From Bacteroidota bacterium (lineage in GTDB: Bacteria; Bacteroidota; Bacteroidia; B-17B0; Aurantibacillaceae), in the NCBI GenBank assembly GCA_029237825.1, contig JAQZBQ010000017.1, positions 1 through 52,420 of the forward strand: a stretch of DNA of 52,420 bases. Reading direction: 5' to 3'. Below, one piece after another: positions 1 to 52,420 of the stretch. Made by a program: the position numbers and the translations under genes. Below the pieces are notes generated by a model, which was not told the origin of the DNA, ran no database searches, and saw only the letters and a list, made by a program, of their open reading frames with translations. Positions within the stretch are counted from its first letter, which is position 1. Every line of letters begins with the position of its first letter.

Positions 1-36
1 AGTTAAAATGAAGACCGTCTCATAGCGTTTTTCCAT
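1..36 (-). CDS. rpsF: 30S ribosomal protein S6, N-terminal fragment (cut by window edge)
   Basis: Read on the minus strand from an ATG at 36-34, the first twelve codons give MEKRYETVFILT. This matches the very conserved start of bacterial ribosomal protein S6 (M-x-x-YETVFIL), a small-subunit protein beside S18. The rest lies left of the window, so length and neighbours cannot be seen. It is divergent from the lytic transglycosylase gene and has a candidate minus-strand promoter at 62-93. The call rests on twelve residues, but the motif is distinctive. Confidence 0.82.
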   Translation of the reverse strand, partial: MEKRYETVFILT

Positions 37-61
37 TATTATTTATTTTAAATTAGGGCTG

Positions 62-93
62 CAAATATAGGCTAATTATTTGATTCTGAAAAA
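62..93 (-). promoter_or_regulatory. Candidate promoter of rpsF
   Basis: On the minus strand a perfect Bacteroidota -7 box TATATTTG (consensus TAnnTTTG) lies at 69-62. Nineteen bases upstream is a T-run at 93-89, a weak stand-in for the -33 TTG box. The box is 26 bp from the rpsF ATG. Confidence 0.5.
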
Positions 94-240
94 TTTAATA
101 ACATTTTCCTTCTTTTTCATTTGCTGCATTTCTTCAATTTTGATCTTATGTTTCTTAAAATCAGTACTTTATATTAAGTGGAGCTACATTTTTTATCGGT
201 CTAATATTTAAATACTGCTCCACATATTCTTTAACCTTAT

Positions 241-273
241 TCCCACCTTAATCCCACCTTACTCCCACCTTAT
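241..273. repeat. Three tandem 11-bp direct repeats (TCCCACCTTAN)
   Basis: The unit TCCCACCTTA plus one variable base occurs three times head to tail at 241-251, 252-262 and 263-273, with only the last base changing (A, C, T). Eleven bp is close to one helical turn, so the copies face one side of the DNA. This fits an operator or cooperative binding site, but the role is inferred. Confidence 0.7.
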
Positions 274-381
274 CTCGACGATATCCGATCTCTTATGTTA
301 GTTTTTGCTAAATACCTGTTTTCTACAAAATGTATTTAGGTTAATACAGCCATTTCTTAGACAGGGACCTTGTAGAATAAG

Positions 382-1485
382 GTGAGGTTTTTTATCTTTA
401 TAAAAAAGGTATTGTTAAGAAATTGGTTGATACGTATATGTTGGATGAGCGTTATACCAGTATCTTTTGGAAGTTATAAGATCATGCAGTTATTTATCTC
501 TCTATTAATCACGTTAAAGTTCGTGTCGGTTCCACCAGACAGCAATGGAACCGCAATTGCTTCAACTGCCTCTTTGGATCTCCGGCAGGAAGTTATTTCA
601 GTGCCCAATTTTAAAACGCGCGAACAAATGGACTTTGTGTTTAATACCCAGGTATACGAACTGGGATGCGATACCATGCCCAATGTAATTTTCTGGAGAC
701 AGATTATGAACCTCCACAAAGATTCCGCATTGTTTAATACGCGAACTACCCGTAATATTTTAAGTAAAACTCATATCAATGAGTGGGAAGGGAAAGACCT
801 GGCACAAAAGTCCTGTTACAAAGACAGTTTAAGAGGTTGGTATTGTCTTGATGACTCGGCCCGTATCTTATTAACTAATGGTAAGAGTTTTTTTTACGAT
901 TTTGAAAAGGCTTCCGCTAATTTCCATCGTGGAATAAACGGCTTTATTGCCAATGGTGTTGATCCATGGTATGCACAGGCAATCTTAATGATTGAAAGCC
1001 CGAATAAACTTCAAAAGTCAAATGCCGGTGCTTATGGTTCTTTTCAACTGATGAAGGATGTAGCGCGCTTATTTGGTTTAAAAGTGAATAAACAGATTGA
1101 TGAGAGGGCCGATTTCGACCGCTCTGCATTCGCCGCGTCCAGCCTCATTAAAAAGATATGCATTCCCAAAACACGACAGATCCTGGATTCGCTTGGCATT
1201 ACAAACTATAAGGAAACCGACCTCTGGTTTCGCTTGTTGGTCATGCATTCTTACCATGCAGGTGCCGGTAATGTAAAAAAAGCCCTATTCACGTTTAAAC
1301 CCACGATCGGCGATATGAATTTAATTTATACGCTATGGCGAACCGAAACCAAACAATTCCGTTCCGCCTCGCAAAATTACTCTCAACTGGTTTTGGCTGC
1401 ATTGCTCGAAGTAAATGAGAAGTTTAAACTTGCGCCGCATCAGCTTACCGTCGATCCCAGGTTTAAAGAAAGCGCGTTGCGCTGA
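382..1485 (+). CDS. Lytic transglycosylase-like (SLT fold) exported protein
   Basis: The C-terminal half resembles soluble-lytic-transglycosylase domains, which cleave the MurNAc-GlcNAc bond of peptidoglycan. The catalytic-type Glu is about residue 205 in ILMIESP, followed by GAYGSFQLM (the usual GxxGxxQ/M stretch) and SYHAGAGNV near residue 296 (the usual AYNAGxGxV). A hydrophobic stretch near residues 36-50 would be a late signal peptide. The GTG at 382 gives 367 residues. In-frame ATGs at 445 and 484 are alternatives, and the long basic N-terminus makes the start uncertain. The N-terminal 150 residues are not recognised. It stands alone between divergent rpsF and a two-component pair. Confidence 0.72.
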   Translation: MRFFIFIKKVLLRNWLIRICWMSVIPVSFGSYKIMQLFISLLITLKFVSVPPDSNGTAIASTASLDLRQEVISVPNFKTREQMDFVFNTQVYELGCDTMPNVIFWRQIMNLHKDSALFNTRTTRNILSKTHINEWEGKDLAQKSCYKDSLRGWYCLDDSARILLTNGKSFFYDFEKASANFHRGINGFIANGVDPWYAQAILMIESPNKLQKSNAGAYGSFQLMKDVARLFGLKVNKQIDERADFDRSAFAASSLIKKICIPKTRQILDSLGITNYKETDLWFRLLVMHSYHAGAGNVKKALFTFKPTIGDMNLIYTLWRTETKQFRSASQNYSQLVLAALLEVNEKFKLAPHQLTVDPRFKESALR

Positions 1486-1589
1486 TCGATTCTCTTCCTC
1501 TTCTCCCAGAGTTTCAAAAATGTATTTTTTTTGAAAATGGGATTTGTTTAAATTTTTCCTTTTACATTTAAACACAAAACAGGAGTGTT

Positions 1590-2264
1590 ATGAGAATCTT
1601 AATTATTGAGGATGAAAAATCATTGCGCGAAGATGTTGTGGATTATTTAACGGAAAACGGTTATAAATGCGATTTTGCAACTACAATTAAAAGCGCCTTA
1701 CAAAAGTTAAATGATGCCGTTTATAGTTGCGCCCTCGTAGATGTTGGCTTACCCGATGGCTCAGGTATTGAGATTGTGGAACACATCAAACAACATAACC
1801 CCGAAATGGGTGTAATCATAGTTACAGCTAAAAACGCGCTTGAAGATAAACTCCAGGGATTAAAAATTGGGGCCGACGATTACCTTACCAAACCTTTTCA
1901 TTTATCAGAACTAAGTGCCCGCGTTTATTCCGTTTTACGGCGCCGTAACTTTGGCGGAAAGAATTCACTGGTTTTTGATGGTTTGGAAATTGACACTACA
2001 GAGAAAAAAGTCACTGCTAACGGTAACCAATTGCAGCTAACCAAAAAAGAATATGAAATTTTAGTTTACCTGGCAAGTAATCCAACACACCTCATTACCA
2101 AAGAAGCGCTTGCCGATGCCATCTGGGGTGATAAAGCGGATATGGCCACCTCCTTTGATTTTGTGTATAGCCAGATTAAAAATTTGAAGAAAAAGCTGAA
2201 TGAAGCCGATCTTAAAAATTACATTAAAGTAGTTTACGGTATGGGATATAAGTTCAAGGATTAG
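1590..2264 (+). CDS. OmpR-family response regulator
   Basis: DNA-binding response regulator of 224 residues. The receiver domain (about 1-115) has the acidic pair near residues 7-8, phospho-acceptor D51 (ALVDVGLPDGSG), T79-type threonine in IIVTAK and the lysine in DYLTKPF. The C-terminal winged helix (about 125-224) ends in the typical VYGMGYKF. The ATG is preceded by AGGAG-like sequence, unusual for this phylum. The kinase starts 6 bp downstream, so they form one operon and likely a cognate pair. The signal sensed is unknown. Confidence 0.93.
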   Translation: MRILIIEDEKSLREDVVDYLTENGYKCDFATTIKSALQKLNDAVYSCALVDVGLPDGSGIEIVEHIKQHNPEMGVIIVTAKNALEDKLQGLKIGADDYLTKPFHLSELSARVYSVLRRRNFGGKNSLVFDGLEIDTTEKKVTANGNQLQLTKKEYEILVYLASNPTHLITKEALADAIWGDKADMATSFDFVYSQIKNLKKKLNEADLKNYIKVVYGMGYKFKD

Positions 2265-2270
2265 TTTCAT

Positions 2271-3536
2271 ATGAAACTGCTCACTAAAACCAATATTTAC
2301 ACCACCATCACCACAGTGTTACTTTTTACACTGGGTATTTTTATTGTTTACCAGGTAATTTTACGCAAGTTAGACAGAGAAGTTGATAAACAACTGCTCT
2401 CTGCAAAAGAGCAAATTGTTAAAGGTTTGAACGATGGGATTTCACCCAACGAGTTTTTTTCAAATCTTGGTCAAAAGGTTTACGTAAAAAAAATCGATAA
2501 GCAAACCATTTTCGGCAACCAGTTTATTGAATACATTGAAAAAAATCCTGAAGATCCAAACCACGGCACAATTACCCAACGGGAACTGCTCTTTCAAACC
2601 AGAGCTAATGATAAAGTGTACGAGGTTACCGTTTGTATTTCTTTGTCGGAAGGAAAAAAAATAGGGGACTACATAGCCGTTGTGGTTTTGATTTTTCTCG
2701 TTATCTCAGTAATCATTTTATTTTTATTAAACCGTTTAATCTCAGCATTTATTTGGTCGCCCTTCTATGATACATTATCCCACATTAAAACCTGGAATAT
2801 CAAGAAAAATAAAAACCTGGATTTCAAAGAAACCGATATTGACGAATTTCATTTATTAAATGACACGGTTAAGGATTTAACACGGCAAATTCAGTCAGAC
2901 TACCACAATTTAAAAGAGTTTACCGAAAACGTGTCTCATGAGGCTCAAACACCTTTGTCCATTATCAGTACAAAACTCGAATTATTAATGCAGGAAACCA
3001 ATTATAACGAAAAGCAGCACAAACTTCTTGTGCAAACCTATAACGCCACGCAACGGCTTTATAAATTAAACGAGGGTTTAATTCTGCTCACACGAATTGA
3101 AAATAAACAGTTTGTAGAAACAAACACAATCGAAATCACACAGGCCGTTAATGAAAAGCTTGAAGTTTTGGATGATTTCATTGACTCAAAAAAAATACAT
3201 GTCGAGAAGGTGTTTAATAAAACACTTACAAAAGAAGTGAACCCTGTTCTGCTGACAATACTTTTAAATAACCTGTTCATAAACGCCATTAAGTATAACC
3301 TGGAAGAAAACGGTTTAATCCGCATTACTGTTGATGAAGATTCTGTTACGGTTGAGAACACAAGCTATATTGATAAGATTGACAAACAGTTTTTGTTCGA
3401 CAGGTTCAATAAAAATTCAATATCCGGTTCCTTAGGTCTGGGATTGTCATTAATCAAGAAGATTATTGATTTTTACAATTGGCACATTACCTATTCGTAT
3501 AAAGACGGGGTCCATAAATTTAAAATATTTATGTAG
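2271..3536 (+). CDS. Sensor histidine kinase
   Basis: Membrane histidine kinase of 421 residues, partner of the regulator 6 bp upstream. Two transmembrane helices (about 12-32 and 133-155) flank a roughly 100-residue periplasmic sensor. The dimerisation helix carries the phospho-acceptor His at residue 223 (SHEAQTPL). The ATPase domain has an N box (NNLFINAIKYN) and a G2 box (LGLGLSLIKK). The G1 box, normally DxGxG, is replaced by VENTSYIDK, a degeneration seen in some Bacteroidota kinases, so ATP binding may differ. The product ends soon after the G2 box. Confidence 0.9.
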   Translation: MKLLTKTNIYTTITTVLLFTLGIFIVYQVILRKLDREVDKQLLSAKEQIVKGLNDGISPNEFFSNLGQKVYVKKIDKQTIFGNQFIEYIEKNPEDPNHGTITQRELLFQTRANDKVYEVTVCISLSEGKKIGDYIAVVVLIFLVISVIILFLLNRLISAFIWSPFYDTLSHIKTWNIKKNKNLDFKETDIDEFHLLNDTVKDLTRQIQSDYHNLKEFTENVSHEAQTPLSIISTKLELLMQETNYNEKQHKLLVQTYNATQRLYKLNEGLILLTRIENKQFVETNTIEITQAVNEKLEVLDDFIDSKKIHVEKVFNKTLTKEVNPVLLTILLNNLFINAIKYNLEENGLIRITVDEDSVTVENTSYIDKIDKQFLFDRFNKNSISGSLGLGLSLIKKIIDFYNWHITYSYKDGVHKFKIFM

Positions 3537-3541
3537 CTTTG
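3534..3541 (+). promoter_or_regulatory. Candidate -7 box for the thioesterase gene
   Basis: TAGCTTTG matches TAnnTTTG exactly and lies 19 bp before the thioesterase ATG, overlapping the end of the kinase gene. No convincing -33 TTG is present, so this is only a candidate. Confidence 0.35.
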
Positions 3542-3560
3542 AATCTCTATTAAATGGTGC

Positions 3561-4004
3561 ATGAACGAATCAATCTGGCATAAACCTCCTGTTTTAACTG
3601 AGATTAATAAGTTGAATCAAAACACGCTGGGCGAAAACCTCGCCATTGAGTTTACTGAAGTTGGTAAAGATTTTCTGATTGCAACCATGCCGGTTAATGA
3701 AAAAACCAAGCAGCCTTTTGGTTTACTGCATGGGGGCGCTAACGTCGCTTTAGCCGAAACGCTTGGTAGTGTGGCTTCTTTGTTAGTCGTTAACAGTGAA
3801 GTGTTTATTGGAGTGGGCGTTGAAATAAACGCTAATCACATCAAAGCAGTACTCAACGGAAAAGTGAAAGGGGTTTGTTCTCCGTTAAATATTTCCGGAA
3901 AAAATCACGTATGGGACATCAAAATTTATAATGAGCTCAGTGAATTAACCTGCGTGTCCCGTTTCACATGCACAATCATTCCGAAAAATAAATTCCTCGG
4001 TTAG
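3561..4004 (+). CDS. PaaI/YdiI-type hotdog-fold acyl-CoA thioesterase
   Basis: A 147-residue hotdog protein expected to hydrolyse an acyl-CoA thioester in the cytoplasm. The family signature is PFGLLHGGANVALAETLGS, including the HGG turn and the catalytic-type glutamate on the central helix. The length equals a single hotdog domain; such enzymes act as dimers or tetramers. Members include phenylacetyl-CoA and 1,4-dihydroxy-2-naphthoyl-CoA thioesterases; the substrate cannot be told here. It starts 24 bp after the kinase stop and may share its transcript. Confidence 0.87.
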   Translation: MNESIWHKPPVLTEINKLNQNTLGENLAIEFTEVGKDFLIATMPVNEKTKQPFGLLHGGANVALAETLGSVASLLVVNSEVFIGVGVEINANHIKAVLNGKVKGVCSPLNISGKNHVWDIKIYNELSELTCVSRFTCTIIPKNKFLG

Positions 4005-4166
4005 GAGTCTAATTGAGCAGATAGTTTTTTCGATTCATCTGGAAAAAATCATCCTCTACATCTGCTTAAATATGATTGTCGTCATTCATACTTTCCGTTT
4101 ATCTAAAAACTGTAGTTTGTTTGTCATTTTCTGCTAATTTAGCCGCCGAATAATTTAAAACTCTCT

Positions 4167-6332
4167 ATGAAAAAATTTGTCCTATCCTTAATCATTTGTT
4201 CTTTTCTTTTTAACCCTATTGCCAAAGCCGATGAAGGCATGTGGTTGCCGATGTTGTTAGGCGAACAGGTATATGCCGATATGGTTAAAAAAGGATTAAA
4301 AGTTTCCAAAGAACAACTATACAGTATGAACCAGGCCTGCATTAAAGATGCCATTATAATTTTTGGAGGTGGTTGCACCGGAGAAATTGTGAGCAAGGAA
4401 GGATTGATTTTCACAAACCACCATTGTGGTTATAATGCCATTGCCGCTGCGAGTTCGGTTGAACACAATTACCTGAAGGATGGTTTTTGGGCTAAAGCAA
4501 AATCCGAAGAAATTTATGCGCCTGGGGTACACGCACAGTTCCTGATAAAAGTAGTGGATGTAACGGATAAAGTAAATGAGAAAATCAAAGGCATAGCGCC
4601 AATGGAACTGACTCAGAAATTACCGGGTATTTTGGTTGAATTGGCAAATGCCGAAACAGAAGGTTCAGGGTATGAAGGGCGAATCGCTTCTATGTTTAAA
4701 GCAAACCAGTTTTTATTATTTGTTTATGAGCGTTACAAAGATGTGCGCTTGGTAGGTACACCACCAGAAAGTATCGGTAAATTTGGTGGAGATACGGATA
4801 ACTGGGAATGGCCACGACATACAGGTGATTTTTCTATTTTCCGTGTTTATACAAATAAAGAAGGAAAGGCTGCCGATTACGCAGCCGACAATATTCCCTT
4901 AAAAGCCAAGTATTCGTTACCGGTTTCCATTAAAGGTGTAAAAGATGGAGATTATACCATGATCTGGGGTTACCCGGGTGGAACCAACCGCTATGAAACA
5001 TCCTACGGAGTAAAATTGAAAACTGATATCGAGAACCCGTCACTGGTTGACCTGCGCGATGCCCGTTTGAAGTATATGTTAACGGAAATGAAAAAGGATC
5101 CGGCGGTAAAAATTCAGTTGGCCGGATATTATGCCGGTGTAGCTAACTATTGGAAGTTTTTCGACGGTGAATCCAAGCAACTCCTGAAGTTTAAAACGTT
5201 TGAAGAAAAACAGGCAAATGAAGCAGCTTTCCTGGCTTGGGCTAAAGGTAAGTCTGAGTATGAAAATCTGTTTAACGAATATGCTAAAATTTACGATGCC
5301 TGGAGGCCTTACGCCAAACAACGCGTTTATATGACTGAAGGAATTTTCGGGTCTCCGTTAATCGCTTTTGCTTCATCGCTCCAAAAACTGGACGCCACGC
5401 TTACTAAAAAAGATGTAACAAAGGAAGAAATAACTAAAGTAATTGACGCTATAAAAACCGCCCGCGAAACATTCATTAAATCAGAGAATATTGCTTCTGA
5501 TAAAAATGTGCTTTCCTTTGTAACGGAAGCGTTTTATAAAGACATCGATGCTTCACAGCATCCGACAGGGTTTTATGCAGGTCTTAATTCAAAACACGGA
5601 GATTTAAAATCAAAAAACACTTATGATGCTTTCTCTAATTATGTTTTTGCAAATACGTTCATTTTAGACGACACGAAATGGAATGCTTTTACAGCGAACC
5701 CTGATACAGCTTCTTTGCATAAGGATCCTGCGTACATGATTGCCAACGCATTCAATACTAATTTCAATAGCAAATATTCAAAGATGTTTGCCGACTTTAA
5801 TACGCAGAATTTCCTGTTGGGAAAAACCTACCTGAAAGGTGTGCTTGAAATGAATAAGGGTAAGAAAATGTATCCTGACGCTAACTTTACAATGCGTGTG
5901 AGTTATGGAAATGTAAAATCCTATTCACCAAAAGATGCCGTTAAATACAGTCACATCTGTACCCTGAGTGGTATTTTAGAAAAGTATAAACCGGGCGACT
6001 ATGAATTTGACGCTCCTGCAAAATTAATTGAACTGGCAAAGAATAAAGATTTTGGCCAGTATATGGATGCTGATGCAAAAGATATCGTTGTGTGCTTCAT
6101 CAGTTCAAATGATATCACCGGAGGTAATTCAGGCTCGCCGGTAATTAATGGGAAAGGCGAATTAATCGGACTGGCTTTCGATGGTAATTACGAAGCCTTA
6201 AGTCATAAAATTAAATTTGATAAGGATTTAAACCGTACCATAAATCTGGATGTAAGATATTTGTTATGGGTAGTTGAAAAACTTGGCGGCGCAACAAATA
6301 TCATAAACGAATTGGATATCAAAAAAATGTAG
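4167..6332 (+). CDS. S46-family dipeptidyl peptidase, DPP7-like
   Basis: Exported serine dipeptidyl-peptidase of 721 residues, the full length of the S46 family. A signal peptide ends near residue 21 (IAKADEGMW, with the mature DEGMW start typical of the family). The catalytic His lies in TNHHCGYNAI (H85/H86) and the nucleophile is S655 in GGNSGSPV. The residue that separates DPP7 from DPP11 (Gly versus Arg at 673 in Porphyromonas gingivalis) is Gly here, in FDGNYEAL. This predicts release of dipeptides with a hydrophobic rather than acidic P1 residue, in the periplasm. A partial -7 box (TAATTTAG, 4135-4142) precedes it and a strong terminator follows. Confidence 0.93.
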   Translation: MKKFVLSLIICSFLFNPIAKADEGMWLPMLLGEQVYADMVKKGLKVSKEQLYSMNQACIKDAIIIFGGGCTGEIVSKEGLIFTNHHCGYNAIAAASSVEHNYLKDGFWAKAKSEEIYAPGVHAQFLIKVVDVTDKVNEKIKGIAPMELTQKLPGILVELANAETEGSGYEGRIASMFKANQFLLFVYERYKDVRLVGTPPESIGKFGGDTDNWEWPRHTGDFSIFRVYTNKEGKAADYAADNIPLKAKYSLPVSIKGVKDGDYTMIWGYPGGTNRYETSYGVKLKTDIENPSLVDLRDARLKYMLTEMKKDPAVKIQLAGYYAGVANYWKFFDGESKQLLKFKTFEEKQANEAAFLAWAKGKSEYENLFNEYAKIYDAWRPYAKQRVYMTEGIFGSPLIAFASSLQKLDATLTKKDVTKEEITKVIDAIKTARETFIKSENIASDKNVLSFVTEAFYKDIDASQHPTGFYAGLNSKHGDLKSKNTYDAFSNYVFANTFILDDTKWNAFTANPDTASLHKDPAYMIANAFNTNFNSKYSKMFADFNTQNFLLGKTYLKGVLEMNKGKKMYPDANFTMRVSYGNVKSYSPKDAVKYSHICTLSGILEKYKPGDYEFDAPAKLIELAKNKDFGQYMDADAKDIVVCFISSNDITGGNSGSPVINGKGELIGLAFDGNYEALSHKIKFDKDLNRTINLDVRYLLWVVEKLGGATNIINELDIKKM

Positions 6333-6350
6333 TTTATAAAACAACTTTTA

Positions 6351-6380
6351 AGCCCGGACAGAAATGTCCGGGCTTTTTTT
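6351..6380 (+). terminator. Rho-independent terminator after the S46 peptidase
   Basis: Stem AGCCCGGACA/TGTCCGGGCT with a GAAA loop, followed by a T-run. It closes the S46 peptidase gene. Confidence 0.9.
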
Positions 6381-6406
6381 ATGCCTTAAACAAAAGTAAA
6401 GAATCG

Positions 6407-6414
6407 TATATTTG
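6407..6414 (+). promoter_or_regulatory. Candidate -7 box for the YvlD-like gene
   Basis: TATATTTG, an exact TAnnTTTG box, 19 bp before the ATG at 6434 and just after a terminator, so a new transcript likely starts here. No clear -33 box is seen. Confidence 0.5.
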
Positions 6415-6433
6415 ATATCATAATTACGGAAAC

Positions 6434-6823
6434 ATGAATTTTATTGCACGCCTTCTTATTTCCTCCTTTGCAGTTTTAATTACAGCCTACTTTTTAGATG
6501 GTGTTACAATTAGCAACAACCAGTTTTACCAAGGCAGTTCACCTGAATTAAATAAATTTACAACCGCTCTTTTAGTGGCAGCGGTATTGGCTTTTCTTAA
6601 TACCATCGTTAAACCAATTCTTACAATTTTATCTCTGCCAATTACCTTCTTCACACTCGGATTGTTTCTCCTGGTAATTAACGCGCTCATTATCCTTTTT
6701 GCAGATAGGCTGGTCGACGGTTTTCATGTTGATGGTTTCTGGACAGCTTTATGGTTTAGCCTTGTGCTTTCCCTGATTACCGGCTTCCTGGAGCTATTTA
6801 ATAAGAAAAAAGAAGATGAATAA
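6434..6823 (+). CDS. YvlD-type (phage holin family 4) small membrane protein
   Basis: A 129-residue protein with four hydrophobic helices and the family's conserved stretches: AVLAFLNTIVKPILTILSLPITFFTLG with asparagine and proline positions, then a short soluble loop and a second helix pair. Despite the Pfam name, members are ordinary chromosomal envelope proteins of unknown function, and no phage genes are nearby. Translation likely couples with the TPR-phosphatase gene 12 bp downstream, which suggests an envelope-stress or signalling context. Confidence 0.85.
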   Translation: MNFIARLLISSFAVLITAYFLDGVTISNNQFYQGSSPELNKFTTALLVAAVLAFLNTIVKPILTILSLPITFFTLGLFLLVINALIILFADRLVDGFHVDGFWTALWFSLVLSLITGFLELFNKKKEDE

Positions 6824-6835
6824 ACGATCTGAACG

Positions 6836-8764
6836 ATGATGAGGATGAAAGTTTTTGCATACACTTTCCTGATTTTTTTATCAGTAAACGCATTTGCTCA
6901 ACGCTCTTCCTCGGGAGATTCTTTAACTATTGATCTGCTTCTTGATAAATCGCGCGATTTTGAACAAGTGAACGCAGATTCATCACTTTACTATGCCAAC
7001 GAGGCCTATACCAGGTCTGTTGAATCGAAGAGCACATACCTGCAGGCAGCTTCCGTCCTGCAATTGGCGGTGGTAAGTTTTAATATCGCCGATTATAAGA
7101 AAGCTACCGTCTATTACAAAGAAGGCATAGCCCTTTCCGAAAAAACAAATAACAAACAATTATTGGCACGGGCATTAAATGGATTTGCCAATATGTTTGC
7201 CAATCAGAAACAATTTGATCAGGCTTACGAATATTTTCAGAGAGCCTTAGCCTTAAGCAGGGAACTCAATGATACCAGAAAGGTTTCTGTCATCCTCATG
7301 AACCTCGCAAACATTGAATACGACAAAGCCTACCATAATGGTGATTTTACAAAAGTCAATTTAGCTTACAAGGAGGCATATGAATGGGCCGTGTTATCTA
7401 AAGATACAAGTCAGGTGGTTACTTGTTTAGGAAATTGGGGTCTGTCTTATAGTGATGAAGGAAAGTTTGATCTGGCCCTTGAAAAATTAAATACGGCAAT
7501 TGAACTTGCAACGCGTTTAGAGAACAAAGCCGATCTTGTTTTTTTGTTTTATTATAAGGGACGAACGTTTAGCTTAATGGACCAAAACCAAAAGGCCCTC
7601 GTTGAATATAATAAAAGTATGGAATTGGCCCGCGAATTCAAGGATATGGATTTTATTGCGGAAAATTATTTAGGAATAGCAGAATCAAATTATGGCCTCG
7701 GGAATTACAAAACTGCCTACGAAAACTACCGAACCTATAAAAGCATGGAGGATTCTATTGCCAACAAGGAAATCGCGTCAGAACTCAATAGCATTAAAGT
7801 AAAATACGATACGGAGAAAAAGCAAAAGGAAATTGAGTTGTTGCGTGTGAATGCGAATAAAGATAAAATTGTAAAATTTGGATTGCTGGCTGGCGCTGCA
7901 TTACTCCTTGTACTTGCTTTCCTCATGTTTAACCGATACCGCCTTAAAGAAAAGACCAATAAACTCCTCGAACAGCAAAACAGCATTATCTCTGAAAAAA
8001 ATAAAGACATCTCAGATAGTATCAATTATGCAAAAAAAATTCAGGATGCAATCTTACCAAGCCTCTCTGATATTAAAACCGTTTTTCCGGAAAGCTTTAT
8101 CCTGTCCATACCAAAAGATGTGGTTAGTGGCGACTTCTACTGGTTTGCAAAAATAGGCGAGTTAAAGCTCTTCGTCGTAGCCGATTGCACGGGACACGGT
8201 GTACCTGGCGCCTTCATGAGCATGATTGGTAATACACTGCTAAATAATATTGTTGTTGAACGCAAAATCACACGTCCCGACATAATTTTGAATGAATTAA
8301 GGAATGAAATCATGAAATCCCTTAAGCAAGGCGAAACTTCCGAATCCAAAGATGGGATGGATTTATCACTGATATGCATTGATTCTTCGGCCGGCACCGT
8401 TCAGGTGGCATGTGCAAACAATCCCGTTTGGGTATTAAAAAACGATAATTCCATGCTGGAAATAAAACCGGATAAACAACCTATTGGTTATGCATCCTCC
8501 GATCACAAAGCGTTTACCCTCAATACCATTACAATTGAAAAAGGTGATATTATCTATCAGTTTACCGATGGCTATGCTGATCAGTTTGGAGGAGATAAAG
8601 GCAAAAAGTTTAAATACAACCGTTTAAAAGAAATGCTCTCCCATTTAAACACAACAACAGACATTAAAACGCAGGACCAAATTCTTAAACAGAACTTTAT
8701 GGAATGGAAAGGTAATTTAGAACAGATTGATGACGTATTGGTTTCAGGTATCCGTATTGATTAG
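6836..8764 (+). CDS. TPR sensor with SpoIIE/PP2C-type phosphatase domain
   Basis: A 642-residue membrane signalling protein. After a signal peptide (residues 1-22, ending NAFAQ) come about seven tetratricopeptide repeats (30-330), a transmembrane helix (about 348-368), a coiled coil, and a cytoplasmic SpoIIE-like Ser/Thr phosphatase (about 400-642). Metal-binding aspartates are visible in VVSGDFYWF, VVADCTGHGVPGAF, QFTDGYADQ and EQIDDVLV. Related phosphatases act in partner switching on anti-sigma-factor antagonists; no such partner is encoded nearby. It follows the YvlD-like gene by 12 bp and precedes a two-component pair. Starts at 6836 and 6839 cannot be separated. Confidence 0.9.
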   Translation: MMRMKVFAYTFLIFLSVNAFAQRSSSGDSLTIDLLLDKSRDFEQVNADSSLYYANEAYTRSVESKSTYLQAASVLQLAVVSFNIADYKKATVYYKEGIALSEKTNNKQLLARALNGFANMFANQKQFDQAYEYFQRALALSRELNDTRKVSVILMNLANIEYDKAYHNGDFTKVNLAYKEAYEWAVLSKDTSQVVTCLGNWGLSYSDEGKFDLALEKLNTAIELATRLENKADLVFLFYYKGRTFSLMDQNQKALVEYNKSMELAREFKDMDFIAENYLGIAESNYGLGNYKTAYENYRTYKSMEDSIANKEIASELNSIKVKYDTEKKQKEIELLRVNANKDKIVKFGLLAGAALLLVLAFLMFNRYRLKEKTNKLLEQQNSIISEKNKDISDSINYAKKIQDAILPSLSDIKTVFPESFILSIPKDVVSGDFYWFAKIGELKLFVVADCTGHGVPGAFMSMIGNTLLNNIVVERKITRPDIILNELRNEIMKSLKQGETSESKDGMDLSLICIDSSAGTVQVACANNPVWVLKNDNSMLEIKPDKQPIGYASSDHKAFTLNTITIEKGDIIYQFTDGYADQFGGDKGKKFKYNRLKEMLSHLNTTTDIKTQDQILKQNFMEWKGNLEQIDDVLVSGIRID

Positions 8765-8810
8765 CCGTTAAAAAAAGTTATTGTGTAAATGCTCCTGGGG
8801 TTTACTTTAT

Positions 8811-8818
8811 TAAATTTG
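8811..8818 (+). promoter_or_regulatory. Candidate -7 box for the second kinase/regulator pair
   Basis: TAAATTTG, an exact TAnnTTTG box, ends only 5 bp before the ATG at 8824. If used, the transcript would be leaderless or nearly so. No good -33 element is seen. Confidence 0.45.
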
Positions 8819-8823
8819 TTAAA

Positions 8824-10401
8824 ATGAATAAGCATAACCTGGGTATAATTTCTGTTTTGGTGGGTGTGGCTCTGGTAGCCCTTATTGCCGTGCAGATTTA
8901 CTGGATTAAAAGTTCAATTAAATTAAAGGAAGAAGAGTTTGAACGCTCAGTCAAGGAAGCCCTCAAATCCACATCGAATAAACTCGAAAAAATCGCAACG
9001 GCAAACAAGATCGCGAAGAAAATCAAGCTTCGTAAGCAGGGTGTGCGCATCACTAAACCTGGAATGGTTACAGTAGGTAATCCGAGTGGGAGCGATGTGC
9101 AGGTGCGTATTTTTGAAGAATTAAGTACGGATTCATCGGGAGTTATTACCAGTAAAATGTCGCAAAAGGAGTTTATTGGTGATTCAATGAATTCGCGGAA
9201 CCATTTTTTGCCTTATGAACTTTTAAATGCATCCCAATCAACCTCTAAAAATATTGAAAGTTTACGGGACGAATTGTTCCAAACCAAAACTGAGATCGTA
9301 AACGATTTGTTTGATGAATTAATTAGCATCAACGTGTACAAAGATTATAAACCAAAGGTTGATTCGCTCATGCTGGATACGATTCTCCGGCAGGAACTCC
9401 TTGCCGAAGGGATCACTACGCGGTTTGTATATTCTATTTCCAGCAGTTTGAGCAAAGCAAAAATTAACGGAAATTATAAGGAGGCAGAAAAAGACTGCGA
9501 CTCCACAGGCTGCTCCATTAAAATTAACCTCTCTCCCAATAACGTTTTTGTTACACCTCAATACCTGAGCGTTCAGTTCCCAAACCAAAAAAATTACCTT
9601 TTGCGAACGATGTGGCTTATGCTGGCTGTTTCCGGCATGGTAATATTTATCCTCATCTGGGCTTTCTATTACACAATTGCAACCATTTCAAGGCAAAAGA
9701 AGCTCTCTGTCATTAAAAACGACTTCATTAGTAATATGACACACGAATTTAAAACACCTATCAGCACCATATCACTGGCAGCCGAAATGTTGAATGACGA
9801 TTCGGTAGCCAAAACACCAGAAAAACAGCAACGGTTTTTAAAAATGATTCGGGATGAGAATAAGCGCTTGAGTATCCTCGTTGAAAGCATTCTTCAAACT
9901 TCCATCCTGGATAAGGGAGAGTTCAAACTGAAACGAAGCGATTTGGATGTCCACGAAATCATTAACCAGGCAATCCAAAACACACAATTGCTTATTGATC
10001 AACAACATGGTAAGATAACGAAGCAGTTAACGGCTACAAAAAGCGTCATTAATGCGGATAAGGTACATTTAACCAATATCATCTTTAATCTGATCGATAA
10101 TGCTGTGAAATATACAAAAGACAGTCCTGGCATCGTAATCACAACACGCGATAGTCCAATGGGAATAGAAATTTCCGTAAAAGATAATGGAATCGGCATC
10201 AGCAAAGAGAATCTGCGCAAAATATTTGACAAATTTTATCGCGTTCCCACCGGCAACGTTCATAACGTAAAAGGTTTCGGATTGGGGTTAAGTTATGTAC
10301 AGGCTGTAGTGCAAAAGCATAATGGCACAATTCATGTAGAGAGTGAAGTAGGAAAAGGCAGTACCTTTAAAATTGTCATGCCCTATAAAAAGACAGACTA
10401 A
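8824..10401 (+). CDS. Sensor histidine kinase (RprX-like)
   Basis: A 525-residue kinase with one helix at about 6-26, a periplasmic domain of about 235 residues and a second helix near 262-285. The H box is THEFKTPIS with H307. N (FNLIDNAVKYTKD), G1 (VKDNGIGIS), F (IFDKFYRV) and G2 (GFGLGLSYV) boxes are all intact, unlike the kinase at 2271. Overall layout and the adjacent regulator recall the Bacteroides RprX/RprY pair; that link is by resemblance only. The periplasmic part has two cysteines (CDSTGC) that could form a disulfide. Confidence 0.92.
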   Translation: MNKHNLGIISVLVGVALVALIAVQIYWIKSSIKLKEEEFERSVKEALKSTSNKLEKIATANKIAKKIKLRKQGVRITKPGMVTVGNPSGSDVQVRIFEELSTDSSGVITSKMSQKEFIGDSMNSRNHFLPYELLNASQSTSKNIESLRDELFQTKTEIVNDLFDELISINVYKDYKPKVDSLMLDTILRQELLAEGITTRFVYSISSSLSKAKINGNYKEAEKDCDSTGCSIKINLSPNNVFVTPQYLSVQFPNQKNYLLRTMWLMLAVSGMVIFILIWAFYYTIATISRQKKLSVIKNDFISNMTHEFKTPISTISLAAEMLNDDSVAKTPEKQQRFLKMIRDENKRLSILVESILQTSILDKGEFKLKRSDLDVHEIINQAIQNTQLLIDQQHGKITKQLTATKSVINADKVHLTNIIFNLIDNAVKYTKDSPGIVITTRDSPMGIEISVKDNGIGISKENLRKIFDKFYRVPTGNVHNVKGFGLGLSYVQAVVQKHNGTIHVESEVGKGSTFKIVMPYKKTD

Positions 10402-10420
10402 AATAATAAATATATAAATT

Positions 10421-11122
10421 ATGGAAAATGTAAAGACACAAATATTGCTAGTGGAAGATGATCCAAATTTAGGAACTTTGTTGCAGGAATATTTAGAAGC
10501 TAAAGGGTTTGAAACCAAATTGGCCACCGATGGCAAAAAAGGCTTTGATGCATTTTGCAAACAGGAATTTGATTTATTGCTACTGGATGTAATGATGCCT
10601 GTAAAAGATGGGCTCACTCTGGCAAAGGAAATCCGCGTAACCGATAAAAACGTACCAATTATATTTCTTACAGCCAAAAGCATGAAGGAAGATACCATTG
10701 AAGGATTTAACGCCGGTGCTGATGATTACATTACCAAACCCTTCAGCATGGATGAGTTAATGGCACGGGTTACGGCTGTTTTGCGCCGGAGCAATAAGCA
10801 AAGGGTTCATAATTCCGAAGATGTGAATTTTACAATTGGAAGCTATACCTTTAATTCAGATACGCAGGCCTTAATTCATAATGGAACAGAACAGAAGCTC
10901 ACCACCAAAGAAAGTCAGTTGATGCGTTTATTATGCGTGCATAAAAATGATGTACTGGATAGAAATTTCGCTTTAAAAACCATCTGGCATGACGACAATT
11001 ATTTCAATGGACGAAGCATGGACGTTTATATTGCCAAGCTCAGGAAATACCTTAAAGAAGATTCAAAAGTAGAAATTGTGAACATTCACGGTAAAGGTTT
11101 CAAACTTTTGGTTAATTCATAA
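10421..11122 (+). CDS. OmpR-family response regulator (RprY-like)
   Basis: A 233-residue regulator 19 bp downstream of its likely cognate kinase. The receiver has acidic residues in VEDDPN, phospho-acceptor D56 in LLLLDVMMP, the conserved threonine in IFLTAKS and lysine in DYITKPF. The winged helix ends in VNIHGKGFKLLV. A perfect 15-bp hairpin follows the stop, so the pair is a two-gene operon. Target genes cannot be inferred. Confidence 0.93.
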   Translation: MENVKTQILLVEDDPNLGTLLQEYLEAKGFETKLATDGKKGFDAFCKQEFDLLLLDVMMPVKDGLTLAKEIRVTDKNVPIIFLTAKSMKEDTIEGFNAGADDYITKPFSMDELMARVTAVLRRSNKQRVHNSEDVNFTIGSYTFNSDTQALIHNGTEQKLTTKESQLMRLLCVHKNDVLDRNFALKTIWHDDNYFNGRSMDVYIAKLRKYLKEDSKVEIVNIHGKGFKLLVNS

Positions 11123-11140
11123 TTGATTAGTTATTTATCC

Positions 11141-11180
11141 AAAAAGTGGCTTATTTTGTATTAAATAAGCCACTTTTTTA
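11141..11180. terminator. Bidirectional-type terminator hairpin between the regulator and murF-alr
   Basis: Perfect 15-bp stem AAAAAGTGGCTTATT (11141-11155) / AATAAGCCACTTTTT (11164-11178) with an 8-base loop. The T tail runs directly into the start codon of murF-alr at 11183. Confidence 0.88.
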
Positions 11181-11182
11181 TT

Positions 11183-13648
11183 TTGTATTCAGCACAAAAG
11201 ATATCGGAAATTATCAATGCAACGCTCACCGGCGATCCCAATCACGAAGCGCAGCATCTCCTCATAGACAGCCGCCAGCTTACCGAACCTTCTCGCACCG
11301 TGTTTGTTGCAATAACGACAGATCGTAACGACGGGCATCAGTACATCTTTGGTTTATGCCAAAAAGGCGTGAAAATATTTGTAGTAAATCACATCCCTGA
11401 AAACTGTATCGGACTAAAAGACAATATTTGTTTTTTAGTGGTGTCAGACACCTTGCAAGCTTTACAGATTTTGGCAGCCTATCATCGCAGTCAATTTTCA
11501 ATACCTGTAATCGGTATAACCGGCAGTAATGGAAAAACCATTGTAAAAGAGTGGTTATATCAATTATTGAAATCTGAATATAACATTGCCCGCAGCCCAA
11601 AAAGTTATAATTCCCAAATTGGAGTGCCTTTATCTGTGTGGCAGTTAAACAATAAAAGTACCCTTGGTATTTTCGAGGCCGGGATTTCTGAACCCGGCGA
11701 AATGAAATTGTTGAAGAATATCATTCAGCCAACTATTGGAGTTTTTACATCCCTTGGATCGGCCCACGATGAGGGCTTTTTAAACGCATCACAAAAACTT
11801 AGAGAGAAACTCAGCTTATTTGAGGAGAGTGAAACATTGGTTGTCAATGCTCTCTCTTTTAAAGAAGAACACCTAGAATTATTAAGAAGCCATGTGTTTT
11901 TAATTTCCCGAAGTCCAAACGCTACACTTGAAATAAAGAAAATTGAAAATCTATTTACACACTCACATATTGTTGCCAATTTCCAATCTGGTGAAATTAG
12001 TATCGACATACCATTTACAGATTTAGCAAGCGTTGAAAATGCCATAACCTGCTGGGGGGTTTTACTCCACTTAGGGATTCCTGCCGGTGAAATTGCATCC
12101 AGGATGCGGCTGTTACAATCAGTTGCGATGCGGCTCGAATTAAAACTCGGGAATAACAATTGTGTTCTCATCAACGATTTTTATAATTCAGATATCAATG
12201 CACTCGAGATTGCTCTGCATCATCAAAAGCAACAAAACCGCGGAGGCAAAAAAGTCGTGATCCTTTCCGATATTGAGCAAAGTGGCAAACTGAGTTGGGA
12301 GTTGTATGAGAGCGTTGCCAATTTAATCAGGCAGTTTAACATCGATGTATTTGTAGGAATAGGGAAAGAAATTTCTTCGCAAAAAAACCTGTTTGGTACC
12401 GGAGCATATTTCTTTGAGAATACAATGGATTTTGTTGATTCAGCAAAATCGAATACCCATTTGCAATTCCAGAATGCGATCATACTGTTAAAGGGTGCGC
12501 GAAGTTTCGGTTTCGAAGCAATTAGTAAGCTGCTGCAGCAAAAAAGCCATGATACGGTGTTAGAGATTAATTTGAACAGGTTAATCCATAACCTTAATTT
12601 TTATAAATCCCAGGTTTCAAAGAACACTAAAATCATGTGTATGGTGAAAGCTACTGGCTACGGAAGCGGGAGCGCGGAAATAGCGTTTACATTGCAGCAC
12701 CATCACGCAGATTATCTTGCTGTTGCTTACGCCGATGAGGGTGTTGAATTAAGAAAGGCTGGAATACATTTGCCCATTATGGTTATGAGCCCGGAAGAGT
12801 CGTCGTATGACGATATGATCGAGTACCGCCTTGAGCCCGAAGTGTATTCCTTAAAAATAGCGCAAGAGTTCTTACAGGCCTTGCACACCAAAGCCCTTAC
12901 GCAGCCTTATCCGGTACACATAAAGCTGGATACCGGTATGCACCGGCTCGGTTTTGAATCCGAACAACTCACTGAGCTCTGCCAACTTTTGAAGAAAGAC
13001 CATTTGCTGAAAGTAAGCAGTATATTTTCTCATCTGGTAGCCAGTGATGATCCTGCATTCGACAATTTCACGCAGGCTCAGATAAAAACGTTTGAAGAAA
13101 TGTCTTCCTTTATTGAACAGGAGATCGGGCATGAAGCGCTCAAACACATTTGCAATTCGGGGGCCATCACTCGTTTTAAACATGCACATTATAACATGGT
13201 TCGTCTGGGTATTGGCATGTACGGAGTAGGATTTAACGAGATAGAAAAGAATTCCCTCGAAAATATAAGTTCATTAAAAACACGCATATCTCAGATTAAA
13301 CACTTATCGGCGGGCGACACCGTAGGTTACAGCCGAAAAGGTATTGCCGAAAAAGAAATGCGGATAGCTACCATACCCATTGGTTATGCAGATGGCTTTA
13401 GCAGGAAATTAGGCAACGGCAAATACTCCGTGTTTATTAACCGAAAACCCTGTAAAACAATAGGAAACATCTGTATGGATATGTGCATGGTGGATGTAAC
13501 CAATGTAGAATGTCATGAAGGTGACGAGGTGATTGTATACGACAGCACGCAACAATTAATGGATTTATCCACTGCAATGGAAACAATTCCTTATGAAGTG
13601 CTAACCGGAATCTCTTCACGTGTAAAACGGGTGTATGTTCAAGAGTAA
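11183..13648 (+). CDS. murF-alr: Bifunctional UDP-MurNAc-tripeptide:D-Ala-D-Ala ligase / alanine racemase
   Basis: A fused 821-residue enzyme typical of Bacteroidota. The N-terminal MurF part (about 1-450) has the Mur-ligase P-loop GITGSNGKT with K118, and would add D-Ala-D-Ala to the peptidoglycan precursor. The C-terminal part (about 455-821) is a PLP alanine racemase with the Schiff-base lysine K489 in MVKATGYGSG and late motifs VGYSRKGI and IPIGYADGF. One protein thus makes D-alanine and installs the dipeptide. The start is TTG at 11183; no ATG fits, and the homologous N-terminus (YSAQKISEIINA) begins here. It lies 3 bp after a terminator hairpin, and the 3' end overlaps the next gene by 14 nt. 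Confidence 0.94.
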   Translation: MYSAQKISEIINATLTGDPNHEAQHLLIDSRQLTEPSRTVFVAITTDRNDGHQYIFGLCQKGVKIFVVNHIPENCIGLKDNICFLVVSDTLQALQILAAYHRSQFSIPVIGITGSNGKTIVKEWLYQLLKSEYNIARSPKSYNSQIGVPLSVWQLNNKSTLGIFEAGISEPGEMKLLKNIIQPTIGVFTSLGSAHDEGFLNASQKLREKLSLFEESETLVVNALSFKEEHLELLRSHVFLISRSPNATLEIKKIENLFTHSHIVANFQSGEISIDIPFTDLASVENAITCWGVLLHLGIPAGEIASRMRLLQSVAMRLELKLGNNNCVLINDFYNSDINALEIALHHQKQQNRGGKKVVILSDIEQSGKLSWELYESVANLIRQFNIDVFVGIGKEISSQKNLFGTGAYFFENTMDFVDSAKSNTHLQFQNAIILLKGARSFGFEAISKLLQQKSHDTVLEINLNRLIHNLNFYKSQVSKNTKIMCMVKATGYGSGSAEIAFTLQHHHADYLAVAYADEGVELRKAGIHLPIMVMSPEESSYDDMIEYRLEPEVYSLKIAQEFLQALHTKALTQPYPVHIKLDTGMHRLGFESEQLTELCQLLKKDHLLKVSSIFSHLVASDDPAFDNFTQAQIKTFEEMSSFIEQEIGHEALKHICNSGAITRFKHAHYNMVRLGIGMYGVGFNEIEKNSLENISSLKTRISQIKHLSAGDTVGYSRKGIAEKEMRIATIPIGYADGFSRKLGNGKYSVFINRKPCKTIGNICMDMCMVDVTNVECHEGDEVIVYDSTQQLMDLSTAMETIPYEVLTGISSRVKRVYVQE

Positions 13649-15044
13649 AACTTCAGTCGTGGCTCGTAAGGTTCCTTTAGTCGGCATACTGCTTGTGTTG
13701 TGTTGTGTGAGTTTTCTTTTCAGTTCTTGTAAGCAAGACAATCCACAATTACAGTCTACCGGTAATACAGAACCCACGTTTGTTGACATTGCCCCCATCA
13801 TTTTTAAAAACTGTACCCCCTGTCACCGTAAAGGAGAAAGCGGGCCAATTGAGTTAATGACTTATGATGATGTTTTTAAGAATAAGAATAAAATTAGGTT
13901 TGTAACCCAAACAAAATACATGCCGCCCTGGCCGGCTGATGCACAATATACTCACTTTGTAGGCGAACGTGCGTTATCGGTTAATGAAATCGACCTTATT
14001 AAGCGGTGGGTAGAAAACGGCGCTCTCAAAGGCGACGAATCTAACATCCCTTCCGCACCTTCTTTTTTTACAGGATCTTCCATTAGGAAACCCGACACCG
14101 TTATTAAGTTTAAAGTTCCCGTTCCTATTAAAGGTAATGGTACTGATCATTTTTACATTGTCAAGATTCCGGTGGAGTTAGTTAAGGATACGTTCGTGCG
14201 TTATTTTGAGTTTGTTCCCGCCCATCGCCAATTGGCTCATCATGTCAACGGACACCTCGTTAATTTTGAGGACGAAAAAAAGCAGGATATCCAAAGTGGC
14301 TTAAACTATGCCCTCGATGAGTTTAAAGACTACAAAGACCTTTATAAGCAAATGAACATTTTAAACGATGATGGAACTTTTCCGGTTTTAACTCCTAATA
14401 CCGTCTATTACCTTCCCGGGTACACTCCGCCAATTTATCCTGAAGGAATAGGAGGGTATACTCTAAATGACAAATCAATCATTCTTCTTAAGAACATTCA
14501 CTATGGTCCGAGTGGCAAGGATGTAATGGATAGTTCCTACGTCAATATTTTTTATGGGCCAAAGCCAAAACGGCCTATCTATGAAACGCAAATGGGAACA
14601 TTTGGCATTTCTAAAATTGAACCAGAGCTTGTCCTGTTGCCAAACAAAATTCAAACGTTTCACACGCAGGCCAAAATAAATAACGCAATATCACTTCTTG
14701 CGGTTAATCCACACATGCATTTATTGGGTAAATCATTTTGGGCATTTGCCATTGGTCCAACCGGCGATACAATTCCTCTCATTCGCATCAAAAAATGGGA
14801 TTTTAAATGGCAATATTATTACCTGTACAAGCATCCGGTAATTTTACGTGCAGGAACCACCATTCATGCGTACGGCACATTTGATAACACAACTGACAAT
14901 CCTTTTAATCCAAATCGTCCTCCTAAATTGGTAACTCAAGGCGAAGGTGTTAGAAGTATGCAAACAACCGAAGAAATGTTTCAGTTTATTTTTTCTTATT
15001 TACCCTATCAGGCCGGCGATGAAAATCTGGATCTGAGTAAATAG
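13635..15044 (+). CDS. Lipoprotein with cytochrome c domain and copper type II monooxygenase-like fold
   Basis: A 469-residue envelope protein. The signal ends in a lipobox-like LFSSC (Cys32). A heme c site C60-T-P-C63-H64 is followed by YMPPWPAD, where the methionine could be the axial ligand. The rest resembles peptidylglycine alpha-hydroxylating monooxygenase-type sandwiches: HRQLAHHVNGH and NPHMHLLGK supply His and Met residues that could bind copper, and the C-terminal FDNTTDNPFNPN is typical of the family. Such cytochrome-monooxygenase fusions are found in Bacteroidota and Planctomycetes; the substrate is unknown. The ATG lies inside the murF-alr 3' end (14-nt overlap), so the two are translationally linked. 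Confidence 0.78.
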   Translation: MFKSKTSVVARKVPLVGILLVLCCVSFLFSSCKQDNPQLQSTGNTEPTFVDIAPIIFKNCTPCHRKGESGPIELMTYDDVFKNKNKIRFVTQTKYMPPWPADAQYTHFVGERALSVNEIDLIKRWVENGALKGDESNIPSAPSFFTGSSIRKPDTVIKFKVPVPIKGNGTDHFYIVKIPVELVKDTFVRYFEFVPAHRQLAHHVNGHLVNFEDEKKQDIQSGLNYALDEFKDYKDLYKQMNILNDDGTFPVLTPNTVYYLPGYTPPIYPEGIGGYTLNDKSIILLKNIHYGPSGKDVMDSSYVNIFYGPKPKRPIYETQMGTFGISKIEPELVLLPNKIQTFHTQAKINNAISLLAVNPHMHLLGKSFWAFAIGPTGDTIPLIRIKKWDFKWQYYYLYKHPVILRAGTTIHAYGTFDNTTDNPFNPNRPPKLVTQGEGVRSMQTTEEMFQFIFSYLPYQAGDENLDLSK

Positions 15045-15046
15045 AT

Positions 15047-15128
15047 GGGCGTTGCCTTTGGGCCGGGCTATCACTTCAATCTTTTGCAAGAGACAAAAGC
15101 ATAAGGATTTTCGTTCTATCCCTAACGC
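15047..15128. repeat. Structured intergenic element bounded by GCGTT/AACGC
   Basis: An 82-nt GC-richer segment between two genes. Its ends are complementary (GCGTT at 15049-15053, AACGC at 15124-15128), and inside are nested complements AATC (15078-15081)/GATT (15106-15109) and CTTTTG (15081-15086)/CAAAAG (15094-15099). The string CTATCCCTAACGC at the right end and GGGCTATC near the left resemble an interspersed intergenic element I recall from many Bacteroidota genomes. That resemblance is from memory; only one copy is in this window. Confidence 0.5.
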
Positions 15129-15169
15129 ATGGATGGCTTAACTTAAAAAGTTGTACTTTTATTCCTGTA

Positions 15170-15847
15170 ATGACTCCAAAACTTTATATCGTCCCTACAC
15201 CCATCGGAAATCTTGAAGACATGACATTCCGTGCAATCACGGTGTTAAAAGAGGTTGATTTGATTCTGGCTGAAGATACCCGCAACTCCATTCATTTGCT
15301 CAGGCATTTCAAAATTGAAAAGCCTTTACGGTCTTATCATGCGCATAACGAACATAAGACAGTTGAACAAATTGTGGAGTTAATAGGATCGAATAAATCA
15401 GTTGCTTTAATTTCTGACGCCGGAACGCCTGCTATTTCCGACCCGGGGTTTCTCCTCGTGCGTGAATGTATTAAACACAATGTCGCAGTGGAAACATTGC
15501 CAGGCGCAACAGCGTTTGTGCCAGCTCTCGTAAATAGCGGCCTTCCTTGTGATACGTTTGTTTTTTACGGGTTTTTACCTCAAAAAAAAGGAAGACATAC
15601 CAAGCTCCTTTCATTAAAGGAAGAAAAGCGAACCATGATATTTTATGAATCTCCTTTTCGTCTGGTGAAACTTCTGGAGGAATTTAAGGAATATTTGAGT
15701 GGTGATAGGCAGGTGTCTGTTTCCCGTGAGTTATCAAAACTTTATGAAGAAAATGCCCGTGGTAGTGTTGATGAATTAATCGCACATTTTAAATCTAAAA
15801 CAGTCAAAGGCGAAATCGTGTTGGTGTTAGCAGGGAAAGAGGATTAA
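15170..15847 (+). CDS. rsmI: 16S rRNA (cytidine1402-2'-O)-methyltransferase
   Basis: A 225-residue SAM-dependent tetrapyrrole-methylase-fold enzyme that 2'-O-methylates C1402 of 16S rRNA in the ribosomal decoding centre. Diagnostic stretches are PTPIGNLEDMTFRA, LAEDTRNS, LISDAGTPAISDPG, ETLPGATAFVPAL and FYGFLP. It lacks the extra C-terminal region of the 286-residue Escherichia coli protein. A -7-like TACTTTTA (15154-15161) ends 8 bp before the ATG. It is probably monocistronic, with about 200 bp to the next gene. Confidence 0.94.
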   Translation: MTPKLYIVPTPIGNLEDMTFRAITVLKEVDLILAEDTRNSIHLLRHFKIEKPLRSYHAHNEHKTVEQIVELIGSNKSVALISDAGTPAISDPGFLLVRECIKHNVAVETLPGATAFVPALVNSGLPCDTFVFYGFLPQKKGRHTKLLSLKEEKRTMIFYESPFRLVKLLEEFKEYLSGDRQVSVSRELSKLYEENARGSVDELIAHFKSKTVKGEIVLVLAGKED

Positions 15848-16049
15848 AACCTAACCACTTGTCTTTTACTATTGGAGCTTTTGGTTTTGGCCATGGATAA
15901 AGCATACATAATCCATTGAAAAGGTATAGGCCCCTGCAACCTAAGGTAAATGAGTACAATTAATAGCTTCTCCCTCTCTTATGAAAAAGTAAGATTCCTC
16001 GTCTCATAATTCATACCTTTAGTGAGGAATATTTTAGAGAATCCCGATT
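15848..16049. other. Intergenic region upstream of the glycosyltransferase
   Basis: No reading frame or RNA gene was recognised in these 202 bp. A 7-bp inverted repeat ATTCCTC (15994-16000)/GAGGAAT (16024-16030) and a -7-like TACCTTTA (16014-16021) lie shortly before the TTG start. Confidence 0.5.
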
Positions 16050-17294
16050 TTGTCTGAGCAACATATATTATTGATTGGAACCGTTTGGCCCGAACCAGGA
16101 TCCTCCGCCGCTGGTAGTCGAACCCTTCAGCTAATTGAACTCTTCAAGGCACATAATTGGGAGGTAACTTTTGCTTGTGCCGCTGCCGAAAGTGAGTTCA
16201 TGATTGATTTGGAGAGCTATGGCGTGAAAAAAGTAAATATTCAATTAAACAACAGTAGCTTTGATGCGTTCATTCGCAATCTTAAACCCGACATCGTATT
16301 GTTCGATCGGTTCATGATTGAAGAACAGTTCGGATGGCGTGTAGCAGAAAATTGGCCTGACGCATTACGCGTTTTAGACACCATTGACCTGCATTGCCTC
16401 CGTTTAGCACGACAAGCTGCTTTAAAGGAAAAACGAAGTTTTACAGCAGACGACTTGTACAATGAAACTGCCAAGAGGGAAATAGCCAGTATTTACCGTT
16501 GCGATTGTTCCATCATGATTTCGATGTTTGAAATGAACGTATTGCAGGATCACTTTAAGATTCCGGTTCCGCTACTTCATTATACTCCGTTTTTATTAGA
16601 ACCTCTAACGGAAAAGGACATGTTAAGCTGGCCTTCTTTCAGGGATAGAAGTCACTTTATCACCATTGGGAATTTTCTACACGAACCTAATTGGAATGGC
16701 GTCTTGTTTTTAAAAGAAGAAATTTGGCCACTTATTCGCAAGCAATTGCCACAGGCACAAATGCATGTATATGGCGCATATGCTTCACAAAAAGTAAATC
16801 AGCTTCATAATGCAAAAGATGGGTTCCTTATTAAAGGTAGGGCTCCAAACGCAAAGGAAGTAATGTTGCAATCCCGTGTCTGCCTAGCGCCATTAAGGTT
16901 TGGGGCGGGTTTAAAAGGTAAGCTCATTGATGCGATGGAATGCGGTACTCCGAGTGTTACCAGCTCCATTGGTGCAGAAGGGATGCATGGTTCTTTTGAC
17001 TGGCCAGGAGTGATTACCGACACCGTTAGTGAGTTTGTAGAAGGATCCGTGAAACTATTTACAAGCGAAGACGAATGGAATAAAGCAAGCCGCTTATCAG
17101 AACAGATTATTAACGGTATGTTTGCTAAGGATCTACATTCAGGGGATTTAATAGAAAAGCTCCTTAATCTTAAAGTAAACCTGGTAATGCACCGACGTGC
17201 TAATTTCACAGGGGCTATGCTTACTCATCATACCATTTCCGGCACCAAATACATGTCGCGCTGGATAGAAGAGAAAAATAAAAAACCCTTGTAA
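16050..17294 (+). CDS. Glycosyltransferase, GT4-like (GT-B fold)
   Basis: A 414-residue predicted sugar transferase. The N-terminal half begins HILLIGTVWPEPGSSAAGSR, as in GT-B enzymes where a glycine-rich loop follows the first strand. The C-terminal half has FLIKGRAPNAKE, LAPLRFGAGLKGKLIDAM and the glutamate-containing ECGTPSV, matching the nucleotide-sugar site of GT4-type enzymes. The start is TTG at 16050; no upstream ATG exists in frame. No partner glycan genes are adjacent, so acceptor and sugar are unknown. The last codons form one arm of the terminator of the facing BI-1 gene. Confidence 0.82.
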   Translation: MSEQHILLIGTVWPEPGSSAAGSRTLQLIELFKAHNWEVTFACAAAESEFMIDLESYGVKKVNIQLNNSSFDAFIRNLKPDIVLFDRFMIEEQFGWRVAENWPDALRVLDTIDLHCLRLARQAALKEKRSFTADDLYNETAKREIASIYRCDCSIMISMFEMNVLQDHFKIPVPLLHYTPFLLEPLTEKDMLSWPSFRDRSHFITIGNFLHEPNWNGVLFLKEEIWPLIRKQLPQAQMHVYGAYASQKVNQLHNAKDGFLIKGRAPNAKEVMLQSRVCLAPLRFGAGLKGKLIDAMECGTPSVTSSIGAEGMHGSFDWPGVITDTVSEFVEGSVKLFTSEDEWNKASRLSEQIINGMFAKDLHSGDLIEKLLNLKVNLVMHRRANFTGAMLTHHTISGTKYMSRWIEEKNKKPL

Positions 17295-17308
17295 TTTCTT
17301 ACAAGGGT
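17274..17308 (-). terminator. Terminator of the BI-1 gene, overlapping the glycosyltransferase 3' end
   Basis: A 10-bp stem ACCCTTGTAA (17285-17294)/TTACAAGGGT (17299-17308) with a 4-base loop. On the minus strand it is followed by TTTTTTATTTTT, whereas the plus strand lacks a T-run. One arm contains the stop codon of the plus-strand gene. Confidence 0.8.
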
Positions 17309-17329
17309 CCGATATAAAAGGACTATTGA

Positions 17330-18067
17330 TTAATCTCTTTTTCCGAATAAACGCAACAGAGATAAGAATAAATTTATAAAATCAAGATACAGGGTAAGCG
17401 CCCCCATTACACCCAGTTTCTTAAAATCAGATGAACCGTCATTAGCCTCAGCAAGAGCTTTAATTTTTTGAACATCATAAGCGGTTAAACCAGTGAATAC
17501 TATCACACTGATAATACTGATTACATACCCCATTGTATCGCTTTTCATGAACATATTAATCAGGGAAGCGATAACAATACCGATTAAACCAATCATCAGT
17601 AATGAACCCATTTTGGTGAGGTCTGCTTTTGTTGTGTAACCGGCAACAGCCATTACGCCGAATAAAGCACAGGTGCTTGCAAACACAACTCCAATGGAAT
17701 CCAATCGGTACATTAAGAAAATCGAACTTAAGCTTATCCCCATTAATGTAGCAAAACCAAAAAAGATGCCCATCAATGATATAAAAGAAAGTTTGTTGAA
17801 AGCAAAGTTCATCACTAGAACCAGCCCAAGTGGAGCTAGCATTACAATCCAACCGATCACAGAAGTCCCCACACGATTTCCAAACTCGTCAAACTTGAAA
17901 AGGAGATTTCCCAAATCAGCATTATAAGCAAAAACCAGGGAACATGCTGTTGTAATGCCCAGGGCAACAAACATCCATGTAAAAACCGAAGCAAATAAGG
18001 AACGCTCATTCACTATAGTTGCATTTTGAATATTATCTAAATTTGTTTTTCTAAAATTTGTTTCCAT
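17330..18067 (-). CDS. Bax inhibitor-1/YccA family membrane protein
   Basis: A 245-residue integral membrane protein with seven predicted helices, the normal size for the BI-1 family. Typical features are the conserved alanine/glycine-rich helices, the TAYDVQKIK stretch before the last helices (acidic residue used in pH-gated calcium leak in the Bacillus homologue YetJ), and the end LYLDFINLFLSLLRLFG. Family members act as pH-sensitive calcium leak channels or modulate FtsH; the role here is not known. It is monocistronic, with a strong terminator. TATCTTTA on the minus strand (18098-18091) is a possible -7 box. Confidence 0.93.
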   Translation of the reverse strand: METNFRKTNLDNIQNATIVNERSLFASVFTWMFVALGITTACSLVFAYNADLGNLLFKFDEFGNRVGTSVIGWIVMLAPLGLVLVMNFAFNKLSFISLMGIFFGFATLMGISLSSIFLMYRLDSIGVVFASTCALFGVMAVAGYTTKADLTKMGSLLMIGLIGIVIASLINMFMKSDTMGYVISIISVIVFTGLTAYDVQKIKALAEANDGSSDFKKLGVMGALTLYLDFINLFLSLLRLFGKRD

Positions 18068-18139
18068 AATAGTTTAATAATTTTGAATGGTAAAGATACT
18101 CTATTTTAAATCTGCTATTTATAAATTTTGCTAAAATGG

Positions 18140-20497
18140 TTATATCCTCACCATTAATTGAACTAGAAACATTCTCGGTGGCCGAACGTCCCCTGGTCTT
18201 AAACAGTATTCAGCGTTACCAACATTGTTTACTATAAATGACGCTTTTAATTCTTTTGATACCTGGTAGGATATTCTGGTGTCATGTACCCAGTCACCCC
18301 CTACACGTTGAGTTCTATAGGATTTTAAGCCGGGAAGAATGTAAGTAGATGGGATATTGTCCCAGTTTACACCGGCCGGTATATCATTGTATTCATGCAA
18401 TACACTTTGAACAAATCTTCTGTCAATATTTTCCATGAAACTGTAATAACGAACGCTCCATCCTAACGACCATTTCTTATAATCCAGTTGGATATCAGAT
18501 TTATAAAGGTGTCGGTTACGGTATTTCAAAATATTTACACCTTCTAATCCTAACGTATCTTTGGTTGCATCAAAACCCAAATAGGTCGGGTTTGTAAAAG
18601 TATATCCGATTAAAGTGGTTACGTTGATAGGGCCCATTTTTCCGGTGCCTGTTACCGAGGCATCTATCCCATTAATCTGTGCGCCTCCTACATTCTGAGA
18701 TTTAAACCCGGCATATTTACTGTCCAGGTAAAATAACCCTGTTTTTGGCCCGTAAATATCAAATGAGAATTCGATCATATCCTCGTACTCTGTCCAAAAA
18801 CCCGCTAAGTCAAAAAAACCTTTAAAATTGAATAATTTAAATCCTTGCTTCAAGCCAATTTCAGCACTCCATCCGCGCTCCGGTTGCAAATTTCGATTTG
18901 GATAAATGGTCAGCGCGCTTACGCTGGTACTCACATATTTTTCTGCAATAGTGGGGAACCGATATCCCTGGCCGTATGAAGCACGTAAAAACGTGTATTC
19001 AAACAAATGGTAATTTAAACCTGCCCTGAATACTGGTTGAAACGGTAAGTTATTTAGTTTGGAGTTTAGGTAGCCTTTCGTATGTGATGTATCGATGCTA
19101 TTGTATTCGCCGCGAAGCCCGATTGAGGTTGTCAGCTTTTTATATTTGTAGTCAAACTGAGCGTAGCCGGCATAATTTTTACCTGTGTGGCGGCCGTATA
19201 GCGAGTCGGCAATCACCTGCTGCTCCATATACACCGCTCCATAAGTCATTGTAAAAGTATTTTTAAAACGTTTTTGGAACTGGAATTCGTTGTAATATAA
19301 TTCAGCCCGCGACCCTTGATTTTTGTCATTGGTATTGTTGGTTAAATAATAACGTGAACGTATGCTGTACTTTCCCCCTTTTTTACTGTAATAGGTAATA
19401 AACGGATCCACGTTCATACGCTGGTTCGTGAATTTTTGGATGTTAAGACCCTGGGGAAAATAAACGGAATCCGAGTTTTGCCATAGAAAAAATAAGCCGC
19501 CACGCGTTTCCATCATATTCGTATTTACTCCAACCGAGAGGCCTTGAATCCTTTTGAAATTGTATTTTAAATTCGCATTGAAACGACTTCTTTTTTCTGT
19601 TTCCAGGTAACGGTAACCTTCATCGTTAAACATATGCCCGCCTAATACAATGTCCAGATTTTTCGCTTTCTGTGCGTGTGAGAAGTTTACCCCTGTTTGC
19701 ATTTGCGAGGTGCCCTGCCACCATTTATAGCTTTCGTTTTGTGGTGCGTCGTAAGTTGCGCCAAAAATTGAAACGGTTGTTTGGGGTTTGTCTTTCGCAT
19801 ACGCTGTACGCATGTTCACAACACCGTTCATGGCAGATGAACCAAACAAAGCGGAGGAAGCACCTTTAATTACTTCTACCTGTTCTAAGTTTTCGAGCGG
19901 TAAATAGTTCCACTTTATGTCAGCAGCATCCGCGCTAATCATTGGCATTTCATCTACAAGCATTAACACCCGTGTGCCGGCACCATAGCTATACCCACTT
20001 CCACCACGAATACTTGCCTGTCCATCAGAAACAACAACACCCGGGACCTGGTTCATAATGATATCCAGGCTTTGGCTGGCCTTATTTTCAATGAGGGCCG
20101 GTTTAATGACATCCATACTTACCGTTACGTCGCTTAGCTTTTGTTCAAATTTTCCGGCCGAAATAACTACCTCATCCAGTAACTGGTTCCCGTTTCCTAA
20201 AAGAATTTCAACCAATGTCGTATCCATGGGTTTAACAGTTATGGTCGCTTCATATTTTTTAAAACCAACCAGGTCACATTCCAGTGTGTGAGTGCCTTCT
20301 GATATGGAAATAAAAAAAACACCTTCCAGGTCTGCCGAAACGCCTTTTAATTTGTCGATAATAACAACAGCACCAGGCAAGGTTTCATTATTACTTTTGT
20401 CGCGCACCACGCCTTTTACAACTCCCAGGGTTTGCGCGTACACCTCGCATGTATAAAAAAAGATTCCTGTTAAAATATATTTGATATTCTTAATCAT
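18140..20497 (-). CDS. TonB-dependent outer-membrane receptor with CarboxypepD-like N-terminal domain
   Basis: A 785-residue outer-membrane transporter. After a signal peptide (1-21) comes a carboxypeptidase-regulatory-like domain (about 24-105), a plug (about 115-230, with IRGGSGYSYGAGTRVL and VEVIKGASSALFGSSAMNGVVN) and a 22-strand barrel ending in a terminal aromatic-poor MVRI. No SusD partner, SusC-length extension or heme/siderophore accessory gene is adjacent. The length and plug resemble vitamin B12/siderophore/heme-type receptors more than SusC, but the ligand is unknown. A possible minus-strand -7 box with one mismatch lies in the 50-bp gap to dprA. Confidence 0.93.
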   Translation of the reverse strand: MIKNIKYILTGIFFYTCEVYAQTLGVVKGVVRDKSNNETLPGAVVIIDKLKGVSADLEGVFFISISEGTHTLECDLVGFKKYEATITVKPMDTTLVEILLGNGNQLLDEVVISAGKFEQKLSDVTVSMDVIKPALIENKASQSLDIIMNQVPGVVVSDGQASIRGGSGYSYGAGTRVLMLVDEMPMISADAADIKWNYLPLENLEQVEVIKGASSALFGSSAMNGVVNMRTAYAKDKPQTTVSIFGATYDAPQNESYKWWQGTSQMQTGVNFSHAQKAKNLDIVLGGHMFNDEGYRYLETEKRSRFNANLKYNFKRIQGLSVGVNTNMMETRGGLFFLWQNSDSVYFPQGLNIQKFTNQRMNVDPFITYYSKKGGKYSIRSRYYLTNNTNDKNQGSRAELYYNEFQFQKRFKNTFTMTYGAVYMEQQVIADSLYGRHTGKNYAGYAQFDYKYKKLTTSIGLRGEYNSIDTSHTKGYLNSKLNNLPFQPVFRAGLNYHLFEYTFLRASYGQGYRFPTIAEKYVSTSVSALTIYPNRNLQPERGWSAEIGLKQGFKLFNFKGFFDLAGFWTEYEDMIEFSFDIYGPKTGLFYLDSKYAGFKSQNVGGAQINGIDASVTGTGKMGPINVTTLIGYTFTNPTYLGFDATKDTLGLEGVNILKYRNRHLYKSDIQLDYKKWSLGWSVRYYSFMENIDRRFVQSVLHEYNDIPAGVNWDNIPSTYILPGLKSYRTQRVGGDWVHDTRISYQVSKELKASFIVNNVGNAEYCLRPGDVRPPRMFLVQLMVRI

Positions 20498-20547
20498 TAT
20501 CTCAGTATTTTTACGAACACAATATAATAATTAAGAATTGTACAACA

Positions 20548-21657
20548 ATGTCGCCTGTCGATTTAACATATCAAATTGGATTAACGCTTTTAAACGGTGT
20601 AGGCGATGTGTTATCCAAAAATCTTGTTGCATATTGCGGGAGTGCTGAACAGGTTTTTAAAACAGGTAAAACACAATTGGAGAAAATTCCGGGAATTGGA
20701 TCTTATACCGCGAACGCTATTTTCAAAAGTAAATCCGTTCTTGATATCGCAGAAAATGAAGTTAAATTCATTGAGGAAAATAAAATTGATGCGCTTTTTT
20801 TTACGGATAAAAACTACCCGCAACGGTTGAAAAACTGTCCGGATAGTCCCATCATGTTGTATTACAAAGGGAATGCCAGCTTAAATCCCGATAAAATTGT
20901 CGCAGTCGTTGGAACACGAACCCCTTCTGTTTATGGAAAAGCCGTTACTGAAAAATTAGTACAGGATCTCGTAGAAAGCGGCTGCCTTGTTGTTAGTGGG
21001 CTTGCATACGGAATTGACATTACTTCACACAAAGCTGCACTTGACAACGGGTTAGATACAGTGGGTGTTTTAGCACATGGCTTAGATAGAATTTATCCCT
21101 CCGCCCACGCGGCTTATGCAGAAAAGATGATTTCACAAGGGGGCCTACTCACTGAGTTTTTGAGTGGAACAAATCCGGATAAGGAGAATTTTCCAAAGCG
21201 TAATCGAATTGTGGCCGGAATGTGTGATGCCTTAGTTGTAGTTGAATCCAAGCGAGGTGGTGGAAGCTTAATCACTGCCACTATCGCTAATTCTTATAAC
21301 AAAGATATCTTCGCATTTCCTGGTAAAGCTAACGACGTGTTAAGTGAAGGATGCAACGGATTAATAAAATCAAACAGGGCAAGTTTAATAGAAAGTGCAG
21401 CCGATCTATTATATATTATGAACTGGACTAATGACGTGAAAAAACCCCAAGCAAAGCAAATCCCCATGTTGCTTAACCTCTCATCAGAGGAACAGTCAAT
21501 TATAAATGCATTTGAGGATAAACAGCAAATGCACGTCGATGAAATTTGCTATGCGACTAATTTTTCAATTAGTAAAACTTCTACTTATTTACTGCAGTTG
21601 GAATTTTCCAATGTAATTAAGTCCCTGCCAGGCAAAATTTATCAACTCGTACATTAA
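20548..21657 (+). CDS. dprA: DNA-processing protein DprA
   Basis: A 369-residue RecA loader for incoming single-stranded DNA in natural transformation. It has a helix-hairpin-helix/SAM-like part (about 8-70, GIGSYTANAIFKS), the Rossmann-like core with VAVVGTRTPSVYG, VVSGLAYGIDITSHKAAL, FPKRNRIVAGMCDALVV and AFPGKANDVLSEGCNGLI, and a C-terminal winged-helix DML1-like domain (about 300-369). No other competence gene is in the window. It is divergent from the TonB receptor, sharing a 50-bp gap. Confidence 0.96.
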   Translation: MSPVDLTYQIGLTLLNGVGDVLSKNLVAYCGSAEQVFKTGKTQLEKIPGIGSYTANAIFKSKSVLDIAENEVKFIEENKIDALFFTDKNYPQRLKNCPDSPIMLYYKGNASLNPDKIVAVVGTRTPSVYGKAVTEKLVQDLVESGCLVVSGLAYGIDITSHKAALDNGLDTVGVLAHGLDRIYPSAHAAYAEKMISQGGLLTEFLSGTNPDKENFPKRNRIVAGMCDALVVVESKRGGGSLITATIANSYNKDIFAFPGKANDVLSEGCNGLIKSNRASLIESAADLLYIMNWTNDVKKPQAKQIPMLLNLSSEEQSIINAFEDKQQMHVDEICYATNFSISKTSTYLLQLEFSNVIKSLPGKIYQLVH

Positions 21658-21666
21658 TAAAATTTT

Positions 21667-21680
21667 CTGATTTTAATCAG
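21667..21680. promoter_or_regulatory. Short inverted repeat upstream of the flavoprotein gene
   Basis: CTGATTTTAATCAG has 6-bp arms and lies about 70 bp before the ATG at 21749. It is not followed by a T-run. It could be an operator or chance; a -7-like TAACTTTA sits at 21726-21733. Confidence 0.25.
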
Positions 21681-21748
21681 TAACAAACAAAATGGCCTTT
21701 TTTAAGATTGAGCCAAAAAAACTGGTAACTTTACTCAAATTATAAATC

Positions 21749-22990
21749 ATGCAAACTATTAAAGTTGATGTTCTTGTTATTGGCGCAGGACCTGCAGGGT
21801 CTATTGCTGCCAGTATAATAAATAAAGCAGGGTATAACGTTCATGTGGTTGAGAAAGAAAAATTTCCGCGGTTTGTGATTGGCGAAAGCTTATTACCGCG
21901 CGTGATGGATCATTTACAAGAAGCAGAATTATTGGATGCTGTTAAAAAAGCCGGCTTTCAGGAGAAATACGGGGCTAAATTTGTAAGGGGGAATGAGGTT
22001 TGCGATTTTAACTTTAAGGATCAGTTTAGCAATGGCTGGAACTGGACCTGGCAGGTACCACGCGCACAATTCGATATGGTGTTAGCCGAAACAACATCGT
22101 CCATGGGAGTTGTGATTGAACAGGAAACAACTGTTACGGATATAAAGTTCAATGGTTCTGATTCAGTAACAACCGTAGTTCATAAAGATGGGTCTCAAAA
22201 ACAAATAGAAGCAAAGTTCATTATTGATGCCAGTGGTTATGGCAGGGTAATTCCGCGTATGTTTGGACTGGATAAACCCTCCAACTTTGAACCGCGTAAA
22301 ACGCATTTCACCCATTTTAAAGATTTAAAACGACCTGGTGGTATTGACGGAAACCGGATTACTGTGGTTGTTCATCAACCGCGTACCTGGATTTGGATTA
22401 TTCCTTTTTCAAATGGAATTACTTCTGTTGGTTTTGTAGCGGATCCTGAATTTTTTAAAGATTTTCCTGAAGATGCAACCGAAAGAATGCGTGCAATTAT
22501 CGCATCGGATGTTCATACGAAGGAACGTTTTGGCGATGCTGAAATGGCGTTTACTCCTAGAACCATAGAAGGTTATGCCATTTCCACTAAGCAATTATTT
22601 GGTGAAGGATTTGTGCTTTGCGGAAACGCTACCGAATTTTTAGATCCTGTTTTTTCTTCGGGAGTAACCTTTGCAATGGAATCAGGGAATAAAGCAGCAA
22701 AGCTGGTATGTGAAACGTTAAGAGGAAATAAAGTAGACTGGCAAAAAGACTATACAGATTACATGATGCAAGGAATTAATACCTTTAGATCGTATGTTGC
22801 AGGCTGGTATAACGGAGACCTTCACGAAATATTTTTCTCTGAAAACCCTGATCCCGAAATAAAAAAACAGATCTGCTCAGTCCTTGCAGGTTATGTTTGG
22901 GATCTTGACAATCCGTTCGTAAAGAAACATGATCGTGCTCTGAAGTCTCTTGCAGACGTAATCCGGTTAAATAAAAATAAAAACGGGTAG
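21749..22990 (+). CDS. FAD-dependent oxidoreductase, flavin halogenase-like
   Basis: A 413-residue group A flavoprotein. The FAD dinucleotide site is VIGAGPAGSIAAS, followed by EKEKFPRFVIGESLLP as in halogenases and geranylgeranyl reductases. WIWIIPF fits WxWxIP, a signature of flavin-dependent halogenases that hinders monooxygenation. GNATEFLDPVFSSGVTFAME is the second FAD motif. The catalytic lysine region reads KYGAKFVRG, so halogenation is not certain. No flavin reductase or biosynthetic cluster is adjacent. A strong bidirectional terminator follows. Confidence 0.8.
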   Translation: MQTIKVDVLVIGAGPAGSIAASIINKAGYNVHVVEKEKFPRFVIGESLLPRVMDHLQEAELLDAVKKAGFQEKYGAKFVRGNEVCDFNFKDQFSNGWNWTWQVPRAQFDMVLAETTSSMGVVIEQETTVTDIKFNGSDSVTTVVHKDGSQKQIEAKFIIDASGYGRVIPRMFGLDKPSNFEPRKTHFTHFKDLKRPGGIDGNRITVVVHQPRTWIWIIPFSNGITSVGFVADPEFFKDFPEDATERMRAIIASDVHTKERFGDAEMAFTPRTIEGYAISTKQLFGEGFVLCGNATEFLDPVFSSGVTFAMESGNKAAKLVCETLRGNKVDWQKDYTDYMMQGINTFRSYVAGWYNGDLHEIFFSENPDPEIKKQICSVLAGYVWDLDNPFVKKHDRALKSLADVIRLNKNKNG

Positions 22991-23003
22991 TTAAGATAGA
23001 CAT

Positions 23004-23035
23004 AAAAAAACCTCCCGATACAGGGAGGTTTTTTT
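23004..23035. terminator. Bidirectional terminator between convergent genes
   Basis: Stem AAAAAAACCTCCC (23004-23016)/GGGAGGTTTTTTT (23023-23035) with a 6-base loop, A-run on one side and T-run on the other. It serves the flavoprotein gene (plus) and the giant secreted protein gene (minus), whose stop is 9 bp away. Confidence 0.93.
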
Positions 23036-23043
23036 ATGTGGGC

Positions 23044-26000
23044 TTATTTCCCGGAAAACACGGTAAGGAATCCGTTGTATTTTTTATCGTCCGGCACATC
23101 AATGATATAGAAATAGGTTCCATCCGAAACGCCCTCCGCCTTCCATTCGTTATTGTAGTTAGGATTTTCATAAACTTTTCTACCCCAGCGATCAAATATT
23201 GTAACGCTTGTATTAGGGTGATATTCAAGGTTCTTGATGGTAAAATAATCATTGATAATATCACCGTTTGGTGTAATAACGTTTGGTATCACAACCATAC
23301 ATGGAGGAAGTACTTGAATTATTTCAACGTCAGTCGCCTGGTAACCACAACTATCGCTTGCCGTTACATACACTGAATAAGAACCTTCCGCTGAAGGGGT
23401 TGTGTAGGAAAGGTTTTGGGTTGTTGAAATAACGCTTGAGTTGAGCGTCCAAACATAATTGTAATTGTTATATCCTCCGGATGCTGCTGCATTCAATACG
23501 AAAGGCGTGTTTCCGCAAGCTGTTGCAGAATCCAGGATTGCAACGTTTAGCGTGTTTGGTAAAACCACTATTACTTCAACGTCCGAATCTTCATAACCGC
23601 AACTATCAATAACAGTAATGCCCACCGTATAGGTTCCTCCAGAGGCGGCGCTGATGTAATCTAAATTGGCCAGATTTGACACCGTAGTTGAATTAACAGA
23701 CCAAAAATAATTATAGTTAGGATAGCCACCGGTTGTTGACGAATTTAAAGTAACCGCTTTGTTAGGACAGGTGATCACAGAGTTGGTTATCGATACGCTT
23801 AAATCATCCACGAAATTTTTAACTACCACCGTGTCTGATGTTCCTTTGGCACATACGCCATTTACAGTGACTACTAAAGATGTAGTATTATTGCTTGTAA
23901 CTGTATATCCTGACGCTGTATTGATTCCAGGGGCTGGTGCATTCCCCGGTAAGGTTGTCCAGGAGTAAGTATAGGGCGTGCCACTGTTGCCGGGAACGGT
24001 TGATCCTACCCCGGTGTTTAGAATAAACGATTTATTTAAACATTTCGTAACATCCACTAATGGTGTAATAATGAGGTTAGCCATTTGGGTAACATTTACG
24101 GTAATGATTGCTGAATCTGGTGTACTGCTCGGGCATGGAGCATTTCCAACAACTAAATAAGTATTTGTTCCTATTGCAGGCGGTACAACCGTAATGGATG
24201 CCGATGTTGATATCTGCGTATAGCCGCCACTTTGGTAATAAAACCAATTATAATTCGATGCCCCGGTTGCCGATAAGTTTGTGTTGTCGCCTTCACATAA
24301 ATTTAGATTGCTCACTGTTGGTATTACTGTAGTACTGAGCGGTGGATACAAAACTTCCAGCGTTTTCGTTGCTACGCAACCGCCAACGGGATTCGTTACG
24401 GAAAAGGTATATATTACAGAGCCTGTGCCGGATGGTGCAACGGTTGAAGTAGGAACGACCTTAATGGAATCATTGCTATAATTAGCCGTGATGGTACCAT
24501 TTGGTGAAACAGAGATAGTATACGTTGCAGGGTTAGTTGCACCACAATTACCAAAGCGAACATTTGGCCTTTCATTTCCGGATCCATCTACCGTAGAAAG
24601 TGGACATTGGTTAATGTTATCATTATTAATATACTTGGAAGCAACATAACCGGCGTTCGAATATTCAACAGAAAGATTCCCATCCCATGAAGGATTGAAA
24701 AAGCAAACATCTACCAAAAGATTGCTGGTACCATCCCAATCATACGCTTGAGCAAAGTTATAAGTGTTCCAGCCCGTGGTAGCGTTTACAGTGGTAGGGT
24801 TAAATACCTGAACTAATCCGGCATTATCCATACTGGATGTGCTTAAGACATTATAAGAGACACATTTTAATTTAATTGTAAAATTTTGGAAGGATGTTGA
24901 ATTACTATTGGCGTTTGTCATATTAAATGCCAGACTATTAATTTTTCCTGGAGAAATACCGGCAGCCAGTAACTCAGATGCCCTGAACAAAAATTGGTTC
25001 TTCTGACTTTCCCATAATCCGCCATACGGTGAGTAATGAGCCGTACTTCCGCTACTGGTTGATGTTCCTACTTGAATGATGTTTGGTGAAGAACACGTGC
25101 CTGATGTCGATAGTCCGCAGCTGCTTGGCGCAACCTCACCAAAATCAAAGTTCACGGTAACCGGTTGAGGAAAGCATAATACGGTATTGGTTGGTGTAAT
25201 TGTAAAGTTTGTTTGGATGGTTCCAATCGTAACTGTATTGTTGTAAATACATGTTCCGTCATTGGTCACAGCAGAATAAGTTCCCGGCGCAAGGGAAGTT
25301 AAACTTAACGTGCTTGCAGAAGTAACTGTATTGGATACAGTGTTGGCTGCAGTGGGCCCTGTAATATAATAACTATAGGGACCCGAAAACGGTGAAGATA
25401 AATTTAATACAGTCGTTCCATCAGTATTATTAGGACAAACATTTGTTGTATTTGAAAAGTAAACATTACCTCCCGCAATCTGGCTTAATGTGTAAATTAA
25501 TGAATCTTTACATCCCTGAGAATTTGTATACACCAAAGTGTAATTATCCCCATCAACCGCAGGATTAATTTGAAGCGTGTCATTTGATTCTGTTGCTAAT
25601 AAAGTGCTTCCGTGGTACCACATGTAATTGGAACCTCCTGATTGAGCGATCATGGCTGCATTACCGCAATAAGCCTTTGTTAGATTTAGGTAAAATGGTG
25701 GCGACACTCCAACTGAGAGATTCGCAGAAGCTTGGCCACACGTGGTAGAAGCAACTAAAACACTATACGTTCCAGGCGCTAATCCTGTAGCCGTTTGGGA
25801 AGTACTTACGATTGAACCGGTTGTAGCTCCTGAAGTACTAGTCCATGTGTAAGTATAAATTCCGTTACTTCCGTTCGCCTGTACCGATGCTGTCCCTGAA
25901 TTACCTCCGGCACAGGAACTTGTTGAATTTAAATTAATGATGTTAACAGTTGTAAAGCCAATATTTACGGTTTGAGTTAAAGCACATCCGCCGGGTGAAA

Positions 26001-27219
26001 TCATGCTTACAGAATACGTTGTGCCCGGAGTTGCAGGAGTTTGAATGAGTGTGTCATTCGTGGCACCATTAATAATTCCATTAGAATCATACCACTGATA
26101 ACTGGTAAAACCTGTTGGTGCCACAAGCGTAGCAAAATTAGAGCCCGAACACATGTTTGCAAAAGGTGTTCCTATTCCTCCGCATTCTGCATCAACATAG
26201 GCATATCCCCAATGACCTCCCTGAGAGCAACCGCCAACTTCAAAATTAATCGACACGTTTGTACCCGATGGTAAACTTGATAAATCAACCGAGTAAAATT
26301 GCCATTTTCTGTAAAATGTTGGATCAAATGTACTTCCTACAGATGATTGAAATAAAGAGTCGGAAGGTAAAGCTGATTTGGGATTAAAAGTATAAGAAGT
26401 ACAGCCGGGTAAAATTGCACCGGTGGTTTCGTTTTTGACTTCAACTTTAAAATATGGCGACTCTTGTAATAAGTGTCCGGATGGGTTTTGCAAAACCACA
26501 GCATAGCTAAACGATAATCGTTGATTGGTAGATGAAGAAGTTGTAATATATTTTAACCGACAGGCTCTATAATTGGAATTAGCTCCGTTCATCCGCACCG
26601 AAACAGGATCGAAGCTAAAAGGACTTACATATGGGATTTGAGAGATGGTTTGCGTTCCTACGGTTTTACAAGCGTTTTCATCATATCCATTGATGGTTAA
26701 CAGGTTTGGATCCGTTGCGGGAAGTGACATAATTGTGTGATAATTCACAGTATTGCTGGGTGGAACATTGTTTCCGGCAGTATTAACTATGGCTCCTCCG
26801 GTAGATGTATAGTTCGGGTTTCCGCCTGATGGCCCGGTAGAAACAGTTCCTATGCCTCCTGTCCAACCATTAAAATTGTATTGCTCAAAACCCATATTGG
26901 GACACCCAAGACTCATGGGTTTGTTCGGATCCAGATATATAATGGTTTCCTGAACATCTTGTATCCCCAAAGATTCATATGGTGAATGGATATGATTTTG
27001 CTTTTTAAACGCTTTCTGTGAATAGAAATCGTTTTTCAAGAACTCAACATAGCCTTTGATTTCACTAGCTTTTAACCCGAGTGATTTGGCTTTTGCCTGG
27101 GCAGCAGCTTCATCAAAATGTTTGGGATTCGATTTTTTAACTGCCTTTGTTTGCGCCAATACCAGGTTTGGATACAGCGACCATAATATCAATAAAGAAA
27201 AAAGAAGAAATTTTTTCAT
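23044..27219 (-). CDS. Giant secreted protein with gliding-associated (CHU_C, T9SS type B) C-terminal domain
   Basis: A 1391-residue extracellular protein. The signal peptide is residues 1-22 (ending LVLAQ). A jelly-roll-like N-terminal region (about 100-345) is followed by Ig/PKD-type repeats, one of SprB type (about 435-500, GTYSVLVAS), and a second beta-sandwich domain (about 690-880) common in Bacteroidota surface proteins. Two closely related repeats of about 82 residues (each ending DSCGYxxxDVE) come before the sorting domain. The last about 85 residues (VIPNVITPNGDIINDYF, IFDRWGRKVYE, DGTYFYIID) are the CHU_C domain used by the type IX secretion system to secrete and attach cargo. The function is likely adhesion or gliding. 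A good promoter lies at 27285-27315; no T9SS machinery gene is in the window. Confidence 0.93.
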   Translation of the reverse strand: MKKFLLFSLLILWSLYPNLVLAQTKAVKKSNPKHFDEAAAQAKAKSLGLKASEIKGYVEFLKNDFYSQKAFKKQNHIHSPYESLGIQDVQETIIYLDPNKPMSLGCPNMGFEQYNFNGWTGGIGTVSTGPSGGNPNYTSTGGAIVNTAGNNVPPSNTVNYHTIMSLPATDPNLLTINGYDENACKTVGTQTISQIPYVSPFSFDPVSVRMNGANSNYRACRLKYITTSSSTNQRLSFSYAVVLQNPSGHLLQESPYFKVEVKNETTGAILPGCTSYTFNPKSALPSDSLFQSSVGSTFDPTFYRKWQFYSVDLSSLPSGTNVSINFEVGGCSQGGHWGYAYVDAECGGIGTPFANMCSGSNFATLVAPTGFTSYQWYDSNGIINGATNDTLIQTPATPGTTYSVSMISPGGCALTQTVNIGFTTVNIINLNSTSSCAGGNSGTASVQANGSNGIYTYTWTSTSGATTGSIVSTSQTATGLAPGTYSVLVASTTCGQASANLSVGVSPPFYLNLTKAYCGNAAMIAQSGGSNYMWYHGSTLLATESNDTLQINPAVDGDNYTLVYTNSQGCKDSLIYTLSQIAGGNVYFSNTTNVCPNNTDGTTVLNLSSPFSGPYSYYITGPTAANTVSNTVTSASTLSLTSLAPGTYSAVTNDGTCIYNNTVTIGTIQTNFTITPTNTVLCFPQPVTVNFDFGEVAPSSCGLSTSGTCSSPNIIQVGTSTSSGSTAHYSPYGGLWESQKNQFLFRASELLAAGISPGKINSLAFNMTNANSNSTSFQNFTIKLKCVSYNVLSTSSMDNAGLVQVFNPTTVNATTGWNTYNFAQAYDWDGTSNLLVDVCFFNPSWDGNLSVEYSNAGYVASKYINNDNINQCPLSTVDGSGNERPNVRFGNCGATNPATYTISVSPNGTITANYSNDSIKVVPTSTVAPSGTGSVIYTFSVTNPVGGCVATKTLEVLYPPLSTTVIPTVSNLNLCEGDNTNLSATGASNYNWFYYQSGGYTQISTSASITVVPPAIGTNTYLVVGNAPCPSSTPDSAIITVNVTQMANLIITPLVDVTKCLNKSFILNTGVGSTVPGNSGTPYTYSWTTLPGNAPAPGINTASGYTVTSNNTTSLVVTVNGVCAKGTSDTVVVKNFVDDLSVSITNSVITCPNKAVTLNSSTTGGYPNYNYFWSVNSTTVSNLANLDYISAASGGTYTVGITVIDSCGYEDSDVEVIVVLPNTLNVAILDSATACGNTPFVLNAAASGGYNNYNYVWTLNSSVISTTQNLSYTTPSAEGSYSVYVTASDSCGYQATDVEIIQVLPPCMVVIPNVITPNGDIINDYFTIKNLEYHPNTSVTIFDRWGRKVYENPNYNNEWKAEGVSDGTYFYIIDVPDDKKYNGFLTVFSGK
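23305..23800 (-). repeat. Two tandem Ig-like repeats of about 82 residues before the CHU_C domain
   Basis: The units share TxGGYxNYNYxW, GxYxVxxTxxDSCGY and DVExIxVLP, so the second (about 23305-23545) and first (about 23546-23800) arose by duplication. Each has two cysteines. Boundaries are approximate. Confidence 0.7.
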
Positions 27220-27284
27220 ATTAAAAAGTTTAGATCATGAATGCCTAAATAAAATTCACGTGATCAGAATTTTAACAGGTCTCT

Positions 27285-27315
27285 CAAAGTTAATTTTTTT
27301 TTCACTAGGTTACAA
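27285..27315 (-). promoter_or_regulatory. Promoter of the giant CHU_C-protein gene
   Basis: On the minus strand a perfect -7 box TAACTTTG (27292-27285) lies 20 bases after a -33-type TTG (27315-27313, within ATTGTAAC). This is the best two-box promoter in the window. A direct repeat GTTACAA (27309-27315 and 27323-27329) spans the -33 box and could bind a regulator. The leader would be about 60 nt. Confidence 0.65.
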
Positions 27316-27412
27316 TAGTTTTGTTACAAAAAGTCAGTTATTTGTAAGCAGTGGAAATCAGATTTAAAAATCGAATAAAATGTTATAAATTTTACAATCT
27401 GAGCATTTACAT

Positions 27413-27420
27413 TAACTTTG
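27413..27420 (+). promoter_or_regulatory. Candidate -7 box of the envelope operon
   Basis: TAACTTTG, an exact TAnnTTTG box, ends 13 bp before the ATG of the penicillin-binding protein gene, so the leader would be only a few bases. No clear -33 TTG is seen. Confidence 0.5.
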
Positions 27421-27433
27421 CCTTTCAAAATTT

Positions 27434-29692
27434 ATGGCCGCTAATAAGTATTCAGGGTTAATCAAATTGACATGGCTTTTATTATGGCTGCCATTTCTTC
27501 TATTATTTTTGATAATTGGCTCTATTGCATTGGAAATCTTTGTGGATTTACCGAGCGTCCAGGAACTTCAAAACCCTAAAAGTAATCTCGCCACAGTTAT
27601 TTACAGCAGCGACATGAAGACGCTTGGAAAATATTATGCCGAGAACCGGGTGAGTGTAAAATATTATGAACTGGACAAAGACCTCGTTAACGCGTTGATT
27701 GCAACTGAAGATGCGCGTTTTCATGACCACAGCGGTGTAGACCTGAGGGCATTAGGCCGGGCCGTTTTTGGAGCTGTTACCGGACGTTCAGGAAGCGGAG
27801 GGGGAAGTACATTATCTCAGCAGTTGGCAAAAATGATGTTCCCGCGGCAAAAGTTGAGCAAGCCTTCAATGATCCTACAAAAATTAAAGGAGTGGGTAAT
27901 TGCCGCGCGCTTAGAGAAGAATTATACAAAGGATGAGATTTTAGCCCTTTACCTAAATAAATTTGATTTTTTAAACCAGGCAGTGGGCGTAAAGTCGGCA
28001 GCACAAATCTACTTCAATCGTTCGCAGGATAGCCTGGAAATACAACAGGCAGCCATGTTAATCGGCATGGCAAAAAATCCGTCTTTGTTCAATCCAATTA
28101 AAAAAGCGGATACAACGCTTCATCGCCGCAACGTGGTTATGATGCAAATGGTTGTAAATGGATTTCTATCAAAAGAGAAATATGACAGTTTAAAACAATT
28201 GCCTTTAGGAATTATCTACCGCCCGGAAGATCACAACGATGGCCTGGCGCCTTATTTCAGAGAGTATTTAAGGGAATATTTTCTAAGAGACTGGTGCTCC
28301 AAACATATTAATCCTGAAACCAACAAGCCATATAATATATACCGCGACGGACTTAGAATTTTCACCACCATCGATTCCCGTATGCAGTTATACGCCGAAC
28401 AGGCTGTTAACGAACACATGACGGATCTTCAGAAATTATTTACAAAGGAGTGTAAAACAAAAAGAAATGCGCCTTTTGCCTGGAATGTGAATAAGGAACA
28501 AATTGAAAATATCATGTTGAGTTCCATGAAACGGAGCGATCGCTACCGTTCATTAAAAAATTCAGGTTTAACTTCTGACCAGGTATTAAACGAGTTTAAA
28601 AAACCGGTTTCCATGGCGGTGTACAGCTTACGTGGCGAAATTGATACCATCATGTCACCCTGGGACAGTATCCGTTATTATAAAAGTTACCTGCATACAG
28701 GATTTATGTCCATTGAACCATCCACCGGTTATGTGAAAGCTTGGGTGGGTGGGGTAAATCATCGCCATTTTAAGTTTGACCACGTGAAGGTTGGTCGCAG
28801 GCAGGTAGGTTCTACGTTTAAGCCTTTTGTTTATGCACTGGCCATACAGGAGGGTTATTCCCCGTGTTATCAGGTAGCAAATGTGAGGACCTGTATTGAA
28901 ACACCCGGGCAGCCGGCCTGGTGTCCGGATAATTCTGATGGCAATAAAGGCACAGGGAAAATGGTAACTCTGCGATACGCACTGGCTGGTTCCATTAATT
29001 ATGTTACCGCATGGGTAATGAAGCAATTCGGGCCAGATGCCGTAATTAACCTCGTTAGACGGTTAGGAATTACTGCGCCAATTGACGCTGTTCCTTCCAT
29101 CGCACTGGGTACACCAGATATTTCTGTTTTTGAAATGGTAGCAGCAAACGCCACTTTTGCAAATAAAGGAACGTACATTCAGCCTACATTTATTACGCGT
29201 ATTGAAGATAAAAACGGTAAGGTTCTGGAAGAGTTTTTTCCTGCTACAGATGAAGTTTTCAGTGAAGAAAAAGCCTATGCGATGATTCAACTCATGCGCG
29301 GAGTTGTAGATCGGGGAACGGGTTCCCGGTTAAGGTCGCGTTACAATTTGCGGAATGAAATTGCGGGTAAAACCGGAACAACGCAAAACAACGCGGACGG
29401 ATGGTTTATGGGATTAACGCCTGAACTTGTGGCGGGTTGTTGGGTTGGTGGCGAGGAACGAAGCATACATTTTAATTCAACTAATGAAGGTCAGGGAGCA
29501 AGTATGGCTTTACCAATATGGGGAAAGTTTTTTCAAAAAGTATATGCTGACCCTTCATTGAAAGTAAGTAAAAACGGATTTGAGAAGCCTGCTCACATGG
29601 GTGACATTGAATTGGATTGCAGTGTATATGATGCGCAAACTGAGAAAGATATTCCCATGGAAGATCTTGATTTTGACGATAACGATAAATAA
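27434..29692 (+). CDS. Class A penicillin-binding protein (PBP1A-type transglycosylase/transpeptidase)
   Basis: A 752-residue bifunctional peptidoglycan synthase. One N-terminal anchor helix (about 10-34) is followed by a GT51 glycosyltransferase domain with catalytic E92 in ATEDARFHDHSGVD and GGGSTLSQQLAKM. The transpeptidase domain has S460-T-F-K463 (nucleophile and lysine), the SxN motif in GSINYVTAW and the KTG triad in AGKTGTTQNNADGWF. It polymerises and cross-links glycan strands in the periplasm. It is the first gene of a ten-gene run; the acyltransferase starts 5 bp after its stop. Confidence 0.96.
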   Translation: MAANKYSGLIKLTWLLLWLPFLLLFLIIGSIALEIFVDLPSVQELQNPKSNLATVIYSSDMKTLGKYYAENRVSVKYYELDKDLVNALIATEDARFHDHSGVDLRALGRAVFGAVTGRSGSGGGSTLSQQLAKMMFPRQKLSKPSMILQKLKEWVIAARLEKNYTKDEILALYLNKFDFLNQAVGVKSAAQIYFNRSQDSLEIQQAAMLIGMAKNPSLFNPIKKADTTLHRRNVVMMQMVVNGFLSKEKYDSLKQLPLGIIYRPEDHNDGLAPYFREYLREYFLRDWCSKHINPETNKPYNIYRDGLRIFTTIDSRMQLYAEQAVNEHMTDLQKLFTKECKTKRNAPFAWNVNKEQIENIMLSSMKRSDRYRSLKNSGLTSDQVLNEFKKPVSMAVYSLRGEIDTIMSPWDSIRYYKSYLHTGFMSIEPSTGYVKAWVGGVNHRHFKFDHVKVGRRQVGSTFKPFVYALAIQEGYSPCYQVANVRTCIETPGQPAWCPDNSDGNKGTGKMVTLRYALAGSINYVTAWVMKQFGPDAVINLVRRLGITAPIDAVPSIALGTPDISVFEMVAANATFANKGTYIQPTFITRIEDKNGKVLEEFFPATDEVFSEEKAYAMIQLMRGVVDRGTGSRLRSRYNLRNEIAGKTGTTQNNADGWFMGLTPELVAGCWVGGEERSIHFNSTNEGQGASMALPIWGKFFQKVYADPSLKVSKNGFEKPAHMGDIELDCSVYDAQTEKDIPMEDLDFDDNDK

Positions 29693-29697
29693 AATAT

Positions 29698-30840
29698 ATG
29701 GAAAACCTCCAAACGAAGAATATATATTTTGCTAATCTCGATATGCTCCGCTTTATTGCTGCGTTTATGGTAGTAATTGCACATGCGTATGATGGCTGGT
29801 GTGGTTGGTGGGGTTATTTTGGGTTCATGACTGTAGATTCAGATCATAAAACACTTACAACCTTTGGAAATTATCTTCACCAAACCATTAAAAATGGCGG
29901 CTTTGGCGTGGAAGTCTTTTTTCTGATTAGCGGGTTTTTAATTACCTATATTTTATTGGTTGAAAAAGAAACAACAGGACGCATTGATATTAAGAAGTTT
30001 TTTATCCGCAGGGGATTTCGAATCTGGCCACTTTATTTTTTACTGATTGCCGTTGCTCCGTTTATTATTGAGTGGCTCCAAAAGCCCACGCCTAATTATA
30101 TGGCAAATATTTTTTTCTATAATAATTTTCATACAATGGTAACGGGTAACTGGGAGTATCCGTTCGCCCACTTCTGGTCAATATGTATTGAGGAGCATTT
30201 TTACCTTGTCTGGCCCTTTATCATAGCGTTTGTTCCAAACAAGCATTTATTAAATGTTTTTTGGAGCGTAATCATTATCAGCGCATTATCGCGTTACGGA
30301 TTTAATGCGGCTGGAAAAGGATTTTACTATACCTATCTCCATACGTTATCCAGGATGGATGTCTTGGCAATAGGGGCAATCGGAGCCTATATGCATTTTA
30401 ATAATGCTTTGAAATTTTCGATTCCAAAACTTGCCCGTATTGGGTTATATATTGTTTTTATCATTATATACGCGGATTCGGCTTATAACATGTACGAAAG
30501 TAATTTTTTAGCGACGCTTCGTAAATACTTTTATGTAGCTGTAATAGCGATAGGAATGTTGAATTTTCTGTTCAATCCGGATGCTCTCATTAAAATAAAA
30601 AATAAAAATTTTATCCACTACCTGGGCAAGATTTCGTACGGAATATACATGTACAGTAATATATTAATTGCGATTATCATTGATAAAATAATAATCCCGT
30701 ATAATCTTGTAAATATGTACATTTACTTTCTTTTAAATATTGGGTTAACGATAATCATTTCCATTATCAGTTACGAATTATTTGAAAAGCAATTCTTAAA
30801 ATTGAAAACAAGGTTTGAAGTTGTAAAAACAAATAGGTAA
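29698..30840 (+). CDS. Acyltransferase 3 (OafA/YrhL-like) membrane protein
   Basis: A 380-residue integral membrane O-acyltransferase with about ten helices. The N-terminal LDMLRFIAAFMVVIAHAYDGW holds the R/H pair conserved in the family, and GFGVEVFFLISGFLITYI and FAHFWSICIEEHFYLVWPF follow. Such enzymes carry acetyl or other acyl groups to sugars of peptidoglycan, lipopolysaccharide or exopolysaccharide. Its position 5 bp after a PBP gene and upstream of glycosyltransferases favours an envelope glycan. It lacks the SGNH domain of longer OafA proteins. Confidence 0.92.
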   Translation: MENLQTKNIYFANLDMLRFIAAFMVVIAHAYDGWCGWWGYFGFMTVDSDHKTLTTFGNYLHQTIKNGGFGVEVFFLISGFLITYILLVEKETTGRIDIKKFFIRRGFRIWPLYFLLIAVAPFIIEWLQKPTPNYMANIFFYNNFHTMVTGNWEYPFAHFWSICIEEHFYLVWPFIIAFVPNKHLLNVFWSVIIISALSRYGFNAAGKGFYYTYLHTLSRMDVLAIGAIGAYMHFNNALKFSIPKLARIGLYIVFIIIYADSAYNMYESNFLATLRKYFYVAVIAIGMLNFLFNPDALIKIKNKNFIHYLGKISYGIYMYSNILIAIIIDKIIIPYNLVNMYIYFLLNIGLTIIISIISYELFEKQFLKLKTRFEVVKTNR

Positions 30841-30843
30841 TTT

Positions 30844-31554
30844 ATGATCAATAAAGTTGTAAAAAATGTAGATGCAGCTCTTGAAGGCATCACCGATAAT
30901 ATGACCCTGTTGGTTGGTGGATTTGGGTTATGCGGAATCCCCGAAAATTGTATCGCAGGTTTGATAAAAAAAGGGGTAAAAGGACTTGTTTGCATCAGCA
31001 ACAATGCAGGCGTTGATGACTTTGGATTAGGGTTACTTTTACAAACGAAACAAATCAAAAAAATGATTGCTTCTTACGTTGGCGAAAATGCAGAGTTTGA
31101 GCGTCAAATGCTGAGCGGTGAATTGGAGGTGGAACTGGTACCGCAGGGCACTTTGGCAACTCGTTGTTTAATGGCAGGTTTGGGCATACCTTTTTTTCCT
31201 ACACCGGCCGGCGTTGGAACTGAGGTAGCAACCGGAAAGGAAGTTCGCACAATCACCTACAATGGAGAAACCAAAGATTACTTAATTGAAAACGCCTTTG
31301 AAGCAGATTATGCGATTGTGAAAGCGTGGAAAGGTGACACAGCTGGTAACCTGATTTTTAGGTCAACCGCGCGCAATTTTAATCAACCAATGGCAATGGC
31401 TGGAAAGATAACCATTGCTGAGGTAGAAGAATTGGTAGAAGTGGGCGAGTTAAATCCGGATCAAATTCATGTTCCAGGTATATATGTAAACCGGATTTTT
31501 AAAGGCGAGAAATACGAGAAACGAATCGAACAAAGAACAGTCATTAAAAAATAA
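30844..31554 (+). CDS. scoA: 3-oxoacid CoA-transferase, subunit A
   Basis: A 236-residue alpha subunit of succinyl-CoA:3-oxoacid CoA-transferase (SCOT), which moves CoA from succinyl-CoA to acetoacetate. Typical stretches are [44 protein letters not shown] and [16 protein letters not shown]. The length is normal. The beta subunit lies 526 bp downstream, separated by a lipoprotein gene. Starting 3 bp after the acyltransferase stop, it is part of the same run. Confidence 0.95.
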
Positions 31555-31567
31555 TCAGAATTAATTT

Positions 31568-32080
31568 ATGAGAAAAGCAATTATTTTAGCAGCTATCGTA
31601 TTGATTGGATGCAATAAAGAAGAGCCTAAAAAAGAAGTAGTATTGGATCTGTCTGGTGAGCTGACGCAGGTAAATTTGCCTACTTTAATACAGGATCCAA
31701 ATAATGCAGGTAATTCCTATGCACAGGTTGACAGTATTGTTAAATACGGTTTTGGATATAAATTGCTATTGCCAGACTCATTAATTGGAAAATCGTTAAA
31801 AGTTATTCTAACTGCAAAGGTAAAAGAGACAGAGTCAATCACAGGAGAATTGGATGTTTCAGTTAATGAATCGAATATGGCCACGTTGTTTTGGGGTTTT
31901 ACTCAGGCTAAAAATTCAGTGAAAGCCCTGAATAATTGGACAAACCTTAAGGATTCAGTGATGATTCCTGCCGACAAGAATAATAAAAAGGGTTCCTCGC
32001 TTTTTGTTTTCAGTTCAAAACAGAATGGTAAAGGATTTTTCTGCGTAGATAACTTTAAAATTAAAATTATTCAGGAATAA
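31568..32080 (+). CDS. Small predicted lipoprotein with beta-sandwich, between the SCOT subunit genes
   Basis: A 170-residue protein with a lipoprotein signal (lipobox LIGC, Cys15) followed by acidic and lysine-rich residues. No family was recognised. The mature part is predicted to be mostly beta, with NNWTNLKDSVMIP and FCVDNFKIKII. This pattern (W..L....P, then VD(D/N)xKxxI) resembles carbohydrate-binding jelly rolls of the CBM4/9 type. It also resembles the C-terminal extension of the GT-C-like protein at 36006. It starts 13 bp after scoA and its stop overlaps the scoB ATG by one base (TAATG), so it is cotranscribed with both. Confidence 0.75.
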   Translation: MRKAIILAAIVLIGCNKEEPKKEVVLDLSGELTQVNLPTLIQDPNNAGNSYAQVDSIVKYGFGYKLLLPDSLIGKSLKVILTAKVKETESITGELDVSVNESNMATLFWGFTQAKNSVKALNNWTNLKDSVMIPADKNNKKGSSLFVFSSKQNGKGFFCVDNFKIKIIQE

Positions 32081-32736
32081 TGTTAGATAAAAACGGAATA
32101 GCAAAACGTATAGCGAGGGAAGTTCAGGATGGCATGTATGTAAATCTTGGTATTGGAATTCCTACACTTGTAGCAAATTACATTCCTGAAGGAATTAATG
32201 TTGTTCTTCAATCTGAGAACGGGATACTTGGGATGGGACCTTTCCCTTTTGAAGGGGAAGAAGACGCGGATTTAATTAATGCAGGAAAGCAAACGGTTAC
32301 ATTATTGCCGGGCTCGTCCATATTTGATTCTTCTATTAGCTTTGGCATGATCAGGGCGCAGCGCGTGAACCTGACTATTTTGGGCGCTATGGAAGTAAGT
32401 GAAAATGGTGATATAGCGAATTGGAAAATACCTGGGAAAATGGTAAAGGGCATGGGTGGTGCGATGGATTTGGTTGCCAGTGCAAAGAATATTATTGTGG
32501 CTATGCAACAAGTGAATAAGGCAGGCGAATCAAAATTACTTTCGAAATGTGATTTACCATTAACGGGAGTTAAATGCGTGAAAAAAATTGTTACTGAACT
32601 GGGTGTTTATTCAGTGTTAGCAGAAGGAGGCTTTAAATTGTTAGAACGTGCTCCGGGAGTTAGTGTTGAACAAATAAAAAATGCTACTGCGGGGAAATTG
32701 ATAATTGAAGGTGAAGTTCCTGAGATGGTTATTTAA
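32080..32736 (+). CDS. scoB: 3-oxoacid CoA-transferase, subunit B
   Basis: A 218-residue beta subunit of SCOT. The catalytic glutamate that forms the enzyme-CoA thioester is E46 in SENGILGMGP. Also visible are NLGIGIPTLVANY, LPGSSIFDSSISFGM and GGAMDLVASAKNII. It pairs with the alpha subunit at 30844. Translation is coupled to the upstream lipoprotein by a TAATG overlap, and the next gene starts 2 bp after the stop. Confidence 0.95.
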   Translation: MLDKNGIAKRIAREVQDGMYVNLGIGIPTLVANYIPEGINVVLQSENGILGMGPFPFEGEEDADLINAGKQTVTLLPGSSIFDSSISFGMIRAQRVNLTILGAMEVSENGDIANWKIPGKMVKGMGGAMDLVASAKNIIVAMQQVNKAGESKLLSKCDLPLTGVKCVKKIVTELGVYSVLAEGGFKLLERAPGVSVEQIKNATAGKLIIEGEVPEMVI

Positions 32737-32738
32737 CT

Positions 32739-34142
32739 ATGCAATTAGATTTTCACAATATTTCTTTTTCAAAAATTCTTTTTGCCAGGATGAAAAAACC
32801 GAGTGTATTGGTATTTTTTATCTTTTTTATTTTTACCCTCTTCACTTACAAATTTTGGATTAATTGGTTAGAATTCGGTCCATTTGTTAACGATGTCGAT
32901 CAGTATTATTCCTATCTCGTCGCTCAATTTATTCATCACGACTTTAATTTTCAATTTAATCATTTTTATTGGCTCACTCCAACTGAAATTGGGACCGTAG
33001 TTCCTAAGGTTACCATGGGAATGGCTTTTATGTATGCTCCTTTTTTTTTGATTGCAAATAATATTGCTTATAACCACGGATACGACGATTTAGGATATAG
33101 TGCACCTTATATGTGGAGTGTTCATTTCGGGGTGATACTTTATGTATTAATTGGATTATGGTTTTGTCGGAAATCACTCTTAATGTTTTTCAATGAATGG
33201 GTTACCACATTTACCTTACTTATTGTTTTATTTGGAACTAATTTGTTTTATTACACTTATAAGGAAGGAGCAATGGTTCACGGAACTTTATTTTGCCTTA
33301 TCTCAATTTTTATATTTCAAGTACTAAAATGGCAATTTACTAAGCAGGTTAAGCATGTATATTTTTTTTCTTTTTTTGCTGGATTAATCACGCTTATCCG
33401 TCCAACTGAAATTCTAATCTTAATTTTTCCAATATTCTTATTTGTCACCACGGCTCATGATTTTAAAATTAAGTTGTTGGAAATTATAAAGCTAAAGTGG
33501 AAGCTGGGGATCGCGATATTTTGTTTTTTACTTCCCATAATTCCACAGCTTCTTTTTTGGAAAGAGCATACCGGCCATTACCTTTTCTTCTCTTATGGTT
33601 CACAGGAAGGGTTTTTTTTCGGTGATCCCAAGTTTTATGATGTATTATTTAGCTGGCGGAAGGGTTGGCTTCTTTATACACCAGTAATGGTATTTTCACT
33701 TATCGGGCTTGGAATTATGTGGTTCAATTACAGAAAGCTTGCTTTGCCAATAGTAATTTATTTCATTTTGAGCCTTTATTTGATTTCAAGTTGGTGGGAT
33801 TGGGGTTATGGAGGGTCTTTTGGTATGAGGGCATTGGTACAATCGTATGCATTTTTAGCTTTTCCTCTTGCATATTTTTTGAAATGGATTGCTCAAGTAT
33901 TTAAGGCAATGATAGGAAAGATAATTATGGTATCATGTATTACTCCTATTTTTGGATTTTTAATTTATTTAAACATGTATCAAACATATCAAATGAATTG
34001 TAGTTTACTTCACTGGGATTCAATGACTAAAGAGGCATATCAGTACACTTTCTTAACTACGGATGTAAATCGGGTTTACCTGGAAACACTTTTTAAACAT
34101 CCTAATTACGAAGAGATGCGGAAAGGAAACAGGGATGAGTAA
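32739..34142 (+). CDS. Polytopic membrane protein, GT-C glycosyltransferase-like
   Basis: A 467-residue membrane protein with about ten helices. The first periplasmic loop has NDVDQYYSY, where GT-C enzymes keep a catalytic aspartate. The motifs IRPTEI, LFSWRKGWLLYTPVM and SWWDWGYGGSFGMRAL recur in the protein at 36006, so the two are paralogs. It probably moves a sugar from a polyprenyl-phosphate carrier to an acceptor outside the membrane. A start at 32790 is possible, but 2-bp spacing to scoB favours 32739. The GT2 gene overlaps its end by 8 bp. Confidence 0.72.
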   Translation: MQLDFHNISFSKILFARMKKPSVLVFFIFFIFTLFTYKFWINWLEFGPFVNDVDQYYSYLVAQFIHHDFNFQFNHFYWLTPTEIGTVVPKVTMGMAFMYAPFFLIANNIAYNHGYDDLGYSAPYMWSVHFGVILYVLIGLWFCRKSLLMFFNEWVTTFTLLIVLFGTNLFYYTYKEGAMVHGTLFCLISIFIFQVLKWQFTKQVKHVYFFSFFAGLITLIRPTEILILIFPIFLFVTTAHDFKIKLLEIIKLKWKLGIAIFCFLLPIIPQLLFWKEHTGHYLFFSYGSQEGFFFGDPKFYDVLFSWRKGWLLYTPVMVFSLIGLGIMWFNYRKLALPIVIYFILSLYLISSWWDWGYGGSFGMRALVQSYAFLAFPLAYFLKWIAQVFKAMIGKIIMVSCITPIFGFLIYLNMYQTYQMNCSLLHWDSMTKEAYQYTFLTTDVNRVYLETLFKHPNYEEMRKGNRDE

Positions 34143-34875
34143 TGTTGTTAAAGTTGCCGTAATAATTCCATGCTTTAACGAAGAACAAAATGTGTTGAAG
34201 CTGTATCACGAGATCAAAAGTATTGTCCTAACATCAGATATTCAATTATGTCCAATATTTATTAATGATTGTTCGACAGATAAAACAATTGACGTTTTAA
34301 TCTCCAATAACATTCCTTACATTAATTTACCTGTAAATCTTGGAATAGGTGGAGCAGTGCAAACCGGGTATAAATACGCATGTCGTAATGGGTTTGATGT
34401 TGCTGTTCAAATGGATGGAGATGGTCAGCACCCTCCTTGCCAGCTAGAAAAAATTCTTTCGCCAATACTACAAGGAAAATGTGATGTGTCGATCGGATCT
34501 CGGTATATTACCAGAGAAGGATTTCAGTCATCTCTGGCAAGAAGGGTTGGAATTAATTATTTTAAATGGCTAAATAATTTATTGGTTAGTGTTATTGTTC
34601 ATGATAGTACCTCGGGTTATCGGGCACTAAATGCAAAAGCGCTTGAGGTAGTTGCTCATTACTATCCGGATGAATATCCAGAGCCCGAGGCAATTATTTT
34701 ATATTCATTGAACGGTTTGAAGATTTCAGAAGTGCCAGTTGTTATGCGGGAACGCGAAAATGGCCAGTCATCGATTAGATCATATAAAACTGTGTATTAT
34801 ATGTTTAAAGTCAGCTTGGGAATATTGTTTTTGTTTATCAGATTAAAATTTAATGGAAAACGTAATACCTTATAG
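34135..34875 (+). CDS. GT2 glycosyltransferase, polyprenol-phosphate type
   Basis: A 246-residue GT-A enzyme. It opens VAVIIPCFNEEQNV, contains a DGDGQHPP donor site (DxD) and GSRYITREGF, and STSGYRALNAKAL is like dolichol-phosphate-mannose synthase or GtrB. A hydrophobic C-terminal helix (about 220-240) would place it at the membrane. It likely loads a hexose on a lipid carrier on the cytoplasmic face for the GT-C proteins next to it. It overlaps both neighbours (8 and 23 bp), so expression is tightly coupled. Confidence 0.92.
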   Translation: MSNVVKVAVIIPCFNEEQNVLKLYHEIKSIVLTSDIQLCPIFINDCSTDKTIDVLISNNIPYINLPVNLGIGGAVQTGYKYACRNGFDVAVQMDGDGQHPPCQLEKILSPILQGKCDVSIGSRYITREGFQSSLARRVGINYFKWLNNLLVSVIVHDSTSGYRALNAKALEVVAHYYPDEYPEPEAIILYSLNGLKISEVPVVMRERENGQSSIRSYKTVYYMFKVSLGILFLFIRLKFNGKRNTL

Positions 34876-35224
34876 ATTGCAAATTATAGCTATTTTGATA
34901 GCGTTAATTTTTATGTTTTTTGTATTCAGGCTAATAACTAAAGGCCGTTTACGTGAAGAATATTCTTTTATTTGGATTATCTGTACCGTATTGTTGTTGC
35001 TATTTTCTTTTTGGAGAAATGGGCTCGATGTCATCGCGAAAATTTTGGGCGTTTATTATGCGCCTTCCCTAATTTTCATGGCTGCTATTTTTGCAATTGT
35101 TTTATTTTTAGTTCATTTATCAGTAGTAAATTCAAAACAGCATAAACAAATTAGAGAGTTGGCCCAGGAGCTTGCTTTACTTCGAAAGAAGATTGAAGCG
35201 GATGGTGCTAATATTGGAAAATGA
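34853..35224 (+). CDS. DUF2304 small membrane protein
   Basis: A 123-residue protein with three helices (about 6-25, 38-58, 70-92) and a basic, coiled C-terminal tail (LAQELALLRKKIE). DUF2304 genes are nearly always next to a DPM1-like GT2, as here (23-bp overlap). The usual reading is that it is a membrane partner or lipid-carrier flipping/anchoring subunit; the function is not proven. Confidence 0.87.
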   Translation: MENVIPYRLQIIAILIALIFMFFVFRLITKGRLREEYSFIWIICTVLLLLFSFWRNGLDVIAKILGVYYAPSLIFMAAIFAIVLFLVHLSVVNSKQHKQIRELAQELALLRKKIEADGANIGK

Positions 35225-35276
35225 CCCAAAGTTATCTATTCCTTAACGAAAAAAATTACCTTTAAAATCTATTTTT

Positions 35277-35999
35277 ATGAGCCAAAAACTTTCCATTTTA
35301 ATACCAGCCTATAATGAGGCACGGACGATTCATCAGATTTTGAATAAAGTTTTGGCCGTGAAATTAATAGGTGGTCTTACAAAAGAAATTGTAATTGTAA
35401 ATGATTGCTCTAAAGATGAAACACAGAACGTAATTATAGAATATTTTAATGAACATCCGGAAATTGAAACCATTTTATTTGAACAGCCCCATAATCAGGG
35501 CAAGGGTGCCGCTATTCGAAAAGCTATAGAATTGGCGACGGGGGACTTTTTAATTGTTCAGGACGCCGACCTGGAATATGATCCTGAAGAATACAATTTA
35601 TTGTTAAAGCCTATTTTAAATAATGTAGCGGATGTAGTGTATGGTTCGCGATTTATTGGAGGAAAACCCCATCGCATATTATTTTTCTGGCACTCCATAG
35701 GAAATAAATGGTTAACACTTCTTTCTAATATGTTTACAAATCTGAACTTGACCGATATGGAAACATGTTACAAATTGTTCCGGGCAGATATTATCAAAGG
35801 AATCCAATTAAATGAAAATCGATTCGGGTTTGAGCCAGAAGTCACTGCAAAAATTTCCCGCATAAAGAATCTGAGGTTGTATGAGATAGGAATCTCGTAT
35901 TATGGAAGGACATATGAGGACGGAAAAAAAATCGGGGCTAAAGATGGTTTTCGGGCAATTTACTGTATTTTGAAATACGGGTTGTTCAAGGCAAAATAA
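35277..35999 (+). CDS. GT2 glycosyltransferase, dolichol-phosphate mannosyltransferase-like
   Basis: A 240-residue GT-A enzyme of the DPM1/DPMS group: [35 protein letters not shown], the donor site [18 protein letters not shown] and METCYKLFR. It is shorter in hydrophobic segments than the GT2 at 34135 and probably peripheral. Two polyprenol-phosphate enzymes in one operon suggest two different sugars or donors. A -7-like TACCTTTA (35257-35264) in the 52-bp gap could give an internal promoter. The next gene starts 6 bp on. Confidence 0.93.
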
Positions 36000-36005
36000 A
36001 AAAGG

Positions 36006-37886
36006 ATGCTATCTTCTAACAATCTTTCACACCACGTTTCAAAAGTTTGCCTTCTGGCAATCAGCCTTATAATTGCCGCGTTTGTCTTTTTACATTTACC
36101 GCTTAATGCCTTCAGTCATGATGTTTTTGGATACTATCTGTATCTCCCTTTAACTTTTAAATACCAAAATTTAGACATTCATGATTTCAATACTGTTCAG
36201 GGAATTATTTTAAAATATCACAATACAGAATCCTTTTACCAGGCTTTTAAATTGGAGAGCGGTAATTGGGTGTTGAAATATTCTATGGGAATGTCAGTAT
36301 TATACCTTCCTTTTTATTTCATTGGTGATGTATGCGCTCAATTTTTTAGCTTTCCAACGGATGGCTTCTCCAGGCCTTATCAAGTCAGTGTTCTTGCCGG
36401 ATGTTATTTATATACCATTTTGGGTTTAAGTGTTTTAAGAAAAATCTTACTTCATTTTTTTACCGATAAGCTTTCAGCGATCGTTTTGATGATAATTGTA
36501 TTTGGTACTAATTTTTTCTTTCATGTGGCGTTTCACGGTCAAGGTTTAATGTCACATAATATTTTATTTATGTTACACGCTTTTACCGTTTGGAATACGA
36601 TCAAGTGGCATCAAAGCAAGAAATTATCGCACATTGTTTACCTGGGGATTAGTATGGGTTTATCGGCTATTGTGCGGCCCACAGAAATAGTGATCATCCT
36701 GTTTCCATTATTATATGGTGTTCATTCGTTTCCTTCATTGAAGGATAAGCTGACGATTCTTTTCACTTCCCATAGGTTCCATTTAGCTTTGTTAAGTTTT
36801 ATCATTTTAGTAATAATGAGTTATCAGCTATTTTATTGGAAAATTATTACCGGACATTTCTTATATAACAGTTACAGTTCCAACCCGGCAGAGGGTTTGA
36901 ATTTTCTTCATCCCTACATATTGGAAGTTCTGTTTAGCTTTAGGAAAGGATGGTTAATTTATACCCCTGTCATGATATTGGCTATCCTTGGATTAATCAT
37001 GCTGTACCGCAGGAACAAGACAGTTTTCTTTGCACTCACTATTTTTTCCATTATCAACTTTTATATCGTTGCCAGCTGGTCGTGTTGGTGGTATGCTTCC
37101 AGTTATAGTTCAAGGGCTTTGATTCCGAGTTATGTACTTATGTCGATTCCACTGGGTTATTTTCTTGAAAGCGGACTTCAGAAAAAATGGAGATGGTTTA
37201 TTTTTTCAATTATTACCCTGCTCACAGCTTTGAATTTATTCCAAACCTGGCAGTCAACCAGGGGAATTATCGATGGAGCTAGAATGACTAAGAAACTTTA
37301 TAAATCTGTTTTTTTACAAACCCATTTTATGTCTGAGGACCAGAAAAAATTATTATTGGTTGACAAATATGGCGCTTCCTCCGAAACTTTTAATTTTGCC
37401 GATTCAATTAATTATGTATCCTCTCTAGCACAGTACTTAAATTATGATAACGGAACTAACACGTATCCCTATAGCACAAAAGAGGTTTACCACTCTCCAG
37501 CTATAAGTATTCTTACGAATGGAAGTAATCCATTTTCTCCTGCAATTTCTTTCCGCTATAAAGAACTCACTAAAAAGTCCTATATCTGGGTGAAAGCGTC
37601 GGCGTGGGTTTTTTCAAGTCACAATATGGATAGCATTGACGCGTCGTTGGTAGTGAATATGACCCATAAAGATGTTTCTTATAAGTACAGAGAAGAACCG
37701 GTTTCCAACCACCATTTCGAAAAAGGCACATGGAATAAAATTGAAAAGTATTTTTTAACACCCGATTTTATGGATAATAATGATAAGATTCACGTATTTT
37801 TTTGGAATAAAACCAATAGTGATATCTATGTGGATGATTTGAAAATGGAAATCTTGGAACCTAAAGTAGATGAATCTGTTTTTTAG
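36006..37886 (+). CDS. GT-C-like membrane protein with C-terminal beta-sandwich extension
   Basis: A 626-residue protein. The first about 450 residues are about ten helices and parallel the protein at 32739: FSHDVFGYY in the first loop, VRPTEI, LFSFRKGWLIYTPVM and ASWSCWWYASSYSSRAL. The last about 170 residues are soluble and beta-rich, with GTWNKIEKYFLTPDF and IYVDDLKMEIL, like carbohydrate-binding jelly rolls and like the lipoprotein at 31568. It probably acts on lipid-linked sugars at the outer face, with the extension binding glycan. It ends the ten-gene run; no terminator was seen in the 30 bp to the convergent gene. Confidence 0.72.
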   Translation: MLSSNNLSHHVSKVCLLAISLIIAAFVFLHLPLNAFSHDVFGYYLYLPLTFKYQNLDIHDFNTVQGIILKYHNTESFYQAFKLESGNWVLKYSMGMSVLYLPFYFIGDVCAQFFSFPTDGFSRPYQVSVLAGCYLYTILGLSVLRKILLHFFTDKLSAIVLMIIVFGTNFFFHVAFHGQGLMSHNILFMLHAFTVWNTIKWHQSKKLSHIVYLGISMGLSAIVRPTEIVIILFPLLYGVHSFPSLKDKLTILFTSHRFHLALLSFIILVIMSYQLFYWKIITGHFLYNSYSSNPAEGLNFLHPYILEVLFSFRKGWLIYTPVMILAILGLIMLYRRNKTVFFALTIFSIINFYIVASWSCWWYASSYSSRALIPSYVLMSIPLGYFLESGLQKKWRWFIFSIITLLTALNLFQTWQSTRGIIDGARMTKKLYKSVFLQTHFMSEDQKKLLLVDKYGASSETFNFADSINYVSSLAQYLNYDNGTNTYPYSTKEVYHSPAISILTNGSNPFSPAISFRYKELTKKSYIWVKASAWVFSSHNMDSIDASLVVNMTHKDVSYKYREEPVSNHHFEKGTWNKIEKYFLTPDFMDNNDKIHVFFWNKTNSDIYVDDLKMEILEPKVDESVF

Positions 37887-37916
37887 ATTGTCGATGTAAG
37901 TATTTGGTCTTAGCCT

Positions 37917-39323
37917 CTAATCATTCTTTTGGTATACGATTAATTTAAAATTTCCTCCATCATTAAATTCTTTAATAATTTTATAGTTACAATTTTCCAC
38001 ATCATTTGGCTTCACATTAAAAGAAGATTCGGAAAACATTGAGTCCCAAAAGCAATAAGTTGGAAGGTGTAGTTCGGCATGACAATCATTTCTAAAAACT
38101 AATTGTTCGCGATTAAGCGCTTTATCAAATGGATCTCGATCAAGATGTAAAATTATGCTCGGATGTGCATAGTATATGACATACTTTTCAGGCATGATGG
38201 TCTTAAACCATTCAGCAGCGTCGATTTCACATTTTTCCGCGCCCCAGGCTTTAAGTGGATAACCCATGTTTTTAAACGGAGCCTGAATATGAAAAAAGGA
38301 AAATAATGATATTAAAAAAATCGAAATATATTTAGAGCGAATAGAAAAAACAACTTTATCACATGCCCATAGTGCTACAACTACATAGCAAGGAAACACA
38401 CTTGCAAGTACACGCTCTAACCCGGCAGACCCGCATAATCCATAATGCCAAACGTACAGATGAAATATTAAGAAAATCATGGAGGGTATGAAAAATAAGT
38501 AGAAAATTTTGGATGTTTGATTCATCTTCTGCCAGAAAATATACTGAGCTTCTTTAATGAAATAATAGAATAGGATCAAACCGCCAAAACAAAATATAAT
38601 CAGAAATGGAAGACCCCAAATATTTTCATATCTTTTCAAAATATCAAGGAAATGCCCATGGCCATAAGGGCTAAGCACTTGATAGGGGTTTTCTGTGAAA
38701 TACCAAAAGAAATTATGGCCCATAATATAGCCAACAATAGAATAAAGGACAAATCCTAGACCCAACAGCGGAAGGTATTTCCACTGCTTAGATATAATTA
38801 AGTAAACTCCATAACATAAAAGAATAAACATTCCTTCACTTCTGGAGAAAATAATAAAGGATAATAGACAAGTCGCCATTAACGGATTGCCCTTTAAGTA
38901 TAAATATGCAACAGTTATTAGAATTAAACTAAAAAGTGGTTCCGTAAGCGCTGATTGAAGAGTGATAAAATATATTGGGGAAAATATTAATACGATAATA
39001 GAAAGCCACGCATACTTAATATTCAGGTAAAGCAGGCATTTATATACCATAATTGCTGCGAGAATTCCACAGAGAATATTGAATATCTTAATTCCATAAA
39101 ATCCAAATTGTGCGAAACCTGTGCTTAAAAGTATAAAAAGTGGTTTTCCCCAATGATGTAAAAAGAGATCCGGATATTTTAAAGCATATTTAGAAAAATA
39201 ATAATGCCAAACATTATCAGCACCGCCTTCGCAAATTTCATTGTAGTAACTATAATAAAGGAGCATTAATACAATACCAATTGATAAAAAAGCGAACAAA
39301 GAGTGTTTTTTTATAAAAGTCAT
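37917..39323 (-). CDS. Polytopic membrane protein, GT39/ArnT-like (GT-C)
   Basis: A 468-residue membrane protein with about ten helices. CEGGADNVWHYY in the first loop carries an aspartate in the GT-C position, and HHWGKPLF, SALTEPLFS and SRSEGMF match the ArnT/PMT-like mannosyltransferase layout. It is not a close paralog of the other two GT-C-like proteins. The C-terminus is a soluble periplasmic part of about 130 residues. It is monocistronic or the last gene after wecB, with an 86-bp gap upstream. Substrate unknown. Confidence 0.7.
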   Translation of the reverse strand: MTFIKKHSLFAFLSIGIVLMLLYYSYYNEICEGGADNVWHYYFSKYALKYPDLFLHHWGKPLFILLSTGFAQFGFYGIKIFNILCGILAAIMVYKCLLYLNIKYAWLSIIVLIFSPIYFITLQSALTEPLFSLILITVAYLYLKGNPLMATCLLSFIIFSRSEGMFILLCYGVYLIISKQWKYLPLLGLGFVLYSIVGYIMGHNFFWYFTENPYQVLSPYGHGHFLDILKRYENIWGLPFLIIFCFGGLILFYYFIKEAQYIFWQKMNQTSKIFYLFFIPSMIFLIFHLYVWHYGLCGSAGLERVLASVFPCYVVVALWACDKVVFSIRSKYISIFLISLFSFFHIQAPFKNMGYPLKAWGAEKCEIDAAEWFKTIMPEKYVIYYAHPSIILHLDRDPFDKALNREQLVFRNDCHAELHLPTYCFWDSMFSESSFNVKPNDVENCNYKIIKEFNDGGNFKLIVYQKND

Positions 39324-39409
39324 AGATGGATTTGCTTATGCAACTTGATTCAGTCTGTTAAATTAAATTTTTTATATACTTCAATCTTGATGAAAAGAAA
39401 ACTGAAAGC

Positions 39410-40555
39410 CTATAAATTTCCCACCATCTCCTCACAAATAAATTCCGCTGCTTTTCCGTCTCCATAAAGTTTCGGAAACGTCATGTCCGCTTTTGTTGTT
39501 AATATATCAAAGGCATTCAAAATCTTTTTTTCGTTGGCATCGGCGATAATAGCGGTTCCGCATTCTACCAGTTCAACCCATTCTGTTTCAGGACGAAGGA
39601 TCACACATGGTTTTTCAAAATAAAACGCTTCTTTTTGAACGCCGCCGCTGTCAGTCATTACCAGTTTGCAATTTTTTTCAAGCGCAATCATTTCAAGAAA
39701 AGAAACTGGTGCAATGATCTTAAATCTGGAACTGCTTTTTATCTTTGAATGCAATTCCATATCCAAATTGAACTCCAGTAATTTGGCTGTTCTCGGGTGA
39801 AGCGGCAATAAAATGTCAAGTTGATGCTGTTCACTAATTTTATAAAGCGCGCCGAAAAGAGCATTCAAACGTACTGGTTCATCCGTATTATTATTACGGT
39901 GTATGGTTGCTAAAATGAACTTACCATGATTTAAATTGTTTTTATTAAGAATATCGGTTTTCTTTTCTGCAACTTCGCTAAAATAGATACTGTTATCGTA
40001 CATCACGTCACCGCTGTGGTATATGCGTGGATTATTAGCATTGTAGGGCGCAATGTTATGGGTTTTAAATCCTTCCTTCACTAGGTTGCTATAACCCGTT
40101 TGGGTTGGCGAAAATAATAAAGTGGAAACGTGATCACACATGATTCGGTTAATTTCTTCCGGCATGGCTTTATTGAATGATCTCAATCCCGCTTCAATAT
40201 GTACTACCGGTATATGTATTTTACTCGCTGCAATTGCACCCGCCAGGGTAGAATTGGTATCGCCGTATAACACAATAGCCTGAGGTTTTTCTTTCAGTAA
40301 AATTTCTTCAATGCCTGTGATCATGGTAGCTGTCTGTTTCCCATGACTGCCACTCCCTACATTTAAATTGTAATTTGGCGCCGGTATTCCTAATTCGTCA
40401 AAAAACACCTGACTCATGTTTTCGTCATAGTGTTGCCCTGTATGAACAATTATTTCGTCTATTTCCTCAGAAAATTTATTCCTGATGGCTCTGCTCAATG
40501 CAGCAGCCTTAATAATCTGTGGCCTGGCGCCTATTATTGTTACAATTTTGATCAT
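39410..40555 (-). CDS. wecB: UDP-N-acetylglucosamine 2-epimerase (non-hydrolysing)
   Basis: A 381-residue enzyme that interconverts UDP-GlcNAc and UDP-ManNAc, feeding surface polysaccharides. It shows IGARPQIIKAAAL, VHTGQHYDENMSQ, GDTNSTLAGA, HIEAGLRSFNKAMPEEINR and MTDSGGVQKEAF, with ETEWVELVECG. I place the start at the ATG at 40555, where the conserved IVTIIGARPQ begins 4 residues in. A TTG at 40582 would add nine residues and overlap radC. It starts 4 bp after the radC stop, so the two share a transcript. Confidence 0.93.
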   Translation of the reverse strand: MIKIVTIIGARPQIIKAAALSRAIRNKFSEEIDEIIVHTGQHYDENMSQVFFDELGIPAPNYNLNVGSGSHGKQTATMITGIEEILLKEKPQAIVLYGDTNSTLAGAIAASKIHIPVVHIEAGLRSFNKAMPEEINRIMCDHVSTLLFSPTQTGYSNLVKEGFKTHNIAPYNANNPRIYHSGDVMYDNSIYFSEVAEKKTDILNKNNLNHGKFILATIHRNNNTDEPVRLNALFGALYKISEQHQLDILLPLHPRTAKLLEFNLDMELHSKIKSSSRFKIIAPVSFLEMIALEKNCKLVMTDSGGVQKEAFYFEKPCVILRPETEWVELVECGTAIIADANEKKILNAFDILTTKADMTFPKLYGDGKAAEFICEEMVGNL

Positions 40556-40559
40556 AATT

Positions 40560-41261
40560 TTAAATGAGTCCTTCGTCAGCAAAACTTAGGTAAGATTGGT
40601 CGCCAATAATTAAATGGTCTTGTAAACTTATATCCATCAATTTTGCAGCTTCTTTAATTTTTTTTGTTAAGTGAATGTCTTCCTGGCTGGGTTTTAAATT
40701 GCCGGAAGGATGATTGTGCGCGAGTATAATGGCGCTTGCCAAATGGTGAATGGCGGGCTTTAGGATTAAGCGGATATCAACCACGGTTCCGCTGATTCCC
40801 CCACGGCTGATGCATTCCGTTTTAATGACACTATTGCTTCTACTCATAAAAATAACCCAGAACTCCTCATGTGGCAAATCAGTCAATTTTGATTTTAAAA
40901 CAGCGAAGGCATTTTTAGAAGATGTAATTTTAATTTTTTCATCCTGAGATTCGCTTCCTCTTCTTCTTCCTATTTCTAATGCTGCAGCAATTGTTACTGC
41001 CTTGGCTTCACCAACACCTTTATAAGTCATGAGGTCGTGTAATGATGCTTTTGCCAATTCATTGATAGAGTTTGCATACTCGTTTAAAATCCGCTGAGCA
41101 AGTCGAACGGCTGTTTCATCCCTGTTGCCAGAGGAGAGAAGTATGGCCAGTAGTTCAGCATCGGAAAGCGCCTGCCTGCCTTTACTTACAAGCTTCTCTC
41201 TTGGGCGATCATCTTCAGCCCATGATTTAATTGTTAGATGTTTTTGGATAGTATCCTCCAT
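40560..41261 (-). CDS. radC: RadC/UPF0758 family JAMM protein
   Basis: A 233-residue protein: a UPF0758 N-terminal helix-hairpin-helix-like part (PREKLVSKGRQALSDAELLAI, YKGVGEAKAVTIAAALELGRR-type) and a C-terminal JAMM metalloprotease fold with H182-x-H184-x7-S192-x2-D195 (HNHPSGNLKPSQED). The name is historical; a role in DNA repair is not supported in other species. The promoter shares 54 bp with the divergent MFS gene. Confidence 0.95.
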   Translation of the reverse strand: MEDTIQKHLTIKSWAEDDRPREKLVSKGRQALSDAELLAILLSSGNRDETAVRLAQRILNEYANSINELAKASLHDLMTYKGVGEAKAVTIAAALEIGRRRGSESQDEKIKITSSKNAFAVLKSKLTDLPHEEFWVIFMSRSNSVIKTECISRGGISGTVVDIRLILKPAIHHLASAIILAHNHPSGNLKPSQEDIHLTKKIKEAAKLMDISLQDHLIIGDQSYLSFADEGLI

Positions 41262-41302
41262 GAATGTTTAAAATTAAGCCTTTTTCATAAGTTTTAAAAC
41301 AA

Positions 41303-41310
41303 TACTTTTG
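41303..41310 (+). promoter_or_regulatory. Candidate -7 box of the MFS gene
   Basis: TACTTTTG, an exact TAnnTTTG box, ends 5 bp before the ATG at 41316, so the transcript may be leaderless. No clear -33 box. Confidence 0.4.
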
Positions 41311-41315
41311 TGTGA

Positions 41316-42569
41316 ATGTCTTTTTCTTCTTCCCTTCAAATATTGCGGCATAAAGAATTTCGTTGGTTTGTACTGGCAAGATTTTTTCTGACCCTGGCCA
41401 TTCAAATGCAGTTTAGCACCATTTACCTCCAGGTTTATTATGAATACAGTAAGGAAGAATTTATGCTGGGAATGATTGGTCTTGCTGAAGCTGTTCCGTT
41501 TATCATTACTTCCTTTTATTCCGGATATTTAGCCGACATCATTAACAGGAAAAAGATTTTGATGACTGGATGCTTCGCACTTTTCTTTGGGTCATTATTT
41601 CTTTTTGGTTTAAGTACTTCCTATTTTGATGCATTAAAAAACACGGGGATTGCTGCTCTTTTTGGCGTCATCTTTGTTTTCGGGATTATCCGATCTTTTC
41701 TTGCTGTTAGTACGACTCCATTTATGAGCCAAATCGTTCCACGCGAATTGTATACACAATCGGCCACATGGAACAGCACCGCCTGGCACATTGGATCCAT
41801 TCTTGGGCCAGTTATTTCGGGAATTTTGTTTGGCTATAAAAATGCTTATCACCCGGATTGGTGTTATGCGACAACATGTGTTTTGTTTTTGTTTGCTTTT
41901 TTATTTTACGCGTTAATTAAAAATAGACCGGTAACTTCTCAGAAAGGAAATGAGTCTTTTCGCCAAAGCATGCTGGCGGGAGTGAGGTTTGTATTTAAGA
42001 ATAATTTGGTTTTGAGCGCTCTTTCGCTCGATTTGTTCGCAGTTCTATTCGGAGGTGCAATCGCATTGATTCCCGCTTTTACTGATAAGATATTGCATTT
42101 AGGCCCTGATGCCTATGGTTTGCTGCGAACTGCACCAGCAGTTGGCGCCTTGTTAATGGCTTTTTACCTTACCTTTAAAACGCCTGCAAGGTTTGCCGGT
42201 ATTAGCTTGTTGCTCGGGGTGGCAGGTTTCGGATTATTTACAATTTTTTTCGCCTTGTGTACGAATTACTGGCTTGCGTTTTTGATGTTACTTTGCACAG
42301 GCGCTTTCGATAATATCAGTGTGGTTATCAGGCATAGCATCCTTCAACTGGCAACACCTGATGAAATGCGCGGCAGGGTGGCAGCAGTGAACAGTATTTT
42401 TATTGGAAGCAGCAACGAAATTGGCGCTTTCGAATCGGGTGTAGCAGCCCGTTTTATGGGTTTGGTGCCTTCTATCATTTTTGGTGGCAGCATGACTATA
42501 CTTACGGTTTTGGGAATAAATAAATTGAACCCTGAATTAAAAAAACTCGACCTTACTAAATTACACTAG
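41316..42569 (+). CDS. MFS transporter, DHA3/EntS-like
   Basis: A 417-residue major facilitator protein with about twelve helices. YSGYLADIINRKKIL is the loop 2-3 motif (G-x-x-x-D-x-x-x-R-K-K). The C-terminal STPDEMRGRVAAVNSIFIG-like stretch (TPDEMRGRVAAVN, residues about 345-365) is typical of the EntS-like group of siderophore and drug exporters. The substrate is unknown. The following gene starts with a GTG overlapping this stop by one base (TAGTG). Confidence 0.92.
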   Translation: MSFSSSLQILRHKEFRWFVLARFFLTLAIQMQFSTIYLQVYYEYSKEEFMLGMIGLAEAVPFIITSFYSGYLADIINRKKILMTGCFALFFGSLFLFGLSTSYFDALKNTGIAALFGVIFVFGIIRSFLAVSTTPFMSQIVPRELYTQSATWNSTAWHIGSILGPVISGILFGYKNAYHPDWCYATTCVLFLFAFLFYALIKNRPVTSQKGNESFRQSMLAGVRFVFKNNLVLSALSLDLFAVLFGGAIALIPAFTDKILHLGPDAYGLLRTAPAVGALLMAFYLTFKTPARFAGISLLLGVAGFGLFTIFFALCTNYWLAFLMLLCTGAFDNISVVIRHSILQLATPDEMRGRVAAVNSIFIGSSNEIGAFESGVAARFMGLVPSIIFGGSMTILTVLGINKLNPELKKLDLTKLH

Positions 42570-43351
42570 TGAAGAAGAAAAATCTTTCTGATATTAAAGA
42601 TTTACTTGAAGAAAAATATTTTCAATTCAATAACCAGGAATTTATTGAAACCGATCCCGTGTCCATTCCCCATCTTTTTACGAAAAAGGAAGACATTGAA
42701 ATTGCAGGTTTTTTAGTTGCTACCATTGCCTGGGGACAACGGCTTTCCATCATCAATAACGGGAAGAAGTTAATGAAGATCATGAACAATGAACCGCATG
42801 ATTTTATTCTTAATTTTTCAAAAAAGGATGAAGAACGGCTCAGGGATTTTGTACATCGCACATTTAACGCTACTGACTGCACGTTTTTCATGCGTTCATT
42901 GAAGAATTTATATACGAAACATCAGGGACTCGAAGGGGCATTTAGTGACGGATTAAAAGAGAGCGACGCAGATATTAAAAACGCAATTATTAGATTTAGA
43001 AATTTGTTTCTCAGCACAGCGCATGAACACCGTTCAGAAAAACACCTTTCAAATCCAGCGGCGAAATCAAGTGCTAAACGCATATGCATGTATTTGCGAT
43101 GGATGGTTCGTTGTGATCATCGCGGCGTAGACTTCGGTCTATGGAAAAATATCAGACCTTCACAGTTGTGTTTACCTTTAGATTTACATACCGGGAATGT
43201 TAGCCGTAGACTTGGATTATTAAAACGCGCTCAGAATGATTGGCAGGCCGTGGAAGAGATAACCACAGTGCTTAAGAAATTTGATCCGGTTGATCCCGTC
43301 CGGTACGACTTTTCATTGTTCGGATTAGGTGCTTTTGAAGGATTCCGGTAA
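42569..43351 (+). CDS. TIGR02757 family protein (DUF2400)
   Basis: A 260-residue protein of a Bacteroidota-enriched family of unknown function. Recognisable stretches are VATIAWGQR, MNNEPHDFI, FNATDCTFFMRSL, HLSNPAAKSSAKRICMYLRWMVR, GVDFGLWKNI, CPLDLHTGN-like LPLDLHTGNVSRRLGLL and YDFSLFGLGAFEGF. The pattern of R/D/H residues recalls helix-hairpin-helix DNA glycosylases, so a DNA or RNA repair role is possible, but this is inference. Start GTG at 42569 overlaps the MFS stop. The stop directly abuts that of the convergent OmpA gene. Confidence 0.9.
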   Translation: MKKKNLSDIKDLLEEKYFQFNNQEFIETDPVSIPHLFTKKEDIEIAGFLVATIAWGQRLSIINNGKKLMKIMNNEPHDFILNFSKKDEERLRDFVHRTFNATDCTFFMRSLKNLYTKHQGLEGAFSDGLKESDADIKNAIIRFRNLFLSTAHEHRSEKHLSNPAAKSSAKRICMYLRWMVRCDHRGVDFGLWKNIRPSQLCLPLDLHTGNVSRRLGLLKRAQNDWQAVEEITTVLKKFDPVDPVRYDFSLFGLGAFEGFR

Positions 43352-45391
43352 TTATTTTTCCTTTTTAAATAAAATGAACTCCACCCGACGATTGAGTTGG
43401 TGTTCCTCGTCGGAACATTCAACATCATTCAAACAGCGATTGAGAATAAAGCTTTCGCCTTTTCCTACCACTTGTTGAATACGGTTTGATTTTAACCCGT
43501 TTGCTTTCAGGTAATCTTTAATTTTCTGTGCCCTCTGTTTTGATAAGGGTAGGTTATAAGTGTCCGATCCCCTGCTATCGGCAAACCCGTATATTAATAA
43601 TGAAAGTTCCGGATGCTGATTCAGTATTTCGATATTCTTTTTCCAAATAGCGGCAGCTTCTTCGCTGATTTGTGTTTTATTCAATTCAAAATGAATTGGC
43701 GCCAGGTTCAGATTTAAGGAACTGATTGCCGATGAACCAAGATAAGGTAGTTCAAGCTTGGTATCATATGGATTGGTTCCTCGTTCCTCGTTGGCAACCG
43801 CAAGGGTTTCTTCTTTTGGTTTTTGGTACCTCGTATAGCCGCATAGCTTCACCGGTTCCAGGCAGGTATCGCAGGTGGCAATCACTGAAAGATAAATGGA
43901 ATCCCCTAGTGCTGTGTTGGATACTTTACGTGAAAAATATGGGGTATTCTCCGGCAAAACCGTTTGGTTGAATGTCCATTGATAGGAAACAGGTTTTAAT
44001 TTTTCCGGTAAGGTCGTTTTAAATTCTACAATATTTTCCTGCTCGTTTTTTAAATTTGATTGAATGGCAAGGAACTCATTAACCTTTTCATCGCAGCTTT
44101 TATTTAGTTTATCCAGGTATGTTATCTGATAGATGTCCATATCACCTAGACCACCTTTCCTGTATGATGCGAAATAGCTGGTTCCCCCGTTTTCTGTTTG
44201 AGAATAAAAAATGTCGTGTCCCGGAGAATTGATGGGTTGTTTCAGATTTTCGGGGCTTGACCATTTTCCGTTTTCATAGCGGCTTCTGTAAATGTCGTAC
44301 TCCCCAAAACCAGGATGACCTTTTGATGCAAAATACAGTGTCTTACCTTCATCTGCAAGAAATGGTGCATCCTCATCATAAGGTGTATTGATTGTGTTCC
44401 CGAGATTTTCCGGTACGCCCCATTCGCCTTTTTCATCTTTAATGGTTTTATAAATATCAAGTCCGCCAAATCCTCGTTCATCTTCGCTGGTAAAATATAA
44501 CGTCTTACCATCTTTACTGATATAAGCATGGTTTTGATAATAGTCCATATTTACATGCTTGGATAGTTTTTTAGCACTAACAGCTGCAGTAGCATTTGCT
44601 TTAATCTCATGCACTTTGTTATTTTGAAAGAGGAACAGAGTGCCTCCGTCATTGGATGATGATATAATGGATACATGCTTTTTCTTATGATTGGTTTTAA
44701 TCAGGTTATCTGCAAGTGTATAAGTTGTAACAGACTGCGGTTTACCGTTATGCAATTTACTGATGTACATGTTTTCGAAATACTTTCCATCCAGATCGCT
44801 TCGTTTTTCTTTTTCTGAGTCTTTACGGCGGGATGTAAAAATCAATTCATTGCGGTTGTTCACTACGGGAACATACTCGGCCATTTCGGTATTGATTTTT
44901 GGCCCAATGTTAGCAACGTAAACATTTCTGTCATAAACGGAATCCTTATATTTACTGGCAAACTCACAATCTTCAATGCGTTTTTTTAAATCGTTAGCGT
45001 TGTATAAATCTTCGTCTTTATCCTGAGTTACTTTAACTTTTAACTTGGAATATAGTTCTTTGGCTTTTTCAAAATTACCCTGATACTGATAACATTTCGC
45101 TAATGAAAACACAAGGTCGGGAAAAGTGTCCTGAATATTTTTGGAATAAGCTCTTTCGAGGAATGGTAATGCTTCGTCATATTTGCTCATAAATTCAGAC
45201 AATACGAATCCTGCGCCTAGATTAGCGTCGTAATTATCTTTTTCAAGCGAATAGGCTTTTAAATACAACTCCTTTGCTCGGTCCATTTTGTTATTTTCAA
45301 CCGCCTTATCTGCTTTTCTTAGGTAAGCACTGACCTGTGCAAATGAAAATTGAACGGAAAGAATAATTAAAAAGAGAATTAGCTTCTTCAT
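43352..45391 (-). CDS. OmpA-family outer-membrane protein with TPR and PD40 repeats (PorE-like)
   Basis: A 679-residue envelope protein. Signal peptide 1-18; TPRs (about 19-140); PD40/WD40-like beta-propeller repeats (about 165-430, with LYFTSEDERGFGGLDIYKT, LYFASKGHPGFGEYDIYRS and SYFASYRKGGLGDMDIYQI); a PKD-like segment (about 450-540); and a C-terminal OmpA peptidoglycan-binding domain (about 565-679, FADSRGSDTYNLPLSKQRA with the D and R that bind diaminopimelate). This order matches PorE-type proteins linking type IX secretion to peptidoglycan, but many paralogs exist. The transcript start is unclear. Confidence 0.9.
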   Translation of the reverse strand: MKKLILFLIILSVQFSFAQVSAYLRKADKAVENNKMDRAKELYLKAYSLEKDNYDANLGAGFVLSEFMSKYDEALPFLERAYSKNIQDTFPDLVFSLAKCYQYQGNFEKAKELYSKLKVKVTQDKDEDLYNANDLKKRIEDCEFASKYKDSVYDRNVYVANIGPKINTEMAEYVPVVNNRNELIFTSRRKDSEKEKRSDLDGKYFENMYISKLHNGKPQSVTTYTLADNLIKTNHKKKHVSIISSSNDGGTLFLFQNNKVHEIKANATAAVSAKKLSKHVNMDYYQNHAYISKDGKTLYFTSEDERGFGGLDIYKTIKDEKGEWGVPENLGNTINTPYDEDAPFLADEGKTLYFASKGHPGFGEYDIYRSRYENGKWSSPENLKQPINSPGHDIFYSQTENGGTSYFASYRKGGLGDMDIYQITYLDKLNKSCDEKVNEFLAIQSNLKNEQENIVEFKTTLPEKLKPVSYQWTFNQTVLPENTPYFSRKVSNTALGDSIYLSVIATCDTCLEPVKLCGYTRYQKPKEETLAVANEERGTNPYDTKLELPYLGSSAISSLNLNLAPIHFELNKTQISEEAAAIWKKNIEILNQHPELSLLIYGFADSRGSDTYNLPLSKQRAQKIKDYLKANGLKSNRIQQVVGKGESFILNRCLNDVECSDEEHQLNRRVEFILFKKEK

Positions 45392-45441
45392 ATAAGTGTT
45401 GTAATTATTAGAACAGAATAACTTTAAAATTAATATGCAAT

Positions 45442-45481
45442 AAAAAAAAAGACTTATATAAATCCGAAGGGGATTTATATA
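45442..45481 (-). terminator. Terminator of the flippase-GT2-permease operon
   Basis: Stem TATATAAATCC (45455-45465)/GGATTTATATA (45471-45481) with a 5-base loop. On the minus strand it is followed after 4 bases by nine Ts (45450-45442). It touches the permease stop codon. Confidence 0.78.
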
Positions 45482-46741
45482 TTAATTGCCCATCAAAGGT
45501 TTGCTATCGAGTGATTTTGAATCCAGTGCATCCCGCAAACCATTTCCAACTAGCATAAAAGCTAAAACCAAAACCATAATGGCTAGTCCGGGTACAAATG
45601 CTAAATAGGCGGCATCTACCAAAACATATCCTCTGTGCGCGTTTATCATTTCACCCCAGGATGGAGTGGGTGGTTGCGCCCCAATTCCCAGAAAACTTAA
45701 ACCTGCTTCCGTTAAAATGGCTGCAGCAAAATTGGAAGCCGCAATAACAATTACCGGCCCCATCACATTTGGTAAAATATGTTTCAATATGATGCGCATG
45801 TTTTTAAAACCTAATGCACGCCCGGCTTCAACAAATTCTTTTTCCCGGATACTTAAAATTTGTCCGCGAATTAACCTCGCAACATCTACCCACATGGTTA
45901 ATCCTACAGCAATAAATACCTGCAAGATTCCTTTTCCTAAAACCAGTGTAATAGCAATTACCAATAAAAGGGTAGGTATTGACCATACCACATTAATTAA
46001 CCACATAATGGCATCATCAAGCCATCCGCGAAAATACCCGGCAAGTGCGCCTAGTAAAATTCCGATCACAATCGAGATCACAACAGAAATAAATCCCACG
46101 GAAAGTGAAATCCTCGTGCCTATCATCAAGCGGCTCAATAAATCGCGGCCGGCCAAATCAGTCCCTAATAAATACCTGCGCGATTTGATATGGTCTTCTT
46201 CAACAATTTTTTGAAGTTCTGAAACGCTTACTTTTAACTTTTCTCCGGTACTTAACTGATAAAATTCAATCTGATTGGTTGTACTGTCTGTGATTATCGG
46301 ATAATTGTTATTGATATCGTAAACAACATCGGCTAAATTGTATGGCACTTTATTTCCACTATTGGGTTCATTGCCGGTAAATTCTTCAATGACAATGTCA
46401 AACCCTTTAAACGAATAGGAATATGCAGGAATGAATGAATAATCACTAATCTCACCAAAAATCATTTTGTTAAACAATCCACTTTTATGTGACAGTTCAT
46501 TTTTTTTTGCGAGGAGCATTTGTGATTTAAAACCTGGTTTCTTAATGTGGAGTTCCGGTTTCTGATCATTGGCATAAGGTGAGGAATCCGGCGTGATTAA
46601 AAAACCAAGAATAGAAATTGCTGTTGCAAGAATGATTAAAACCAGACCGAACATCGCTAAATTATTGCGTTTAAACCTACGCCAGGTTTGAACAGAGAGT
46701 GATTCGGAACTGTAAATTGTATGTTTTTTCTTGAGTAGCAA
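45482..46741 (-). CDS. ABC transporter permease, DppC/OppC type, with enlarged periplasmic insert
   Basis: A 419-residue inner-membrane permease for peptide-type importers. The N-terminal OppC_N helix (about 28-52, WRRFKRNNLAMFGL) is followed by an insert of about 130 residues before the LLGTDLAGRDLLSRLMIGTR segment, then five helices with the EAA loop EAGRALGFKNMRIILKHILPN and SFLGIGAQPPTPSWG. The insert is much longer than in OppC, where about 40 residues are usual. No ATPase, DppB-like or binding protein is adjacent. The start is TTG, directly after the GT2 stop (no gap), and a terminator follows. Confidence 0.9.
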   Translation of the reverse strand: MLLKKKHTIYSSESLSVQTWRRFKRNNLAMFGLVLIILATAISILGFLITPDSSPYANDQKPELHIKKPGFKSQMLLAKKNELSHKSGLFNKMIFGEISDYSFIPAYSYSFKGFDIVIEEFTGNEPNSGNKVPYNLADVVYDINNNYPIITDSTTNQIEFYQLSTGEKLKVSVSELQKIVEEDHIKSRRYLLGTDLAGRDLLSRLMIGTRISLSVGFISVVISIVIGILLGALAGYFRGWLDDAIMWLINVVWSIPTLLLVIAITLVLGKGILQVFIAVGLTMWVDVARLIRGQILSIREKEFVEAGRALGFKNMRIILKHILPNVMGPVIVIAASNFAAAILTEAGLSFLGIGAQPPTPSWGEMINAHRGYVLVDAAYLAFVPGLAIMVLVLAFMLVGNGLRDALDSKSLDSKPLMGN

Positions 46742-47869
46742 TTACTGTGTTTTTTTTCCTTTCCAGTAGGGTTTGTAAATGAGAGAACCAATTCCTACAA
46801 TAAGTGTGTAAATCCAATATACACACTCAAATGGAAAAATCCACCACACGTACTTAACTCTACCTAAAAAATCCGCAGCTAAAAATAGCAACAAAAAATC
46901 AAATATGAACTTTGTAACCGCAAAAATTGACAAATAGGGAATAAGCGTCGAACTTTTCAATAACGCTACACCAAGTGCTACCCAAATGAGGTTTGCGCCC
47001 ATGATTACAAATCCGGCAAAAACATTCAGATGATTAGGGTTATTCTTAGATTTCGACGCCCATCTTATGCGTTGGCTGAGTAACGTGTTTAACGTTTGCA
47101 TTGCAGGGGTTTTAACAATAAGTTCGCGCAATAAGACATAATGGATACCTGAAGGCCTGATACGTTTAATTGCTTCCATTAAAAAAACATCTTCGCCGGA
47201 AGAAATGTGTTGGTGTGGTTCATAACCTCCGGCTTCAGTAAATGCCTGTTTTCGAAAAGCAAGGTTGGCGCCGTTACATAAAAAGGGTTTTTTTATACCG
47301 CAAAAACCTGACGTAAATCCGGTTAATGCCAGGTTTTCTACTACCTGAAATGATACTAAAATACCCGGTTTGTTTTCGAAATCTACTGGCATCACAAGCA
47401 TATCCGGCATATGCATCTTGAAATAAGAAGCAATTACATTAAGCCAATTCGCATGCCTGTACGTAACGTCTGCATCAGAAGTCACAATAATAGTTCCCCG
47501 GGATTTTTCAATCCCTGATGCCAGGCTTTGTTTTTTGCCGCGGTGAAAATCCTGGCGGAGTAGTGAATAGTTGATTCCCGACTGTTGTAGAATGGATTGA
47601 GCAACGTGTACCGTATCATCTTCCGAACAATCGTCCACCAGAATCAGTTCATACAAATCTTTTGGAAATTTTTGGTTTATGATTCCATGCAGGCATTTTG
47701 TAATCGTTTTTTCTTCGTTACGGGCAGAGATCACAATGCTGATGAAAGGTAATTCGCCTGATGTATAACTGTAGTTGCGTTTCAGATTATTGAATCCAGT
47801 TATAGCCAATGTAACCAGTGCGCCATAGGCAACAGTAAAAAATGAAAAGATATAGAGTTCAACGGGCAC
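46742..47869 (-). CDS. GT2 glycosyltransferase with QxxRW motif (processive type)
   Basis: A 375-residue membrane GT-A enzyme: N-terminal helix (3-22), catalytic domain with SIVISARNEEKTI, DDCSEDDT, VTSDADVTYR (DxD), HISSGEDVFLM (ED acceptor motif) and QRIRW (QxxRW), then three C-terminal helices. QxxRW is typical of processive synthases and of glucosylceramide-type and hopanoid-type lipid glycosyltransferases. The start is GTG at 47869, overlapping the upstream flippase-like gene by 11 bp; the stop directly abuts the permease start. Confidence 0.9.
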   Translation of the reverse strand: MPVELYIFSFFTVAYGALVTLAITGFNNLKRNYSYTSGELPFISIVISARNEEKTITKCLHGIINQKFPKDLYELILVDDCSEDDTVHVAQSILQQSGINYSLLRQDFHRGKKQSLASGIEKSRGTIIVTSDADVTYRHANWLNVIASYFKMHMPDMLVMPVDFENKPGILVSFQVVENLALTGFTSGFCGIKKPFLCNGANLAFRKQAFTEAGGYEPHQHISSGEDVFLMEAIKRIRPSGIHYVLLRELIVKTPAMQTLNTLLSQRIRWASKSKNNPNHLNVFAGFVIMGANLIWVALGVALLKSSTLIPYLSIFAVTKFIFDFLLLFLAADFLGRVKYVWWIFPFECVYWIYTLIVGIGSLIYKPYWKGKKTQ

Positions 47870-48815
47870 GGGCAGATCTGAAATCGATTTTTTCTTTTAA
47901 TATAATAATGTATCCTATTATACTGGGAATAACAACGTTGATGATCCAGACAAATGTGGAAGAAAGAACGATGAGTACTGTACTTTCGCCACTGTGAAAG
48001 ACAAAAAGGGCAATTGCTGCACGAATCGCGGGTTCAATGAAGCTAACCATAGGAACCAGACTTGTTAGCATAAAATACGCGGCGATGCTGGCTACTGTTT
48101 CAAGCACATTAATTTGTGGTGACAATGAATTAAAAATAAGAAAAAACTGGGAGGTGAAAACCAGGTAGCGTATTAAACTGAGTGAAACTAGCCGCAAAAT
48201 CAAACTTTTTGAAAAATCGAGTTTTGATGTTTCTTTCACTTTAAACCATCTGAAGTGCTTAAGCTTTTGCTGAATGACAGAAACGTTTAAGATTGCCCAA
48301 CAGAAAAAGATAACAAGAAGAATACCCCCGATTATAATATAGTAAATAAAATTCGATTCCGTTTCGGTTCTTTGGAGTTTAAATGAAACGGCGATTAAAC
48401 CCACGGTAACAGTTATCAGCATTTGAAACATGCCGTTAACGAAGTGTAACACCGTGGCGTCGGGGCGGTTTTCGGGCGTAAAGAAATAAATTTTTGCCAG
48501 GAATTCCATTGCTCGTCCTGGAGCGATATTTCCTACGCAAATACCACTAAAAATAGATTTTAACGCGGTTTTAAAGGAAATTTTTTGTGTGTTGGATGTT
48601 ATTAGTTTCCATTTGAAACTTTCAATTCCCCAGTTAACCGGCATAAGAAGAAGTGCACCGGTCATCACCAGGTACATTGCAGGAGACTGAAAAATAAGAA
48701 TGACTTGCTCTTTTAAATGAGGAATTTGTATGAGCCGGCTATAGATAATCCAAAAACTCACAATACCGATACCGAGTTTCAGGAAAAAAATGATTATTTT
48801 TTTTGGTGTGGCCAA
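47859..48815 (-). CDS. Flippase-like protein (lysylphosphatidylglycerol synthase TM domain family)
   Basis: A 318-residue protein of about eight helices, of the UPF0104/LPG_synthase_TM (AglD-like) family. Recognisable stretches are FSGICVGNIAPGRAMEFLAKIYFF, with the G-x-x-x-x-x-x-G-R-x-x-E pattern, and MLTSLVPMVSFIEPAIR. Such domains occur alone or fused to aminoacyl-lipid or sugar transferases, and are thought to flip lipid-linked products. The start is TTG at 48815 (no ATG fits). It is the first gene of a three-gene minus-strand operon with the GT2 (11-bp overlap) and the permease. Confidence 0.88.
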   Translation of the reverse strand: MATPKKIIIFFLKLGIGIVSFWIIYSRLIQIPHLKEQVILIFQSPAMYLVMTGALLLMPVNWGIESFKWKLITSNTQKISFKTALKSIFSGICVGNIAPGRAMEFLAKIYFFTPENRPDATVLHFVNGMFQMLITVTVGLIAVSFKLQRTETESNFIYYIIIGGILLVIFFCWAILNVSVIQQKLKHFRWFKVKETSKLDFSKSLILRLVSLSLIRYLVFTSQFFLIFNSLSPQINVLETVASIAAYFMLTSLVPMVSFIEPAIRAAIALFVFHSGESTVLIVLSSTFVWIINVVIPSIIGYIIILKEKIDFRSARAR

Positions 48816-48976
48816 GTTGCAAAGAGATTAAATCTACACAACTTTTTGATGGATTATTTTTTTTTATGTTTAAAATTTCATTAGGGAGCGCGTGTTAAGT
48901 TCAAGAATAAAAAAGTTCGTAATAGTCGTTAAAATTGTATAAATTTTATAACTTAGCTTATAAATCCAATAACTCT

Positions 48977-49384
48977 ATGAAAAATCTATGGCTCTTTTTG
49001 TTTTCTGTAATAACAATTTGCCTTTATTCGCAACCATCCAATTTGGGAGTTCCGGTGGCAAAATTAACGGAAATGATGATCTCAAAGTATTATTCTGCCT
49101 CTGACCAGGAAGAGCTGAAGAAATTTCCTTCAAAAATTCAGGCACTCGATTATATATATTCAAGGTCGTTTGAAGTGTTGGATAAAACGTATGAGCCTGG
49201 TCAGTTTGAAAAAATTGATGTTATGCAATATGATTTGACGCGAAAAGCTGATACGGATGTGGAGGTCCTCGATAAAGCTTCCGGGCTTTTGCTAAAGCTA
49301 TATTCTCTCAATAGAATGGAAAGAGACAAGTCTCTAATTTTGAATAACAAGACACGTGATCCAGCAGGGAAAATAGCTGACTGA
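48977..49384 (+). CDS. Small secreted protein of unknown function
   Basis: A 135-residue protein with a clear signal peptide (MKNLWLFLFSVITICLYSQ, about residues 1-19). The mature part is charged and mostly helical, with no family recognised. The start is ATG at 48977; a longer frame from a TTG at 48935 would spoil the signal. The next gene, a giant surface protein, starts 30 bp after the stop, so they may be cotranscribed. The 161 bp before it hold no clear two-box promoter. Confidence 0.75.
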   Translation: MKNLWLFLFSVITICLYSQPSNLGVPVAKLTEMMISKYYSASDQEELKKFPSKIQALDYIYSRSFEVLDKTYEPGQFEKIDVMQYDLTRKADTDVEVLDKASGLLLKLYSLNRMERDKSLILNNKTRDPAGKIAD

Positions 49385-49414
49385 TTTTTTCAAACCACAT
49401 ATTAAAAACATACT

Positions 49415-52400
49415 ATGAAAAAAATATTTATCCTCACCTTTTACCTTAGTTCTCTTGTATCGTTTTCGCAAACGTTTATTTTGCCTTCATCTGGTGTTCA
49501 ATCTACTTTTAGTGGAGGTTGCCCGGTTGGAACGTGTTCCGGGACTTTACTGGATCCGGGTGGTACGGGAAATTATTCAAACAACATCAACCAGATTTAC
49601 CAAACGTTTTGCCCTTCGACGCCTGGAAATTGTTTACAGGTTACTTTTACATCGTTTAACACCGAAAGTGGTTTTGATTACCTTACCATAGGTAACGGAC
49701 CTGCCCAAAACAGTGCAGTTTTTGTTGGCGCTCCTGCAAATGCTTCAGGCCAAATTATGGGAACTCCTGCCGTTCCTTTTAGTTATACTTCTAATAATAG
49801 TTCAGGATGCCTAACATTTCGCTTTCGATCAGATTTTATAAATACTCGATCCGGTTTTACTGCGTCATTATCATGTGTGCCTTGCGCAGCTGCTTTGCCG
49901 TCCGGTAACTCAGATGCCTGTGCATCTACTTTTATTTGTTCGAATTTAGGTATTAACGATGTGTCAAATGGCCCGGGAATTAATCCAACCGAGGGATGCG
50001 GCGGATCGAGTTGCGTTACTGGTGAAAATTATTCAAACTGGTACACGTTTTCTGTGGCTTCATCAGGTTCTTTGACATTTACGGTAGATCCAAATAGTAA
50101 TGGCGACGATTTTGATTATGCCCTTTACGGCCCTAATGTTGCTTGTGGCGGATTGGGCGCGCCCATTCGGTGTTCCTATGCGGCTAATACCGGCAATACT
50201 GGTCTTGGGAACGGCGCCTCAGATGTATCAGAAGATGTAAATGGAAATGGTTGGACTTCTCCCTTGAATGTGACTGCAGGTCAGACATATAAACTATTGG
50301 TTAATAACTGGACTGCGGGCGGTTTCGGTTTTAACCTCTTGTTTGGCGGTACAGCGGGAATCGGCACATTGCCACCGGCTGTAGCGTCTACGTCCATCTG
50401 TAACGGGTCTTCAACCGTGTTAACGGCAACGCCTGTTGCGAGCGGAGGTACTTTCACCTGGACGCCTGGTGCCATTAATTCAGAAAGTATTACGGTTTCT
50501 CCAACCACCACCACATCTTATTCCGTTGCCTATTCAATGTCGGGATGCACAAGTACGGTAGCCGTTGCTACGGTCACTGTAAATAATGTTCCTACAGCAA
50601 ATGCTGGCCCGGGTACAACTTTAACCTGTGCTAATCCAACGGCTACGTTATCAGGTTCAGGTGGAGGAACTTATGCCTGGTCGGGCCCCGGAATCACAGG
50701 AGGCGGTTCAACTGCTAACCCAACTATTAATGCGCCGGGTGATTATAGTCTGTCGGTTACCTCTTCGGGCTGTACTTCTACAATATCAACAGTTTCCATT
50801 GGCCAAAATATAGCTCCGCCGGTAGCCACAGCATCGAATTCAGGCACGCTTACTTGCTCTGTTCCTACTGTAACTTTAACCGGAGGTCCTGCCTCAGGGG
50901 TTTCCTATCAATGGAGCGGCCCTGGATTTAGTGGAGGCACGACTTCCCAAAACGCGGTTGCAACAGCAGCTGGAAATTATACACTCACAGTTACCGATTC
51001 TAATAATGGTTGTTCATCTTCAACGGTAACAACAGTAACGCAAAATACTACTCCACCTGTTGTTACAGCTTCAAATTCTACAACGTTAACCTGTACAACT
51101 ACTACTGCTGTTTTATCTGGCACCGGTGGCGGAACTTATAGTTGGAGCGGCCCTGGTATTCTTAGTGGAGGCAATACTGCCAGTCCAACAGTAAATGTGG
51201 GTGGAAGCTATACTGTTTTGGTGACCGCTGCTAACGGATGTACAGCAACTGCTAATACAACCATTATAGAAAATAAAACAGCGCCTGTTGCGGGGGCTTC
51301 CAATTCCTCCGGATTAACCTGTGCAATAACATCAGCGACCCTTACGGGTAGCGGAGGAGGTTCGTATGTATGGACGGGCCCTGGAATTATTAGTGGCGCA
51401 TCTACCGCAAATCCGGTTGTAAATATGCCAGGCATGTATTCTGTGGTGGTAACAGCTGCTAATGGGTGTACGGCAACAGCAAATACAACCGTTTCACAAA
51501 ACACGACTGCGCCTACGGCAGGCGCCTCTAATTCAGCAACTTTAACCTGTACTGCTCCCACAGCTACCTTAACAGGAACGGGCGGTGGAAGTTATAATTG
51601 GACTGGTCCCGGGGTTGTAAGCGGTGGAACAACTGCGAATCCGGTTGTGAATGCGCCCGGTACTTATAGCGTTGTTGTAACTGCTGCTAATGGTTGCACT
51701 GCCTCTGCCACAACAACACTCACGCAAAATGCGTCACTACCGGTAGCTACAGCTTCTAATTCTACGATTTTAACCTGTACAACAAATACGGTTCTTCTTT
51801 CAGGCGGCCCCTCAAGCGGAGTTTCATATCAATGGAGCGGGCCGGGTTTTAGTGGTGGAACTACATCTCAGGATGCAATAGCTACAGCACCTGGGTCCTA
51901 TACACTGGTAGTAACTAATTCTGTGAATAGCTGTACGGCATCAGCTACCACTGTGGTTTCCCAAAACACCACTGTTCCTGCGTCAACTGCAACTGCCTCA
52001 GGTGATTTAACCTGTTCGAATTCCACAGTAACACTCAACTCTACAGCTTCTTCTATGAACTACACCTGGACAGCTCCTGCGGGAGGAGTATTAGGAAGTT
52101 CAAATTCCCAATCAACAACTGCTTCCGGAGCCGGAGGAACTTACTCTTTATTGGTTCAGGACCCGAATAATGGATGCACGTACACTACAACTGTAAGTGT
52201 AATTCAAAATACTGTTATCCCATCAGGAGTAAGTGCCGGTAGCAACCAAACACTCACCTGTAATTCACCAACGGTTACCCTAACCGGAAGTGTTTCTTCG
52301 CCTACTAACGCAGTTGTGGATTGGGGAACAAGTGTATGCGGAACTCAAACTACTGTAGTAACTGAAGCATGTGCAGCGGGCATTTATACACTCACCGCCA

Positions 52401-52420
52401 CTGATCCTTCTAATGGCTGT
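49415..52420 (+). CDS. Giant secreted repeat protein (adhesin-like), open at the window end
   Basis: An uninterrupted frame from ATG 49415 to the window edge, 1002 codons with no stop. A signal peptide ends at residue 19 (LVSFSQ). A CUB-like domain (about 28-140, with a pair of cysteines and FDYLTIGNG) is followed by a cysteine-rich beta domain (about 150-310, DDFDYALYGP and VTAGQTYKLLVNNW), an Ig-like domain (about 315-390) and at least eight repeats of 75-81 residues. It is likely a surface adhesin or gliding factor. The C-terminus is missing, so a T9SS sorting domain is expected but not shown. The frame is easy to miss because it has no stop here. Confidence 0.9.
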   Translation, partial: MKKIFILTFYLSSLVSFSQTFILPSSGVQSTFSGGCPVGTCSGTLLDPGGTGNYSNNINQIYQTFCPSTPGNCLQVTFTSFNTESGFDYLTIGNGPAQNSAVFVGAPANASGQIMGTPAVPFSYTSNNSSGCLTFRFRSDFINTRSGFTASLSCVPCAAALPSGNSDACASTFICSNLGINDVSNGPGINPTEGCGGSSCVTGENYSNWYTFSVASSGSLTFTVDPNSNGDDFDYALYGPNVACGGLGAPIRCSYAANTGNTGLGNGASDVSEDVNGNGWTSPLNVTAGQTYKLLVNNWTAGGFGFNLLFGGTAGIGTLPPAVASTSICNGSSTVLTATPVASGGTFTWTPGAINSESITVSPTTTTSYSVAYSMSGCTSTVAVATVTVNNVPTANAGPGTTLTCANPTATLSGSGGGTYAWSGPGITGGGSTANPTINAPGDYSLSVTSSGCTSTISTVSIGQNIAPPVATASNSGTLTCSVPTVTLTGGPASGVSYQWSGPGFSGGTTSQNAVATAAGNYTLTVTDSNNGCSSSTVTTVTQNTTPPVVTASNSTTLTCTTTTAVLSGTGGGTYSWSGPGILSGGNTASPTVNVGGSYTVLVTAANGCTATANTTIIENKTAPVAGASNSSGLTCAITSATLTGSGGGSYVWTGPGIISGASTANPVVNMPGMYSVVVTAANGCTATANTTVSQNTTAPTAGASNSATLTCTAPTATLTGTGGGSYNWTGPGVVSGGTTANPVVNAPGTYSVVVTAANGCTASATTTLTQNASLPVATASNSTILTCTTNTVLLSGGPSSGVSYQWSGPGFSGGTTSQDAIATAPGSYTLVVTNSVNSCTASATTVVSQNTTVPASTATASGDLTCSNSTVTLNSTASSMNYTWTAPAGGVLGSSNSQSTTASGAGGTYSLLVQDPNNGCTYTTTVSVIQNTVIPSGVSAGSNQTLTCNSPTVTLTGSVSSPTNAVVDWGTSVCGTQTTVVTEACAAGIYTLTATDPSNGC
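50585..52420 (+). repeat. At least eight Cys-paired Ig-like repeats of two subtypes
   Basis: Repeat boundaries, set at QN or EN codons, are about 50585-50809 (75 aa), 50810-51046 (79), 51047-51274 (76), 51275-51502 (76), 51503-51730 (76), 51731-51967 (79), 51968-52210 (81) and 52211 onward. Each begins with an LTC motif and ends after a second cysteine (NGC or equivalent). Repeats 1, 3, 4 and 5 are GGG(T/S)Y-type; 2 and 6 are GVSYQWSGPGF-type; 7 and 8 are divergent. Confidence 0.85.

Follow-up and report, generated by a model that had tools for sequence, protein, structure and literature searches.

The window analyzed here is a stretch of 52,420 nucleotides from a member of the Aurantibacillaceae (Bacteroidota), and ORF calling on it confirmed ten plus-strand open reading frames with an exact span of 27434-37886 (Table 1). 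Both the gene count and the spacings described in an earlier note, including a gap of 52 bp, were borne out by the ORF coordinates, with successive distances of 5, 3, 13, -1, 2, -8, -23, +52 and 6 bp from the gene starting at 27434 to the one ending at 37886. From this spacing alone, we infer that the ten genes are probably co-transcribed. A Bacteroidota-type -7 box upstream of the first gene is a possible promoter of the run; TAnnTTTG, which we take to be the Bacteroidota -7 box motif, occurs 11 times on this region's plus strand versus 7.9 in base shuffles, and the box is therefore weak evidence. Neither terminator-like sites (5 versus 8.1 expected) nor sigma70-like sites (41 versus 40.6 expected) were in excess on the two strands of 27200-38000.

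Table 1. Features of the ten-gene run, in window positions.
Feature	Position	Strand	Role and basis
Candidate Bacteroidota-type -7 box (TAACTTTG)	27413-27420	+	13 bp 5' of PBP1A start
PBP1A (transglycosylase + transpeptidase)	27434-29692	+	Backbone gene; domain profile matches
Acyltransferase 3 (OafA type)	29698-30840	+	Cargo in PBP-scoA slot; Acyl_transf_3
scoA, 3-oxoacid CoA-transferase subunit A	30844-31554	+	Backbone gene; CoA_trans, TIGR02429
LIP, lipoprotein with jelly-roll domain	31568-32080	+	Cargo in scoA-scoB slot
scoB, 3-oxoacid CoA-transferase subunit B	32080-32736	+	Backbone gene; CoA_trans, TIGR02428
GTC1, small GT-C glycosyltransferase (467 aa)	32739-34142	+	Cargo module A
GT2a, polyprenyl-phosphate-sugar synthase-like GT2, GacI-like position	34135-34875	+	Module A
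DUF2304 membrane protein, GacJ-like	34853-35224	+	Module A; PF10066
52-bp gap, border of modules A and B	35225-35276	+	Module make-up in relatives
GT2b, second polyprenyl-phosphate-sugar synthase-like GT2	35277-35999	+	Module B
GTC2, large GT-C (626 aa), C-terminal jelly-roll-type domain from about residue 446	36006-37886	+	Module B

The first gene encodes a class A PBP in which Pfam found both Transgly and Transpeptidase domains, with a score against TIGR02074 (482.1 bits) slightly under the strict cut-off of 508.75. The two CoA-transferase (SCOT) subunits exceed their curated cut-offs (scoA, TIGR02429, 234 bits versus 128.5; scoB, TIGR02428, 312.8 bits versus 243.55); the best PDB match of scoA is SCOT subunit A (3rrl, E 1.8e-88), and the scoB translation contains the stretch SENGILG, presumably the SCOT active-site motif. 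The cargo placed among and behind these three genes consists of the acyltransferase, a surface-type lipoprotein (LIP), a GacL/GacI/GacJ-like set (GT-C, GT2, DUF2304) and a second GT2 and GT-C pair. GT2a carries Glycos_transf_2, and both GT2 proteins match DPM synthase 5mlz (GT2a, best PDB match, E 1.9e-12; GT2b, E 2.5e-18). The DUF2304 protein scored 98.1 bits against PF10066 (cut-off 25.5), and its gene overlaps GT2a by 23 bp. GTC1 and GTC2 had no Pfam match; with 29.9 and 38 bits against a cut-off of 200, they weakly resembled LA_3751/LA_3752, a family of putative glycosyltransferases. The AF2 model of GTC1 (pLDDT 91.5) presented a GT-C fold, aligning with ALG12 (Z 26.0, 369 residues, 4.0 Å) and ArnT (Z 22.8, 352 residues, 4.3 Å), and GTC2 was assigned as a putative GT-C via its alignment to GTC1. 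GTC1 thus shares its fold with ArnT/Pmt/ALG enzymes, although at about 10% identity, and GTC2 differs from them by its additional jelly-roll-type domain. These identities support the earlier proposal that genes for acylation and for glycosylation with lipid-linked sugars are joined physically to PBP1A.

Relatives were collected through scoA, with 77 matches giving 72 stretches after removal of the window, a near copy (G018, of G013), two partial scoA genes (G011 and G036) and a second copy (G043). A further set comprised 80 loci, of which 79 were mapped (L135 left out), and the two sets overlap (e.g., L104 and G010). Open frames of 90 aa or more were counted as genes and labeled by blastp (E 1e-6) against representatives; stretches that had no PBP and reached less than 3 kb upstream of scoA were excluded from linkage counts, and Fisher tests take loci as independent, ignoring relatedness. 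In 47 of the 67 testable relatives, PBP1A preceded scoA by no more than three genes. The order holB-ricT-gldH-PBP1A-scoA-scoB is an old block in Bacteroidia, as holB-ricT-gldH lies upstream in other families, and at the linked trio of all five mapped Flavobacterium loci the cargo families are absent. Judged by gene neighborhoods, SCOT is thus part of an old housekeeping neighborhood that occurs without cargo too. This runs against the earlier view of SCOT as an unexpected pathway member: the surprise is not its presence but the repeated placement of glycan genes between scoA and scoB. SCOT is most likely a bystander, which would act as an ordinary CoA-transferase with no part in the glycan pathway.

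Variable envelope-glycan cargo occupies three slots in the window's family: between PBP and scoA, between scoA and scoB, and behind scoB. In 35 of 62 genomes with both genes in order on one contig (a set in which G013, G018 and the genome of the window are all counted), scoA and scoB are at least 300 bp apart. The control pair etfB-etfA reached this distance in 0/65 of the pairs listed, which come from 64 of 90 genomes and have a largest distance between domain matches of 366 bp. On the backbone tree, the split or intact state changes 13 times, with at least 10 changes forced by the starred branches. Cargo was present in 41/47 loci with linked PBP1A and scoA versus 2/20 unlinked loci; at PBP genes that do not adjoin scoA, it was absent from all 20 stretches, 17 of which extend 2.6-14 kb behind PBP. 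One of the two unlinked exceptions (L103, no PBP nearby) has an acyltransferase and an O-antigen-ligase-type (Wzy_C) protein adjoining scoA, while the other (L068) owes its score to a single GT2 gene, located two genes from rho. Cargo-family genes numbered 149 downstream of PBP and 1 upstream, a count that is partly circular because the families were chosen from the same loci. The PBP-scoA slot is occupied in 11 of the 44 relatives with all three genes.

The possibility that cargo was concealed among unlabeled neighbors of unlinked PBP or scoA was rejected after a Pfam scan of a selection of 20 such genes. These comprised SBP_bac_5, UvrC, adhesin-like, SelO, DUF1015, Rho, pyruvate kinase, aminotransferase, efflux, apolipoprotein N-acyltransferase, kinase, GGT and T9SS proteins, with exceptions (the Wzy_C protein and one without a Pfam match) in L103 alone, a locus already scored as cargo-bearing. 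Pfam gave no match for several candidate GT-C cargo membrane proteins of 467-547 aa or for the partner of an MBOAT protein (334 and 374 aa scanned). A reading of the cargo as defense genes was discarded, as PADLOC gave no match beyond one at E 0.0074. The GC content of the cargo is 0.327-0.360 versus 0.399-0.425 for the trio; low values of this kind fit membrane proteins generally as well.

The earlier note had treated the ten genes as one pathway and one unit, with scattering in relatives as one refuting outcome, and this comparison gave a split answer that does not support a single pathway or a single conserved unit. The full order recurred in 0/47 linked loci, some of which (e.g., the closest, L033) stop at a contig end behind scoB and so cover only part of the run; three sub-blocks (PBP1A-scoA-scoB, GTC-GT2a-DUF2304 and GT2b with a GT-C) are recurrent, and the tie to PBP1A was upheld. 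DUF2304 follows GTC1-GT2a in 8/8 fetched loci that hold it and, genome-wide, a GT-C lies within 3 kb of GT2a-DUF2304 in 15/26 cases among the GT-C matches listed.

Two sister genomes (L056 and L057) offer the closest view of cargo turnover. Their nucleotide identity is high in the flank and trio (upstream NTR, 94.6; PBP, 97.0; scoA, 94.0; scoB, 88.4) and uneven in the other genes (FADox, 84.5; PMT-like, 63.2; GTC1, 73.5; GT2a, 92.3; DUF2304, 97.3). In L056 a LIP gene stands 1 bp from either neighbor, where L057 has 14 bp; as LIP occupies that slot in relatives of L057, L057 may have lost it, rather than L056 having gained it. Conserved flanks and trio with diverged or replaced cargo among close relatives are what characterizes an exchangeable locus, and the differing cargo of this pair suggests cassette exchange. 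As at serotype loci, swapping would proceed by homologous recombination within the conserved genes, which we infer mainly from this one pair of uncultured genomes.

LIP had no Pfam match, and its profile matched only LIP itself in the window's genome at E 0.001. In Bacteroidota, surface lipoproteins carry an export signal in which the lipobox Cys is followed by X-K-(D/E)2 or a similar acidic stretch (PMC5080379), and C-N-K-E-E in LIP fits this signal. Across 25 LIP members, acidic residues make up 34% of positions +2 to +6 versus 12% further on; 12 members have at least two of them there, and K-(D/E)2 at +3 to +5 is found in the window's LIP only. LIP aligned with 1gny as a jelly roll (Z 9.9, rmsd 3.3, 137 aligned), a fold in common with the carbohydrate-binding modules CBM15, CBM16, CBM22 and CBM4. 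Identity to 1gny is 10%, and jelly rolls other than CBMs come within 1 Z of its score; the likeness is one of fold only. The C-terminal domain of GTC2 gave a profile match to LIP (hhalign score 104, probability 98.7), which was kept because the best of 60 column shuffles (18.2), the reversed profile (11.9) and transmembrane columns (10.3) scored far lower, which speaks against an artifact. By profile comparison, the LIP jelly roll and the domain at the C-terminus of the large GT-C enzymes are homologs, and a surface-type LIP would bind the same glycan as GTC2 through this domain.

A review postulates, as an open question in the part available, a separate acceptor- or glycan-binding partner for small GT-C enzymes (PMC8035078). 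Co-occurrence lent no support to LIP as an obligate partner of this kind (p = 1.0): the 21 linked loci with GTC1/GTC2-type GT-Cs comprised 6 with LIP and a small enzyme, 4 with LIP and only large ones, 6 with a small enzyme and no LIP, and 5 with only large ones and no LIP.

Overall, the run reads best as a conserved PBP1A-scoA-scoB trio that carries exchangeable surface-glycan genes, a reading from gene content and order to which we give a probability of roughly 70%. A bolder version, in which the operon serves a group of uncultured Bacteroidia as a dedicated platform for swapping glycan decoration genes, with scoA-scoB as the preferred slot and LIP as a free-standing surface version of the large GT-C acceptor-binding domain, the partner postulated for small GT-C enzymes, is tentative and has rather less than an even chance. 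Decay of gene order, with common glycan genes arriving by chance at tolerant junctions, would account for the opposite-strand ABC-transporter and the IVP genes that interrupt scoA-scoB, and for a thiolase gene there in Sphingobacterium. It is nevertheless unlikely given the uninterrupted etfB-etfA in 65/65 of the pairs listed, the orientation of the cargo (134 same-strand versus 15 opposite-strand) and its scarcity at unlinked scoA or PBP. A single dedicated pathway, with SCOT supplying acyl-CoA to the glycan acyltransferase and PBP1A acting in the same process, would fit the tight spacing, the near confinement of cargo to linked PBP-scoA, and the order PBP-ACT3-scoA-LIP-scoB, which is found again in L033 and in a different genus (L059). 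We nonetheless consider it very improbable, and SCOT as acyl donor was rejected as the main reading, because cargo-free trios occur and acyltransferase 3 fills the PBP-scoA slot in only 2/44 relatives; SCOT also resembles the ordinary metabolic enzyme. Delivery by a mobile element targeting the scoA-scoB junction is the least credible, as 23S_rRNA_IVP-type proteins do occur there in several families but a selection of 29 scanned cargo proteins held no integrase or transposase and the L056 difference is gene-for-gene and clean, without a visible duplicated target.

Under the carrier reading, the PBP1A promoter would drive cargo expression. Polyprenyl phosphate would be charged with sugars by GT2b and by GT2a, the latter assisted by DUF2304; GTC1 and GTC2 would move these sugars to a glycan or glycoprotein in the periplasm, and the acyltransferase would acylate the product. 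In the available parts of PMC8327497, PMC10821137 and PMC8035078, GacI/GacJ/GacL-type systems (S. pyogenes; WpsA/B in lactococci) likewise have a GT2 followed directly by DUF2304, with a GT-C; unlike them, the run has no Wzx or GtrA flippase among its ten genes (Pfam), the genome has no GtrA, and the host is Gram-negative. Serotype-type glycan loci offer a second parallel, with conserved flanks, exchangeable glycan genes and sister genomes differing in cargo. Pneumococcal cps, for instance, lies between dexB and aliA, close to pbp genes. In contrast to such loci, the cargo here is interleaved in an operon-like trio, splits the subunit genes of one enzyme and looks like a set of decoration genes rather than a whole polymer pathway. 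No paper on this locus was found in an open-licence library that lacks most subscription journals.

The carrier-and-cargo arrangement explains the odd mixture of genes in the run. That the subunit genes of one enzyme have been opened repeatedly, while those of the single control pair have not, is relevant to the way in which operons acquire cargo, and the domain common to LIP and GT-C enzymes opens a way to test whether a separate acceptor-binding protein is required by small GT-C enzymes, as raised in the available part of PMC8035078. The locus would also provide a fixed genomic place for reading surface-glycan types, which may be relevant to phage and grazer resistance.

The ten-gene plus-strand run described in the earlier note was recovered, with spacings as tight as claimed (5, 3, 13, -1, 2, -8, -23, 52 and 6 bp), in an assembly of 3.55 Mb and 33 contigs. 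The named loci closest in scoA are uncultured Bacteroidota MAGs, one of which carries the label Chitinophaga pinensis (92%). Pfam and NCBIfam confirmed the identities of PBP1A, acyltransferase 3, both subunits of 3-oxoacid CoA-transferase (SCOT A and B), two GT2 enzymes and DUF2304. The fourth gene encodes a 170-aa lipoprotein (LIP) without a Pfam match, and in the same scan the two large membrane proteins (GTC1 and GTC2) weakly matched a glycosyltransferase family and no other. The AF2 model of GTC1 (pLDDT 91.5) aligned with ALG12 (Z 26.0, 369 residues, 4.0 Å) and ArnT (Z 22.8, 352 residues, 4.3 Å); by its predicted structure, GTC1 is a GT-C fold. Motif scans across the run showed promoter- and terminator-like sites not to be enriched.

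The gene run and its neighbors in the window
Position	Strand	Feature	Observation
23044-27219	-	1391-aa protein, CHU_C type IX secretion domain	Transcribed away from PBP1A; many same-genus loci have a homologue in this position
27434-37886	+	ORFs of the ten-gene run	
37917-39323	-	Another large membrane protein, no Pfam match	Convergent to the run; may be one more movable glycan gene because locus L056 has a homologue upstream of PBP
39410-41261	-	wecB-like epimerase gene	Right-hand cargo border in six same-genus loci (L040, L043, L044, L049, L052, L053), with radC behind it in all four whose stretch is long enough

Loci were mapped around scoA, which was found in 76 of 90 genomes (72 surrounding stretches retrieved and mapped; genome set), and 79 of 80 named loci were mapped in the same way (named set). 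PBP1A preceded scoA on the same strand at a distance of no more than three genes ("linked") in 47 of 67 testable genome-set loci and 50 of 75 named-set loci. In other families, holB-ricT-gldH continue upstream of PBP1A-scoA-scoB, as named by Pfam in one locus (L077; DNA_pol3_delta2, PSP1, GldH_lipo) and by blastp elsewhere. Each of the five loci with Flavobacterium in the title carried ricT-gldH-PBP1A-scoA-scoB, and none of the envelope-glycan families (cargo) occurred in their mapped stretches. The gene order in other families and these cargo-free trios together argue that the PBP1A-SCOT adjacency is old, and the latter that it is independent of glycan genes.

Within the window's own family, the trio holds additional genes in three slots: between PBP and scoA (occupied in 11 of the 44 genome-set loci with all three trio genes), between scoA and scoB (26 of 44), and behind scoB. 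Slot contents include a lipoprotein, an MBOAT acyltransferase with a 334-374-aa partner, GT2 plus GT-C, a PMT_2-type GT-C, acyltransferase 3, a 23S_rRNA_IVP protein and proteins without a match, with FAD oxidoreductases, methyltransferases and DUF2079 proteins additionally behind scoB. As the trio exists cargo-free and slot contents vary by locus, the earlier proposal that all ten genes form one pathway is not borne out. In five loci from several families (L064, L073, L078, L083, L096), the scoA-scoB junction is filled by a 23S_rRNA_IVP-type protein (122-133 aa; confirmed with Pfam for L064 and L078), whose gene is perhaps an independent small mobile gene favoring this site. An opposite-strand ABC transporter gene lies there in Chryseobacterium gwangjuense (L177) and genome G107 (L094).

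In 62 genomes, the window's included, a single contig carries scoA and scoB in order; in 35 of these the two are at least 300 bp apart (largest distance 10.2 kb, G116), and no distance falls at 201-299 bp. In 11 further genomes they occupied different contigs or strands, owing in at least G007 to a contig break. For the control pair etfB-etfA, domain matches were at most 366 bp apart in all 65 pairs listed (64 genomes), leaving no gene in between. When split and intact states were placed on a quick-method tree built from the trio's proteins (45 rows), they required 13 changes, of which starred branches force at least 10; these counts fit gain or loss equally. A transaldolase-CBS gene follows scoA, with scoB not adjacent, in L047, L068, L071 and L074 (genomes G027, G033, G052 and G043); in G027, scoA is mid-contig and scoB on another contig.

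One pair of sister genomes, those with loci L056 and L057 (PBP1A 97% identical, scoA 94%), differs at this junction. In L056 a lipoprotein gene separates scoA from scoB, leaving 1 bp on each side; in L057 the two are 14 bp apart, and a different lipoprotein gene follows scoB; their 59% LIP identity thus compares two genes at different places. Identity drops through scoB (88%), the FAD oxidoreductase (84.5%), a PMT-like GT-C (63%) and GTC1 (73.5%), and recovers in GT2a (92%) and DUF2304 (97%). This profile is the pattern of an apparently replaced middle between conserved flanks, seen in one pair, where the replacement may have gone in either direction.

Same-strand cargo near scoA was found in 41 of 47 linked versus 2 of 20 unlinked genome-set loci, and in 27 of 50 versus 2 of 25 in the named set, counts that ignore relatedness and come from overlapping sets. 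Of the two cargo-bearing unlinked genome-set loci, L068 carries a lone GT2 next to rho, and L103 (G034) has acyltransferase 3 in the scoA-scoB slot and, ahead of scoA, a Wzy_C O-antigen-ligase-type protein, with PBP1A not nearby; only L103 clearly breaks the linkage rule. Cargo families were absent from all 20 PBP1A stretches not adjoining scoA (17 of them extend 2.6-14 kb past PBP), and ten unlabelled neighbors there were other proteins. In linked loci, 149 cargo-family genes lay on the downstream side of PBP (134 on the same strand and 15 on the opposite one) and a single one on the upstream side, a count that is partly circular because these same loci supplied the families. In an unlinked Sphingobacterium scoA-scoB, the intervening gene is a thiolase, the kind of gene expected from ketone-body metabolism. 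The close relative G010 (scoA 93%) has scoAB (L032) and PBP1A (L184) on different contigs, with cargo families at neither place.

LIP could be the acceptor-binding partner of a small GT-C: according to a review, some larger GT-Cs bear extracellular carbohydrate-binding domains, and small ones, it speculates, depend on a second protein to bind the acceptor (PMC8035078). The LIP profile matches the C-terminal domain of large GT-Cs of the 626-aa GTC2 type (probability 98.7, score 104; best of 60 column shuffles 18.2), which small GT-Cs (~467 aa) lack. AF2 models LIP as a jelly roll (pLDDT 88.9). CBMs are among the solved structures closest to it (CBM15 1gny, Z 9.9, rmsd 3.3, 137 aligned), with unrelated jelly rolls within 1 Z. 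LIP showed no preferential co-occurrence with small GT-Cs, which counts against this role. Its start, C-N-K-E-E, also fits the optimal surface export signal described for Capnocytophaga canimorsus, C-X-K-(D/E)2-X (PMC5080379); by analogy, LIP would sit on the cell surface and not beside an inner-membrane enzyme, again counting against partnership. At least two acidic residues occur at +2 to +6 in 12 of 25 family members, about half lacking an acidic start. The profile's sole match in the window's genome is this copy, and a single-protein search found matches in 36 of 150 genomes, its own included.

GTC1-GT2a-DUF2304 (module A) occurred together in all eight fetched genome-set loci with DUF2304 and in named loci L117 and L128; in L116, L120 and L124, GT2a-DUF2304 directly follows scoB with no GTC1 in front. 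Of the 26 DUF2304 genes that score above the cut-off across whole genomes, at least 15 have a GT-C within 3 kb among the GT-C matches listed, and 10 are no more than 20 kb from scoA, so module A also occurs elsewhere. The GT2a-DUF2304 order is that of GacI/GacJ in S. pyogenes, where GacJ stimulates GacI, a GlcNAc-P-Und synthase, and GacL is the proposed sugar transferase (PMC8327497); WpsA/WpsB are described in the same relation (PMC10821137). GT2b plus GT-C (module B) recurs without DUF2304 in mapped loci, and the sole wide gap, 52 bp, marks the border of the modules. No flippase was found among the ten genes, and none of GtrA type in the window's genome.

Overall, with a probability of roughly two in three, the run combines three conserved housekeeping genes with exchangeable genes for glycan decoration, and SCOT is a bystander. 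No description of such subunit-gene-splitting cargo came up in searches of open-licence literature. Every part is of a known kind; what is new is the arrangement, in which the subunit genes of one enzyme have been repeatedly opened by cargo.
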